DNA from: Crossaster papposus
Taxonomy: Eukaryota > Echinodermata > Asteroidea > Velatida > Solasteridae
Direction: 5' to 3'
Assembly: GCA_037893245.1 (NCBI GenBank)
Contig: JBAIAA010000697.1
Span: 992,001 to 1,056,000, forward strand
DNA length: 64,000 bases
In this document: positions 1 to 64,000 of the stretch, one piece after another
Layout of the letters: each line of letters starts with the position of its first letter
How positions within the stretch are numbered: the first letter of the stretch is position 1
Made by a program: the position numbers and the translations under genes
Notes under the pieces: generated by a model
Database searches by the model: none
What the model saw: the letters and a program-made list of their open reading frames with translations, nothing else
Told to the model about the DNA's origin: nothing

Positions 1-70
1 AAATGCCCACACCGATCCCAACAGCAAGCACCACTGCCGCAGATATTCCCACCACAACTTTGGGGTTCAT
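1..70 (-). CDS. possible first exon encoding a signal-anchor segment (partial, runs off window)
   Basis: Read on the minus strand from an ATG at 70-68, 23 codons stay open to the window edge. They begin MNPKVVVGISAAVVLAVGIG, a continuous hydrophobic stretch after a short polar start, as in a signal anchor or membrane span. The Gly/Ala/Val-rich style resembles the membrane exons at 2880-3009 and 24446-24587. It may be the start of a divergently transcribed relative of the NLR gene. No splice donor can be seen because the window ends. An open frame of this length can arise by chance, so confidence is low. Confidence 0.3.
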   Translation of the reverse strand, partial: MNPKVVVGISAAVVLAVGIGVGI

Positions 71-299
71 TTCGACTTGAAGAAAAACTCTACAACTGGC
101 TGAAACCTCCCCGAATTTCGCCGGGATTTGGTGTCTTCTGCGTTAGTAATGTCTGTATACTATGGGTATACATGTGTTCATGTGTACTGGGAACATGTGT
201 TCATGATTTGTTCTGTACGGGTTTCAACCGAGAAGGCTCAGGGGTTAATTACAGTGGCCTTGAAGTGACACAGCGAACAATGGACTTTTTTTTATTATT

Positions 300-1010
300 T
301 ATGTTGTTGTAATTGATAGATTGGGGGATAGATTGGGGGGGGGGGGGGGGGGGGGGGCGTAGTATGTTGTAGCACATTTTGTAGCCCTGACTTTTTTACG
401 TTTAGGGTTCGTAGATGCTGAGAGAATCAGTTGTATCCCTTTACATGCATGGATATGTGTAATCAATGCGCCGTATTTCTGGCCGCATGAGGGCGCTGTT
501 AGACGCCATTTTCTGGGTAACCAGCACAGAGAAAATCGCGTTTATTAAAGTAGTTTTAGTAACTTTACTTTATCTAAAAATTGAATATTAGAAAGAAAAC
601 AAATTGGAGCTGTAAGATTATTTAAACTGACGTGAATTATCTCCTCATCACTTTTAATTATACCCCCAAATACCGTGAGCACAGCGCCCTCAACGTTCAA
701 TAATACGGCCTATTGCCGACCAGCTTTTTTGGAATCAATATCTAACGGTTAAAAATTGATACAAAAATACAACTCTACTTGAAAATGTCAGCACACCAGC
801 AGCCATGATTTTACAGGATGCTTCAGACTGCCATTATCTAACAGTCCAGAGTAAAGTGTTTTGTGATCAATTAGTAATTTATTTTGTTTGATGTTTGCAA
901 ATGTTGTATATTCTCTGTAAGGTTATAGTCTACCATTAATGTCAGTTGTAATTTTTTATTGTATAAAACAGCAGAATTTCTTCAAAATCTAAAAAATTGT
1001 TCTGGACAAC
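300..1010. repeat. dispersed repeat R1, copy 1, with a poly-G tract
   Basis: This stretch shares two blocks with 46080-46650. One is a G-rich run followed by a 'gtatgttgtagca' block. The other starts near 'tttacaggatgcttcagac' and continues for about 180 bp. A third, shorter copy of the first block lies at 56960-57130. The region includes a G run of more than 20 bases near 337-357. No open reading frame of note is seen. Class unknown: no clear terminal repeats, and not recognisably LINE or SINE. Confidence 0.55.
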
Positions 1011-1162
1011 TAACAAAGTGTTAGCTCTGTGAATGCTTTAAACTTTGAGAAAATATGATATTCAAAGATTGCGATTTTAAACATATTATGTTATTGACGT
1101 CACGATGACGTCATCTAGTATCAGATTACCAGCGACCATTAATAGTTTCAGATTTCCAACCA

Positions 1163-2150
1163 AAGCCCGAGAGTGATGATTATTGATTGGCATTAATTGA
1201 TACAGGCGCATACGGCCACACAGATCTGCCATTCTCGAATGTCAACATGTTCTTATCAGCTTCCCGCCAAAACAAGGCAAGCTTGCTAAACGCAAGGGCG
1301 ACTTGAACATGTTTATCAGGAAGTACAAAGGTACAAACATGTTATACAAAGGTATATTATTTTGATCAGATGACGTGTTCTTAGCCGATAGCTGACATTT
1401 AGGTTGAAAACCAGCGCCATATTTGGTCTTTGCATTGTTTTAATTCACACACGTGACATACAGGACTCGATATCTATTGCCGAGACGGAGGTTGAAATAT
1501 AAAGGTGAGATTGGGTTCATAATTTTTGTAAGACAAACGCATTCTTGTAGGTTTTGGTGATACTAAGGTTTAATTGCCACGCCTAGTCATTGGAACTGTT
1601 GTTCCCATTGGAATTAAGTGCAGCGTCATACGTGCACACAAACACGTCTGGTTTGGTGTCGTGTACGTTTGTTTATTTGTGACGGCGATCACGGGGTTGA
1701 TAGAGTCAACACTATTTCATCGAACAATGTACTGGAATCGAAAAGCTAAATCTCATTATAGTTGTGCTCTGTACGTGGAGAATCGATTCTAGCGTAGATT
1801 TGGGCTGAGTAAGTATCGAGGGTATTTTTATGTTAAACCATTCTGGCCGAGTTCGGGCGGTCTGTTCTTGACACGCGAACTCTGTTCTTGCGCTCGAACG
1901 GCGGGAACGCGACCCGTGAACATTGCACTCGGAACAAGAACACACACCACCTATCCATCAGGGTTTTGCAAGAACAAGTTACGCGTGTCAAGAACAGACC
2001 GCCCGAACTCGGCCCCTAAGTCGTAGATTTAGGCTGAGCAAGTATCGAGGGTATTTTTGGTTAAATCATTTTAGTCGTACACACGTTAACACCGCGACTA
2101 TTAGCCAATTTCCCGTATACTCTATTTCAATACTTGATTTATTAGGGTGA
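1163..2150. repeat. large dispersed repeat Y, copy A
   Basis: Begins near 'cccgagagtgatgatta' and matches copies at about 5590, 20558 and 22354 over several hundred bases with only scattered differences. Contains a shared 'cacacagatctgccattctc' block. The copy is interrupted by a small inverted-repeat element (1845-2016). A stretch of about 45 bp is repeated on both sides of that element. It carries no convincing protein. Like copy D, it lies directly upstream of a transmembrane-type first exon, so it may have spread with that gene segment rather than as a transposon. Confidence 0.75.
1845..2016. mobile_element. small inverted-repeat (MITE-like) element
   Basis: A 172 bp element with ends that are near-perfect inverted copies for about 45 bp. 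The left end starts GGCCGAGTTCGGGCGGTCTG and the right end is its complement (CAGACCGCCCGAACTCGGCC). It sits in repeat copy A at a point where copy C has uninterrupted sequence. A target duplication could not be fixed because the flank itself is locally repeated. It codes for nothing, so it would depend on a transposase made elsewhere. Superfamily not assigned. Confidence 0.75.
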
Positions 2151-2689
2151 AATCCTGACCCACATTGCACCTTATAGCTTTGCACATTTGCAACAATTAT
2201 CGTCTGCTCGATGTTACGCAATGTTTGTTTACTGCTGGTCAAAATACCTGAAGATATTGACGTCTTTATCGGTTTGTAAGTTGCAATTCAATGCACCATC
2301 ATTACAAATTATTGAAAATTTGCTACAAAATGAACGTTCGCGCTGCCGCCATTTCGGACAGCCTGATGCCTGCTGTGTTTCAGAAACATTCAATCGATTG
2401 ATATGAACCCACAAGTTCGACTTTTTATTTCATTTTATGTATTTGCTTCTCAGTGATTTCGGAATTCGGAGGCGAAGCCGAAGACGAAGTAAGATTTCGA
2501 AAATACGTTATGATGCAGCTGTGGCGAATGCGTTGTGAATTTGTTACCATAAATACCGACTCGGTAAAAAGTATAGCGCATGCGTTGTGAACGTTCAACC
2601 AATACAACGATAACAGCACTGCATTTTATAGGAGGCCAAATTTCATGTGACACTGGAAAAGTGTTTAAGACCAGCCAGCTGGTCTTTAT

Positions 2690-2879
2690 CATTTGTTTAA
2701 TACCGGCCACGTGACGGGCTCTCAACCAATGGGAATGGGTAAACTGTCTTAGGTATTTATGAATAATAATTAAACGAAATACCTGGGGTTTAAACAAAGA
2801 AAGGTATTGCTGACGATTCTTTACAGAGGGTAACAATAACACGTGAATACATTTCTCGCAGTTTAGCACACTGTAAGCA
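2690..2879 (+). promoter_or_regulatory. 5' flank/5' UTR shared by the two transmembrane first exons
   Basis: The stretch 2780-2840 around 'ctggggtttaaacaa' and 'ttacagagggtaacaataa' matches 24340-24400 upstream of the second exon, with about one change in ten bases. A CCAAT box (caaccaatggg, near 2724) and an E-box (cacgtg, near 2708) lie upstream. No TATA box is evident. Retention of this flank by both exons suggests that promoter and first exon were duplicated together. Confidence 0.5.
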
Positions 2880-3009
2880 ATGGCAGCATTAGCCAACATG
2901 ACGACCGTTCCGGCTGCATCCACCGCCTCCAAGCCTACACCTTCAGGAACGGGATTGACTGTTGGCATTGGCATTGCCAGTGTCTTGGTCGTCCTCCTTA
3001 TGGGATTGT
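2880..3009 (+). CDS. orphan or alternative first exon: short Ser/Thr/Pro stalk plus transmembrane segment
   Basis: From ATG 2880 the exon reads 43 codons and ends in phase 1 at a consensus donor (T|GTGAGT at 3010). A second ATG at 2898 aligns with the start of the paralogous exon at 24446. The product has a stalk (TTVPAASTASKPTPSG, with an NMT glycosylation sequon) followed by a hydrophobic span (LTVGIGIASVLVVLLMGL). Nothing downstream before the large repeats continues it convincingly. Its phase would allow splicing to the NLR exons at 25802, 36005 and 36475, so it could be an alternative first exon. It could equally be the remnant of a lost NLR copy. Confidence 0.6.
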
Positions 3010-4299
3010 GTGAGTATGATCATGGAGCAATAAACTAGATTATTGCTCCATGGTATGATTGGATAGGACTGTTTTTGTCGGGGTGTTTGTTTGTTTGGTT
3101 TTGTTTGTTTTTTGGGTTTTTTCCGGAGTGGTTGTTTGAGTATGTGTTTATTGTCTGGAGTGTTGATCTGTTGGGGTGTTTTTGTTGGCTGTTTGTGGGG
3201 AGGCTATATGGGTGTTTGTGTGCGTGTGTAAACACCGTCGATCGTGGACGGTGGACAAAGGAATTTGTGGGGAAACAATGCTGTCGACGATTGACACAAG
3301 GTCCACGATCTCGACTCGTGCGCAAATCCTATGGAGTACATACAACAGAGGGATTACGGTCGGACAATGCCCCGTCCACTTATGTGCGTGCTAGTGGGTT
3401 AGTCTTGTATACGCACTATGGACCTCCGAACAATATAGGTCCACACGATGCGGGAAGAGGTTACAGTTTGTGGACTTGCACAGGTCCACAATCCGTTTTT
3501 CAGTTTCCAAAAAAGAGCGCTAGAGGAAAAACGGGTTAGAGTAATATATAGAAAAGATAGAACTTAGTTTGGGTCAAATAATTTTAGGAACTAAAACTTA
3601 TCAGTTATCGTTAAAACGAACAGTATAATTCAATTATGTTTGAATGGTAGAAAATTATACAAACGGCTAAGAAACAGGGCTGTTTTAATTAAAAAGCAGT
3701 TGTTAACATAAGAAGGCGCCCTCAAGACACCTCAATCGTCAACCATATTTTGATCAAAAGATTGAATCATAGTGAATGTGATGTTTGGTAAATATTATTT
3801 GACCTAAAAAATGTATGGTTAATTTCCAAAAATGTTTTAGGATTTATTCATATTTTCTTATATTATGAACCGATTTCGACCAAATAGAGTGTGGTCTATA
3901 ATAAACATTACATGCTTGTTCTTGGTTCTTCACTCAGTTGTTCATCACCTCAACAATATTATTTTTTGAAGTGCCCTCTATACCAACATGGACCTACCCT
4001 TAAAAATAAAAAAGGGCTACCAAGTAAAATGTTGTTGTTTTCCGTTTTTCCTTCACAATTTTTATCTGCTATGGATTTCAGACTGCCAACATGTTTTTTA
4101 TTGTTCTTTGGGAAGCCCTGGAGACATTTAGATGGGTGGCTTGCTTTCATACAAAAAATCCCACGGTACTTTTTTTTCTGTGGAGATGCTCCCGGACTAT
4201 AACATTCATGAATTATTTAGTAGTTGCATTGATCACTGTACAACACTTAGGTTCTAGGTCTCTTTTTTCCCTTAAATTAAAAATACTTCAAAGATATCA
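3010..4299. other. noncoding stretch, no gene seen
   Basis: AT-rich DNA with a T/G-rich low-complexity segment at 3065-3130. A GTCCAC/GTGGAC motif recurs in both orientations between 3235 and 3495 and includes a short inverted pair around 3239-3314. The open frames here are compositionally biased and have no recognisable domains. If the exon at 2880-3009 is used, this is intron. Confidence 0.4.
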
Positions 4300-4590
4300 A
4301 AACGAGGTGACCTACAGCAGGATAAAACGAGGTGACCTACAGCAGGATTCGAACCAGATCTTTGATCCATAGCCCATCCCACTATCCACTACACTACGTA
4401 TAGCAGCTCGACAACAGCTGTTCTTTAAAGTGATTTAATCTAACTAGTTAACTAAATAACAACAATGCTGTGACGTCATGTTTTATTCCGATAAATAAAC
4501 ATAACTTCTCATCCAAACTACTAAATAATTTATGATTTTTTGACTCGCCCACCTCCGGAAAAAAAATCGCGGACGGCGCGCCCGGAAGAA
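4300..4590 (-). repeat. repeat with internal tRNA-like pol III promoter, copy 1
   Basis: On the minus strand a tRNA-like segment has an A-box-like stretch (tagtgtagtggatagtggg, near 4390) and a perfect B box (GGTTCGAATCC, near 4348). The 180 bp upstream of it on the same strand match the 407 bp insertion at 63286-63692, including an 'aactagtta' block. They end in the same way, with a T run next to GCG. This copy lacks the other end seen at 63286. A short direct duplication of 'gaggtgacctacagcagg' lies at the B-box side. Confidence 0.6.
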
Positions 4591-5229
4591 ATGAACAACT
4601 CGGTATTGAACAAGACTAGCCGACTGCAGGGAACAGTATTGTACCCACTAAAGTACACTGTTGGGCCGGCACGGGTTCGATCCCAATATACGTACCGAGC
4701 CAGAATCATTACTCAAATGGATCATTAATGACAAACTATATTGACCGTGTTGCAAGTTGGTCCAGTACAGGAAATCAGAAGTGGGCCTATACAACTACAT
4801 ATGTACTGGGCAGATATCGGACCAATATCTCAATGTTTGCTGGGTAGGGTTTTCCCACATTCAGCTTTTATATTAGTACAATCTGTTTGTTGGTGCTTAT
4901 AAGTTATAGTCGTGTAGATGATCTATTTATAACGTCAGTTTAAAGAGCATTGCTTGTCAAATGCGACAGCAGTAAGAAATCCAAAAATAGAAATTCAAAG
5001 ATGACGTCACCGTGATGTCGATTTATGCATACTAGTAACATATTTTATCAAATATAGGTTTGTGGAAATATCTATGTACCAACAAAACCTGTTACGAAAA
5101 GAATTTTGAGTTCAGCATAATTTGTCATTATGACAAATTTATTAAATCTGTATAAAATCACGAGAGGACGTCACCATGACGTCACCTGAATTGTCACCTA
5201 TAATGTACGTTTCCCTGGGCGAAACTAAC

Positions 5230-7235
5230 CAGGCGGAAAAGACGAAAAAATAAATGTGTTTGTCGGGAACAAACATAATATTACAGCTAGCAAATTATGT
5301 CGGTGAACCTTTCTTGTAGCAGAACGACGTAAATTGTCTTCAGGTTTGGCTTTACTCACCCGCCCCCAATACATGTAATAATATAATATTTTAACTTTGA
5401 AGGAAGTAATGAAAATACACGTGAAAATATACATTGGTTTTCACAATACACACTGGATTTAGTAAGTCATTGTTACACCCGTGAACTCGTCACGGCTTAC
5501 TGCACACTTTTAACAAACACCTGCCGTGGAAGCAATTGCAAATAAATTAACTTTCCAAAGTCCCCTATGAGCTATTTTTGTCTTCTGGCCTAAGCCCGAG
5601 AGTGATGATTATTGATTGGCATTAATTGATACCTGCGCATACGGTCACACAGATCTGCCATTCTCGAATGTCAACATTTTCGTACAGCTTCCCGCCAAAA
5701 CAAGGCAAGCTTGCTAAACGCAAGGGCGACTTGAACATGTTTATCGGGAAGTACAAAGGTACAAAATGTTATACAAAGGTATTCCATTTTGATCTGATGA
5801 CGTGATATCAGCCGATAGCTTTCACTTTGGTTGGGAATCAGCGCCATATTTCTACCAGTTGGTCTTTGCATTGTTTTAATGCAAACACGTGACATACAAG
5901 ACTCGATTTCTATTGCCGATACGGAGGTTGCGATAAAGGTGAGTTTGGGTTCATAATTATTGTAAGACAAACGCATTCTTGTAGGTTTTGGTGATACTAA
6001 GTTTTACTTGCCACGCCCAGTCATTGCAACTTTTTTCCCCATTGGAATTAAGTGCTACGTCGTACATGCATGGCCCATGTGTACCGTACCGTGGTACAGA
6101 TGGCTGACGAGTGCACGTCTGGTTTGGTGTAGTGTACGTTTGCTTATTGTGTGACGGCGATCACGGGGTTGATAGAGGAAAACAAGTGTCATCGAACAAT
6201 GTAGGCCCTACTGGAATCGAAAGGCTGGAACTCATTGTAGTTGCGCTCTGTGGAGAATCGATTCTAGCTTAGATTTAGGCTTATAAGTATCGAGGGTATT
6301 TTGTTTTTATCATTCTAATACGTCGTACACACGTTACCATGCACCACGACTATTGGCCAATTTCCCGTACTCTATTTCAATATTGACTTGATTTATCAAG
6401 GTGTTATATATCTTTTTGTATGAAGTTTCACAGCTTTAACAAAGAGACTAGTGCATATTTACAACTTTGTCGATCACTTTCTGTTGAGTAATATTAACAC
6501 CACAATTTACTTTTGTTCTGGTATTTAAAATGCCTTTTAAACGGTGACGTATACGTGCAACTATAGTTATCTATGTGATCGCTTGGAGTGGATAGCATAA
6601 AACCTATCGAAGATATTTCAAAGAAACCAAAATAAAACTGTCTTGTCAAAATTGGTATCTCTTTAAAGTTCTGCTAATTCCATCGGTTTTCTCTGTCATT
6701 TCGTTTCGTTTCGTTTATTTAATCTCATCGTTCAAGGCCTAGTAAACCTCACGTGGTCAACTGCACCACTTGAGTGTAACGGGGCTTAAATTAATCTGCC
6801 TTGGCTTATACCATATAAATGTTATGGGGCATACACCTCCAACAGTTAATACAATTATAATCCTTATAAGTAAACACAAAGTAAGACAGGGTAATGAAAT
6901 ACCGAGGAGTAGCAAAATGCGCTACGGTGATTGGTCGCTGGGCACTGCTGGTTATCTATGCAGTTACCGGGCAGAAGCTACGCGCGCCATTGATTATTTA
7001 TAGGACGACTACACTCGAACACGAGTCGGTGTAAACGAATACACATACCCTGTTTCGTCACAATATGCTGCGACCTGACTAGGAACAAACATAATATTTC
7101 CGCTAGCAAATTAATTGTGCACATTAATTGATGTCGAAGAACCTTTCTAACAGAACAACGTAAATTGTCTTCATGTTTGCCTTTACTGACCCACCCCCAA
7201 ATACATATCCACACTGATGGACCAAAATGGAGTGT
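5230..7235. repeat. large dispersed repeat X/Y, copy B
   Basis: Two modules alternate. Module X (5230-5390 and again 6900-7235) includes 'gacgtaaattgtcttca' and 'cacccgcccccaatacatg'. Module Y (5390-6740) runs from 'ttttaactttgaaggaagt' to 'tttcgtttcgtttattt'. The same X-Y-X order is seen at 20345-22140. This suggests a unit of about 1.8 kb that was once tandem. No protein-coding content is recognised. Confidence 0.7.
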
Positions 7236-10130
7236 CACCCCAATTCTTTAAATGATATTGAGAAACAAGCACCCAGAAACATCACCAATGTTCTTGTATG
7301 GCTGAATGAATTGTAGTGAGATACTAAAGACAATTAAGTCCCAAAAGAACAGAAACATTATATTTTTTTTGATCAAGGATAAAAAATGTCCACCCCTTAT
7401 TTCGAGTCAAAATTGTGACATCAAGTGAAGGTAGTACAACATTTGGCTATAAAAATCACTTTCAAGTAAAAGTATATAGATTTTAGTGTTCCCTCGATTT
7501 TGTGTGAACAGTTTAATGAATATATTGAATACAATTTGCCTGGGTGTTTTTCTAAAAGTTGTTTATGATAGAATAAAGTTATGTTATACGTACGAACAAA
7601 TGTCTGTCCACTTTGTTACGTACGTGACCATCGTCCTCAAAAACAAATTGGCAACGTGATTTACTAGTTTAATGTGTTAATCTAATCTCAGCAGCACTAT
7701 CACTAAAATATTTTGATTTGTGTCTCAAAGATGCGACCGCGTTAAGAAATAAAATCAAAGTTTTCCGCCTTGTTAATTTTCTATCCACTTTTTTATACGT
7801 ATGTAACAAGTCATTTCGGGCCCCGTCATTCATTTGTTAAATAAGACCGCTGTATCCAAATTGGCTTTTGGTCCGGTTTCTGGGTGTGAAAAGCGGGGAA
7901 ATGCAGGCGGGAACTGACGGCCATTCCCAAACTTGAAGCGAGTAAACGTCGATGTCTGTGGTCCGTCCGTCAAAATTACGTACGTATAAACAGTTACGTA
8001 CGGTTGTTCTCAATTCTGATTATACCGTGAATATTGTAATTCTGCATTTATTTGACTAATCACGGTTTAAAGGCATGAAAAAGATGTGAATTATTGTTAC
8101 TTTCGAACAACTTGAGGGACGATTTCGGTAATTGCAAACGATAATAATGTATAGGACGGACACGCACGCGAGTAAAGTGACTACGTACGAAACACGGACG
8201 GACGGGGCGATGTCTGTCTTTGTACGTACGTAACTCAATGCACGTTGTCGCAGCAGACCATTTTTGTATTTCAGCATGGGCAAAAATCATCATCAACTAC
8301 TGAAAAATGTCTCAAACTACCTAAAAAGTACAACTTTATTGCCAAATTTGTGTGAATACGATGTTAAAATTACCGGGCAAACCACATTCGCTCGCAGTTA
8401 ACACTGGCCCAGACGCGCAGTAGGATGTGAAAATGTTATACCGAATACAGCGCGGTTTCCTGCTAATACTAATACTGCACGTGAACCAGCGACGCGGTCA
8501 TTCATATTATTTTCGCACTGCGTGTCCGGTCGATTGGGTGTAGGGTAGAATGGCACGACTGTGGCAACGTGCAGTGCGCGGTTACTGCCTACGATTAATT
8601 ACGCACGGCAGGCCTATATATTTGACGTGTGTCTAGCTAAAGACGGAAATCGAGTAAACAGAACGGCCACAAAAGACAACTAATAGCAAAATAATAAGAT
8701 GAACTGAAAAACACTTGTTTTTTGATTTCATATAAATCTAGGTTTTTAAATTGGGCCTGTGCCTGCCCTACTCTAAAATATAATTATAATTATAACTTAA
8801 TTGTGCAGACCCAGACAGTCTCTTATTTATAGATTAGTGGGAAGAAAATACAGCCTTTTTTACTTTTTTTTTTCATGATTTTTGTCAAATCTATTTCAGA
8901 AAAGTTTAGATTTTCAACTCAAGGACAGTTGGTCGCTGTTTTCTATGATGGTCCACAATTTCTTTATCTTTATTATACATTTTGGTGTTTTTTTTTGTGT
9001 TTTTTTTTTTTTGGGGGGGGGGCAGGGAAGGGGATAGGGCGAGGGCGAGGGGGGTTTATTGCAGGTGTTTTTATCTCAATATTAAAGCATATACATAAAA
9101 TAAAAATATTTTCTGGGTAAAATTGCTTGGCCAGTCATCATGCCACTTTGTCATTGTTTGTCTGTCCACTGTTACATACGTTACTAGACCATTGCATTTT
9201 AAGTGAACGGATGCAGGTAAACCTTGTAAAACAAACCTCAAAGTTTATAGGTTTGGGTTGAGCATTCACTTCAGTCCTACATTCACATACCGGTAACAAA
9301 GGACATTGTTACATTTTATGTTTCAGAATACATGTGTAAATCAAAGATAATCACATTTTGAACAGTGATGTACAGTATTGACATTTTTTCAAGTACACAT
9401 ACAATTTTGTGAGCAAAATTGAACAAATAGTAAGTTTTTATAAGCAGCCTGCATTGTAATGACAATTTAAACCTGGCATCATATAAGATTTCCCTGGGTC
9501 AACTGCTTTACAAACTATCTTATAACTCTGACATCATTTGTCCGTCCACTGTTACATACGTTACTGCAACATGGCATTTTAAAGTGAACAAATAATAGGT
9601 CCACATATCAACATTTGTACTCGTGCTCCACTTTTTAGGGTTCTGTCCATTTAGTTTACAGCCTGATCAAACTGATTCAGTGTTTATGCATAACAGGTCT
9701 AGAGTTTCCCTAGAAAAAAAAAGTTTAAGTAAGCTTCTGTGAACTGAATGATTGGTATGAAGAATTAATCATGCAACAAATGGTAATTCTTGAAAATTCT
9801 TTATTGTAACTGTGTTTGTTTCTTATAAATGAACAGGGAGAGCAGGGGTAAACTTCAAAATGGAACAAATAAAGCCATCTGATGTGGCTTTTTATGGCAC
9901 TTTGTCTGTCCCCGTTACATACGTAACACACTTGCACTCATGACATTCAAGTAACTGTATAATATAAAGTAAGCTGAATGTTATCTAGCTGTATTGGATT
10001 TATAAAGAGTGCTGCTTAAGGGAGTTACAAAAAATGGAATTAGAGAAAACAAAACACTTTCAGTTTTTGGCCCTCATGTCACACCTTTTGGTCCATTAGT
10101 TTGGAAAGGCCCACATATGTAATAATATAA
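7236..10130. other. noncoding stretch with a recurring GTTACATACGTTAC-type motif
   Basis: No gene is recognised. A short motif, TGTCYGTCCAC followed by GTTACRTACGT, recurs at about 7607, 9165, 9540 and 9905. Looser ACGTACGT-bearing relatives occur near 7795, 7966, 8160 and 8220. The last three clear copies are spaced 375 and 365 bp apart, with weakly similar flanks such as 'ggcattttaaagtgaac'. This may be a decayed tandem repeat. A T run followed by a G run lies at 8991-9020. Confidence 0.45.
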
Positions 10131-10189
10131 TATTTGCACTGCGGCGCGTGAGGGCGCAAGATAAGATACTGTCAGTGTTAAGTCTGGTT

Positions 10190-13100
10190 TCGTCATGGCC
10201 GGACGTGCTCGTCTAAGCTTCGCGGCCGGACCGCGCCGATAGCCAGCCTTGGGCCGTGTTTTACACCGCGGCATGGCAGCAACCTAGGATTCAAGAGGGG
10301 TCATTTTTGGGAAGGTTTTGTTATCCCAGTAAAAGTCAATCGCACTTGTGTTTGCGAGTTTGGACATTTGTGCTAGTTTGAAGACCCTTTCTTGAATTGT
10401 ATGGAGAATTGAGGTAGGATCAAACCACTTTTTAATTTATTTTGTTGGTGCAGCTCAAAACTGAAGGAGCCCCCCTTGAAAAGGGGCGTGTCGATTTGGT
10501 TTAGGGAGCCGTGCTCTGAGACAATTGTATTCCTATAGAAGTGCAGGTATTATTGTTTTACCTCACGTTTTGCGTTTGCTTCGGCAGAGTTTAGAAAATG
10601 TCTCCAGGGTGCGCCAGCATATAGGTTTGAACGCTTGCTTTGCTTAGCGGTATAGAGTCTTCGTACTGAAGACAACCTTTGCACGGTTGGGAGTGGCTGC
10701 ACTGATGCGTGACAATGGAATGTGAGAGCGCCACAATGGTCTATGCAAAAGGCTGGCCTATTTGTTTAACAATTAGGGCCAGGAATGCAGGGTTTAATGT
10801 CGTGTCCAAATGAAGTTATGTTATTCAGGCTACTTAATGTTTGCATACGTTTTTAGCAATGAATTTTCAACAACAACAAAAAGACAGATGAAGACATTGT
10901 TCACCAGTAGAGGTATATCTCTTATCGCATTTAAAAATTCACTTTTGTATTGAATTCATATAATGCATTTTTACGTAGAATTCGCCGTGCGATTAAATCA
11001 GGTGTATAGTATATTGCAGTATATGCTGGTGTAGAGGCAGCCGCCCTATAGCACGCACGCATGTTCTCCGCATTCAAATGTCGTACAGTGCTCTTAGTGT
11101 AATCAGTGTAATCTTCGTTGATTGCTCTATTTCGGGGGTGTTTTTCTACATATCTGATTTTCTGGTTTAATTGAGACCTTTATAAACCTCTACCCAGCTA
11201 ATTATAGGTTGAGTTTTATTAGAAGTCTGTGTTGCAATAATATATTTCCGCTGCATATCTGTAGGAAAGCCCGTATTATCTAAATGTTGGGACTTCGGTG
11301 CTAATTCATACAATGGGAATGAAATATCGTAGAGCCTGATGGGTGCTCTCGCATCGTATGGCCAGTCAGAATGCAGCGTAGTCTTTATAATGAGGTGCGC
11401 AGCGATGTATTGAGCAGGTTGGCGGCTCACATAGCCGCAAAAATGCGAAGGAGTGCCCCGCAGTATAGTAATGTTCCTTTTGGCAGTGGTGTTGGGCCAA
11501 CATGGTGACTCTGACTGTTTCGGGATACATGTATTAAAAAAATATATATATATATTATAATTTCAATATAATTATAATGCATACTCGTACCTATTGTTAT
11601 ATTACTGTGCTTTATGCTCACGTTTTGCATGTGATGTTTGTTTTAGATAGTCAGAGTGCCACATGTTCTGGTTGGGCGCCTTTGCTCTGCTCTGGTATGA
11701 GGCAGTGGTTCTGACATGTGTTTCGCCTTTGAGTTTAGTACAGCAACGCAGGTTTGGTCGGGGTGTTAGATCGTTTTAACCTTTGAGGTCAGTACACTTT
11801 TAATGATGCATTTATGTGCTTTTTGCGCGGCATTATTTTTGTGAGCCTGCTTTCGGATTAGACGACATTTTGAGTGTTCCTAATTGTTTTAGGTAACTAA
11901 AAAAGAACCACACATTTTGAAGATAGGTAACTAAATCACATATCTTGTCGCCAAGCCGGCTCAGTATGCTGCTCAACTCTGTTGATGAAAACTTGATAAG
12001 TCTCTCTAAACAATAAGACGATACTAGTATTTTTAGCCCTTTTGTTGCAAGCAATCGTCGTTCAAAATCCAAAAAAAAAAAGATATCCAGTTTGAAATTG
12101 AAGCTTTTGGCATTAGAGTCCAAGAACACTGCCGGTTATGTCAGCATGTCTTCGCTGACTATAAGTGCATCCTTCGACGGTGGCGGATCCGTTTCAATCA
12201 TAATTGTAAAATTTAACCCGTGTGTAAAATATGTTTGTATATAATAATGCGATGCAACCTTTTTCAAATTTTGGGGAGGAAGCTAATTTAAGCGCTATTT
12301 AAGCAGAAACTTATTCAAGCCTTGCTTATAGGGGTTTAACCTGGGAGAAACAACCAAGGGGCATGTTTGTTTCAGGTCATTCCGCACAATATTATTGTGA
12401 CCTAAGTCACGGAAAAGCCGGCATGCGTAATCGCCATGGTCCGTCCCAGGACAGTGCCAAGATCCCGTATTTTGCATAGTAAAAGTGATCAGGCCCGCTC
12501 TGGGCAAACCTTATACGTTCTAATTACAAGGTAGTTCTCCATTTAAGTCAAGTTCATGTATATGGAATCCGCAAAAATTGTACAATTTAAAAGGGTTCTT
12601 GATCATCTCGGGGTACCCGGATCAGTATATGATATGAACCGTGTAGTTTGTGAGCACCCTATAGCAGTACCGGATTTGTTAGCCTTATTATGGATCTTCG
12701 ATAAAAGATAACAATTATTGTGGGCAATTTTCTTCTTTGAGGACCAGGGCCGATTTGATTATTTGATCGATTGAGAGTTTGGCCGCTGCTGTTTGGTCAC
12801 CGCTGTTATATATAATACAACCCCGATAAGTTATGGCTGTCATTGCCTTGCTTTTCATTTACAATCTCGTTTCGGTCGGAGATGAAATACTGCTATCTCT
12901 CTATACGAGAGTCGTTTTCAAATTCAACTTCTGAGGTCGAAGGCCATCTGGGGTCAAGTTTTAAAATGGGCCGGAGTTTAAAACCCTTTTTCATTTGAAA
13001 ACTTGGAGTCCCGATTTCAATCTAATGTGGCATGTATGTGTTGAGCCTTGGTGTTTGTGTCAAAGGTGAGGTGTTGAGGTCAAAGTAATTTAAGGTCAGT

Positions 13101-14559
13101 GGTAACAATGTAATTGTAACAATGTTCTTATTTGGGTTTTATCACAGTCACCTGACTAATACTGTATATTGACAAAGACGGTTATGGAAGGAATACCAGG
13201 GGAAAAAAGATATAAAAATAAAAAAAATAAAAAAAGAAAAAAAAAAGAGACAAGGCCGAAGACGGAGGGGCAATCTAAGTTCACAAAATGGCATGGCACT
13301 ACATCAAACGGCTCGGGCTATAGCGAGATGAACATTTAGTGAATAGGCTTTTCTCCCGCTGTGGTTCGGAATAAAAAATAATGGGAGTTTGCATGTTAGG
13401 ATGGTTTTAATAGTTCCAGGTACGGTTTTTCCGACTTAATTGAAAAGCGATTCAGGTACGTGGTCGGAGAACCCTTGGTAAGTGCTCCATATTTCCGGTC
13501 AGGCCTCCGGATTCCAAGCAAATAGTCTGAGTATGTCAACAAGTCCAACATTACCCTCACCAGCACAGGTTTAAACAACTGTAATTGTTTTGCACCCTTA
13601 AGATCCTTCCCCAGGAAAAGGTTTTTAACCTCGCAATATGTTAAGCGCGGAGGGTTTTGTTCTGTACCATCTGAAATTCTCATTTTCGGTTTGGGGGCTG
13701 TAGTGCGTTACGGCTCGTAGATGTTGGTAGCGTTATTGGTTTTCAAAATATCAGTTGGTCGTTCGCGCCCTATTAGCTCGGCGTATCAGATTTAATCATG
13801 ATTGTCCATAGTGAAGAGCTATAATGCATTCTTGTTGGCAGCATTCGTGTTTTAGGACGAGCCTAAACAAAGGGGGGCCTTGACATTCAAACAAAACGGG
13901 GAGTGGACCCTCAAATGAGTCGTAGCGCCTTGAGCGGCGTGTGTACTACTTAGGCGAATGGCAGCTTCGCGGCACGTTTCTTAGTGCTGGCTGGCTTACG
14001 ACTGCAGTCTTTTGAACGCATTTACGCGTGGAAATGACGCGCATTGTTGTTTAGCATCAGGTTTATCAGTCGCTGACCCTTTTGGTGGCGCGTATAATGC
14101 AAGAAGGTGTGACCGACTTCTGTCTGTGCAGTTGTACTAAAAATGCTAGCTAAAACGCACAATTTTACGCTAGACTAGCGTGGGTACTTCTACTTCTACG
14201 TTAATAATGGACAGTGCGTCCTCTGGATATCTCGTCAATTTGCTTGTCGTGCACGGTGCGGACCAGTGTAGATAATACTCATTTACATAGTGTGGGTGTA
14301 GGTGCATATATTTACAGTGAAATCTGGACTTTGTTTAGAAAGCCACATTGAGCTATCCAGTCCTGAATGCTCAAGACTGGGTGATGCATGTACTGTGACT
14401 GGGATGGAATTCCCAAGTGGGATTGTGCTGGGCATTAATGAATACCTGAATGCATCTATCCGGGTTTGATAGGGTAAGCAACTGTATGCCGAGGATCTTC
14501 TAGAAGTTGTGTGGCTAGGGATTGGAAAATGTGTATGTAGAACTACTGTGCACTGCAGT
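10190..14559. other. stretch without recognised gene
   Basis: Interior of the putative large element. Several minus-strand frames of 60-100 codons are open (for example 11833-12129 and 13396-13683), but they show no domain I recognise, no clear splice structure and no shared repeats. An A-rich low-complexity run lies at 13200-13250. I assign no function. Confidence 0.35.
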
Positions 14560-14745
14560 TTGCCAGACGGGGTCGAACTAGTGACTGATGGGCAGTGGTC
14601 TTGACTGACTGTGGTGTGTACTGCAGATTGCGACGCAGAAGACCTAGTATTCTGTTGGCCTTGGATTTTATGACGTCGTTGTGTTGATTCCATTTCATAT
14701 TCTTGGTCATTGTTACCCCGAGATAAGGTGTTGACTCGGTCTGGT
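14560..14745 (-). pseudogene. LINE reverse-transcriptase C-terminal fragment
   Basis: On the minus strand, in a frame distinct from the longest open frame here, about 60 codons read ESTPYLGVTMTKNMKWNQHN, then a 'KSKANRILGLLRRNL' block and 'HQSLVRPRLAN'. This is the standard post-catalytic region of non-LTR (LINE) reverse transcriptases (YLGV.. W..H...I..KA...LG.L.R.L ... LVRP.LEY). The fragment ends at a stop. Weaker frame-shifted continuation reaches about 14330. It abuts the first satellite unit at 14747. It is a dead scrap with no catalytic motifs. Confidence 0.7.
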
Positions 14746-14832
14746 TAAGATCAGAGGGCGGGCCTGTGCCTAAGAAAGAACAGTGAATGGGTCCTGTGGG
14801 TTCAAATTGTAATCTAACATGGTTAAGATAGT

Positions 14833-15196
14833 AGGGTGCCGTGGCCTAGTCGATAAGAACACCAAACCCAAGCTCTGGTGTTTCTGTTCAGCAGAGTGTG
14901 GGTTCGAGTCCCAGTCGTGACACTTGTGTCCCATGAACAAGACACTTAACTATAATTGCTTCTCTCCACACAGGGGTACAATGTGTACCTGTGAGGACAG
15001 AGATGGTTATTGTGATTGATTTAGCCTAGTAGCGCATATATTGCAGCACAGGCTGTATACTCCCCAGGGAGTCGAGAGGGTTTAAGGATTAAAAATTGCC
15101 CAGTGATCAGGGGTAATAATGTTGGACGCGCTTTGAGTTGCCCTTCGCGCGTGAAAAGCGCTATATAAATCCAAGATATTAGTATTATTATTATAA
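14833..15196 (+). repeat. tRNA-derived SINE
   Basis: The 5' head is tRNA-like, with an A box (TGGCCTAGTCG, near 14853) and a perfect B box (GGTTCGAGTCC, near 14901). A body of about 230 bp follows. The 3' end has 'aaaagcgctatataaatcc', then an ATT-rich tail (tattattatta), a tail type shared by SINEs mobilised by L2/CR1-like LINEs. The L2-like LINE at 33735-35047 ends in a related way (gcgctatataagaa then ATT repeats). That similarity makes it a plausible mobilising partner. Confidence 0.85.
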
Positions 15197-16090
15197 TAAG
15201 TTAAGCAGCGGACGGGCCCTGCGTTTTGGATTTTAATCTAGTGTAGTTAAGATCAGAGGATGAGAGATAGTTATAAGTTACGCAGCAGACGCGCCCTGTG
15301 TGCTGAATTTAAATCTTACATAATGTTAAGATCAGACGATAAGAGAGAATATAAGTTATGCTGTGGTCAGGTTCTGTGTGTTGAACTTAAATCTAGCAAT
15401 GGTTAAGATCAAAGCATAAGAGAGAATAGAAGTAACGCAGTGAATGGGCCATGCGTGTCGGAATGTAAATCTAACATTGTTAAGATTACAGAATAAGAGG
15501 TAAAAGAAGTTGCGCAGTGGATGGGCCTGCGTGTTAAATTTAAATCCAACAATGTTAAGATCATAGGTTAAGATAGAATATAAGTTCCGCAGTGCTCGGG
15601 CCCGGTGTGTTGAATTTTAAATATAACAATGTTAAGATCATAGGATAAGAGAGAATATAAATTCTGCAGTGGGTAGGCCCTGCATCTTGAATTTAAAACT
15701 AACATTGTTAAGATCAGAGGATATGAGAGAACAACAGTTACGCAGGGGACGAGCCCTGCGTGATGAATGTTTATCTTACATGGATATCATCAGAGGATAA
15801 GAGAACATAGAAGTGACGCAGTGGACAGGCCCTGTGTGCTGAATTTTTAATCCAACATGTTTATTTCCGCGTGAGAGGCAATAGAAATTCCGCGTGGACG
15901 GCCCTGCGTGTTAAATTTGAATGTATCTGATTAAGATCAGAGGGTGGGCTTCTGCATTTGAGATATAAGGAGTTCCGCCGTGGAAGGGCCCTGCGTTTTC
16001 AATTTGAATTTAACTGATTAAGATCAGAGGACGGGCCTCTGCATTTGAGACAAATAGAAGTTCCGCAGTGGATTAGGCCCTGCGTCTTAA

Positions 16091-16384
16091 AGGTGGTATG
16101 CACTATTGGTAAATGCTTGAATTATCATGAATGGGCGAATTTGGAAGGTTGTATTTTATAGTAAATATCTTTAAACGTCATAAATGCCGAGAAAAGCCCG
16201 AAAAACAGCGTTTGTTTTCATCCGGCGTCGAGCTGTTATTCTTATGTTATTTGTGTTTTTCGCGATCAATTTGCTGGACGCCTAGATCTTTATTTACTTT
16301 CAGATGAGTAAGATATTTCTTAACAATTCGGTAGTAAATGTTGCGTTTTTTTCTCTCCATATCTGCAAATGGTGTATCCTACAT
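16091..16384. mobile_element. TTAA-flanked MITE (family M1), copy 1
   Basis: Starts after TTAA (16087-16090) with 'aggtggtatgcactattgg' and ends with 'tgcaaatggtgtatcctac', the inverted counterpart of the family end AGGTAGGATACACCATTTGC. It interrupts the satellite array. The interior 'cagcgtttgttttcatccgg' block is shared with the copy at 54272-54521. Noncoding. Confidence 0.75.
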
Positions 16385-16470
16385 TTACATTTTAATGTAG
16401 CTGATTAAATCAGAGGACGGGCCTCTGCATGAGAGACAAAAGTAGTTCCGCAGTGAATAGGCCGTGCGTG

Positions 16471-17772
16471 TTAAATTCGTATGTATCGGATTAAGATCAG
16501 AGGACGGGCCTCTGCTTGAGAGACAAAAGTAGTTCCGCAGTGGATAGGCCTTGTGTGTTAAATTCGACCTTGTATCGGATTAAGATCAGAGGACGGGCCT
16601 ATACATGAGAGACAAAAGAAGTTCCGCAATAGATAGGCCACGCGTGTTAAATTTGAATGTAACTAATTAATTATTCTGAAATTATTCTCATGTAGGGACA
16701 CGAGAGACAAAATAAGTCTCGCAGTGGATATGCCCTGCGTGTTAAATTTTGAATTTAACTGATTAAGATCAGAGGACGGGCCTCTGCATTTGAGACAAAT
16801 AGAAGTACCGCAGTGGATAGGCACTGCGTGTTAAATTTTGAATTTAACTGATATGATCAGAGGACGGGCCTCCGTATTTGAGACAAATGGAAGTTCCGCA
16901 GTGGATAGGCCCTGCGTGTTAACTGATTAACCCTAACCCCCTAGGGCAGGCCTTACTCTGGGCCGGTTAAAGAACTGAGTACTACAGAATATTACTTAGT
17001 ATTTTGTAGCTCTGTTCCTTTCTCTACAGTCTCTCCGTGACTGATGATTGGGTGTGTATGTCAAATTACAGATACTGCCAACCACAAAATACTAATAGTG
17101 GTAATACAGGTCAGTAATGTTAAATTCGTATGTATCGGATTAAGATCAGAGGACGGGCCTCTGCATGAGAGACAAAAGTGTTCCGCAGTGGATAGGCCTT
17201 GTGTGTTATATTCGACCGTGTATCGGATTACTAAGATCAGAGGACGGGCCTATACATGAGAGACAAAAGAAGTTCCGCAATAGATAGGCCACGCGTGTTA
17301 AATTTGAATGTAACTAATTAATTATTCTGACATTATTCTCATGTAGGGACATGAGAGACAAAATAAGTCTCGCAGTGGATATGCCCTGTGTGTTAAATTT
17401 TGAATTTAACTGATTAAGATCAGAGGACGGGCCTCTGCATTTGAGACAAATAGAAGTACCGCAGTGGATAGGCACTGCGTGTTAAATTTTGAATTTAACT
17501 GATATGATCAGAGGACGGGCCTCCGTATTTGAGACAAATGGCAGTTCCGCAGTGGATAGGCCCTGCGTGTTAAATTTGAATTTAACTGATTAACCCTAAC
17601 CCCATAGGGCAGGCCTTACTCTGGGCCGGTTAAAGAACTGAGTACTACAGAATATTACTTAGTATTTTGTAGCTCTGTTCCTTTCTCTACAGTCTCTCCG
17701 TGACTGATGATTGGGTGTGTATGTCAAATTACAGACACTGCCAACCACAAAATACTAATAGTGGTATTACAG
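16471..17772. repeat. higher-order tandem duplication (649 bp x 2) inside the satellite
   Basis: 16471-17119 and 17120-17772 match almost base for base, including a 180 bp non-satellite insert beginning 'ccctaaccccctagggcagg'. The insert was therefore present before the duplication. The high identity points to a recent event. Confidence 0.85.
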
Positions 17773-18627
17773 GTCAGTAATACTTACCTGGCAAAAAATG
17801 CAGTAGTCCAGCCTTGACCCATTGCCGTGTCCCAAGTGACAATCTTTGCTGTAGAAGTTAGAACACTCATAGAGAACTCCACGCAGTATACATGGGCCAT
17901 GAACACTCAGCAAGCAGAGGGACCCAATGCTTAGTACTATGAGTGCAATTAGGGGTGTACATGTACCAAATACTAAAAATTACTATAGGCATTGTACACA
18001 GGTAGGTGAGAGTTCTGCATACTACATTTTACTGCTAGTAGTCAAAAGCAGCATTAGGTAGGGTTAGCGTTAAGATCAGAGGACTGGCCTCTGCATTTGA
18101 GGCAAATAGAAGTTCCACAGTGGATAGGCCCTGCGTGTTACATTTAAATGTATCTGATTAAGATCACAGTAGGGGCCTCTGCATGGGAGACAAGAAGTTC
18201 CGCCGTGGACGGGCCCCGCGTGTTAAATTTTAAATTTAACCGATTAAGATCAGAGGATGGGCCTCTGCGTGAGAGGCAATATAAGTTCCGCAGTGGATAG
18301 GCCCTGCGTGTTACATTTGAATGTAACTAATTAAGTTCAGAGGACGGGCCTCTGCATGAGTGACATAAACAAGTTTCGGCCAATCCTTGTCTATTTTTTA
18401 TTTTGTGGTCATCTTTATTCCACTTCCTAAAAGTCTTATTTTGGGATCGGAACTTTTGCCTAAAGACCTCAAAAGAATTATAAAAAAGGAATAAGCGGCA
18501 CGTAAAGTAGTTGCCATAATAACCAGATTGGCTTAAATTGTTTTTAATCGAAATGTTCTTTTGTTTTTCCTTTCTGTTTCCTAAATGACGTTTAATGATT
18601 GATCGAAGTCACATTTTTTCTTCACAG

Positions 18628-18815
18628 ATCCTAAGAACCATTTCGGTGGTGAAAAGCTATATGTTGTTGTTTCCACGGTCGCCTGGTCGACTGGTCTGCA
18701 ACTGTCCATCGGTGCAGCCGTTCTGCAACACTGCCCGTTTCCAACTCAGATGAATCCAATCGAACATGCATGGACATTGTGGGGGCCAGTAGCCCGTATC
18801 CCTGTAGTAAATTAA
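18628..18815 (+). pseudogene. possible Tc1/mariner-type transposase C-terminal fragment
   Basis: Sixty-one codons are open to a TAA at 18813-18815 and contain 'CPFPTQMNPIEHAWTLWG'. The NPIEHxW motif is characteristic of Tc1/mariner-like transposases, lying just before the last catalytic acidic region. The preceding 'VAWSTGLQLSIGAAVLQ' part is not clearly transposase-like. An AG precedes the segment (18626-18627), and its phase would fit the exon at 2880-3009. An exon of a membrane protein is thus an alternative reading, but the motif favours a transposon scrap. Confidence 0.35.
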
Positions 18816-19732
18816 CGTCTCATGGTCTTCCTCAGAATGAAACAACCTTTTCTTTGTATTGTTATCTGTTTGTGTGTGAAAAAGTGCCTGAGGAAAGTGG
18901 TAATGGCAATAATTACAATAAAATAGATATTAACTGTACACAGTTGCGGTAGGCTTTGACCCACAGGGGGACATTTGAGGAAACGGGGCGCTTCATGCAT
19001 GCAATTCGGCGTCGAGAAAAGTCCCACACGCAGCACTTCTGTTTGTTGTTGTCCTGCGCATATTTGCGGACTTGTGAAGCTCATCTGCAAAATTAATTTA
19101 TTAACTAAATGAACAGCGTTAAAGGTAGGGGGCGGTCTTGTAGGTTCATTCAGGACGCATTTCCCAGTTCCGCGCTATTTTTCTTCCCGTGCTCGCAAGT
19201 TGGCGTCTGCAAGTCTGTCGAGATGTTCCCGAAAGCGAGGGCGGAGTTCTAAGCGAGGAGTGACGACACGAGACCCCATAATATTATACCCGTCATTAAC
19301 GCTCCTTGACACCGTGGAGCATGGAAAATGTACATGTATGTTTAAGATATCTTGAAGGTCGCAATTGCGCCGGATGGTTCGAACTGTCGCTCATTAGGTA
19401 GTATTCCGCGCCCTAATAACTCTCGGCTTTTGATGCCTCGGTATGTTGGGCCATCCGCCCTCTGCCCACTTACAGTGTCAAACTGCAACGCGCTACTCGC
19501 AAATGTCGGATATTCTAACTCGGGTGCTGGTCCGTCAGAACCTGCCTCCGCCGTTCTGGTTAGCATCGATAGTCTGAATGGCTACGCGCGCCCCCGTCTA
19601 CAAGGGGCGGCTTTCAAATACAAGTTGGTTTTCATTGCACGCATTTCCACCGCGTCTGTCGAATAATACGTTAGCAGTTACGGCAAACGCCATCAGATGA
19701 CGTGGACTTCCCGGCTTTACCGGATGGATTGC
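18816..19732. other. noncoding stretch, GC-richer toward its right end
   Basis: No recognised gene. Both strands are open for 75-104 codons between 19342 and 19666, as expected from local GC content; neither product resembles a known family. Confidence 0.35.
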
Positions 19733-19895
19733 GGCGTCGCGTTGTGCGTGTAGCGTCGTGCGGGTGGCGTCGTGCGAGTGGTGTTGTGCGGACGGCGTCA
19801 TGTAGGCGGCGTCGTGCGCGTGTCGCGTTGCGACGCGGTACGGGCCACGCGGTACGGGTGAGGTACGGGTGAGGTATGGGTGAGGTATGGGTGGT
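19733..19895. repeat. two short tandem arrays
   Basis: 19733-19825 holds degenerate units around 'gcgtcgtgcgngtg'. 19845-19895 holds about five copies of an 11-mer 'gaggtacgggt/gaggtatgggt'. Simple minisatellites just inside the right end of the large block. Confidence 0.7.
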
Positions 19896-20006
19896 ATTTG
19901 GGGCGAGATATTGTGGGAATGGGTGAGGCTTCGTGGTCCCGGTCCGGAGCGAAGAATCTCCCCATATCTAAAACTCTAGTATAGATTCTGGGGCCCGAAC
20001 AAAGCA

Positions 20007-20036
20007 GCAGTGCAAATAGAGTACTATTTGCACTGC
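20007..20036. repeat. perfect 13 bp-arm palindrome at the E1/E2 junction
   Basis: GCAGTGCAAATAG (20007-20019) and CTATTTGCACTGC (20024-20036) are exact inverted copies separated by AGTA. The palindrome arises because the right end of one block meets the left end of the next, each carrying the same terminal inverted repeat. Confidence 0.9.
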
Positions 20037-20344
20037 GGCGCGTGAGGGCGCAAGATAAGATACTGTCAGTGTTAAGTCTGGTTGAGGCAAGGATGAACGG
20101 TAAGGTAAAGTAAAACGGTAAAGTAAAACTGTATGTGTACTTCTAAAAATCTGGACCCAGACTCGAGTGGACAGCAGCTGTTACTTACACTTTTTTTTTC
20201 TTTTTTTTTTCTCCCCCTCTTTCACCGCCTTACCACCCCATGTTGGTCTATTCGGGCCCTGGTTTCTTCACTCGAATCTCCCCATATCTAAAACTTTAGT
20301 ATAGATTCTGGGGCCCGAACAAAGCAGCAGTGCAAATAGAGTAC
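20025..20344. mobile_element. short inverted-repeat element E2 (320 bp)
   Basis: Starts TATTTGCACTGC and ends GCAGTGCAAATA followed by GAGTAC. GAGTAC also immediately precedes the start, so a 6 bp target duplication GAGTAC is possible. Ends are shared with the larger block to its left. The interior holds a polypyrimidine stretch (20190-20225). To its right, module Y of the large repeat begins at once (tattttaactttggagg). Confidence 0.6.
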
Positions 20345-22140
20345 TATTTTAACTTTGGAGGAAGTAATGGAAATACACGTGAATATATACTGTACATTGG
20401 TTTTCGCAATACACACTGGATTTAGTAAGTCATTGTTACCCCCGTGAACTCGTCACGGCTTACTGCACACTTTTAACAAACACCTGCAGTGTGGAAGCAA
20501 TTGGAAATAAATAAACTTTCCAAAGTCCTCTATGTGCTATTTCTGTCTTCCGGCCAAAGCCCGAGAGTGATGATTATTGATTGGCATTAATTGATACAGG
20601 CGCATACGGCCACACAGATCTGCCATTCTCGAATGTCAACATTTATTTTCTTATCAGCTTCCCGCCAAAACAAGGCAAGCTTGCTAAACACAAGGGCGAC
20701 TTGAACATGTTTATCGGGAAGTACAAAGGTACAAAATGTTATACAAAGGTATACCATTTTGATCTGATGACGTGATCTCAGCCGATAGCTTTCACTTTGG
20801 TTGTAAATCAGCGCCATATTTCTACCAGTTGGCCTTTGCATTGTTTTAATGCACACACGTGACATACAAGACTCGATATCTATTGCCGATACGGAGGTTG
20901 CGATACAGGTGAGATTGGGTTCATAATTATTGTAAGACAAACGCATTCTTGTAGGTTTGGGTGATACTAAGTTTTACTTGCCACGCCCAGTCATTGCAAC
21001 TTTTTTTCCCCATTGGAATTAAGTGCTACGTCGTACATGCATGGCCCATGTGTACCGTACCGTGGTACAGATGGCTGACGAGTGCACGTCTGGTTTGGTG
21101 TAGTGTACGTCTGGTTTGGTGTAGTGTACGTTTGCTTATTGTGTGACGGCGATCACGGGGTTGATAGAGGCAAACAAGTGTCATCGAACAATGTAGGCCC
21201 TACTGGAATCGAAAGGCTGGAACTCATTGTAGTTGCGCTCTGTGGAGAATCGATTCTAGCTTAGATTTAGGCTGATAAGAATCGAGGGTATTTTGTTTCT
21301 ATCATTCTAATAAGTCGTACACACGTTACCATGCACCGCGACTATTGGCCAATTTCCCGTAATCTATTTCGATATACTGACTTGATTTGTCAGGGTGTTA
21401 TATATCTTTTTGTATGAAGTTTCACAGTTTTAACACAGAGACTAGTGCATATTTACAACTTTGTCGGTCACTCTCTGTTGGGTAATATTAACACCACAAT
21501 TGACCTTTTTTCTGGTATTTAAAATGCTTTTTAAACGGTGACGTAAGTGAAACTATAGTTATCTATGTGATCGCTTGGAGTTTATAGCATAAAACCTATC
21601 GAAGATATTTCAAAGGAACCAAAATACAAATGTCTTGTCAAAATGTGTATCTCTTTAAAGTTCTGTTCATTCCATCTGTTTTCTCTGTCATTTCGTTTCG
21701 TTTCGTTTATTAAATCTCACCGCTCAGTTTAAAAGTCAGAAATCTTCTTTGCTCATCCAAATATAATACATGCGTGAAATACGGACTATTCATCAATACC
21801 TGGGACAATTTAGCCCTCTAACGCAGTGGCGTAGCCAAGGGGGGGGGGGGGGGGGGGGGGGCCTGGGGGGGGGGGGGCCTGGGAGGCACGCGAAATGCGC
21901 TACGGTGATTGGTCGCTGGTTGATTATTTATAGGACGACGAGACTCGAACACGAGTCGGTGTATACGAATACACATACCATGTTTCGTCACAGTATGCTG
22001 CGACCTGACTAGGAACAAAAATAATATTTCCGCTAGCAAATTCAAATGTGCACATTAATTGATGTCGAAGAACCTTTCCAACAGAACGACGTAAATTGTC
22101 TTCATTTTTGCGTTTTACTCACCCGCCCCCAATACATGTA
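20345..22140. repeat. large dispersed repeat Y/X, copy C
   Basis: Module Y (20345-21740) and module X (21890-22140), nearly identical to copies B and D. A 20 bp 'gcacgtctggtttggtgtag' segment is locally doubled at 21084-21127. Poly-G runs of 22 and 10 or so bases at 21839-21877 separate Y from X. Confidence 0.8.
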
Positions 22141-23960
22141 ATAATATCATATTTTAACTTTGGAGGAAGTAATGGAAATACGCGTGAAAATATACATTGG
22201 TTTTCGCAATACACACTGGATTTAGTAAGTCATTGTTACACCCGTGAACTCGTCACGGCTTACTGCACACTTTTAACAAACACCTGCAGTGGAAGCAATT
22301 GCAAATAAATAAACTTTCCAAAGTCCTCTATGAGCTATTTCTGTCTTCTGGCAAAAGCCCGAGAGTGATGATTATATTGATTGGCATTAATTGATACAGG
22401 CGCATACGGCGACACAGATCTGCCATTCTCGAATGTCAACGTTTTCTTATCAGCTTCTCGCCAAAACAAGGCAAGCTTGCTAAACGTAAGGGCGACTTGA
22501 ACATGTTTATCGGGAAGTACAAAGGTACAAAATGTTATACAAAGGTATACCATTTTGATCTGATGACGTGATCTCAGCCGATAGCTTTCACTTTGGTTGG
22601 AAACCAGCGCCATATTTCTACAAGTTCGTCTTTGCATTGTTTTAATGAGCACACGTGACATACAAGACTCGATATCTATTGCCGATACGGAGGTTAAGAT
22701 ATAAAGATGAGATTGGGTTCATAATTATTGTAAGACAAACGCATTCTTGTAGGCTACCTCCATGGTGATACTAAGTTTTTCTTGCCACGCCTAGTCATTG
22801 GAACTTTTGTTCCATTGGAAGTGCGCAGTCACTGCCAATGCTGCGTCGGGATGTCAGACAAGTCGGCCGTTGAGACAACTCGACTCGGGACAAGTCGACC
22901 ATTGAGACAACTCGACCGTTGAGACAACTCGACCGTTGAGACAACTCGACTCGGGACAACTTGAGCGTTGAGACAACTCGACCGTTGAGACAACTCGACC
23001 GTTGAGACAACTCGACTCGGGACAACTCGACCGTTGAGACAACTCGACTTTATGGAAATGTTTATGGAAAAATTTGCATTAATCTGTGGCAGGACTAGGA
23101 CCAAATAAATCTTATCCAAATAAACTAAATACAAGGTACATGTTTTTAGAAAACTGTTTCAGACCGCTAACTGAGTGCTTGATTGATCTAAAACACATGT
23201 ATTGTGTAAATAGTCTCTACACCTTTTCGATTCTTTAAGGCGATTAGTCAGATCATAACTTAATAGCCTAAGTTTTTTTATTTCGTCATGCATGTGAACT
23301 TGTCATGACTTTGATTCATCACGGACGGCACTATAATTGTCTCAAGCAACACGAATGGTTCATTGGGGAGTCACCGGATCATCTGTAAATAGAAAAATAA
23401 TAAGCGTTAATAATGTTAATCTCAACGGTCGACTTGTCTTTCCATTTATCGGACATACGGTCGAGTTGTCTTAACGGGCGAGTTGTCTCAACGGTCGACT
23501 TGTCCCGAGTCGAGTTGTCTCATCGGTCGACTTGTCTCGAGTCGAGTTGTCTCAACGGGCGACTTGTCTCAACGGTCGACTTGTCCCGAGTCGAGTTCTC
23601 AACGGTCGACTTGTCTGACCCCCCTGCGTCGTATACACGATGCATGGCCAACGTGTACCGTGGTGAAGATGGCTGAGTGCACACAAACACGTCTGGTTTG
23701 ATGTAGTATACAGATACAGGGATTAATAGAGGCAACAATATTCTCATCGAACAATGTACTGGAATCAAAAGGCTGGAACTCATTAGAGTTGCGCTCTGCG
23801 GAGAATCGATTCTAGCTTAGATTTCGGCTAATTAGTTTCGAGGGTCAATATTATGTTGAAATCATTTTAGTCGTAAACACGTTGCCACCGTGATTAAGCC
23901 AATTTTCTGTATCTATTTCGATACTTGATTTATCAAGGTGAAATTAATCGTGACCCACCA
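22141..23960. repeat. large dispersed repeat Y, copy D, split by a foldback element
   Basis: Follows copy C head to tail, so C and D form a tandem pair. Matches copies A-C up to about 22826 and resumes at 23632 ('gtatacacgatgcatggcc'). The gap is filled by the foldback element. Ends close upstream of the membrane exon at 24446. Confidence 0.8.
22849..23623. mobile_element. foldback-type transposon with tandem-repeat arms and 8 bp target duplication
   Basis: The arms (22849-23048 and about 23430-23623) are inverted copies of one array built of 15-17 bp units such as CCGTTGAGACAACTCGA and ACTCGGGACAACTCGA. The outer ends match as GG..GTCAGACAAGTCG on the left and its complement on the right. 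CTGCGTCG occurs exactly on both sides (22841-22848 and 23624-23631), an 8 bp target duplication. The element splits repeat copy D at a site that is whole in copy C. The 380 bp centre is AT-rich and has no recognised gene. Structure is as in foldback elements; an 8 bp duplication is typical of the hAT and P superfamilies. Confidence 0.88.
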
Positions 23961-23980
23961 TTGCACTTAAAACACACAGT

Positions 23981-24220
23981 CCCAGTCGGCAAAATTATAT
24001 GTTTAAAAAAACTCGTGTCTTTGCGAGGTAAAATGAAACACCCAAACACGCACTTCAAATGGTCACGTGTTTAACAGTAGTTTCAGACACGTACACGTAT
24101 TGTAGTACGTCTAGAACACATTTGAAACACGTGTTTGGATATTTTATTTTACCTCGCCAAAGACCCGCGTTTTTTTCTTACTTGTTAACCCGTGTTTGAA
24201 ACATAGTTTTGTCGACTGGG
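23981..24220. mobile_element. inverted-repeat (MITE-like) element
   Basis: 240 bp with ends CCCAGTCGGCAAAATTAT and ATAGTTTTGTCGACTGGG. A second inner inverted pair, 'gcgaggtaaaatgaaaca' against 'ttattttacctcgc', makes most of the element foldable. It lies within 230 bp of the NLR first exon and so within its promoter region. No target duplication could be fixed. Confidence 0.7.
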
Positions 24221-24299
24221 GTGTTGCTAATTTCCCGGCATTATCTTGTTTTTCTCATATTTTAGGCAGAACATTTGTCATCAGTTACATTTAGTCATG

Positions 24300-24445
24300 A
24301 TTTGCAATGCGTACAACCCTTTAATACAAACATTTTCAAACCTGGGGTTTAAACAAGGAACAGTATTGCCGACAATTCCTTACAGAAGGTCACAATAAAA
24401 TGTCAACCTATTTGAAAACATTTCCCCCAGTTCAGTACTATAGAC
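24300..24445 (+). promoter_or_regulatory. 5' flank/5' UTR of the NLR first exon
   Basis: 24335-24400 matches 2775-2840 upstream of the paralogous exon ('acctggggtttaaacaa', 'ttacagaaggtcacaataa'). An ATG at 24400, out of frame with the main start at 24446, opens a short upstream frame that could lower translation. No TATA box is clear. Confidence 0.45.
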
Positions 24446-24587
24446 ATGACGACATTCAACGAGACAACCGTTCTGACTTCACCCATCACCGCCCCCGAGC
24501 CTACACCAGCGGGGTCAGGATTGACTGCTGGACAGTGGGCACTCATTGGCGTTGCCATCAGTGGTGCCTCCCTGGTTCTGGGATTGT
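24446..24587 (+). CDS. transmembrane NLR, exon 1: outer stalk and membrane span
   Basis: ATG 24446 opens 47 codons, ending in phase 1 at a consensus donor (T|GTGAGT). The product starts MTTFNETTVLTSPITAPEPT: a short Ser/Thr/Pro-rich stretch with an N-glycosylation sequon (NET). A hydrophobic run follows (WALIGVAISGASLVLGL) and continues into exon 2 (LSLFV). No cleavable signal peptide is evident, so the likely topology is N-terminus outside (type III). The start is chosen because the paralogous exon aligns from its second ATG. Exon, donor and 5' flank are all paralogous to 2880-3009. It joins the later NACHT exon only through two short exons that share its phase; that joining is inference. 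Confidence 0.65.
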
Positions 24588-25801
24588 GTGAGTATGATTG
24601 GATATGCCTGATAAGCTCTGTTCATTATTGACCCCCTCCACGTCAAGAAAAGTTAGGGAGTCACTATCGTCGCCATCTTGCTTGGAGCAAGTTCGAGTGC
24701 CGCTGACCTAGTCCTATTTGTCAATTTACGATTTAAATTACGTATGCGTGGTCTGTTTTTCACTAAGAACGCGTCTTGTGGATCGCCCACGTCAAATCTA
24801 GTTTGTGAGCAGACAACATACTTGTTCACCATCTTTAATTTCTAATGTGCCAACCAACCCCGATCCTCTGTTCAAATTTGGTCGGACAGTCACGTGATTA
24901 CAGCACAACCGAGATCGCCAAAACGCTTAATCAATGACCGACGACCAAAACAGTTTTTGGTTGCTCTCGCCAAATAGTGGCCCTGACTTCAATTGCTTTA
25001 ATAATGATCTGGATATGGCAGGAGCCTGATGCAGTGAATCCCAAGAAGGGATTTGTTGAAATTGACGATTGATTGAATTTGTTTCGTTTTTGCTATGAAT
25101 AGTGGTTCTTGGTATTTTCTTCCGAAAAAAAACACAGTTCTGAGCTAATATCCCAGAAAGGAATTAGTTTGAATTTTTGTGATTTTTTTGTTTGGCTAAC
25201 TCTGATAGTAAAACACCGGCTTGCAATTTTGTTTTTGTAACAACTACATGTATGACCCCCTCCCCCCTCCCCGGACAAACAATTCGAAGGTCAATGATGG
25301 ATGGTTTAATATCCCAAGATGAGATTTGCAAAAATTTGGTCGAGTATATTAAAAACAATTAATAGAATATACAAACAAACATTTGTATATGGAAATTTCT
25401 GAAATTGATGATTGATAGATTTGTTTCTTTATAATTTACGCGGTTCTGGTCAAGTTCCGGACAGAAAATCTGAAGAGCGTTTTGAGCTAATATCCCCAGG
25501 TGGGTTTAGTGGAATGGTGACTAAATATATTGGCCTTTTTGCTGTTGGTAATAAACTTTTTTTGCAATTTTGTCTTTTAGTAAGAAATTTTCTAGACAGA
25601 TTTATATCCGGATATAATCCAAGAGACAATCCATGATACGGAATGCCTTTCGTTGCATTTTCTCCAGGCACTCTCTTTGGAATTTAGTAAGACCACAAAA
25701 CCAGGCTGGCGAGGCATAATCAAGAGTTGAATATGATTATAATATGATTATAACCTGTTGACGAGTATTTACTGAATAATGAAATTTTCGTTCTATTTCA
25801 G
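24588..25801 (+). other. intron 1 of the NLR gene
   Basis: Begins GTGAGT and ends in a pyrimidine-rich acceptor (ttcgttctatttcag). No recognised gene or repeat; AT-rich, with a C-rich run near 25256. Confidence 0.5.
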
Positions 25802-25858
25802 TATCACTTTTTGTCGGTAATAACCTCATTGGTAGGTGGCGGGATCGAAGGAGAGAAG
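25802..25858 (+). CDS. transmembrane NLR, exon 2: end of span and basic stop-transfer
   Basis: 57 nt, entered and left in phase 1, between a good acceptor (tctatttcag) and a good donor (GAAG|GTATGC). With T from exon 1 it reads LSLFVGNNLIGRWRDRRRE. The first residues complete the hydrophobic span. The RWRDRRRE run is a typical cytoplasmic stop-transfer, placing everything downstream inside the cell. It was recognised from splice borders and phase, not from length, so its confidence depends on the agreement of the four exons. Confidence 0.6.
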
Positions 25859-26096
25859 GTATGCATTAGTTAATTACGACTACGCCCAACCACTGTCTGA
25901 TAACCTGTTTACCGTTTAAAGACGGGCTCATGCTTAATGCCAATGCGAATCTGAATGCGATGTAAATGTGGTACACAAAAAGCATTCGCTGCAAAATTTG
26001 CCGCAGTTGACATGGGTTTAACTTTTCTAAATTCGCAGTACGAACGATCAGCTCTGACGTCATAGATTCGCGTTTTGAACTCGTGTGGAAATCTAG

Positions 26097-26284
26097 CCTT
26101 GGTCAAGGCGAGTTCGTCGCTATCCGTCCGTCGTTATCCGTCCCGAAATACACTGTGCGCGCGCACCGCATATATGCTGCTAGCTTGCGCCCCAAAGATA
26201 CAGCGCGAACAGCGACCTCATACGGCCACTATTTATGCAAATCTACTGAGGCTACTTTTTCGCCTTGGATCATTGGGTTTTTGA
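26097..26284. repeat. left arm of a long imperfect inverted repeat
   Basis: From CCTTGGTCAAGGCG to 'cgccttggatcattgggttt'. An inverted counterpart lies at 35213-35390 (both end blocks nearly identical, middle looser). It contains 'ggccactatttatgcaaat', an octamer-like (ATGCAAAT) promoter element, just upstream of the helicase-like reading frame. Confidence 0.75.
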
Positions 26285-26444
26285 AATCTTATGGTTTTCC
26301 TATATTTTGCGCCACATTTGTGGCGCATGACCTCGTATGCGAATACAGATAAGTATAGGCGGGGCTAAGATGTGAAGTGTCCAATCACAACACGGTTGAA
26401 TCCCGACGTCATCAAATTTGATGCAGCATTACATTTAAGACAAA

Positions 26445-26650
26445 ATGGCAGATATTCAGCGTCGTCTTTCGTCCGAAGATCTGTCGTGTTGTTTGAATTT
26501 TGCAGCGAAAATATTATCCCTCGAAGATTTTAGACCCGAGCAGCGAAAGGCCATTAGAATCCCTTCTTCGTGGTCACGGTGTTTTTGTGAATTTGCCGAC
26601 AGGTTATGGGAAATCCGTCATTTTTCAGGCAGCCTGAGCCCCATTTTGCT
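26445..26650 (+). pseudogene. RecQ-type DNA helicase, N-terminal fragment
   Basis: ATG 26445 gives MADIQRRLSSEDLSCCLNFA, then 'SLEDFRPEQRKAI', the RecQ motif 0 (FRPxQ..AI). After a one-base insertion at about 26553 the next frame gives 'SLLRGHGVFVNLPTGYGKSV', which is motif I (Walker A, LPTGYGKS). The fragment stops soon after. The remaining helicase motifs are absent nearby. It lies in intron 2 of the NLR gene, same strand, 160 bp after the left inverted-repeat arm, which may be its old promoter. A decayed or truncated copy; the frame break makes it non-functional as it stands. Confidence 0.7.
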
Positions 26651-27164
26651 CGGAGCTCGCACGTACGGCCAGGTACTCAGCGTCAGTTTTCAGCGTGTTC
26701 GGTCAGTTTCTTATCGCCGCATAATCGGCATTAACCCAGGCATGCTGGTCTGTGCGTTATCGCCACATCGTATGGTCCAAGCATGGTCCAACGCTGTGGT
26801 GAGGGGGCATGTTTACGGCTGCAGAACCAACCTTCAAAGTGATCGCAATGTCGTAATTTAAACAGGGACAATTGTCTTATATCCTCAGTAACTCCTCAGA
26901 TTATTTACTTGGCAAAATTCAGCCGGCAAGGCATTTAATTATCAGAGTTTTACCGAGCCAGGGTTTTCAGATTAGCTGGATTAGATGCGTGCGATATAAT
27001 GTAGGGCCGAGTTCGACACGTTTCAATAGAGTCGCGGCCTTCCCGAGTCCAGTCACCGCGGTTGAAAACTCAAAACTAAGCAGCTAAACGCAACTAGTTT
27101 TGACCATAACATTGTCAACATTCAATAAAATATCCAGCAAAACGAGCGAAAATAACTGCGACGC

Positions 27165-28258
27165 TAACCAATCAAGCAAGACAGTTCAAATCTACGGTCA
27201 GTCGGAAAACATCATCTGTTTCTGCTGAGTCATTAATAGAATGTCTTAGTACTAACCCATTTCCCATTACTGACGATGACTCTGTCGACCAATTGGTCCA
27301 AAACTACAACTCCACAATGAGACGTGTTATTGATCGTCTTGCTCCTGAAACTACCAAGTTCTTTGCGGTCAAACCTAGAGCGCCGTGGTTCTGTGATGCA
27401 ATCCGTCAGAGCAGACAAGAAACTCGTCGACTAGAAAGAAACTGGATAGCTAATCCTCTGCAGGTAAACACGCAGATTTTTAAAGCCAAGCAGTCAGGAC
27501 ACAATCAACTTGTAAAACAGACAAAGGAGTTGTATTACCGGCATAAAATCCAGAATTGCGACCAGAGAAAACTATTTACTGTAATAGATGACATGATTGG
27601 CAACAAAGCAGCTGCGGCAAAGAAATTGCCTCAACACGACAACGATCAAAAATTAGCCGAACAGTTTTTAGACTTTTTTAATAGCAAAATAAATCGTCTT
27701 CGAGGGCAACTGATGCATGTTCCAGGTGATATTACATGTGTTTCTACTGAACTTGGTCACTCATTCATGTATTTTAGTACAATTAACAAAAAGGTTCTGA
27801 TCAGATTCATGAAATCAATGAACTCTAAATCGTGTGTTTTGGATCCGATCCCGACTCACTTTTTGAAAGCTGGTCTTCCTTATGTTTCAACGCATTTGTT
27901 ATCAATTGTAAACAAATCTTTTGTTTCGGGCGTTTTTCCATCAGAATTAAAAACGGCTATCATAGGACCTCTGTTGAAGAAGTCTGGATTGGATCCAAAT
28001 GAATTGTGTAATTACAGACCTGTGTCAAATGTTCCTTTCGTTGGTAAATTAATCGAGAAAATAGCTGCTGACCAGCTTCATGCATACTTGGTCCGATTCT
28101 CATTGTTATCCAAATTTCAGTCAGCTTATCGGCAGTATCACAGTACTGAGTCAGCACTGTTGAAAGTTCAAAACGATATTTTGATTTCACTTGACAATCG
28201 GAAAGAGATTGTTTTAGTTATGCTTGACTTGACTGCCGCTTTCGATACCATTGATCAT
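27165..28258 (+). mobile_element. L2-like LINE, 5'-truncated, first part (linker and RT N-terminal half)
   Basis: An open frame from about 27165 starts in the linker between endonuclease and reverse transcriptase ('RAPWFCDAIRQSRQETRRLE'). It then enters the RT domain: 'SCVLDPIPTHFLK', 'NYRPVSNVPFVGKLIEK', 'FQSAYRQYHSTESALLKV', and 'VMLDLTAAFDTIDH' (catalytic motif A). It breaks off at 28258, where a minus-strand LINE is inserted, and resumes at about 33735. No endonuclease is present, so the copy is 5'-truncated. Motif style is that of the L2/CR1 group. The reading frame looks largely intact. Confidence 0.88.
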
Positions 28259-28851
28259 TTGTTGTTTTATTTAACCAGGGTGGTCTTTTCAGTTAAAAAA
28301 AACTGCTTTCCAAAAGGGCCCTGCATATAACCTAAATAGTATTTAAAACAGAAATGGAAATAAAACAAGATCAAAAATCTAAAATTTAAATCTAAAATTT
28401 AAATCTAAAATCTAAATTAACCTTTTTAAATTAACATTAAAATTACATTCAAATAAAAATTAAAAGACCATACAGAAAAAGATATTATTAGATCCAAAGA
28501 CTATTCCAATAAATACAAACAGCACCTTAATTAAAAGCATTAAGACTGCTGTTTTATATGAATTTAAAAACATGAGATTCAGCAAACAAATACAATGATG
28601 AAACATAATTATAGCAAACAAAATTCATATAAAATACGAATTTGAATATGCAAGACAATAAGAACAAAATTAAAATACATAAAAAACAATGACAGTAAAG
28701 AAAGAACAGGACAAATAAAAACAAAAAATCAATGAACAAGAAATAAAAATGATAAAAACAAGGACAAGGCTTAATAAACATTGGTTTTCGATAAGTAAAA
28801 TCTAGAGACAAAATGAACTTAAAAGATATAAAAATAAAGTTGCCAGCAAAA

Positions 28852-30366
28852 TTAATTTAAAAGAGCTTTAAAAACATTTAAAGAACTGGCTCTTCGCTGG
28901 GTTGTGGTTAAGTTGTTCCATCCCAGGGTCCCGCAATACTGAAATGTGCGCTTGGCGGCATTTGTTTTCGGAACAAAGGGCAGATGTAACAAACCGTTTG
29001 ACTTAGAACGAGTATTGGCAGTATGAGAAGGTATTTTAAAGCGATCACTAAGATACGCTGGACTGAGGTTATTGAGACATTTATATACTTGACATACTCT
29101 GTGACAATCCCAGCGCGATTGTAATGATGACCAAGAGAGTGCCTGGTGTAAATCGCTAATATGTGTCCTAGGATGAGCATTAAGGATTAATCTGGCAAGA
29201 CGATTATGTAGTTTTACCAACTTGTCAGAATGACAGTGTGCACTATTGGACCAGACCACATCGCAATAATCAAACAAAGGAATAACCATGGCGGAACTTA
29301 ACATTTTGAAGGTGGGACTAGGAAGACACGGTTTAGCACAACGTCTTAAAAACCCTATTCTCTGTGAGATCTTCTTGGCAATATAGTCAGTGTGGTCGGC
29401 CCATGTCAGTTGCTCATCTAGAATTACTCCAAGATATTTATAATGATTTACTCGTTCAATTACCGCATCGTTGACTGCTATCTGAACTTGGGCAAATGCG
29501 GATAGACGTGGGCGAGTTCCAAAAATCATGAACTTAGTTTTGCTCACATTTAAAGTAAGTTTATGCTGATTAAGCCACTGGGACACTTTACTGATCGCCG
29601 ACATCATACCACATTTAATATTATCCGGGGAAGTGCCATCAATCATAATCATAGTGTCATCTGCATACATACTGACTTTGGTTCCTGGAAAAGCAATACT
29701 TGAAGGAAGGCTGTTAATAAAAAGAATAAAAAGAAGAGGCCCTAAAATAGATCCCTGTGGGACCCCAACACTGACATTAGCAAGAGGTGAATTAATGCCA
29801 TTGATTTGAGTGGACTGTTTTCTTCCTGAAAGGTAAGAGACAAACCAATTCAATTCAAGACCCTTGACACCACAGCTAAGAAGTTTGGAAAGAAGAATGT
29901 TATGGTCAACGGTATCAAAGGCTTTCTTGAGATCTAAAAACACAACACCTGTCACCTTACCAGAATCCATGTTATTTAATAAGTGATCCATGACATCTAG
30001 GACTGCAGTTTGTGTGGAATGGCGAGGTCTAAAACCAGACTGAACTGTAACAAAGAAGTTAATAGTATTAAGAAAACTAAACAGCTGGTTGTACACTGCT
30101 CTCTCAAGGATTTTACTAACTGATGGTAAAACAGAGATCGGTCTATAATTGGAATACTCTTCCTGATTACCGCTTTTAAAAACAGGGGTAACCTTTGCCA
30201 TTTTCCATCCTTGTGGCACGATACCTTCAGCTAAAGATTTATTTATAAGATAAGTTAAAGAAGGACAGATTGCAGGACAGGCAATCTTAAGAAATTTAGA
30301 AGATATTCCATCAAGTCCTGTTGCAGTAGAAGAGTCCATGTGTTTAATTTGTTCCTTTACAAAATA
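28852..30366 (-). CDS. CR1 LINE ORF2, reverse transcriptase half
   Basis: Open from about 30386 (first Met 30339) to 28852. Motifs in order: 'MDSSTATGLDGISSKFLK', 'NYRPISVLPSVSKILERAV', 'FRPRHSTQTAVLDV', 'VFLDLKKAFDTVDH' (motif A), 'VPQGSILGPLLFILFIN' (motif B), 'MYADDTMIM' (catalytic YADD), 'FMIFGTRPRL' and 'YKYLGVILDEQLTW'. The C-terminal 'FDYCDVVWSN' region follows. The enzyme copies LINE RNA into DNA at the nicked target. Key catalytic Asp residues are all present. The upstream endonuclease is in another frame. Confidence 0.9.
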   Translation of the reverse strand, partial: YFVKEQIKHMDSSTATGLDGISSKFLKIACPAICPSLTYLINKSLAEGIVPQGWKMAKVTPVFKSGNQEEYSNYRPISVLPSVSKILERAVYNQLFSFLNTINFFVTVQSGFRPRHSTQTAVLDVMDHLLNNMDSGKVTGVVFLDLKKAFDTVDHNILLSKLLSCGVKGLELNWFVSYLSGRKQSTQINGINSPLANVSVGVPQGSILGPLLFILFINSLPSSIAFPGTKVSMYADDTMIMIDGTSPDNIKCGMMSAISKVSQWLNQHKLTLNVSKTKFMIFGTRPRLSAFAQVQIAVNDAVIERVNHYKYLGVILDEQLTWADHTDYIAKKISQRIGFLRRCAKPCLPSPTFKMLSSAMVIPLFDYCDVVWSNSAHCHSDKLVKLHNRLARLILNAHPRTHISDLHQALSWSSLQSRWDCHRVCQVYKCLNNLSPAYLSDRFKIPSHTANTRSKSNGLLHLPFVPKTNAAKRTFQYCGTLGWNNLTTTQRRASSLNVFKALLN

Positions 30367-31604
30367 AGCTGTAGTATAGGAGCAAAATTAAACACATTAG
30401 TGTCCTGTGTGGTAGCAGAATTAGGTTCAACGTGACTAAGATTGGCGTGGACTTCAAAATTGTGTGCCAGATCCGAGCCAATACTGACAAAATAATTATT
30501 AATGTCATTAGCAAGCTTATGTTTGTCAACGTTTGCACTAGTTGGCAAAGTAGCCGTTTTCTTAATGGAACTTGCCTCCTTGGCTAATAACCACATTTTC
30601 CTAGAGCTGCCTGCATTATTGGCAATGGCGTTTTCATAATATTTCTTCTTTAAACGCTTAGCCAAGTTATTAGCTTGGTTGCGCAATTGTTTGGCAGCAT
30701 GCCAATCGTTGGGGTTACCTGTTTTTTGCGCTTTAGATCGCAGAAAGTCACGTTTACGTCCAAGGTCCAGCATATCTTTAGTCATCCAAGGTGCCATGGA
30801 GTTTCTCTTCTGCCTTATCTGCCTATATGGAGCATGTATATTGCAAACATCGTTAAACATTTGTTCCCAAGTGTCCCAAGCAACATTAATATCAGAAACG
30901 TTTTCAATCAAATGCCAAGGCATGCGAAGCATGTCTTCTAAAAACCGATCTTCATTAAATTTTTTGAAATTTCTGACTGTTGTGACCCTGGGAGGAGCTT
31001 TAAGATTAACATTGATTTTCCTGTTACATAAAACCATACTGTGGTCACTGATACCAAGAGGAATAACATTAATTACATTAATTTTCTTAGCGTGAGATGT
31101 CATAAAAAGGTCAATGCAAGTACTGGAAGTTAAAGTGACTCTTGTAGGACTGTTAACTAGTTGAGATAACTGCAACTCACAGCAAAAGTCATTAACTTTT
31201 TTACGTTCTGCATTATCAAACATATTTAAGTTAAAATCACCGGCAACAATTAATTCATGATTACCATGAATACACTTGTTAGTAATATCATACTTTAATT
31301 TTAAAAGATGTTCCGGTTTTTTGTTCGAAAGGTACGCAACCACTAAAATAATAGGCTTACTTTTCTTTAGACTTATTTCCACCCAGCAAGATTCGGTGTC
31401 ATAGTTTTCTCGAGTCATGACACGATGAGAAATATTATTCGAAATATAACATGCAACACCTCCGTGGTTATCAGGACCTATACGATCAGCACGAATCAAA
31501 GTGAAGTTATCAATATTGACTTCTGTGTTGTTAATACCACCATGAAGCCAGGTTTCACTCAAAGTGAAAATATGAATTTCATGCTCAGCCATGAGAAGAC
31601 GCAA
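30357..31604 (-). CDS. CR1 LINE ORF2, AP-like endonuclease half
   Basis: 415 codons, an APE-type endonuclease: 'HIFTLSETWLHGGI' (catalytic Glu), 'GGVACYI', 'VVAYLSN', 'LIVAGDFNLNMFD' (GDFN), 'STCIDLFMTS', and 'GISDHSMVL' (SDH). It cuts target DNA to prime reverse transcription. A linker runs into the RT but reaches a stop at 30357 in this frame, while the RT frame is already open from about 30386. A single small frameshift around 30360-30386 would explain this. The start Met is internal to the usual family start, so the N-terminus may be shortened. Confidence 0.88.
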   Translation of the reverse strand: MRLLMAEHEIHIFTLSETWLHGGINNTEVNIDNFTLIRADRIGPDNHGGVACYISNNISHRVMTRENYDTESCWVEISLKKSKPIILVVAYLSNKKPEHLLKLKYDITNKCIHGNHELIVAGDFNLNMFDNAERKKVNDFCCELQLSQLVNSPTRVTLTSSTCIDLFMTSHAKKINVINVIPLGISDHSMVLCNRKINVNLKAPPRVTTVRNFKKFNEDRFLEDMLRMPWHLIENVSDINVAWDTWEQMFNDVCNIHAPYRQIRQKRNSMAPWMTKDMLDLGRKRDFLRSKAQKTGNPNDWHAAKQLRNQANNLAKRLKKKYYENAIANNAGSSRKMWLLAKEASSIKKTATLPTSANVDKHKLANDINNYFVSIGSDLAHNFEVHANLSHVEPNSATTQDTNVFNFAPILQLIL

Positions 31605-31789
31605 CTGATCAATTTTGGGTCTCAGGCTTTGTATATTTAGATGAGCAATTTTTAAGCCTCTAACCTTTTAAAACTTGTCAAGGGTGATAAAACTGTGATC
31701 ATTATTAGCCAAGAAATTATTTGTGGTAAAAGAAACATTGTTTGGCGGCCTGTCATTAATCGCCTCAACAAAGTTAATGGTGTTATTAT

Positions 31790-33304
31790 CTATGGGTTCC
31801 GCTTGTTGTGCGTTACTTTTACCCGATATCTGCGCCATTCCTCCTCCTGTGACGGTAGTGGGGTGCGCTGCCTGTGAGGAGTCGCTGGACGGACTGTTGG
31901 GCAGAAATCTGACGTGGTGTACCTTTTCCGTCGTTTCCATTCCTGATGACGAAAATCCCAGTGATCGATTATATTTCTCCCACTCTCTATCGGTGTTGTA
32001 TGTCTGGTAGTAACTTCAGCGTAGGTCGGAATTTCAGTGTCGTTGATGCAGGGCATTTTCTTCGACTGTGTCGTCGTTGGTGAGATCCGTTGCTCAATGT
32101 TCAATGCGGCGTACGAGTTTTTACTAGGTGGCAGGCCTCTCAAGTGACGGATAAGGTTTTGTGCAAACTTGGTAGTGCCAAAACGTCCAAGATGAACACC
32201 GTCTGAAGCAAGAGATCTTGGTCCGATGTTGTCATTGTTAATGAATTTCCATTTGTGTTTGTCGCAGAATTCATTTATTAGAATGTTTGCTTTCGATATG
32301 CTATGACATTGGTGATGATTCTCACTTCTCCTGTGGATGATTGACGATACACTGATATCGGTGACGGGATACTTCTTCTGGGCCATTTCACAGAGTGATT
32401 CCAGTTTGCTAGCGATCGTCTGAGCATCATCTTTAGTATTATTCGTACCAACATGGATAATGAGCTCAGCCATGCTAGGATCGATGGATCTAGATTCCAG
32501 AACTCTTGAGATGTCTTCAAACTTTGCCCCAGAGTGTGAAGTGACTGTGGCTGACTTGGATTGGCTCAGCTTATTACCTCTGATGTTTTTAATCATGGAG
32601 TCGCCGATAAGGGTAACAGTTTTATTGGATCGCTGCTTAAAATGTGCCGTCTGTTTGGCACGATACTCCTTCATCTGATCATGGAACGGTAGGCCTGTCT
32701 GTGGTATGGTATTGCGTATTGGGGTGGTTGGAGGTGAGAGCGTTTCCCTTTGGTTGGATGTAGGGGTTTGTTGAGATTTATTATTGACCAACGTGTCGAA
32801 GTATATGTCAATGACCTCCTCGGGAGATAAATCTGGCTCATTCGGGTCAGGAACTTGATCAGAAAGCAGCTTAAATCTGTTTGAACATTCAATACCAGAC
32901 TCCGATTGAGTGGTGGGTGCGAGTCTTGAAGAACTGCCATTCGACTTGTGAAGAGACAGACGACTACGTTGCCTTTTGTTGTTAACCGACATCCATGACG
33001 TGCTTGACGGGGCGCTTGTGACGGCCACATTGTGAGTGTCGTCTATTGTCATGTTGGTTGCTATGTGACAACAATGGTCATTGATTGTGGTTGTTAGTAG
33101 TTCTATTGTTTCTTTCATGTTGTCGTTTTCCTTTTCCAACGATTTTACTTGAGAATTAAGATGATCGTTTTCCAAAAACTGTATTCTCAGGGCACTTATT
33201 TCATTCCTCATTTCTTCCAAAGACATTCTCAAATGCTTGAGTTCATCTCCTGGTGAAGGATCTCGATTGACATGGTCTTGGTCTGCCTTTGTAGCATGTA
33301 ACAT
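31790..33304 (-). CDS. CR1 LINE ORF1 with coiled coil and SGNH/GDSL esterase domain
   Basis: 504 codons. Residues ~20-85 form a heptad-rich coiled coil (DELKHLRMSLEEMRNEISAL and following). Residues ~235-390 are an SGNH-type esterase: 'VTLIGDSMIKNI' (nucleophile Ser), 'LIIHVGTNNTKDD' (Asn block) and 'LASDGVHLGRFG' (Asp and His). The tail is Pro/Arg-rich. ORF1 proteins of CR1 elements commonly have this esterase; the role is probably in RNA-protein or membrane association. All four catalytic blocks are seen. The frame runs up to about 130 bp downstream of the 33437-33730 frame. Confidence 0.88.
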   Translation of the reverse strand: MLHATKADQDHVNRDPSPGDELKHLRMSLEEMRNEISALRIQFLENDHLNSQVKSLEKENDNMKETIELLTTTINDHCCHIATNMTIDDTHNVAVTSAPSSTSWMSVNNKRQRSRLSLHKSNGSSSRLAPTTQSESGIECSNRFKLLSDQVPDPNEPDLSPEEVIDIYFDTLVNNKSQQTPTSNQRETLSPPTTPIRNTIPQTGLPFHDQMKEYRAKQTAHFKQRSNKTVTLIGDSMIKNIRGNKLSQSKSATVTSHSGAKFEDISRVLESRSIDPSMAELIIHVGTNNTKDDAQTIASKLESLCEMAQKKYPVTDISVSSIIHRRSENHHQCHSISKANILINEFCDKHKWKFINNDNIGPRSLASDGVHLGRFGTTKFAQNLIRHLRGLPPSKNSYAALNIEQRISPTTTQSKKMPCINDTEIPTYAEVTTRHTTPIESGRNIIDHWDFRHQEWKRRKRYTTSDFCPTVRPATPHRQRTPLPSQEEEWRRYRVKVTHNKRNP

Positions 33305-33436
33305 GGCGGCAGTGTTTAAAGTAACAGCAGCCTGGTCGTTTAGAGAAGATTCAATGGCTGATGTACATTTCAGTTTCGATGACGAGAGGCACGATCTAGG
33401 GAATCGTTTTCGCCGGCCAGTGAGATACAGGTATAA

Positions 33437-33730
33437 TTAAATAATGTCATCAGTGATGGCCTCGACTGATCGCCTAGACTTTAAGGTCAAATGATCCATG
33501 GGACCTTGTGTAGTATTATCTTCGCCATTTTGTAGCGTCTGTACCTGTTTGGCTTCAGCTGACAAGAACAGCTTATTCCTGATGTCGTGAAGCTCATCGG
33601 GACTTAGATTGTCTGTCATCTGCTTCTTAATCAATACCGGTGGTAATCTGCCGATTTGACGGATGATTGGTTGGCCATTTCTGCAGATATTCCGAAGAAA
33701 GACTGGAGCAGTTAAATCTTGTGCTGCCAT
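33437..33730 (-). CDS. small frame at the 5' end of the CR1 LINE
   Basis: 97 codons beginning MAAQDLTAPVFLRNICRNGQ at the very 5' edge of the nested LINE. It is hydrophilic with no recognised domain. It may be an N-terminal extension or separate small ORF of the element, or merely open 5' UTR. The position fits a full-length insertion; the function is unknown. Confidence 0.4.
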   Translation of the reverse strand: MAAQDLTAPVFLRNICRNGQPIIRQIGRLPPVLIKKQMTDNLSPDELHDIRNKLFLSAEAKQVQTLQNGEDNTTQGPMDHLTLKSRRSVEAITDDII

Positions 33731-33734
33731 GTCG

Positions 33735-35047
33735 CAATGTCATTCTATGTCCATTCTACTTCATAGATTAGAAAACAGGTATGGGATTACAGATTTGGCC
33801 CTTCAGTGGTTCACTTCCTACCTAGTGGGTCGTACCCAAAGGATTTGCATTGGGTCAGCAAAGTCAGAGTTGAATCCTTTGCTTTTTGGTGTGCCACAGG
33901 GAAGTGTACTTGGGCCAATTTTGTTCGCATTATACCTTGCACCGTTAGACGATATTTTCAAGAAACGTGACATCAATTTTATGTTGTATGCTGATGACAA
34001 CCAGCTGTACGTATCCTGTAAGAATGGTAATAATTCAAAGGTTCATCTTGAAGCATGTGTTAAGGAAATTAGACAATGGATGTTTTTGAACAAGCTTACT
34101 TTAAATGATTCGAAGACTGAGGTGATTCATTTTCATTCCTCGTTTCGTAAATGCGACCTTTTGTCAGGTTTGCACGTTGGAAATAATGATATTACTCCTA
34201 GCACAGTCATTAGGAATCTCGGTGTGTATTTTGATAAACACTGTAATATGGCTACTCATGTCTCTAAAATGTGCCAATCAGGATATTTTGCTTTGCATCG
34301 CATTAGCAAAATTCGCAATGTTTTAGATCGCACCACTACTGAACGTCTTATCCATGCCTTCATTACGTCACGGTTGGATTATTGCAATAGCCTACTTTAC
34401 GGCCTTCCTGACTATTTAATCCATAGGCTACAATTGGTTCAAAACTCCGCCGCTCGCCTTATTACTCGTACTAAGAAATATCAGCACATCGCCCCTGTTC
34501 TCCAAAGTCTTCAATGGATTCCTGTGGCACAGCGTATTGAGTTTAAGATCCTTATCTTGGTTTATAAAATCTTACATAAACACGCACCTGGTTATTTGTC
34601 GGATTTGTTGACAGTTCGGGAAAGTTCTATAGCCACTCGCTCCTCCACTGAAACACGCCTAGTCCAGCCCCGTTTCAATCAAAATCACTATGGCATGCGT
34701 GCGTTTTCAGTAGCAGCGCCCAGTGTTTGGAATAAACTTCCTTATTTTATTCGTAACGAACCTTCTCTTTTATCTTTTAAGTCTGCATTAAAAACGTATT
34801 ACTTCCGTCAGGTTTTTAAATAACATCCATGATGACTAACTGATTGTGGTTTTAATGTATTTTGAGTATACTTGGTATTTAAATTAATTGATTGGTGATG
34901 TATTAGCATTTTTTAATGTGCTCTTAGTGTATTTAATGATATCTGTTGTATTACTTGTAAATTTGTTGTATTTATTTGTAAAGCGCATTGAGATTGTGCC
35001 AATGATGTAATGCGCTATATAAGAATAAACTATTATTATTATTATTA
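33735..35047 (+). mobile_element. L2-like LINE, second part (RT C-terminal half and 3' end)
   Basis: Resumes the host LINE: 'ILLHRLENRYGITDLALQWF', 'GVPQGSVLGPILFALYL' (motif B), 'MLYADDNQLY' (catalytic YADD), 'FLNKLTLNDSKTEVIHF', 'LDYCNSLLYGLPDYLI', 'LQLVQNSAARLIT', and ending 'FKSALKTYYFRQVFK' with a stop at 34823. The 3' UTR ends 'gcgctatataagaataaac' plus an ATT repeat, the L2-type tail. Together with 27165-28258 this is one element of about 2.4 kb split by the CR1 insertion. Confidence 0.9.
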
Positions 35048-35212
35048 CAAGCCTTCGTAAAAATCACTCAACTTTCTTCGATAAAATATGTCAACGATGG
35101 CGTGGTGTTCGTAAACACTTGCGAGCTAGCTATGACCTTTCATCGCTAGCTCAAATTATGCAGTTTCTACGCAACGATTGACCAATAAGAAAACGACTAT
35201 AAAGGTCAGCTT

Positions 35213-35390
35213 AATCTATTAGCATAATGAGCACCGCCCCCAAAACCTAATGATCCAAGGCGTTCGAGTATCCTCAGTTAGTTTGCATATAATAGTGGCC
35301 GCGTAAGGTCGTTGTTTAAGCACCGATTACCGCTGCGCTGTACGTACGGACGGGTAACGATGAACGCCTTGACCAAGGCCAGTGAAAATC
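35213..35390. repeat. right arm of the long imperfect inverted repeat
   Basis: Reverse complement of the 26097-26284 arm: 'cctaatgatccaaggcgt' at one end and 'cgccttgaccaagg' at the other, with 'gtggccgcgtaaggtcgttg' between. The arms enclose about 9 kb, including the RecQ-like fragment and both LINEs. Confidence 0.75.
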
Positions 35391-35467
35391 GGACTCCTAT
35401 TACCTATAAAATGGTTGAACGCTATCACGTGATCGGTCACGCTCCTAATTATCTTGGAATATTCGGA

Positions 35468-35656
35468 AAGGTGGGGAGGAGGGGTGGGGAGGAGGGGGGA
35501 GGAGGGGTGGGGAGGAGGGCGGAGGAGGGGTGGGGAGGAGTGGGGAGGAGGGCGGAGGAGGGGTGGGGAGGAGGGGTGGGGAGGGGAGGGGAGAGGTGGG
35601 GAGGGGGGGGGGGAGGAGAGGTGGGCAGGGGAGGGGAGAGGTGGGGAGGAGGGGGG
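35468..35656. repeat. purine (G/A) minisatellite
   Basis: Tandem units around GGGGAGGAGGGGTGGGGAGG. Strand-asymmetric, G-quadruplex-prone. The Gly/Glu/Arg/Trp-rich frames across it are artefacts of the repeat. Confidence 0.9.
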
Positions 35657-36004
35657 TCGTTTGACTATAGAGGGCGCTGTTCACATATGTAGGCATATGT
35701 TACGCCCATTTCTATAATTTTTATTTTATTAACAAACCAGTATTTCTGAGAAAAAAAATCGGTATGAAGAAAGTGAAGTACATTTGAAAGAATTGATGCA
35801 TGTACTGTGTAGTTTGCGGCTGGGGATTCCGAAATGCCTACAATAGGAGGGATATTCCAATTGCGTGACTGGAAGGGACAAATCATCAACACAAAAGACT
35901 GTATAGGGACGCGGCTTGGCCACTCCCGTGTCCTATTTGTTCAGAAAAGTCCCAGTCAAATAATTTGAATGCGACCTAACTCTTGGATGTCACGTTTTAT
36001 TCAG

Positions 36005-36085
36005 AGCGGAGACGTCACTCAGGGAACCAGGGAGATGACATCGAACCAGGGACACCAATGATACCTACGCCTACTGATCCAGGAG
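36005..36085 (+). CDS. transmembrane NLR, exon 3: basic and Pro/Thr linker
   Basis: 81 nt, phase 1 in and out, between acceptor 'cgttttattcag' and donor GGAG|GTAAAT. With G from exon 2 it reads E, then RRRHSGNQGDDIEPGTPMIP, then TPTDPG: a basic juxtamembrane patch followed by an acidic/proline linker. It lies about 390 bp before the NACHT exon and about 10 kb after exon 2; that distance is explained by the LINE nest. Identified by splice borders, openness and phase only. Confidence 0.55.
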
Positions 36086-36329
36086 GTAAATCCACACGCA
36101 GAAAAATGGACACATAATTATGATTTAAGAAGTATCCGTTGGCGGCCTGGGTTAAAATGATCCTCGTAAAAAAACCACTTTGGACAAATCATGACTAAAT
36201 ACTTTACCGATAGTTTCTCGAACACTCTACTTCTATTGACCTTTGAGTTTTTTAATAAATGAATTACAGACGAAACGGAACCCATTTTCATTATGTTTTG
36301 ACAGGATTTTGTTGTTTTACTCTTCACAT

Positions 36330-36430
36330 CTTAAACGAGTCAGCCAGGATACAGTACGACAAGGGATACTATAGACTCTATATTCCAACTCAACTTGCTA
36401 CCAATAAGTGTGAGCTAAAATTAAAATACC
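36330..36430 (+). pseudogene. degenerate local duplicate of the start of the NACHT exon
   Basis: 'acgagtcagccaggatacag' and 'ccaataagtgtgagctaaaa' align with 'acgagttcgtcgagtg...' and 'tgataagtgtgagaagac' at 36477-36580. The copy is short, gapped and not preceded by a proper AG acceptor. It is a relic of a small tandem duplication. Confidence 0.6.
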
Positions 36431-36474
36431 CGATTAACATGGTTTGATTTCGATTTGTCCTTTTGTTACATTAG

Positions 36475-38690
36475 AAACGAGTTCGTCGAGTGAGAGGCGA
36501 CAACAACCAGGATGCAGTACGACGCGGAAGAGACGACTCAGGGATTCTAAACTTGCTGCTGATAAGTGTGAGAAGACGCTAAAAGACATCTACATCAGCA
36601 CGGGGAGCTATGTGCAGATGCTGCCATGGGTGGATGATGACCAAAAACACATCATGGACATCTACACAAAGCTACAATTAGAAAAAGGTGATAGGGATTT
36701 GAAGGGAGAGGTGAAATCGTATTGGGATATTTTCAAACTCAAAACAAGAGAGGGCCATCGAATTATACGGGCAATTTTAAGCGGAGGGGCTGGTCTAGGG
36801 AAAACGACTCTCCTTGACAACATTGCCCACGATTGGGCTCGAGGCACTGTTGCTGCACTAAAAAAGTACAAGCTTGTTTTTGTGTTGAAAATGGGTTCCC
36901 TGAAACAAACGTCGGATGTGATAGATGCACTGTTCGATCAGTTGTTAGATAAAGAGACCATAAACAGGAAAGACTTGGAATCCTTCATTGCAGCCAACCC
37001 TGACGACGTGTTGTTTCTGTTAGATGGTTTTGATGAATTCAGGTCGACTGAGCTTGATGAGTCAGAGTTCGGTTCGATTCTTAAAATGCTTAATCGAAAG
37101 GGAAAGTATGCAAAATGCAATGTACTTGTGACAACCCGCCCCTCACACTATGACAAGCTGGTAAAGAACACTTTGATTCAGAGGCCGTTTGCTCGTGTGA
37201 ATGTCTTAGGGTTTAGCGAGGACGATGTTGGGGAATATGTGCACAAATTTTATTCAGAAGAATCATCCAAAGCTTATGGACTTTTTGAGAGAATTGTATC
37301 CTCTGATGTTTTATTAGATTTGGCCAAAAGTCCCATGCTGTTGTTATTGATGTGCTTGTTATGGAAAGACAGTGCTACACTCCCTGACACCATGTTTCGC
37401 CTTTATAATGAGGCACTGCGTTATATATTTAAACGTAAAACAAACATGTCAATAGAAGAGATTTCAAGGCTGGTTACTGCTATTGGAAAGGTTGCTTTGC
37501 GTGATCTACTTTCTTCTGATCAAAATTTATCATTCCAAGAGGGGGATTTTGAGCCGGATGTGCTTGAAATGGCCTTACGAGCTGGCATCCTCACCAGCGA
37601 GCGAGTCTTGAAGGGGACTGACAATTCCAAAATCGTTTATTTCATTCACAAGACGTTTCAAGAATTTTCCGCTGCGATATACTACCAGAGTTTAACATCG
37701 GAAGGAGAAACGCGTGAATTTGAAACGTTCTTTCGTCAAGTGTTTAGGCATAATTTACCAGGATTTGAATATCTTCTGCGTTTTTGTTGCGGTGACAGTG
37801 ATGGGCCACGGACAAATTCAATTCTGAAGATAGTATCACATAAAGTCACAAATGCATGCGATCTATATGATCCAGCCATACAAGTAGCCTTGAAATGTTA
37901 CTTTGAAAGTCAGAGCAAGACATTGCCACCGTTGGAGTTAATTAATTCCGTTATTGGTTCAAATCTACATATTATTGTTCCAGGGATTGACATCGTTTAT
38001 GTACTTCCTAAACAACGTTACCGATGACCAGGAAAGGAGTGGCGGAAATACTTTCCTCGAAAACATAGATACATTAACAATGGATCTTCGCAGCATTCGA
38101 CAGTTGGGTGCAAAATACGTGAATTGTATGAACAGAATGACAAATCTTAAAAGAATTGAAGTAATTGACCAAAAAGCTAGATTTCCAGGCACAAATATAT
38201 TTCTTGAAGACAAAAGGAAACGTACACGTTTCCTTTTGTCTCTACGTCTGAAGAAAATGACGCAGCTTCGGGCCGTGACCTTCGATGGTTGCCTCCTAAC
38301 AAGCAGTAACATGGAGCACATTGGGCAACTGAGTAATGTACCCAACCTTTTTGAATTGAGTCTGTCTGACAATGAGACCCTTGGTGGATCAGGTCAGTCA
38401 TGGTCTCACTTGAAGAAAATCAAAAGCCTCAACAAACTAGTCTTGAGTTCCTGCGAATTGAAAAGTGATGACTTGGAGCACATTGCCGAGGCGCTGAGTA
38501 ATCTGCCCAACCTTGTTGAATTGGATCTGAGTTACAACGATACCCTTGGTGGATCAGGTCGGTCATGGTCTGTCCTGACAAAAATGAACCACCTAAGAAT
38601 GCTTTTTTTAGCGGGCTGTCATTTGACCGCTGACGATAGGGCAGAAATCACCAAAGCAGTGAGTCAAATGACCAGCCTGTATGTGGTATA
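36475..38690 (+). CDS. transmembrane NLR, exon 4: NACHT ATPase and short LRR region (frame broken)
   Basis: Acceptor 'gttacattag' leads in phase 1 into ETSSSSERRQQPGCSTTRKR. A conserved pre-NACHT block follows ('LKDIYISTGSYVQMLPWVDD'), then Walker A 'SGGAGLGKTTLL', Walker B 'VLFLLDGFDEF', sensor 'VLVTTRPSHY' and the NLR motif 'FIHKTFQEFSAA'. The frame stops at 38027; the next frame (from about 37990) carries on with 'LTSFMYFLNNVT' and two LRR modules to 'ITKAVSQMTSLYVVY' at about 38688. Against the second copy, 8 nt are missing near 37985. As it stands the product would be a membrane NACHT protein of about 610 residues without LRRs. NLRs sense intracellular microbial or danger signals. The original stop codon after VVY has been lost at the duplication junction. 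Confidence 0.8.
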
Positions 38691-38696
38691 TCCAAA

Positions 38697-41385
38697 ATGG
38701 GTTACGATTGGGCCTGTGGCACTGTTGATGCACTAAAAAAATACAAGCATGTTTTTGTGTTGAAAATGCGTTCCCTAAAACAAACGTCGGATGTGATAGA
38801 TGCACTGTTTGATCAGTTGTTAGACGAAGCGAACATTAATAGGGAAGACTTGGAATCCTTCATTGCAGCCAACCCTGACAACGTGTTGTTTCTGTTAGAT
38901 GGTTTTGATGAATTCGGGTCGACTGAGCTTGATGAGTCGGAGTTCGGTTCGATTCTTAAAATGCTTAATCGAAAGGGAAAGTACGCAAAATGCAGTGTAC
39001 TTGTGACAACCCGCTCCTCACACTATGACAAGCTGGTAAAGAACACTTTGATTCAGAGGCCGTTTGCTCGTGTGAATGTTTTAGGGTTTAGCGAGGACGA
39101 TGTTAAGGAATATGTGCACAAGTTTTATTCAGGAGAATCATCCAAAGCTGATGGACTTTTTGAGAGAATTGTATCGTCGAATGTTTTATTAGATTTGGCC
39201 AAAAGTCCCATGCTGTTGTTATTGATGTGCTTGTTATGGAAAGACAGTGCTACACTCCCTGACACCATGTTTCGCCTTTATAATAAGGCACTGCATTACA
39301 TATTTAAACGTAAAACAAACATGTCAGAAGAAGAGATTTCAAGGCTGATTACTGCTATTGGAAAGGTTGCTTTGCGCGGCCTACTTTCATCTGATCAAAA
39401 GTTATCATTCCAAGAGGCGGATTTTGAGCCAGATGTGCTTAAAAAGGCCTTACGAGCTGGCATCCTCACCAGCGAGCGAGTCTTGAAGGGGATTGACACT
39501 TCCAAACCCGTTTATTTCATTCACAAGACGTTTCAAGAATTTTCCGCTGCGATATACTACCAGAGTTTAACAGAAGAAGAAACGCATGAATTTGAAACGT
39601 TCTTTCGTCAAGTGTCTGATTTAGCTGGGTTTGAATACCTTCTACGTTTTTGCTGCGGTGACAGTGAGGGGCAACGTACAAATACAATTTTGCAGATGTT
39701 ATCGCATAAAGTCAAAATTGCAGGCAATCTAGGTGATAACGCCATACGAGTAGCCTTGCATTGTTACTTTGAAAGTCAGAGCCAGACATTGCCACCGTTG
39801 GAGTTAATTAATTCCGTTATTGATTTAAATCTAAATATTGGTCTACCAGGGAGTGATGATTTGACATCGTTCATGTACTTCCTAAACAACGTTACCGGTG
39901 ACCAGAAAAAGGGTGGCGGAAATACTTGCCTCAAAAAGATACATACATTAACAATGGATCCTCGCAGCATTCGACAGTTGGGTCCAAAATACGTGCATTT
40001 TGTAAACAGAATGCCAAATCTTCAAAGAATTGGAGTACATAGGCCTACTAACCAAATGGGATTTGCAAGCACAATTAGAATCTGTAAAGACAGTACACGT
40101 TTCATTTTGTCTCTACGTCTGAAAGAAATGACGCAGCTTCAGGCCGTGACCGTCAATCATTGCAACCTAACAAGCAGTGACATGGAGCACATTGTTGGGC
40201 AACTGAGTAATCTGCCCAACCTTGTTGAATTGGATCTGTCTGACAATGAGACCCTTGCTGGATCAGGTCGGTCATGGTCTCACTTGAAGGAAATCAAAAC
40301 ACTCAACAAACTAGACTTGTGTTACTACGTATTGAGAAGTGATGACTTGAAGCACATTGCCAAGGCGCTGGGTAATCTGCCCAACCTTGTTGAATTGGAT
40401 CTGTCTCGCAATACGACCCTTGGTGGATCAGGTCAGTCATGGTCTCACTTGAAGGAAATCAAAACACTCGACAAACTAGACTTGGGTTATTGCGGATTGA
40501 GAAGTGATGCCTTGAAGCATATTGCCGTGGCGCTAAGTAATCTGCCCAACCTTGTTGAACTGGATCTGTCTCGCAATAAGACCCTTGGTGGATCAGGTCG
40601 GTCATGGTCTCACTTGAAGGAAATCAAAACACTCAACAAACTAGACTTGGGTGACTGCGGATTGAGAAGTGATGACTTGGAGCACATTGCCGTGGCGCTG
40701 TGTAATCTGCCCAACCTTGTTGAATTGGATCTGTCTCGCAATACGACCCTTGCTGGATCAGGTCAGTCATGGTCTCATCACTTGAAGGAAATCCAAACCC
40801 TCAACAAACTAGACTTGTTTTTTTGCGGATTGAGAAGTGATGCATTGAAGCACATTGCCGAGGTGCTGGGTAATCTTCCCAACCTTGTTGAATTGAATCT
40901 GTCTCACAATGAGACCCTTGGTGGATCAGGTCGGTCATGGTCTCACTTGAAGGAAATCAAAACACTCAACAAACTAGACTTGGGTGACTGCGGATTGAGA
41001 AGTGATGACTTGGAGCACATTGCCGTGGCGCTGGGTAATCTGCCTAACTTTGTTGAATTGAATCTGTCTGGCAATGAGACCCTTGCTGGATCAGGTCGGT
41101 CATGGTCTCACTTGAAGGAAATCAAAACACTCAACAAACTAGACTTGGGTTTTTGCAAATTGAGAAGTGATGACTTGAAGCACATTGCCGAGGCGCTGAG
41201 TAATCTGCCCAACCTTGTTGAATTGAATCTGTCTGACAATGTGGATCAGGTCGGTCATGGTCTGTCCTGTCAAAAATGAACCACCTCGTAAAGCTTTCTT
41301 TTGGGGCTGTTGGTTGACCACTGCCGATAGGGCAGAAATCACCGAAGCAGTGAGTCAAATGACCAGCCTGGAAGTGGTATATTAG
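38697..41385 (+). pseudogene. second NACHT-LRR copy, truncated at the NACHT start
   Basis: A tandem copy of the exon above beginning inside NACHT ('DWACGTVDALKKYKHVFVL'), so it lacks the membrane exons, pre-NACHT block and Walker A. It keeps Walker B ('VLFLLDGFDEF'), 'VLVTTRSSHY' and 'FIHKTFQEFSAA'. It is open for 860 codons to 41279. The LRR part is expanded into about seven 168 bp modules of two LRRs each ('LPNLVELDLSxNxTLxGSGR', 'SWSHLKEIKTLNKLDL', 'GLRSDDLEHIAVAL'). Near 41240 about ten bases are missing relative to copy one, shifting the frame; the ancestral stop (VVY then TAG) is at 41383-41385. No promoter or start of its own is seen. Probably a pseudogene, or usable only as a source for gene conversion. 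Confidence 0.82.
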
Positions 41386-41449
41386 TCTCATAATGGGCTT
41401 CGTACATGCAGCATTTTGAAAGAGCTTTGATCGTGCGCGTTTGCGTGTA

Positions 41450-42662
41450 CATAACTTCACTGCGGGATTGCGTTATACAATATTTTACTGACTTGGTATA
41501 TCGCCGGCAGCTGTCAGAAATGACTTCATCTAACTACATGTTATTTAGTAATTCTGCTAGTGAACTTCCATGTGAAGTCAAGATAAATGACTCCAGTATT
41601 AAACAAACTGTTTGCTGTAAATTTTTGGGATTATTTATTGATTGTGGGCTAACATGGAAAAGTCATATCGATCATATTTGTAAAATTATTGCTAGGAATA
41701 TTGGTGTTATTAATAAGATCAAACATTTCTTTCCCGAACCTGTTCTTGATTCTCTGTACAATACCATGGTTTTATCATACATTAATTATGGGATAATCGC
41801 ATGGGGAGGTGCCGCTGGCAAATATTTGAACAGACTTCTTCTTTTGCAGAAACGGGCCCTTCGAATAATAAACTTCTCAGATTTTAATGCACATACAGAT
41901 CCCCTGTTCTTAAAACATAAAACTTTAAAACTAGATGATATTTATCATTATCAACTTGGGTCCCTCGTGTACAAGGTTACCATTAACAATATACCTTCTG
42001 CCATAAAAAGTATTTTTTCTCGGAATCTTGAAATTCATTCTTACTTTACTCGTCAAGCCTCTAATTTCCACATTCCATATACCCGTACTTCCTTTGCCCA
42101 TAAAACGGTTAAACATAAGGGACCCATGCTTTGGAATTCAGTTCCTGATAATCTCAAAGCCTCTAAAAACATTTCGACATTTAAACGTATCTACAATTCT
42201 TTCTTGTTAGAAGCTTATAGCTGAATCTCTGTAATGCAATTGTTCATTGTTCATTTAAATCCAATTAGCGAGCCTACATTGTATATAGCCCGTGCCCTTA
42301 GGTACTTGTTTGTTTTTTTGGGTGTTTTTTTTATTTTTTTTTATTTTTCATATTTGTAAGTTAAATTTAGCTTTTGTAAGCAACATGTGCACTGAGCCCT
42401 GTTGGTATTTTTGTTTCCCAATCTCATGCCTTCTCTTTTATCTTTCCTGTAGGCTCAGTACACGTGTTTGCTTTATATAGGGACCATTGCTTACAAGCTT
42501 TGCTTCTTAATGGATCCCTCTGCAGTATCACTTGTTCATTAATTGTATCTTAATATATCTATTTATTTATTTATTTATATATTACTTATTATACTATACT
42601 ATATTATGATTAACTTGTGTTGGATTAATGCTGTGGAAATAAACAAACAAACAACAAACAAA
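41450..42662 (+). pseudogene. LINE fragment, RT C-terminal part and 3' tail
   Basis: Open to a stop at 42222-42224. Reads 'MTSSNYMLFSNS', 'CCKFLGLFIDCGLTWKSHID', 'LSYINYGIIAWGGAAGKYL', 'LQKRALRIINF', 'YFTRQASNFHIPYTRTSFA' and 'WNSVPDNLKASKNISTFKR'. This is the thumb and C-terminal region of a non-LTR RT, a lineage different from the two LINEs at 27-35 kb. The catalytic YADD region is missing, so it is 5'-truncated. A 3' UTR with T-rich runs and an 'aaataaacaaacaaacaac' tail follows. Inserted just after the NLR duplicate. Confidence 0.82.
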
Positions 42663-44094
42663 CTTCCCTAAGATAATTGATCATGAAAGTCTCTTTTTAT
42701 AATTCTATTCAGTACACAGACGCGGTCTCAGAGAACAAAGAACTAGAACAACTTTGTTATAGTTTGTGATAAAACAACCGTTAAAACCCAACGATTGTCA
42801 ACTTTTCAAAAACAATAAAAACACGGTTCCATTTTTTTCACCACCACTAACTTTGTCTACGTCAGCTTTTGGCCCCTCGTTAAACGACAAATTCGTTATT
42901 ACGTCATGCGGATCGCTTTTCACGGAGCAATTCTCTCGTAATTTTAAACATGCATATTTTGTCTCACTTTATCCGCCAAAAATGGAGTGATTTATATACA
43001 ATGTCAATTAAGTAGACCCTTTAATAAATAGGAAAAACATGCGTTTCAAGAAATCACATATTTTTACAAGTTAGGACAAACCTAGATTTCGGATCCCTGC
43101 AACACAATCAAAAGTACAGATTTAAAACCTGAGCTTATTACGGCCAAAAGGTTCGATCTTCATTGTAATTTCTGACCAGAGAAGTGAGTTGTGTGGGTCT
43201 GGAGGGGCAGGGAACGAGAGCTGCGTTGTTGAAAAAGAAAGGTATGACTGGCACAGATCTGACAAGATTATTGAGAAATAAACCGAGACAAGATGACGTC
43301 ATGGTTGGTTTACACTCTCGAAATATTCTAGTCAATTTTGACTTGCAAAAACAGTCCCCAAGCGTACCCTAGCCGAATTCTGCTTTTGGAAGATGAACAT
43401 CACACAAGCTAATAGACCACAGCCGACGTAAGCTTGGCATAAATACAGAGTCGATTGAAAATTGCCAAACCTAAGAACCCTTGTTATACTTCTGATATTA
43501 CCCGAGATAACAATCCTGCTGGAATTCCCGCCAAGAATTGGATGACCCTCTTGTAAAATTGGAAATAAATACTGTGTTGTTGTCGATTTATATTCTGTAT
43601 AATATAATAAGCTGCATGTGTTTTGTGTTTATCGCTGCGTGCATCGAACCAGTAATAACAGTGTCATGCATGATGCAAAATGTGTGTAATGTAAAAGTTA
43701 TGTATAAAATAAGACATTGTACATTAATGGGATTTTATTTGTGATGAATTGAACATCAGATGTTCCACTGTCAAGAAAGTTTTAAAGTGATGTTTACTTC
43801 AATATTTAATGTTCACCTGAGAGTGAAGCCAAGTGGTTTCATCTCTAGGCTTTATAGACTGGTGCATGTTCATCTGTTTGGAACTAGACTGGTCTCTTCA
43901 GTAGTTTGATGACAGACTAGGGAGATATTTGACACAGTTGACTCAGTATTAAAGGCGTGTTGGACTGGTTGTTTCATATGCCAGTCTATTTTGTTGTGTT
44001 GCATGTTTTCAGTACCGTAAGTTTTGGGACTCTCATACACAGTATCGAGAGTCGCAAATTTCTGGACCAATGTTAACCTTTGACGCACTGGGTA
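42663..44094. other. stretch without recognised gene
   Basis: AT-rich. A frame of 62 codons at 43184-43372 ('TGTDLTRLLRNKPRQDD') is not recognised, and no splice structure supports it. Nothing else stands out. Confidence 0.3.
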
Positions 44095-44333
44095 TGGCAC
44101 GCAAAGTAGGCAAAGGAATTAATTTTGCAATGAAGAACAACTTGGGTGAACTTAGTACGTACTTAATTATATGAAGTTTAAAACAATGGATTTTGTTGTT
44201 GATGAAAGCATAATACCTTAGAAATTATCACGACTACAGTTTAAAATGATGCATCCCATTTTGGTGATCAGTTTATTGTGAAACATTGATCATACAAAAA
44301 AATGGGAAAAATTTCTGGTTTAAATTATATTAA

Positions 44334-44653
44334 AGGTAGGATACACCATTTGCAGATATCGAAAATGTTTACTACCAAAATGATTAATAAATATCTTACT
44401 TATTTGAAAGTGAATAATGCCTGTAGGCATCCAGCAAAATGAATGCGTGACTATTCTGTAATTGTTCCGAAGAACAACTAAAACCACTGCCAGACGCCGG
44501 TTGAAAACGAACGCCGTTGTTCTTGCTTTTTTCTCGGCATCCATGATTGTAAAACTTCGGACAGGTCAGTTAAACACTATTTACTCTAAAATACAACCCC
44601 AAATCCACCCATTCATGATAATTCAAGTAATTACCAATGGTGTATCCTACCTT
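44334..44653. mobile_element. TTAA-flanked MITE (family M1), whole copy
   Basis: 320 bp, flanked on both sides by TTAA (44330-44333 and 44654-44657). Ends AGGTAGGATACACCATTTGC and CCAATGGTGTATCCTACCTT form the terminal inverted repeat. Noncoding. TTAA target choice is typical of the piggyBac and Kolobok superfamilies. Confidence 0.85.
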
Positions 44654-45096
44654 TTAATGAAGCTTTTCGTAAGAGTGTTATACAATCTAAGATACAAATG
44701 TATATATCCAGTGAACCGTTATGTCGATTTTTATATAGGCCTAACAAATTATCTGTTTTACAGTTTTAACAGATTTACAATTTTGTTGATCGCTTCTCTC
44801 TAAGTACATGTAATAATAACATCACCAATGACGTTATTTACTACAGTTTGTAAAACTTGTTACTAAGCAATGGAGACATTGGCTGCCTTAAATTTTCTTA
44901 ATTAAGCGTTTTGTATGGTATGGCACGCAAAGTATGCAAAGGTATGAATTTTGCAATGAAGAACAACATATCTTATAATATCTTATAAATTATCACGACT
45001 ACAGTTTTAAATGATGCATCCCATTTTGGGGATCAGTTTATTGTGAAACATTGATTGCAAAACAATGGAGAAAGTGGCTAGTTTAAATTATCTTAA

Positions 45097-45190
45097 AGGG
45101 AGGGTACACCATTTGCAGATATCGAATTTGTTTACTATACCGAATTATTAAGAAATATCTTACTTATTTGAAAGTAAATAATGATTAACA
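45097..45190. mobile_element. TTAA-flanked MITE (M1), left-end fragment
   Basis: After TTAA (45093-45096) comes 'agggagggtacaccatttgc' and then about 70 bp matching the start of the whole copy at 44334; the right part is missing. Product of the local duplication. Confidence 0.75.
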
Positions 45191-45459
45191 CATATTTACA
45201 TTTTTGTTGATCGCTACTTTTTAAGTACATGTAATAATAACATCACAAATGACGTTATTTGCTGGTTAAAATGCTTTTCAAATATTCACGACTACAGTTT
45301 TTAAAATGTAGTTTATCATGTAAAATTAGTTACTAAACAATGGAAAAATTGGCTGGCTTAAATTATCCCAATTAAGCCTTTTGTAATAGTGTTATCACAC
45401 TAAAGGTACAAACATAAATATCTAGAGCGTTTAAATGTCGGTTTTACATACAACAGTAA

Positions 45460-45935
45460 TATATTTTTTTGTATGAAGTTTCACAGTTTTAACACAGAGA
45501 CTAGTGCATATTTACAACTTTGTCGGTCACTCTCTGTTGAGTAATATTAACGCCACAATTGACGTTTATTTTCTGGTATTTAAAATGCTTTTTAAACGGT
45601 GTCGTAAGTGCAACTGTAGTTATCTATGTGATCGCTTGGAATTTATAGCATAAAACCTCTCGAAGATATTTCAAAGGAACCAAAATAAAAATGTCTTGTC
45701 AAAATTTGTATCTCTTTAAAGTTCTGCTCATTCCATCGGTTTTCTCTGTCATTTCGTTTTGTTTCGATTCCTTTATTTAATCTCACCGTTCAGTTTAAAA
45801 GTTGACAATCTTCTTTGCTCATCAAAATATAATACATGCGTGAAATACGGACTATTCATCAATACCTGTGACAATTTAGCCCTCTAACGCAGTGGCGTAG
45901 ACAGGGGTGGCCTGGGGCACCCCCCCCCCCCCCAC
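45460..45935. repeat. large dispersed repeat Y, 3'-part copy
   Basis: Matches 21395-21860 of copy C from 'tttttgtatgaagtttcaca' to 'tctaacgcagtggcgtag', including the following homopolymer (here C, there G). Confidence 0.8.
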
Positions 45936-46079
45936 AGACTCCCGGTTCCCCAAGGTGCCCCCACAACAAACTTGGCATCCCCGTTTTCTTCCAAAACCAA
46001 ACAGAGACTCAACAGACCATATAACCTAGTGCTATGTGCATTTTCTAAAGTTTAAATGGAATAAACATCATTTCGCTTG

Positions 46080-46650
46080 CTGTAATTTCCACAAATGGAT
46101 GGATTGGGGGCGGGGAGTATGTTGTAGCAAATATTGTTACACTGACTTTCTTTGGACGTTTTGAGTTCGTAGATGCTGGACAAAAATCCACAAAAACCAA
46201 TCATGTTCTTGTAGTCAGGTACCCTGACCCCACGATGAAACGGATCAATTTGCAGACGTTGGGGGAATTGTAAGGTCTGAAAATCAGTTGTACATCTTCA
46301 CAGGTGTGTAATCAATTGCAAAGAAAATGTAGAATAACTAGATATGAACAATTAGAAGCAGTATTTGAAAAAGTTGTTTTTTCCTCCACCCCTGGTCGGC
46401 CGACCAGCGTTGGAAATCGATACACAAATACCACTCTACCAGGAGCCATTATTTTACAGGATGCTTCAGACTGCCATTACCTAACAGTCCAGAGTAAAGT
46501 ATTTTGTGATCATTTAGTAATATATTTTGTTTGATGTTTGCAAATGTTGCATATTCCCTTTAAAGTGATAGTCTACCATTTGCCAGTTGAGCATTTTTAT
46601 TGTATAAAACAGCAGAAGTTCTCAAAATCTAAAGAAAGGGGCTTGACGAC
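46080..46650. repeat. dispersed repeat R1, copy 2
   Basis: Same two blocks as 300-1010: 'gagtatgttgtagca' and the segment from 'ttttacaggatgcttcagac' to 'tataaaacagcagaa'. A frame of 76 codons across it (46304-46534) is not conserved in copy 1 and is not called. Confidence 0.65.
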
Positions 46651-46769
46651 TAATCTGACTTCAAATTATCAAGGGCGCCCTCAATAAGCTCGTTTTGGGA
46701 GTATTGATGATTGATGAATTGCATAGACGGACGGCGCGCGAATTATATTTTCCTATTGAATAGCATGCA

Positions 46770-47640
46770 GCGAGCGCAAAGTAATTTACGGGGTAGGGTC
46801 CGGAATTTCTTGGCAATTTTTCTTGGATTATTTTTCTTCTGAGCGAAACTCATCACAGAGTGGGGAGGGGATAACTGGAATTATGATCAAAAGGTGATCA
46901 ACATCAAGACATATCATCGCCTTTTAAACAGTTCACTGCAAAATCGCCTATCAATTCACTGCAGTGTAAACATTGTGTAGGCCTATTTCACAAATCAAGG
47001 TTCATATTTTAGAATTATAGTTCTGTGTAAACTTGAACTGAGATAAGGACAAAGATTTACTGCTGTGTGGTAACTTTGAAGTCTCAGTGACCTGCCTAAT
47101 GGTCACTTATTAGTCTTTAGTCTCACACAAACTTGGGGTTAAATGGGGGTCAATGTACATTGTGTTCTTGTCCATAGACGGCGTGAATACAGTATGCTGG
47201 AGAATTACGGGGAGGGATTTTTGTGTTATTTCCCTTAGTTAACATATTTGGAGCCTTGGTCTGCAAATGGGTCACCAAATTAACAATTGGGTGGTCCATT
47301 TTGTGGACTGAGCTGTTGTGGTGCAGTTGCCGACTGAGGCTCGAAATGCAAACTGAGGGAAATTATTGGGGTAAGTGACACTCCTCCCCTCACATCCCAA
47401 CCCAAACCCAAACTTTAACCCCAAGTTCATATTGTATGTGTTTATATGCAGGAGTTTGAAAGTAGTGCCCCCGATTGGGACTCGTCCAGTCATTGCGCGC
47501 GATGAAGAAGAGGTAAATTTGTAACAATTATGGAACATTACAAAAATAACACCAATACATAATGTCACTGCTTCTCCCTTGGTAAATGTAGATGAATGAA
47601 AAAAATGTCAACAAATACAAAATGTCACTGTGAGGGAGTG
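46770..47640 (+). pseudogene. upstream duplicate of exon b and its flanks, degenerate
   Basis: 46780-47630 resembles 48630-49160: 'agtttgaaagt...gcccccgattgggactcgtc', flanks 'ggcccattttgtggactgag' and 'cagttgccgactgaggctcg'. The exon copy at 47452-47512 keeps its acceptor and GTAAAT donor. It has 3 extra plus 4 extra bases relative to the 54-nt exon at 48967, so it is out of frame. A relic of a tandem duplication of about 1.5 kb. Confidence 0.7.
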
Positions 47641-48134
47641 TAAATTCTATAGCAATGGGAACATGTTGAAACCATGCCTTAACCCTAACTCTCCAGGGTA
47701 TTTTGGCTAGAAACTCTGCCAGACACAACAGATTGCATACTTTGTCAAATTGACTTGTGTGCAGAGTCCAGCAAGGTCAAGCAGTCACCACAGATGCACT
47801 GTGCTGGATCTGGCAGGGCTAATTAGGGTGGGTCCAAATGTAGGAACCATATTCATCCTGTAAAATTCTTCTAACTGCCACCATGCATGCCAGGTAACAA
47901 TTTGAAATTTGCCGCGTATTAGACCCGAGATTTGAAAAAATGTGGTTCGAAATCTGAAACTGCCTATTCCAAAACGTGTAACAATATAACAGACGTATTT
48001 ACATGTGTATCATACTAGACTGCAATGTCAAGTTATATCCCACATGTATATGTACATTAAGTTAGCAAATTACAAATATTACTTTGTAAAAAGATGGAGA
48101 TTTTTAATTGTTTTATTTCGCTTTGTTCATCAAG

Positions 48135-48251
48135 GCCGGTTCGTCTCAGCAAGCATCGGTGCCGTTTTTTGTAAAACTAGACGATTTAGTCGAAGATGAT
48201 AGTTCGGATGAAGACTGGGTCCCGGACAACAACGACAGCTCCACCAGTGAT
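48135..48251 (+). CDS. acidic zinc-finger gene, exon a
   Basis: 117 nt, phase 0 in and out, after acceptor 'ctttgttcatcaag' and before GTGAGA. Reads AGSSQQASVPFFVKLDDLVE then DDSSDEDWVPDNNDSSTSD: strongly acidic with the DxDWxP theme repeated in the next exons. The true start of the gene lies further left and was not found. First of eleven exons whose phases all agree through 53970. The gene family is not recognised with certainty. Nuclear location is inferred from the acidic region, basic patch and zinc-finger-like motifs. Confidence 0.6.
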
Positions 48252-48517
48252 GTGAGAGAAACATTGTTTTATATCATTTTGGTATTTGTATCATTAATTT
48301 CATCTTTTGGCAATTTGGGGTTTGACTTTCATAAAAACAAGAATGGTTCTCGATACAGACTACTTTCATACATGTACGCATACATGTACGAACCAAGTAC
48401 CGGTACTACAACAGAAAGTGCATGAACCCTACGTTTCACATAATAGTCTCTATGTTGCATTGTCATTCCGAAAGTTTTGCAGGCAGGGGCCTAGCGAGGA
48501 CATTTGTTGGGGGCGGG

Positions 48518-48533
48518 GGGCGGAGGAGGGGGT

Positions 48534-48574
<41 letters not shown>

Positions 48575-48597
48575 CGGAGGAGGGGGGGGGGGGGGGG
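48518..48597. repeat. poly-G tract in an intron
   Basis: Nearly pure G for about 80 bases with a few GGA/GGC interruptions. A poly-C tract (48841-48855) and another poly-G tract (49106-49128) lie close by. These give spurious Gly-rich frames. Confidence 0.95.
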
Positions 48598-48966
48598 TGA
48601 GGAAGTAAATTTGCTGATTCGAGGCCGAGCGCAGCTTTACGGAGTAGGGTCCGGAATTCTAGATGCTCTATCTGTGGTCCAATCCAAGGCATTTCCTGGC
48701 TATTTTCCTCTGACTCTTTCAATCAAATTTGCAAAAACATTCTTGGAATTTTTTATTGGGTGGCCCATTTTGTGGACTGAGTATTTTGCGACAAGTGCAG
48801 TTGCCGACTGAGGCTCGAAAAAGTATTGTGTGGTGTGACACCCCCCCCCCCCCCCAACAATTTCCCCTGTGAGCAAGTATTCTGTAGTACTGGCAAACTT
48901 GAAACCCATCTTTCAGTTGAAACCCAAACTTAACCCCAAGTTCATATTGTATGTGTTTATATGCAG

Positions 48967-49020
48967 GAGTTTGAAAGTGCCCCCGATTGGGACTCGTCCA
49001 GTCATTGCGATGAAGAAGAG
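48967..49020 (+). CDS. acidic zinc-finger gene, exon b
   Basis: 54 nt, phase 0 in and out (acceptor 'tatatgcag', donor GTAAAT). Reads EFESAPDWDSSSHCDEEE. Same length and acidic theme as exon c, consistent with exon duplication within the gene. A damaged extra copy lies at 47452-47512. Confidence 0.65.
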
Positions 49021-49189
49021 GTAAATTTGGAACAATTATGGAACATTAAAAAAATAACACCAGTACATAATGTCACTGATTCTCCCTTGGTAAATGTAAA
49101 TGAATGGGGGGGGGGGGGGGGGGGGGGGAAACGGGGAAAACAACAAAAAAAATCACTGTGAGGGAGTGTGAGTTTTTATGTTGGCGATC

Positions 49190-49349
49190 GCGATTTTTTT
49201 CAATTTGATTTTTCTGACAATTGCTGGATATCTATCGCAATAATTTTGCCGGATGCCTAGAATCATTATTTACTTTCAAAAAAGAAAGATATTTCTTAAT
49301 AATTCAGTTAGTAATTTATTTTGATATCTGCAAATGGTGTATCCTACCT
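49190..49349. mobile_element. TTAA-type MITE (M1), right part
   Basis: From 'gatcgcgattttttt' to 'tgcaaatggtgtatcctacc', followed by TTAA (49350-49353). Left end missing. Lies in the intron between exons b and c. Confidence 0.75.
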
Positions 49350-49432
49350 TTAATAATCCTTCAAAACTGAAAGAGAATTGAAGAGGTTTGAGGAAGGAGG
49401 ATAATAATCCTGAGTCTGTGGTTTTTCTGCAG

Positions 49433-49486
49433 GAGACAATCAGTAATACAGACTTGGAGGACTCATCAACCGATGAAGACGATGAT
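49433..49486 (+). CDS. acidic zinc-finger gene, exon c
   Basis: 54 nt, phase 0 in and out (acceptor 'gtttttctgcag', donor GTAAAT). Reads ETISNTDLEDSSTDEDDD. Acidic, parallel to exons a and b. Confidence 0.65.
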
Positions 49487-49684
49487 GTAAATTAGGACAA
49501 TGGGGACAGTAAAAGAATATCAATACATAATGCAACAAAACAGAACGATTCAATTCCTCCCCTGGTCTACATGTTTGCTCGGTGATGTTAAAATAATCCT
49601 GGCGCGAACTGGTTAATGGTTTGACTAATGAGTGCCGCGTAACTTACAATTCTCCAATGAAATGACTAGGATGTACTTGGATAT

Positions 49685-50014
49685 GTTTTATAACACCTCA
49701 CTCACAGATTCTGTGTCTTGATTGGCCGAGAGCGCGGCACGTGTCACTTGCTATTTTTACTATTTTTTACTTGTGCTATCCAAAAAGACTATACCACGCA
49801 AAAAGGACTATGCGCATAGCAACGAAAGCGTGACTGAAACCCAGACGTGTGTTTCGGTGCATTGCGTAAACATTGCTCTATCACCTTCGCACCCGTTCAT
49901 CAAGGCAACAAAGTACACGTATGATCGAGAGACGTATAATTCGGAGATTTTTTGTCATTACTATACTTTCAGGAAGCTTAAATTGTGCAGAATCTGAGTG
50001 AGGTGTTATAAAAC
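49685..50014. mobile_element. inverted-repeat element P1
   Basis: 330 bp; GTTTTATAACACCTCACTCA at the left and its complement ending TGAGGTGTTATAAAAC at the right, about 29 bp of terminal inverted repeat. Flanks share 'atat'. First of four foldable elements packed into the intron between exons c and d. Confidence 0.75.
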
Positions 50015-50175
50015 AAATATCGACTGCTTTATTTCGCGGTATAGTAAAACTAGCCTCCCTCGGTGATCCATGGAGCATTCTATTTTCCCTCGGCTTCGCC
50101 TCGGGAAAATAGAATGCTCCATGGATCACCTCGGGAGGCTAGTTTACTATACCACTCAAAGCAGTCAATATTTGT
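50013..50175. repeat. long near-perfect palindrome P2
   Basis: Arms of about 75 bp ('acaaatatcgactgcttt', 'tagcctccctcggtgatcca', 'tggagcattctattttccc') are mirrored after a short centre at about 50088-50100. Would form a long hairpin in RNA or single-stranded DNA. Confidence 0.85.
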
Positions 50176-50224
50176 ATAATATAATATACAAATAATGAAT
50201 GTTTGCACGATGCTAAGATTAATA

Positions 50225-50305
50225 TTATGAGGTGACAGATGGAATGTTTCCATTGCACAAGGCGGAGCCGAGAGGAATGGAACGTTACATCTGTCATCCG
50301 AATAA
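50225..50305. repeat. foldback P3
   Basis: 'ttatgaggtgacagatggaa' and 'cattcc' against 'gttacatctgtcatccgaataa'; centre contains 'aaggcggagccgag', similar in style to the centre of P2. Confidence 0.7.
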
Positions 50306-50340
50306 AATTATTATTATTTCCATCAAACAAACGTCCATGT

Positions 50341-50533
50341 TTTATACAACGCCTGAATAAATTCTCGCCATTTGATTGGTTATTGTGCAACCGTGCTATG
50401 TAAGTTCTATTCACTGTTGAAAAAAAACATTGAATATATTGTTGGTGTGGCCGTGCGATGGAACGAAAAATACATTGCACATGGTCATCGATCCACTAAT
50501 CAGATGACGGGATTTATTTAGGTGTTGTATAAA
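50341..50533. mobile_element. inverted-repeat element P4
   Basis: TTTATACAACGCCTGAATAA and TTATTTAGGTGTTGTATAAA form a 21 bp terminal inverted repeat with two mismatches; 193 bp long, noncoding. Confidence 0.7.
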
Positions 50534-50630
50534 CAAATATGTTTTTGTATTACTATTTCATACCTTTTATTTTGCAGGCCAGGCTGTCCATAACTAATTT
50601 GTTGGTTCACTTATTTACTTTTATATTTAG

Positions 50631-50717
50631 AATCAGTCCCCCGACCCGGCTCATGACGAAGAAGAAGTGCATGTACAAGTACTAGTACCTCCTAAGAAAA
50701 ACAGAATCAGAACACCA
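50631..50717 (+). CDS. acidic zinc-finger gene, exon d
   Basis: 87 nt, phase 0 in and out (acceptor 'cttttatatttag', donor GTAAGC). Reads NQSPDPAHDEEEVHVQVLVP then PKKNRIRTP. It closes the acidic region and adds a basic PKKNRIR patch that could be a nuclear localisation signal. Confidence 0.65.
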
Positions 50718-51513
50718 GTAAGCTTACATAATTAGTGCATGACAGTGCATGCTAAAGTGGTTACCAAAAAAACGTTAAACCACGTTTGAGGAGATTGTCC
50801 ATCCACCTTCAACAATTTGAGAGACTTTGTGATAATCTAGTGTTGATGTTTAGAAATAATCCTGACAAATGATAGGTGTGGCTAATTTGGATCTGGATTA
50901 TGGCCCATTAGAGATGGCGCTTTATGGCATGTCCAAAACTGGTTTGTCCACTGGAGCTTCTTACTTTATTTTCTGTCTTCAACACGTCTTCATTCACTTG
51001 GCCCAAATATGGTAAAATTGTGTATCTCTACAAAAGTTGTTATGGAAAAAATTATACGTTTTGGGTATTGTAATTTTGCATTAATTTAAAACCAATTTCA
51101 TTCAAACTGTTTGTAATTTCTCCAATATTAATCCATTCTATTAATAGTTCCTTCAACATACTATGTTTTATAAATGTGCCAATTATAGGATTGTTTAAAG
51201 ATATATCATTCCATTTTGGAACATGTATCTTTTTAAAAGCGAAAACATGCTACACATGATTTACGTCTATAAAACTATTAAATAAGCCAAATTATTTGTT
51301 TGAAGAAATGATACATCTCACAAATATGGCAGATTAGGTTATTTTGGTATTTATGTATGCAGAAGATACAACTTTGGACTGCATTAGGAGAACTTGATGC
51401 ACTGTGAATGATGACATGATGAAGACAGAAACTCAAGGTACATTCGTTCATCACATGTCATTACACATGTAGTATACCAGCCATTAAGAGTACACTCCTC
51501 TTTCTCACAACAG

Positions 51514-51593
51514 GGAAACCGAGCCAAAAGACGTTGCCCTCTTTGTCATGGGAGGTATAAATACCTATCCCAACACCTTCAGCGCACTCAACC
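51514..51593 (+). CDS. acidic zinc-finger gene, exon e (CxxC finger)
   Basis: 80 nt, phase 0 in, phase 2 out (acceptor 'ctcacaacag', donor GTATTC, the weakest in the set). Reads GNRAKRRCPLCHGRYKYLSQ then HLQRTQ: Cys-X2-Cys, then His at the spacing of a C2H2-type finger (CPLC...LSQHL.RT). The last His of a classical finger is replaced by Gln here. The donor is chosen because the frame stops a few codons later and the next exon needs phase 2. Confidence 0.55.
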
Positions 51594-52029
51594 GTATTCG
51601 GAATAAATACAAGGGGCATGTTGAGCTCGGACGAGCCAAAGAAAGGTAACACACGGTTAAGAAAGGCGTGCCAGAGTCATGCCAAGCCAAATGAGTGCAT
51701 TCGGTCTGTCGCAAGTCCCATGTCTGAAATGATTAGGAGCGACTTGGCACGATACATAGGTGACAAATGATCAACTGTAAGGGTTGGTACATTGTAGATT
51801 GATACCAACCTGAATTTCTATTAACAAAATGTATGTATATTGTTTGTGATTGATATTTAGCTGTCACTTGCTATATACATAGCATAACAATCACATAAAA
51901 TTTTGACTTGTTACCCGTTTTTACTAAGCCAGGATTTTTGTGCTGATATGAGCAAATGCTTGGGCAAAAGCTCTTTTAAAAATATATAACATATATGTTA
52001 TATTTTTATATCTCATGTCTTGCAATCAG

Positions 52030-52165
52030 GGAACCCATATACCGGACAACAAAAACATCAAGACCAGGAGTGCAGCGGGCAACACACCGCTGCACATACA
52101 AAGACTGCCCGTCCAGAGGCTTGAAACAAATTGATATCCATTTGCGGGTTCAGCACAAAATTAAA
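52030..52165 (+). CDS. acidic zinc-finger gene, exon f (second finger-like motif)
   Basis: 136 nt, phase 2 in, phase 0 out (acceptor 'tcttgcaatcag', donor GTATGT). Reads EPIYRTTKTSRPGVQRATHR then CTYKDCPSRGLKQIDIHLRV and QHKIK. The spacing Cys-X4-Cys-X10-His-X4-His is finger-like but not the standard C2H2 spacing. Phase agreement with exons e and g supports the model. Confidence 0.6.
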
Positions 52166-52524
52166 GTATGTATGCACAGTTACTCTGTACAGTATGTTAC
52201 CCAAATGTACTACATATAGGTTTCTTCACACTAGCTAGATGACCGTCTGCAGGTGTAGTGTGAAACTATCACGCAAAAAACAAATAAAAATGATACAGAT
52301 GTAGCACAAATGCTGGTGTTGCATGTAGTAGGAAGAACTAATAAAGAATTGAAATGTATTTAAATTGTAATAAGTATACACTGGTTGCACCCATATTAAT
52401 TTTGACATGGATCGGACGGACGTACATAATGTGAAAATCTCTGTCTGTATGACACAGGGTACATTTGTGTTTCTGTCTGTAATTCGATTATCTCCAGAAC
52501 ATGACTTTTGATTAAATCACACAG

Positions 52525-52651
52525 CTTAGATCTAGCGAGTATCGTCACTACTTGACGAAATCCAGAAACACTGGTAGTGGTAGATACGGCACTACGTCTA
52601 AGACAGCAGAACCAGAGATACCGGTACCAAACCTGGGCAAGGGTCCAAAAG
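52525..52651 (+). CDS. acidic zinc-finger gene, exon g
   Basis: 127 nt, phase 0 in, phase 1 out (acceptor 'taaatcacacag', donor AAAAG|GTGATT). Reads LRSSEYRHYLTKSRNTGSGR, then YGTTSKTAEPEIPVPNLGKG and PK. Basic Ser/Gly/Pro-rich linker, no domain recognised. Confidence 0.55.
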
Positions 52652-52707
52652 GTGATTTATTAATTAACCCTAAACACCCCAAATCCGCTAAAATCAATTC
52701 CCACATT

Positions 52708-52895
52708 TTTTTGATATTAGCAGACTTGGTCCAGAAGGCTCAAGGTAAAAATAGTGATAGATCATTTTGATAGACTTGGTGCAGGAGGCTCAATGTAAGA
52801 ATAGTGATAGATCATTTTGATAGACTTGGTGCAGGAGGCTCAATGTAATAATAGTGATAGATCATTTTGATAGACTTGGTGCAGGAGGCCTGAAG
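52708..52895 (+). repeat. 50 bp tandem repeat containing the micro-exon
   Basis: Four units of about 50 bp, each with 'tttgatag' + 'acttggtgcaggaggctcaa' + 'tgtaagaatagtgatagatca' or close variants. Each of the first three contains a 21-nt exon-like core between AG and GT. See micro-exon h. Confidence 0.88.
52724..52744 (+). CDS. acidic zinc-finger gene, micro-exon h (21 nt)
   Basis: Phase 1 in and out, acceptor 'gatattagcag', donor CAAG|GTAAAA. Reads DLVQKAQ across its borders. Copies at about 52773 and 52823 keep AG before and GT after the same 21 nt (reading DLVQEAQ). As 21 is a multiple of three, any number could be included without a frame change. Confidence 0.5.
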
Positions 52896-53193
52896 CAGTG
52901 CTGGTGCAATTGATGAATTTTGCAGAGAATCCAGTACTTTTTATTTTCTTTTTATTGACTGCGTGATAACGTACCGTGTTGGGGGATTCGGTCCATTATG
53001 ATTGGTCATCCCCAACCCAGTCCGTTATACGCAGTAAGGACCAGGTCCTCACCCTGTTACTCCTTTAATAAATACCTTTTTAGTTAGGAAATAAACAGTG
53101 AATTTGCTCCAATTCTTTCACAAAACAATGCCGCCCCCTTGATCTAGTCGACCAATCAGAAGCATTCTTCCTATGTTTTTTCCTTTCAAGCAG

Positions 53194-53350
53194 ATATCTT
53201 ACGACAATTCCATGATTTCGTCGAGGTTGAAAAAGGATCGACTAGATCCGCCAAAAAAACGGCGGCCAACACCGTTCGCCAACTGCTATTGATAGCAGAA
53301 AAAATTGGCCTGGCAATCAACAAGCTTGTTTCGCCAAAGGTACCGCAAAA
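53194..53350 (+). CDS. acidic zinc-finger gene, exon i (helical region)
   Basis: 157 nt, phase 1 in, phase 2 out (acceptor 'cctttcaagcag', donor GTAAGT). Reads DILRQFHDFVEVEKGSTRSA then KKTAANTVRQLLLIAEKIGL and AINKLVSPKVPQ. A predicted helical segment with the pattern F..F....GS.R....A...V.Q......I. This recalls the N-terminal helical (core-binding) part of tyrosine-recombinase-like proteins seen fused to finger motifs in invertebrate genomes. That likeness is from memory and tentative. Confidence 0.55.
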
Positions 53351-53380
53351 GTAAGTTCATATGGTGTATGATGTTCACAG

Positions 53381-53493
53381 AACAGAAATCCAAATTGTAA
53401 TGAGGTTACAAACAATGCTGCTTGACCACTTCATGAGAAGTGTTCGTCCTGGCATCCTAGCCAGGGCGAACCAAAACAAACGAAAAATTCAAG
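53381..53493 (+). CDS. acidic zinc-finger gene, exon j
   Basis: 113 nt, phase 2 in, phase 1 out (acceptor 'gttcacag', donor CAAG|GTAAGA). Reads TEIQIVMRLQTMLLDHFMRS then VRPGILARANQNKRKIQ. The preceding intron would be only 30 nt. Reading through it would meet a stop, so it is either a very short intron or a damaged border. Helical, basic at the end. Confidence 0.5.
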
Positions 53494-53892
53494 GTAAGAA
53501 TGTTTTTCTCACATTTCAACCAAAAGACAAAGTTGCCGTTTCAAATAATTAAACATGAAATGCATCATCCGTTTTAAATCATGGAAAAACTTTACGTGTC
53601 CTCTGGCGAGAACTGGTTAAAGAAGTTATTGGGTTTAGAATTTATATTTTATTGTAAATGTTGTCATTCCAGGCATGGGAAATCTCAGCTTTTAGAACCA
53701 GTTCGCGTCGGATGACATATACACACAAAAACATAATTCTGAGATTCTAAACGGATGACGGATAAACACGTAACGAACATATCTGTCAGCAACAGGTTCG
53801 CAGCGCTTGTGCTTGGTCAATGTAAAACATTTTTGTCATCTGTTTCCTTATTACAGAACACATTTTAATCCTACAAAGTTTTGTCTTTGCAG

Positions 53893-53970
53893 GCCTACTG
53901 GTCGACAGCCAACAAATATCAACATTCCGTGGACGGTCAAACCAGGAATTAAAGGCCCTGGTGAACGGAA
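53893..53970 (+). CDS. acidic zinc-finger gene, exon k (last found)
   Basis: 78 nt, phase 1 in and out (acceptor 'ttgtctttgcag', donor GGAA|GTAAGT). Reads GLLVDSQQISTFRGRSNQEL then KALVNG. The gene continues to the right; a candidate continuation at about 54765 is too weak to call. No stop codon or poly(A) signal could be assigned. Confidence 0.55.
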
Positions 53971-54094
53971 GTAAGTTTAAAACTGCACACATTACTCTCG
54001 TGAACGAACACAACTGTTTTTGAAAGATACTGAAATCCCCAATAAAGTTGTTTTATAGTGACAAAGCTTTGGCAGGTGTTGTAATCAATCTCCG

Positions 54095-54156
54095 GTTGAC
54101 GCAGGGTTGGACATTTTCCAGTGGAAAACACATCATGTTTTCAACCCTGCGTCAAC
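54095..54156. repeat. 62 bp hairpin with 15 bp perfect arms
   Basis: GTTGACGCAGGGTTG and CAACCCTGCGTCAAC, with an inner imperfect 'ttttccagtggaaaac' fold. Probably a tiny MITE end pair. Confidence 0.75.
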
Positions 54157-55744
54157 TACAAGATTTGTCCAGTGTAAAAAGGGCTTAAAATATGTAACAT
54201 TTAAACCCCAACATGACCCAATATTACAAAATACTAATACATAGCAAGTAAACTGTAGCCTTGACCTAGCACAAAAAACAGCGTTTGTTTTCAACCAGCG
54301 TCGAGCAGTTATTCTTATGTTATTTGTGTTTTGTCGCGATCGCCGCCCGTTGATCGCGAATTTTTCTTTATAAAATTTTATTTTTCAGAATAATTACAGG
54401 ATATCTAGCTCAATCATTTTGCTGGATGCCTAGAATCAATATTTACTTACAGATTAGCAAGATATTTCTTAATAATTTGGTAGTAAATTTGTTCGATATC
54501 TGCAAATAGTATATCCTACTTTTAAAGGTAAGTAAAAACGATTTGCTGTCGTGTTGCTGTGTAATGGTTAATCATTTGTTTCAAAATGGGATTTTGAATA
54601 GAAATGATTGGAGGAAACAATAACCAGGTGCTTACACAATCGCAATGTTTAGCCCCACATTAATGACATGTGAATGATCTATTCAGAATAGCCGGACATT
54701 TTGGGCACACTTATTATATTTCTGAAAATTGACTTTGATGTAATCGTTTATTTTTACTCAGCCTATACTTTGTTTCTACACAATATAAATGTGGGGGATG
54801 TGAGTAGCAAGGCGGGGGTACATTGAGAGATTGGTGAATTAAAGTATCTTGCTGCCACCTTGGATGCTTACACCTGGTCTTAAACTACTTTAGAGACACC
54901 TCCCTTCCATATACAAGTGCCAAACCCTTTTCCCGAAACGAAACGATAGATTCCAAGCGCTGCCTCCCAGACTATATAAAAAAAACGCCACCAAAAAATA
55001 AATGTATAAGTACAAGTATAAACGACTACGCTAAAACATAATAGGTTATTGAAACAAAATTCATTCAAATTCACCAACTCTCGCATTCAAGTTCGTGCGA
55101 GAAAAAAATTTGCACACTTTTAATACCAAACTAGTTTAGTCATTTATCATTCAATTTCAACATTTGGTCACCCTTTTTAAGCACCGGGTTGAGAATATTC
55201 ACTTCGGATGTGAATGAAAGTAGTGCAATGTTTATTCCTTTCTGGGTTAAGCTGACACTTTTCCCCTAGTCAGTGTGACACGTTTACGGCTAAAACAAAA
55301 CAACCTAAACAAAAAGACTCCCAAGTGAATCTGAACCGCAATATTTGAGTTCTCATTGTCGCTGCTTGATTGATTTATACTACGTTCCTTTCACACCCAT
55401 TGTCAAGATTTCAAAGGAACAAAAAGTATCGATTCTTACTAATGCTTTAAAGTTTGAGATGAATTGAGTCCATTGTTCAGTGTACGAGCTACTGACTTGG
55501 GTATGTGAAAGCTTTGCCATGTCTGGTCTCAGTGTTGCGTAATCAAACAATGGAATAAAGGTTGGGTTTAGATAAGGGCGTTTCTAACGCCCAGTACGCT
55601 GGACATCGAAGTCATTTGCTGCCATACGTTCTTGTGCGTCGGGTGTGTTTCTGCTAACTACACCAAAGTGTCTCTTCCAGTGATTATTATCCGTACAAAT
55701 TTTTTAGTAGAAATACGTTGGAGATAATGTTGTATGACCCTCAA
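54157..55744. other. noncoding stretch containing one M1 element
   Basis: Holds the M1 copy at 54272-54521; the rest is AT-rich without recognised gene. It may be intron of the acidic zinc-finger gene. Confidence 0.4.
54272..54521. mobile_element. TTAA-type MITE (M1), right part and interior
   Basis: Interior 'cagcgtttgttttcaaccag' matches copy 1 at 16091; right end 'tgcaaatagtatatcctact' precedes TTAA (54522-54525). Left end eroded. Confidence 0.75.
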
Positions 55745-55745
55745 G

Positions 55746-55900
55746 AACTGACCCGCCAATTTATTTCGATGGTGATTCAAACCAGTATTTTGTGGACATA
55801 TCCGATGACGATATTTACTCCGATAAGGAATTTATACTAAAAGCGGCGGATTCGAAGGTGAATAAACTTCCTACAATCAAGGATGATTTGGACGTCTTGT
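55746..55900 (+). CDS. possible acidic exon, unassigned
   Basis: A frame reads 'IYFDGDSNQYFVDISDDDIY' then SDKEFILKAADSK, followed by GTGAAT. The acidic theme resembles exons a-c of the upstream gene, suggesting a start-region exon of a related gene. Acceptor and start are unclear, so this is a weak call. Confidence 0.25.
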
Positions 55901-56276
55901 AACAGATCAGGAAATGATGGAAAATAAGAAAAGGTAACAAGAATTGTTTTCCTCTCAAAAGTTGGCTTATATTTTAGCTGTCGGTGTATCTGGCAAGGGC
56001 AGACAGAGCTACCAGAAAACAATTCTACTGTCATTTTTTTACAGGATTTTGAATTATGTTTAATATTTCATTTACCTATCAATTATATCAACAAATTGCT
56101 GATTAACACTGAGTATGAAGAAACCCAAGCTAAAATTTGACCAACGCGTGTTCAAGACGTGCGTTGCTATTAATATGAAGCAAGAAATGAGACGGAGGGC
56201 CCCCCTCCTTTGTGGTGGTAATTGCGCTTGCGGAATTGTGTTTTGGTTTCTTAGGAATGCTTTTAGGTTCTTAGGG

Positions 56277-56540
56277 GAGGTGGGGGGAGGTGGTGGGGGG
56301 ATGGGGTAGGGGGTGGGGGGATGGGGTAGGGGGGTGGGGGAGGGGGGGGGAGGGGGGGGGGGTGGGGGGGGGGGGGGGGGGGTGGGGGGGGGGGAGGGGG
56401 GGGGTGGGGGGGGGGGGGGGGTGGGGGTGGGGGGGGGGAGGGGGGGGGAGGGGGGGGGGAGGGGGGGGGGGGGTGGGGGGGGGGGAGGGGGGGTGGGGGA
56501 GGGGGGGGGGTGGGGGAGGGGGGGGGGGGTGGGGAGGTAA
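56277..56540. repeat. extreme G-rich array (about 260 bp)
   Basis: Runs of 5-20 G broken by single A or T on one strand only. Gives very long Gly/Trp frames on one strand and Pro frames on the other, which are not genes. Highly quadruplex-prone and likely to be collapsed or misjudged in assembly. Confidence 0.95.
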
Positions 56541-56959
56541 CAATAGTCTAGAGAGTGTATGGGTGCTGGGGGTCCCTCGGTCTCATATCGTGCTGGGTAT
56601 ATTGCTATCAGGCGAAAAGGTTTAGTTATCCTTTAACGAAAATGACGTCAAGGCGAGTTTGCGCATGCGTGAGCGAAACATTACGTTGGCTTTACCCCAG
56701 CCTTTTGTCAAACCAGACTCGGAACAAATTGTTCTTTATGCTCTGTTAAACGTCTGCCGTTTTGCAACACGGGTACGGCAGGAGTAGGCCCCTACGTGAG
56801 TTAGCGAATGTATACAGTGCATGTACATGCATACGTGTATATACCCGCTCTTTTGAAGGACAATTGCAATTGTATTTATCTAATGGTGCATAAACAACCT
56901 CAAAGGTAATTTACAACAATTGCTTTTGTGGTGTTTTTTTTTGTTTTTTTTGTGTTATT

Positions 56960-57130
56960 GTTTTGTTGCTTTTGGGGGGGAGGCGGGGTTAGTGTGTTGC
57001 ATCAAATAACACTGACTTGTTCGACGCTTTGGGTTCGCGTTGACGCTGGAAAGTTCAGGAAAACCAATCATGTTCTTGTAGTCTGGTTCCCTGACTCTAC
57101 ATAAGATGGAACAGAACAATGTATAGATGA
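56960..57130. repeat. dispersed repeat R1, fragment (copy 3)
   Basis: G-rich run, then 'agtgtgttgcatcaaataac' and 'aaaccaatcatgttcttgta', the latter shared exactly with 46195-46214. Confidence 0.6.
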
Positions 57131-57589
57131 TATTATATATGATGAAATTAAATTAAAACAATTTCAAAATTGCCGGGAAAACCTATACAGGTTGGGTATT
57201 TTTCCCTCAAGTGCACCACGTATGGTATGATCTTGGGTATAACAAATGTTTCTGACTACACTGTAGGGATCTCATGAATTTGAGAGGCATAGATTATTTT
57301 CTTGCGCGCCACCTGACTTTTGCCTTCATTGCATCATCTTTAATCATTTGGACCCTCTGGGTACGTTTCGTTTTCTAAACAAATTGCTGTTTACAATTGC
57401 CTAGACCTACCTTGATTGCTACTGATGAGTATGTGTTTGTTATTAGAAGCCGTGTCCGTTTGTACGCGGTGCCGCGCTGTTTCATAACAATTCGCGACTA
57501 ATTACAAACGAGATGGTATTGATTGTTCAGTTTCAAGGCGATATTTTCGTTAGTTTCCAAGACGGTGTTTTCATTTAGCTAGAAACTGT

Positions 57590-58163
57590 AATTACCAGGG
57601 AATGCTCATTGGCTGTTACGTTACCCGCTTCCAGCGTTAGCTCCGCCCATGTTGTAATCTTGCACCAATAAGAAATGTTTTCTACTTTCCTCGCGAGCGC
57701 AAGCTCGTTCTTGATTGGATGTAGGTTGGCTATGACGTCAACCTTGTCTGTGGTCTGCGGCTGCTAAGCTGACGTGGCAAAATACGTACGTTTTATGAGT
57801 ACTTGCCGATATACGATGAACGCACACGAAGTGTTCAGCATTTCGTCTATAAGATACGGTTTCGAGCTACGATATATTTAGTCTCTTTTCTGTCAGTCTG
57901 ATCGTCGTACAGTGCTCTACATGCATAGCTGCCTATTGAAGTCGCGTCGGTGTGACTGTCCCGATCGTTGAAGTTGCTGATGAATAAATCCAAAACGATA
58001 TTTTGATTTTTGCCTTAATCGGGCAAAGCTTCGGTTTACGCTTTCCGATTGTTGTCGAGTTATATACGTGCGTACAGGAACACTTTAGTTGGCGTTGGCG
58101 TGTGAGTCGTTGATAATTACATTCTAGCGGATTGGTGCTCAGAATTCACTTGAATCTAGGAGA
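57590..58163 (+). promoter_or_regulatory. promoter-like region upstream of a first exon
   Basis: Free of the repeats that fill the rest of the window. Contains CCAAT-type boxes (cattggctg near 57609, caccaataag near 57665), a GC-type box (ctccgcccat), a CRE (tgacgtca near 57734) and an initiator-like TCAGTC (57893-57898) with 'gatatattta' about 22 bp upstream. The CpG density is higher than in neighbouring DNA. Assignment of the start site is inference. Confidence 0.45.
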
Positions 58164-58209
58164 ATGGACGGAGCAGCAGCTTTGGTTCTGATGCTGTCAA
58201 CAATGGCAG
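58164..58209 (+). CDS. first exon encoding a signal peptide start
   Basis: ATG 58164 in good context (ggagaATGG) opens MDGAAALVLMLSTMA before the donor CAG|GTAAGA. The residues look like the front of a signal peptide or membrane anchor. The exon follows a repeat-free promoter-like region. Later exons were not found within the next 5.8 kb, which is all repeat. The protein family is unknown. Confidence 0.5.
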
Positions 58210-58289
58210 GTAAGATTTATTATCTGTCACATGTGGTATTTCCTCGAACCCTTGACCTGTTTATGAGCAATTGTATACAATCTCCATCA

Positions 58290-58555
58290 GGATCAGGGAC
58301 GTAGTGTATTACTATTATTAATTATTTCTGGTAATGAAACCAAGGAATCCTCAAAAGCGCCCTTGGCACTGTAGCTCGCAAGCCTGAAGAAACCTGTAGA
58401 GATAACACAAATGAGAAGAATGTACAGTTTTGGAGATGAGAGACAAACCCACGGAATCAGGCAGGGACTGAAAACCCAATCCACATATTGGCCTAGGCCG
58501 GATTTGAACCCGGGTCACAGCCGTGGAAGGCGAGGAAAGAACGACAACGCCAACC
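58290..58555 (-). repeat. tRNA-derived SINE (second family)
   Basis: On the minus strand: a tRNA-like head with B box GGGTTCAAATCC (near 58505), then 'ggttttcagtccctgcctg', 'tctccaaaactgtacattct', 'caggcttgcgagctacagtg' and an A/T-rich tail at about 58300. The body ('gtgggtttgtctctcatctcc') resembles widespread deuterostome SINEs. Lies in the presumed first intron after 58209. Confidence 0.7.
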
Positions 58556-58625
58556 TGATTCCCTCTCATTTTGTTGCGTGTGCACTTTTCGTTTCTAAAG
58601 CAGTATTCATCAACAATCTATTTAA

Positions 58626-58789
58626 AGGTAGGATACACCATTGGTAATTCAATTGTTTGGAAAAATTACGGAATATATACGCAGTCATTTTGCTGGGTGC
58701 CTGGAATTATTTACTTTTAAATAAGTAAGAAATGTTTTAATATTTCGGTAGTCAATTTTTTCGATATCTGTTAATGGTGTACCCTTACT
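58626..58789. mobile_element. TTAA-flanked MITE (M1), short whole copy
   Basis: 164 bp between TTAA (58622-58625) and TTAA (58790-58793); ends AGGTAGGATACACCATTGGT and TTAATGGTGTACCCTTACT. An internally deleted version of the 320 bp copy. Confidence 0.85.
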
Positions 58790-58864
58790 TTAAGGACTTC
58801 ACTGCAAAAAAGCGGATAACTTACCCTAAGATGATCGCATTGTTAACAGTGTTGTAAGTCACGA

Positions 58865-59336
58865 GACCTGGGCCGATATTCATAAAAGCCTGCTAAACCT
58901 AGTAGGCTGCTAAAATGGCCCCTAGTTGACAACTAAGCCTAGTTGGAAAGTGATATTCATAAAACTTTGCTAAGCTTAGTTGGTTGCTAAGTTGGCTGCT
59001 ATTTAGTGTAAACGTTAGAATTGATCTTGGGTGTCTCCTAGTCACCAGTTGACACATTATCCTCACCCAGCATAGGGCTAGATTCTCCACAACCAATAGA
59101 ACATTGGAATACCTAACAAATAGGCTTTCAAAACTTAAATCTGAATCCAAGAACCATGATATCCAATGTAAAATATCCCGTAACAAATATTTTAGTTCCC
59201 AAGCATCTTTCTTCTTGCGATTGGTGTTGACATCATTATGCTTACTCTCAAGAAAGTCTTTCGATATATCGAACCTTTCCGCTATAAATACGGTTTGTTT
59301 ATCACTGTAATTAGCTTTACGTTGTTTACCTTCCAC
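58865..59336 (-). pseudogene. Harbinger-type Myb/SANT-like protein fragment
   Basis: From ATG 59336 on the minus strand: MEGKQRKANYSDKQTVFIAE, RFDISKDFLESKHNDVNTNR, KKKDAWELKYL. The pattern 'NYS..Q...I.E.....+..L.SK.N..VTN..KK.AW' is that of the Myb/SANT-like DNA-binding protein encoded by Harbinger/PIF transposons and their domesticated relatives. The domain is cut after about 50 residues. The 58865-58915 end ('gggccgatattcataaaagc') looks like a Harbinger-type terminal sequence. No nuclease gene is present, so this is a truncated copy. Confidence 0.6.
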
Positions 59337-59639
59337 ATCGCCATGCTTCTGTAGATTTCAATGCACAAATTATGGCCCTCATGTCTCAGATTTGCTGTTG
59401 TTCATAAAGCCATTTGACCCATCCCCAAATCACCATACCCTATTGTAACATAGAACCGTTTGCTGGGGTCGATACACACACAGGAAGGAGACTCAAGACA
59501 GGCATTTTCTGGTTTCGGTGGTTTATAGGCCGTATATTCTAACTACTTCTGTGGTAGAACACTGACATAAAGTTTACCGTTAAAACGCGGCACTAAAACT
59601 GCTCCAGCGCATGCGCCATCCGGAACAGGTTGCCTAGGC
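59337..59639. other. short stretch without recognised gene
   Basis: Transition from AT-rich DNA to the GC-rich Gypsy-related block. Nothing recognised. Confidence 0.3.
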
Positions 59640-60757
59640 GTACTAGCAGGACTCCACTGAGCAGTTTCACCGTGGAACCGCTCTGGTGCCCTCTGGCACA
59701 GACGCTACACAGCCCCCTTCGAGGACCTTGTTTGTCTCAAAACAGGACGGCGGGCATCTACCGCCGCACCCCCGGAATACACGGACAGAAGACGCGAGAC
59801 GCCCACAACAACACAACAACAAGAACAATTAGTCAAAGTTTGTGTAGGATGTGGCAGGTGGCCGGTGACCGGCGCTGGAACTCGGTCTGCTTAAACCGCT
59901 GCTCCCAGAACTCAAGTGGGACGTCGTCAGGGTAGCGCGAGGGTGGGGGCGCTTCAGGGGGAAGCAGTCCTTACAGGAAGGGCTGGCCTGCCACAGACGC
60001 GTTCACGAAGTACTGGCCAAACTGCTGCCATTCGGCAGGAGTCGCCCCGTGACCTCGTATGAGGGGACCACGCGCGTCCGCAGAAGTCGGTGGTCATCCC
60101 CGTCGAGCCCGATCGGCGTTGTCTCCAGGCGCCACCTTCCACCCGAGCTTGCGGGGAGGGTTTGGCGGGGCTGCTTCCCTTCGGGTGGCTGGAGCGGCGT
60201 CCGTGGTCGTGTCCCCGGTGCTCCGACTGACGGGGCAGGTGTGGTCGAGGCCGCCCTTTCTGGCCCTGGTTTGGCTGACTGGCCGACTCGTCCCTGTACG
60301 AACAAAGATGCTGGGAGGACTGCTCCTAATGAAGGTGGTCCCCCGGCTCCCCCGCCGAAACTGGGCCCCGTCGTCTCTTGGACGGGGGCTGCGTTAAAGG
60401 TCAGGCCGCTGCGGGGTGGTCCCGTCCGCCGTGGGGGAGGTCTAGGCTCCCCTGTCGGGAAAGGGGATGCGGAGAAGGTCCTCGGCCAGCGGGATTGTCG
60501 AGCTCCATCTCGTCGCCGCTGGGATGGATCTTCAGCGCATCTATCTCTGCCATCACCCCGGCCACAAAACCTTCCCGGCGGAACCGATGATGTCGGCTGC
60601 TAATGTCCTCCCGATAAAACCGCAGACCGCAGCCTTTTTCGCACGCGTACGGGCGCTCCGGTTGGAGCTGCTCGCACGCGGTGCCCATGTGCCTACCGCG
60701 GTTGCTGCTGCGGGTGAACGCCTTTCCACAATGGAATCACATCACAGGAGCCATCCT

Positions 60758-60761
<4 letters not shown>

Positions 60762-60787
<26 letters not shown>
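60762..60787. repeat. poly-G tract
   Basis: About 26 G in a row within the Gypsy fossil; a similar run lies at 62639-62660. Confidence 0.95.
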
Positions 60788-60789
<2 letters not shown>

Positions 60790-63285
60790 GGAGGGGAGAT
60801 GGAAGTTCGGTTAATACAAGACAATATCGGCGAGGCCAGACTACCTTCTGGCCGACGCGAGTATACCTCCCGGTGTCCGGTTCTGTCGGTGGAGAAGGTG
60901 GCCGATCACACCCTACCTCGGGCTCACCCAGCCCCGGATCTAGTAGAGTCACACGGCGCTTCTAGGCTCGTAGCTGGTACCCTCCGCCCGACGATCGTAC
61001 TGTTGCTTCTGGTGCGTCTTGCCTTCCTACAGGTGTTGCCGAGCGAATTCGTGAGCGCGCTCAATCTTCTCTCCAACTCGTCCACATAATCCTGTTCCGT
61101 CGCCCCTGCCGTCGGCTCCTCCGGCTGACCCACCATCAAGTCCAACGGAAGTCGCACCTCCCGGCCGAGCATGAGCATGTTCGGCGTGAACTTGGTGATG
61201 TCGTGCTGGGAGGAACGGTACGCCATCATGACGTATGGGAGGTGTTTGTCCCAGTCATACTGGTTCTCCTGCACAAACAGGCCCAACTTCGTCTTGACGG
61301 TGCGGTTAAACCGCTCCAACATTCCGTCAGACTGAGGTTGGAACGGCGTAGTGTGGGTCTTGTGGACGCCCAGTAGACGACATGTGTCCTGGAAGAGCCA
61401 GGCCTAGAACTTCCTCCCCTAATCCGTGTAGATCTCGAGGGGGCACCAAACCATGATGCTTGTATTCCTGGTCTTGTCTTCTGGAACTGGCACGTGAGGT
61501 CGAATGCGAGGCACTCCATCGGCGCACCCACCAAGTACTGCTGCAGTGGGGCCCGGAGGGGTCGAGTGGGTGGCTTTTTGGACCCACACTTGTGGCATTT
61601 CCGGCACCACTCTTCCACCCGAAGTCACATTCATTGGAAGTATACCGACGCCTGTTTCAGCCGAGCAACTGTCTGGGCAATTCCAAGTGCCCCGATATCC
61701 TGCCATCAAAGGTAAACCGTTGGACGTCCTTCACCCGCGTCCGCAGGACCACTATCTTTGAAGCCAGGGGTCCGCCATGAAGCTGCTCCCACCTTATCTG
61801 CAATACGCCGTGAGACAGTCGCAGGGTCTTCCACTTCGCCCACCAGAACTTCGTGCCCTCGACCAGGGCCGACAAGTCCGACCAGCCGGGTCTGGGAGCC
61901 CCATCCTCTAGCCACTGGGCAGTCCAGCCCAACTCCGGGTTGTCGCGCTGTTCCCGTTTCAGCTTATCGGGGTCCTAAGCCGCCAAGAGTCCCTCCACAG
62001 TGGTGGTCTCCCCCGCTCAGCTTCCCCAACTGCTCCCAGCAGGGGCCCCTTGGTATAGACTCGTGGCTGTTCTCGTCCGATCGCCAACACCGACCGCACG
62101 GATAATATATGCTAGGCCGGACTACCTTCCGGCCGGCGCGAGTATACCTCCCGGTGTCCAGTTCCGTCGGTAGAAAGGGTGGCCGATCGGACCCACCTAG
62201 GGCTCACCCAGCCCCGGATCTGTGCCCGTCTTCTCCTGCCAGTCGAAGGCGACATTCGCCTCTTTCACTTCCGGTGGCAGTTCCTCCCCATCCGACTGGT
62301 CACTCATGTCCGCCGGCAGCCCCGCAGAAGGAACCCCCGGCGCTGGGCTAGATGCTGGCAATGCCTGCTAGTCTGGAGGCGGCTGTCCTTCCTCCGTAAC
62401 TCGGATAGGCTCCACCGGTTGGTCCCGTGCAGCGTGGCTCCACCAGTCCACCAGGGCGTCACCCAAGTACGGTTTCAGCCGGTTGAAATGTTGAACCACC
62501 TTGGCCTTGGCGCGAGGTGACTTCTTGATCCGGAATGTGACGTCGTCGGTCCTCTTCAGCACCACGAAGGGCCCATCCCACCAGCACTGCAGCTTGGCCG
62601 TACGACCCACCTTATTGGAGGGGAGGGGGAAAAGGGGGGTGGGGGGGGGGGGGGGGGGGGGTGGGGTGGGTAGAGTCACACGGCGCGTCTAGGCTCGTAG
62701 CTGGTACCCTCCGCCCGACGATCGTACTGTTGCTTCTGGAGCGTCTTGCCTTCCTACAGGTGTTGCCGAGCGAATTCGTGAGCGCGCTCCATCTTCTCTC
62801 CAACTCGTCCACATAATCCTGTTCCGTCGCCCCTGCCGTCGGCTCCTCCGGCTGACCCACCATCAAGTCCAACGGAAGTCGCACCTCCCGGCCGAGCATG
62901 AGCATGTTCGGCGTGAACGTGGTGATGTTGTGCTGGGAGGAACGGTACGCCATCATGACGTATGGGAGGTGTTTGTCCCAGTCATACTGGTTCTCCTGCA
63001 CGAACAGGCTCAACATCGTCTTGACGGTGCAGTTAAACCGCTCCACCATTCCGTCGGACTGAGGGTGGAACGGCGTAGTGCGGGTATTGTGGACGCCCAG
63101 TAGACGGCAGGTGTCCTGGAAGAGCTAGGTCTCGAACTCCCTCCCCTGATCGGTGTAGATCTCGAGGGGGTCGCCGAACCATGATGCTTGTATTCCTGGT
63201 CTTGTCTTCAGGAACCGGCACATAAGGTCGATTGCGAGGCACTCCATTGGCGCACCCACCAAGTACTGCTGCAGTGGGGCCCGGA

Positions 63286-63692
63286 GGCGTGATTTTTGTC
63301 CAGCATGGTAAAGGCCAATTATCATAACTGGTCGTATCTAAACCACACTGAATGGAAGAAACTTAGTTTCTCGGAACCTTGCTTTCCCTTAAATTAAACT
63401 CATCCAACAATAAACTTACAATCCAAAAATAGTCAATTAAAATGAGCACCATCCGAACTCGAACCCCAATGTTACGATCTATAACCTAACCCATTATCTA
63501 CTTAGCTACTGTGAGAGGTCGACAGGAGCCGTTTTTGAAAGTGCTTTAATGTACCTCTGGCATACGTGTAACTAGTTGACTGAGCAATAACAATATATGT
63601 TAGTATTATTGTTGAAACTACTGAATAATCATGACGCGAGAGGTGTAGAAACGCCCATTTACCCTTCCCCATAGCGGGGGAAAAAATGTCGC
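63286..63692 (-). mobile_element. 407 bp insertion with 8 bp target duplication and tRNA-like pol III boxes
   Basis: GGCCCGGA flanks both sides exactly (63278-63285 and 63693-63700). The neighbouring Gypsy copy has the uninterrupted site. The ends are weakly inverted (GGCGTGATTTTTG against GCGACATTTTTTCC). On the minus strand it holds a tRNA-like part with A-box-like 'agctaagtagataatggg' and B box GGTTCGAGTTC (near 63450). The left 250 bp of the family recur at 4300-4590. An 8 bp duplication with such ends points to a hAT-type non-autonomous element, while the boxes point to a SINE. Confidence 0.75.
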
Positions 63693-64000
63693 GGCCCGGA
63701 CGAGTCGAGTGGGTGGTTTTTTGAACTCACACCTGTGGCATTTCCGGCACCACTCTTCCGCCTGACGTCGCATTCATTGGAAGTACACTGACGCCTGTTT
63801 CAGCCGAGCAACCGCCCGGGCAACCCCCAAGTGCCCCGATGTCCTGCCATTATGGGTCAACCGCTAGACGACCTTTGCCCGCGTCCACAGGACCACTATT
63901 TTCAACGCCAGGGGTTCGCCATGGAGCTGCTCCCACCTTATCTGCAATACGCCGTGAGACAGTCGCAGGTAGGGCCTTCCACTTACCAAAACTTCGAGCC

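Follow-up and report, generated by a model that had tools for sequence, protein, structure and literature searches.

A predicted single-pass membrane anchor in place of a Death domain in a clustered NLR family of Crossaster papposus

We describe a large, clustered family of NLR genes in the asteroid Crossaster papposus in which the exons ahead of the NACHT exon encode a predicted membrane anchor, in the place where sister genes hold a Death domain. Taking the evidence together, we consider it probable that these genes encode anchored NLRs with a cytosolic NACHT-LRR portion, in which the death-fold domain has been replaced and signalling would run through a partner or through the span, and that the member from which the analysis started is damaged. 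That member lies in a 64,000-nucleotide stretch of genomic DNA, hereafter the window.

Results

Four phase-matched exons in the window

A first-pass annotation of the window had proposed that four segments with phase 1 borders encode a membrane-anchored receptor, and all of these borders (Table 1), together with phase 1 at every join, were borne out. Exon 1 codes for a Ser/Thr/Pro-rich N-terminal tail of ~28 residues, which holds the sequon N-E-T, and for most of a hydrophobic span; exon 2 supplies the end of the span and a basic flank, GRWRDRRRE, and exon 3 a linker that is first basic and then Pro/Thr (ERRRHSGNQGDDIEPGTPMIPTPTDPG). The NACHT exon contains a Ser-rich linker, a pre-NACHT region, a NACHT domain with its P-loop (Pfam 2.5e-28, above the cut-off) and the portion that follows it. 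When spliced by script, the exons yield tail, span, flank, linker and NACHT in a frame that is stop-free until 38025, and from borders, phase and frame we infer that the four segments are joined in the transcript. By sequence, the nearest solved structures to this NACHT are NLRP3 and NLRC4, which gives no indication of a new NACHT class.

Table 1. Features of the NLR gene and its neighbourhood, in window coordinates
Feature	Position	Strand	Remarks
Exon 1	24446-24587	+	ATG to phase-1 donor GTGAGT
Exon 2	25802-25858	+	57 bases, between ...TTTCAG and GTATGC
Intron 2	25859-36004	+	10,146 bp, enlarged by LINE-type insertions
Reverse-transcriptase piece, intron 2	27110-28330	+	
Reverse-transcriptase piece, intron 2	28852-30387	-	
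Endonuclease ORF, intron 2	30357-31667	-	
Further ORF	31790-33436	-	no Pfam match; assigned by eye to the minus-strand element
Reverse-transcriptase piece, intron 2	33660-34823	+	
Exon 3	36005-36085	+	81 bases, between ...TTCAG and GTAAAT
NACHT exon	36475-38027	+	starts after ...CATTAG; TGA at 38025-38027 closes the frame
LRR segment of first copy	37942-38736	+	LRR_8 1.7e-6; frame differs from that of NACHT
8-base deletion relative to G1	37986-37987	+	frame shifted ahead of the LRR
Second, partial NACHT-LRR copy	38693-41279	+	adjoins LRR end of first copy; starts past the P-loop

The annotation had further suggested that the second intron, about 10 kb and filled with LINEs, would hide this structure from automatic gene models. 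The intron is indeed present, but at 10,146 bp it far exceeds its counterparts in seven paralogues for which gene models were made (740-902 bp). Since the window alone has the long form among these eight models, the structure need not be hidden elsewhere. An Rfam scan of the window gave no match at gathering score; seven Rfam matches were found in all, every one a tRNA, in L074.

The window copy is probably a damaged member of the family, because an 8-base deletion relative to the intact paralogue G1 puts its LRR out of frame. A single frame running through NACHT and LRR had been claimed; instead, the NACHT frame ends at the TGA at 38027 and the LRR segment lies in another frame, leaving the window copy unsupported as a working receptor. 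The second window copy matches the NACHT profile only from position 22 to 165 (of 167), with bases 344-2770 of the G1 exon aligning to 38693-41125, and by eye it carries the longer form at the deletion site.

Intact family members

G1, located at C697:1193000-1202476 on the minus strand, is intact: its 1064 aa comprise the predicted anchor, NACHT (2e-29) and in-frame LRRs (LRR_4, 2.6e-15), both matches standing above the Pfam cut-offs. Its exons 1 and 2 code for one hydrophobic span behind a tail of ~28 residues, and the region ahead of its NACHT has no Pfam match; neither a death-fold nor an Ig domain was matched in G1. Among 42 genes of the anchor-bearing (TM) type, the open frame of the NACHT exon reaches at least 750 aa in 31, long enough for LRRs as judged by frame length alone, and is shorter than 750 aa in the other 11. 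Stops interrupt the NACHT exon in L056, L057 and L007, and one gene model, G7, has no frame above 150 aa in the stretch examined.

Recurrence of the anchor exons

Looking for the exon encoding stalk and span upstream of other NLR genes had been proposed as a check on the structure, and this search was fruitful. Counting the window, exon 1 occurs at no fewer than 41 places in the 1.02 Gb genome. Of these, 40 came from the best 40 of 47 candidates of a DNA search (41 rows, two being pieces of one place) and one more from a peptide search, in which an additional row at E 8.25 was discarded as chance. Looking up to 15 kb downstream on the strand of exon 1, we find exon 3 or a scored NACHT at 38 of the 41 places (exon 3 at 31, a scored NACHT at 35); the same distance upstream gives a scored NACHT on that strand at 3 of 41. 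Exon 3 was matched by 42 pieces at 40 places and exon 2 by 23 distinct copies within the loci examined, in each case counting the window, and both of two stretches chosen for having exon 3 without an exon 1 match contained an in-frame exon 1. The six splice sites are GT/AG in all eight gene models (the seven paralogues and the window), and the lengths of exon 2 (57) and exon 3 (81) are constant across them. No retrocopy spanning a splice junction was found among the best 40 of 140 candidates (79 pieces listed).

We could parse exon 1 at 24 of the 41 places and in L068, L071 and L072, giving 27 copies, 26 of which are in frame from the homologous ATG to the donor in ten different lengths. Of 143 alignment gaps in intron 1 (MTT-type copies, counted per row), just 29 have a length divisible by 3, and divergence in this intron reaches 38% of compared sites. 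The proposed four-exon, phase-1 structure thus reappears across the family: its splice sites are conserved, its frame is open and its hydrophobic span is followed by basic residues. At family level, and as far as sequence can tell, this supports an architecture of anchor exons followed by NACHT-LRR.

Conservation of the hydrophobic span

The single hydrophobic span with its basic flank, as first described for the window, is visible across the family in hydropathy and in charge. The maximum of a 19-residue Kyte-Doolittle window is at least 1.6 in 24 of 26 exon 1 copies, and at all 15 loci with both exons the net charge lies between -2 and 0 before the span and between +1 and +6 after it. In G1, shuffling the first 66 residues yields a hydropathy as high as that observed in 0.96% of cases; hydropathy by itself lacks specificity, however, as a stretch after NACHT in G1 also reaches 1.88. 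In the span part of exon 1, none of 32 distinct residue changes introduces a stop or any of D, E, K, R, H, N, Q and P (31% expected, P 6.6e-6); in the stalk part, 16 of 52 do so (38.5% expected, P 0.16).

Purifying selection on exon 1 as a whole is unsupported, significance being confined to the span test. Pooled pN/pS is 0.204/0.123 for exon 1 and 0.108/0.074 for exon 3, both above 1, and so gives no support to purifying selection acting across the entire anchor peptide; for exon 2 it is 0.181/0.211.

Anchor and Death domain as alternatives

We classified 77 of 78 listed NACHT genes, leaving out C435:252407 (the tally derives from the best 100 of 422 candidates, and a further 22 NACHT matches on other contigs fall outside it). 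TM-type genes number 42, 26 have Death matches upstream, 9 have neither and none has both; among the best 150 of 450 Death candidates, no scored match lies within 20 kb upstream of any of the 42 TM-type genes. Both types have in common a single phase-1 NACHT acceptor. The clusters mix genes encoding the predicted anchor with sisters that hold a Death domain in its place.

A tree of the NACHT exons does not separate the two types, and a single origin of the Death type is rejected (p-AU 1.2e-6). The tree was built without L056 and L057 (broken frame), L049 (the window), L091 (neither type), and L079 and L084 (acceptor pattern unmatched); L007 was kept despite the stop in its NACHT exon. The tree requires six changes of the TM/Death label (bootstrap 5-7), of which well-supported branches compel only two. 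Some clustering of the labels persists, as shuffled labels need 10.2 changes on average and only 1-2 of 500 shuffles reach so low a number. The same appearance of intermixing can be produced by gene conversion within tandem arrays. Along the clusters, the 26 transitions between types are at chance level (mean 25.9) and so lend no support to fixed sensor-helper pairs.

Discussion

We propose that the four segments constitute exons 1 to 4 of a single gene of this family, and that its N-terminus would be a single-pass membrane anchor and not a death-fold domain. The product would be a signal-anchor protein in N-out/C-in orientation, with NACHT and LRRs tethered on the cytosolic side; the membrane would most likely be the plasma membrane or that of the phagosome. 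Sensing controlled by the LRRs would be followed by NACHT oligomerisation, as in other NLRs, but restricted to the membrane surface. Because the TM-type NLR has no recognised signalling domain of its own, we suggest that it may signal by co-assembly with the Death-domain sisters of the same clusters, or via its oligomerised span. In a speculative extension, which we hold to be rather doubtful, the two forms would make up a two-part immune system: TM-NLRs would sense at the phagosome or surface membrane and recruit cytosolic Death-NLRs by NACHT-NACHT co-oligomerisation, while recombination moves an interchangeable sensor exon between them.

Membrane NLRs without a Death domain might instead be regulators or decoys, absorbing ligand or poisoning Death-NLR oligomers rather than starting a signal. 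No effector domain was matched in G1, and the NACHT exon and acceptor common to the Death-type sisters make mixed oligomers plausible; no observation separates this role from an activating one, and we rate it as somewhat unlikely.

A second alternative concerns the membrane. A short tail and a basic C-terminal flank also suit a mitochondrial outer-membrane anchor, and the short tail, single span and strongly basic C-terminal flank seen here could belong to a TOM20/TOM70-like or other organelle signal anchor, with the tail unglycosylated in the intermembrane space and NACHT still cytosolic. Against this, 21 of 26 exon 1 copies retain a sequon within their first 12 residues and 5 lack one there, and the middle residue of the sequon is variable (among the 16 copies bearing the MTT motif, V 8, L 5, T 2 and E 1). 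This suggests, without showing, a lumenal tail; we think an organelle anchor unlikely. That the three upstream segments are remnants, decayed or non-coding, beside an NLR gene with its true first exon elsewhere might be argued from the frameshift and rearranged second NACHT of the window copy and from the pN/pS of exon 1, but is very improbable given borders, phase and order conserved across the parsed paralogues, length changes that stay in frame, and charged changes missing specifically from the span.

If the proposed anchored receptor is real, the family would show how exon exchange lets an animal that lacks adaptive immunity move a single sensor between membrane and cytosol. The same sensor exon with two N-termini offers a clean experimental pair with which to study the contribution of membrane tethering to NLR signalling.

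Comparison with known membrane NLRs

The initial premise that NLRs are normally cytosolic agrees with the general description of animal NLRs in the cited parts of PMC5094078 and PMC12909245. Membrane-bound NLRs are unusual, but sea cucumbers, sea anemones and sponges already provide published examples, so the Crossaster family would be a variant and not the first membrane NLR. Titles and abstract openings of open-licence PMC text yielded no one-span TM-NLR family whose NACHT exon is common to Death-NLRs.

The excerpts cited here permit the following comparisons. AjNLRC4 of Apostichopus japonicus, located by antibody to coelomocyte membranes, is an echinoderm NACHT protein placed in the membrane, its NACHT reported as intracellular, as is predicted for the Crossaster family; its cited description gives a large ectodomain with an Ig domain (residues 1-482), spans predicted at 483-503 and 776-795, and no LRR (PMC8699970), whereas the Crossaster protein has the ~28-residue tail, one span judged by hydropathy and charge, and LRRs in G1. 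AjNLR-new, also an echinoderm membrane NACHT protein, differs in having an Ig domain between two spans and a NACHT reported as extracellular (PMC13133943, as excerpted). For sea anemones, the portion of PMC5094078 cited records 3-5 N-terminal transmembrane domains in 8 of 35 NLRs, similarly placed but several in number, against one span with an Arg-rich flank at ~40 Crossaster places. The sponge Dysidea avara is another invertebrate with an expanded family that includes putative membrane-bound NLRs with transmembrane domains (PMC12909245), a likeness drawn at the level of the cited text, without exon or topology detail. In sea urchins, finally, an echinoderm NLR N-terminus can act as a signal sequence, as is predicted here, but there through a 2A-like motif ending in NPGP that is also a recoding element (PMC4981915, in the part cited); by eye, this motif is absent from all 26 Crossaster exon 1 peptides, which carry a predicted span and basic flank instead.

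Recurrence of a predicted membrane-anchoring exon

The stalk-plus-span exon (exon 1), which the first-pass annotation proposed to look for upstream of other NLR genes, recurs across the Crossaster papposus genome. Searching the assembly (1.02 Gb, 1841 contigs), we located exon 1 at 41 places, the window counted: 40 from a DNA search (41 rows, two being pieces of one place; 40 of 47 candidates scored) and one more from a peptide search, whose last row (E 8.25) was dropped. At 38 of the 41 places, the 15 kb downstream contain exon 3 or a scored NACHT match on that strand (exon 3 at 31, NACHT at 35); a scored NACHT lies within 15 kb upstream at three. Of the three places with neither exon 3 nor NACHT downstream, one, C697:389448, shares its contig with the window (C697:992001-1056000), and there a separate search matched the NACHT exon at 393312. 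Exon 3 itself was matched in 42 pieces at 40 places. We predicted exon 1 upstream of two exon-3 genes that had no exon-1 match, and both stretches (L071 and L072) held one, in frame and with the family's donor.

In seven gene models built from overlapping loci and in the window (8/8), the six splice sites are GT/AG and exons 2 and 3 measure 57 and 81 bases. The intact paralogue G1 encodes a complete 1064-residue protein with tail, span, Arg-rich flank, linker, NACHT and LRRs. NACHT frames of at least 750 aa occur in 31 of 42 TM-type genes (NACHT genes with exon 1 and/or exon 3 upstream); not every member is intact, and model G7 has no frame above 150 aa within the fetched stretch.

The window copy

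The four-exon model for the window, which joined phase-1 exons into a membrane-anchored NACHT-LRR receptor, agrees in borders, phases and spliced frame, but its continuity into the LRR fails at an 8-base deletion relative to G1. The second copy aligns to the G1 exon from base 344 onward only, and its match to the NACHT profile begins at position 22; it therefore lacks the P-loop. The locus is most simply read as tandem copies that recombined unequally, together with a frameshift, and the window copy is a probable pseudogene; alternatively, an assembly error may be the source of the damage.

Features of the window
Feature	Position	Strand	Remark
Exon 1	24446-24587		tail and most of span
Exon 2	25802-25858		
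Reverse-transcriptase piece	27110-28330	plus	
LINE-type reverse transcriptase	28852-30387	minus	
LINE-type endonuclease	30357-31667	minus	
LINE-type extra ORF	to 33436	minus	no Pfam match
Reverse-transcriptase piece	33660-34823	plus	
Exon 3	36005-36085		
Partial duplicate of NACHT-exon start	36330-36415		intron 3; diverged; by eye only
NACHT exon	from 36475		
LRR piece, first copy	37942-38736		frame other than NACHT frame
8-base deletion	before 37987		NACHT exon; alignment to G1
End of NACHT frame	38027		
Second NACHT-LRR copy	from 38693		behind first copy
Two similar ORFs	60924-63124	minus	resemble retroelement integrase tails by eye

The partial duplicate in intron 3 lies upstream of the real exon, and in several paralogue introns pieces match NACHT-exon query bases 310-378 at 74-77%. 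The LINE-type element seems nested between the two plus-strand reverse-transcriptase pieces, perhaps halves of one older element. The two integrase-like ORFs matched no Pfam family at E up to 0.001. Elsewhere in the assembly, contig C8 (at least 5.2 Mb; L073, L075, L076) carries COX1 frames without in-frame stops and is possibly a bacterial symbiont or contaminant. In the mitochondrial contig, COX1 uses AAA for Asn at conserved Asn sites, AGA for Ser and TGA for Trp, which is the code of echinoderms and flatworms (NCBI table 9), and the beginning of COX1 also resembles that of echinoderms. Upstream of COX1 are a tRNA cluster and a frame that by eye resembles ND1, the latter on the opposite strand, a gene order of the sea-star type. 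Taken alone, these features make an echinoderm probable and suggest a sea star.

Constraint on the span and predicted topology

Exon-1 parsing covered 24 of the 41 places plus L068, L071 and L072. Of these 27 copies, 26 are in frame from a homologous ATG to the donor, the exception being L068, and the ten exon-1 lengths all differ by multiples of three; in intron 1 of copies of the MTT-motif subtype, 29 of 143 gaps (counted per row) are multiples of three. Divergence is 0.38 over the first 200 bases of intron 1, versus a pN of 0.20 and a pS of 0.12 in exon 1. As pN/pS exceeds 1, constraint on the whole exon-1 peptide is unsupported, and its sequence may be diversifying. In the span, constraint acts on the kind of residue: 0 of 32 distinct changes introduce D, E, K, R, H, N, Q, P or a stop (expected 31%, P = 6.6e-6), and in the stalk 16 of 52 do (expected 38.5%, P = 0.16). 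The pN/pS is below 1 for NACHT (0.054/0.116) and pre-NACHT (0.047/0.088; 22 copies), as under purifying selection. Exon 1 of L024 resembles a fusion of both subtypes (MEASAR... then MTTFN...), which suggests recombination inside exon 1 itself.

Hydropathy reaches at least 1.6 in 24 of 26 exon-1 copies; the other two, L022 and L023, have no exon 2 in the fetched locus. Charge is more positive behind the span than before it in all 15 loci with both exons. Under the positive-inside rule the more positive flank is cytosolic, which would place NACHT in the cytosol. A sequon falls within the first 12 residues in 21 of 26 copies, its middle residue being V, L, T or E across the 16 with the MTT motif.

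Two N-termini on one NACHT exon

Contigs with TM-type genes also carry Death-domain matches. Among 77 classified NACHT genes, 42 are TM-type, 26 are Death-type (Death matches within 20 kb upstream of NACHT), nine are neither and none is both; with 100 of 422 NACHT and 150 of 450 Death candidates scored, these tallies should be read as minima, and the nine may include misplaced genes. In L077, a Death-type locus read from its Death exons into NACHT, the NACHT acceptor is that of TM-type genes and both Death-exon donors are phase 1. The shared acceptor pattern was matched in 11 of 13 further Death-type loci, and in L091, of neither type. The two without a match are L084, which by eye has the same exon start with the acceptor base changed, and L079, with an in-frame stop ahead of the pre-NACHT part. 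On contig C164, a long Death array precedes one NACHT: ten scored matches in a row (C164:570050-579396) upstream of the NACHT match at C164:562857.

When 35 NACHT exons (23 TM, 12 Death) were placed on a tree, the labels changed six times, two of these changes being forced by well-supported branches; the labels are more clustered than under shuffling, where the mean is 10.2 changes. A single Death-type clade was rejected (p-AU 1.2e-6). Recombination within tandem arrays could be the source of this mixed signal; with or without it, no single simple history fits both the NACHT exon and the N-terminal cassette.

Proposed mechanism and comparison with known systems

We propose a signal-anchored NLR whose sensor and ATPase parts would lie on the cytosolic face of a membrane. 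Since none of the matches was to a death fold, output would have to arise from partners or through the clustered span. As a speculation, the obvious partners would be the sister Death-NLRs, whose NACHT exons are closely similar; gene order of the two types along clusters is random and so lends no support to fixed TM/Death pairs.

By sequence, NLRP3 and NLRC4 are the closest solved structures. Membrane NLRs have already been published: AjNLRC4 and AjNLR-new of sea cucumber bear Ig domains (PMC8699970, PMC13133943), those of sea anemone have several spans (PMC5094078), and others come from sponges (PMC12909245), while sea-urchin NLRs may carry 2A-like signal sequences (PMC4981915). The layout of the present family differs from all of these as described in the portions of those reports consulted, and we judge it to be a variant unlike those described there.
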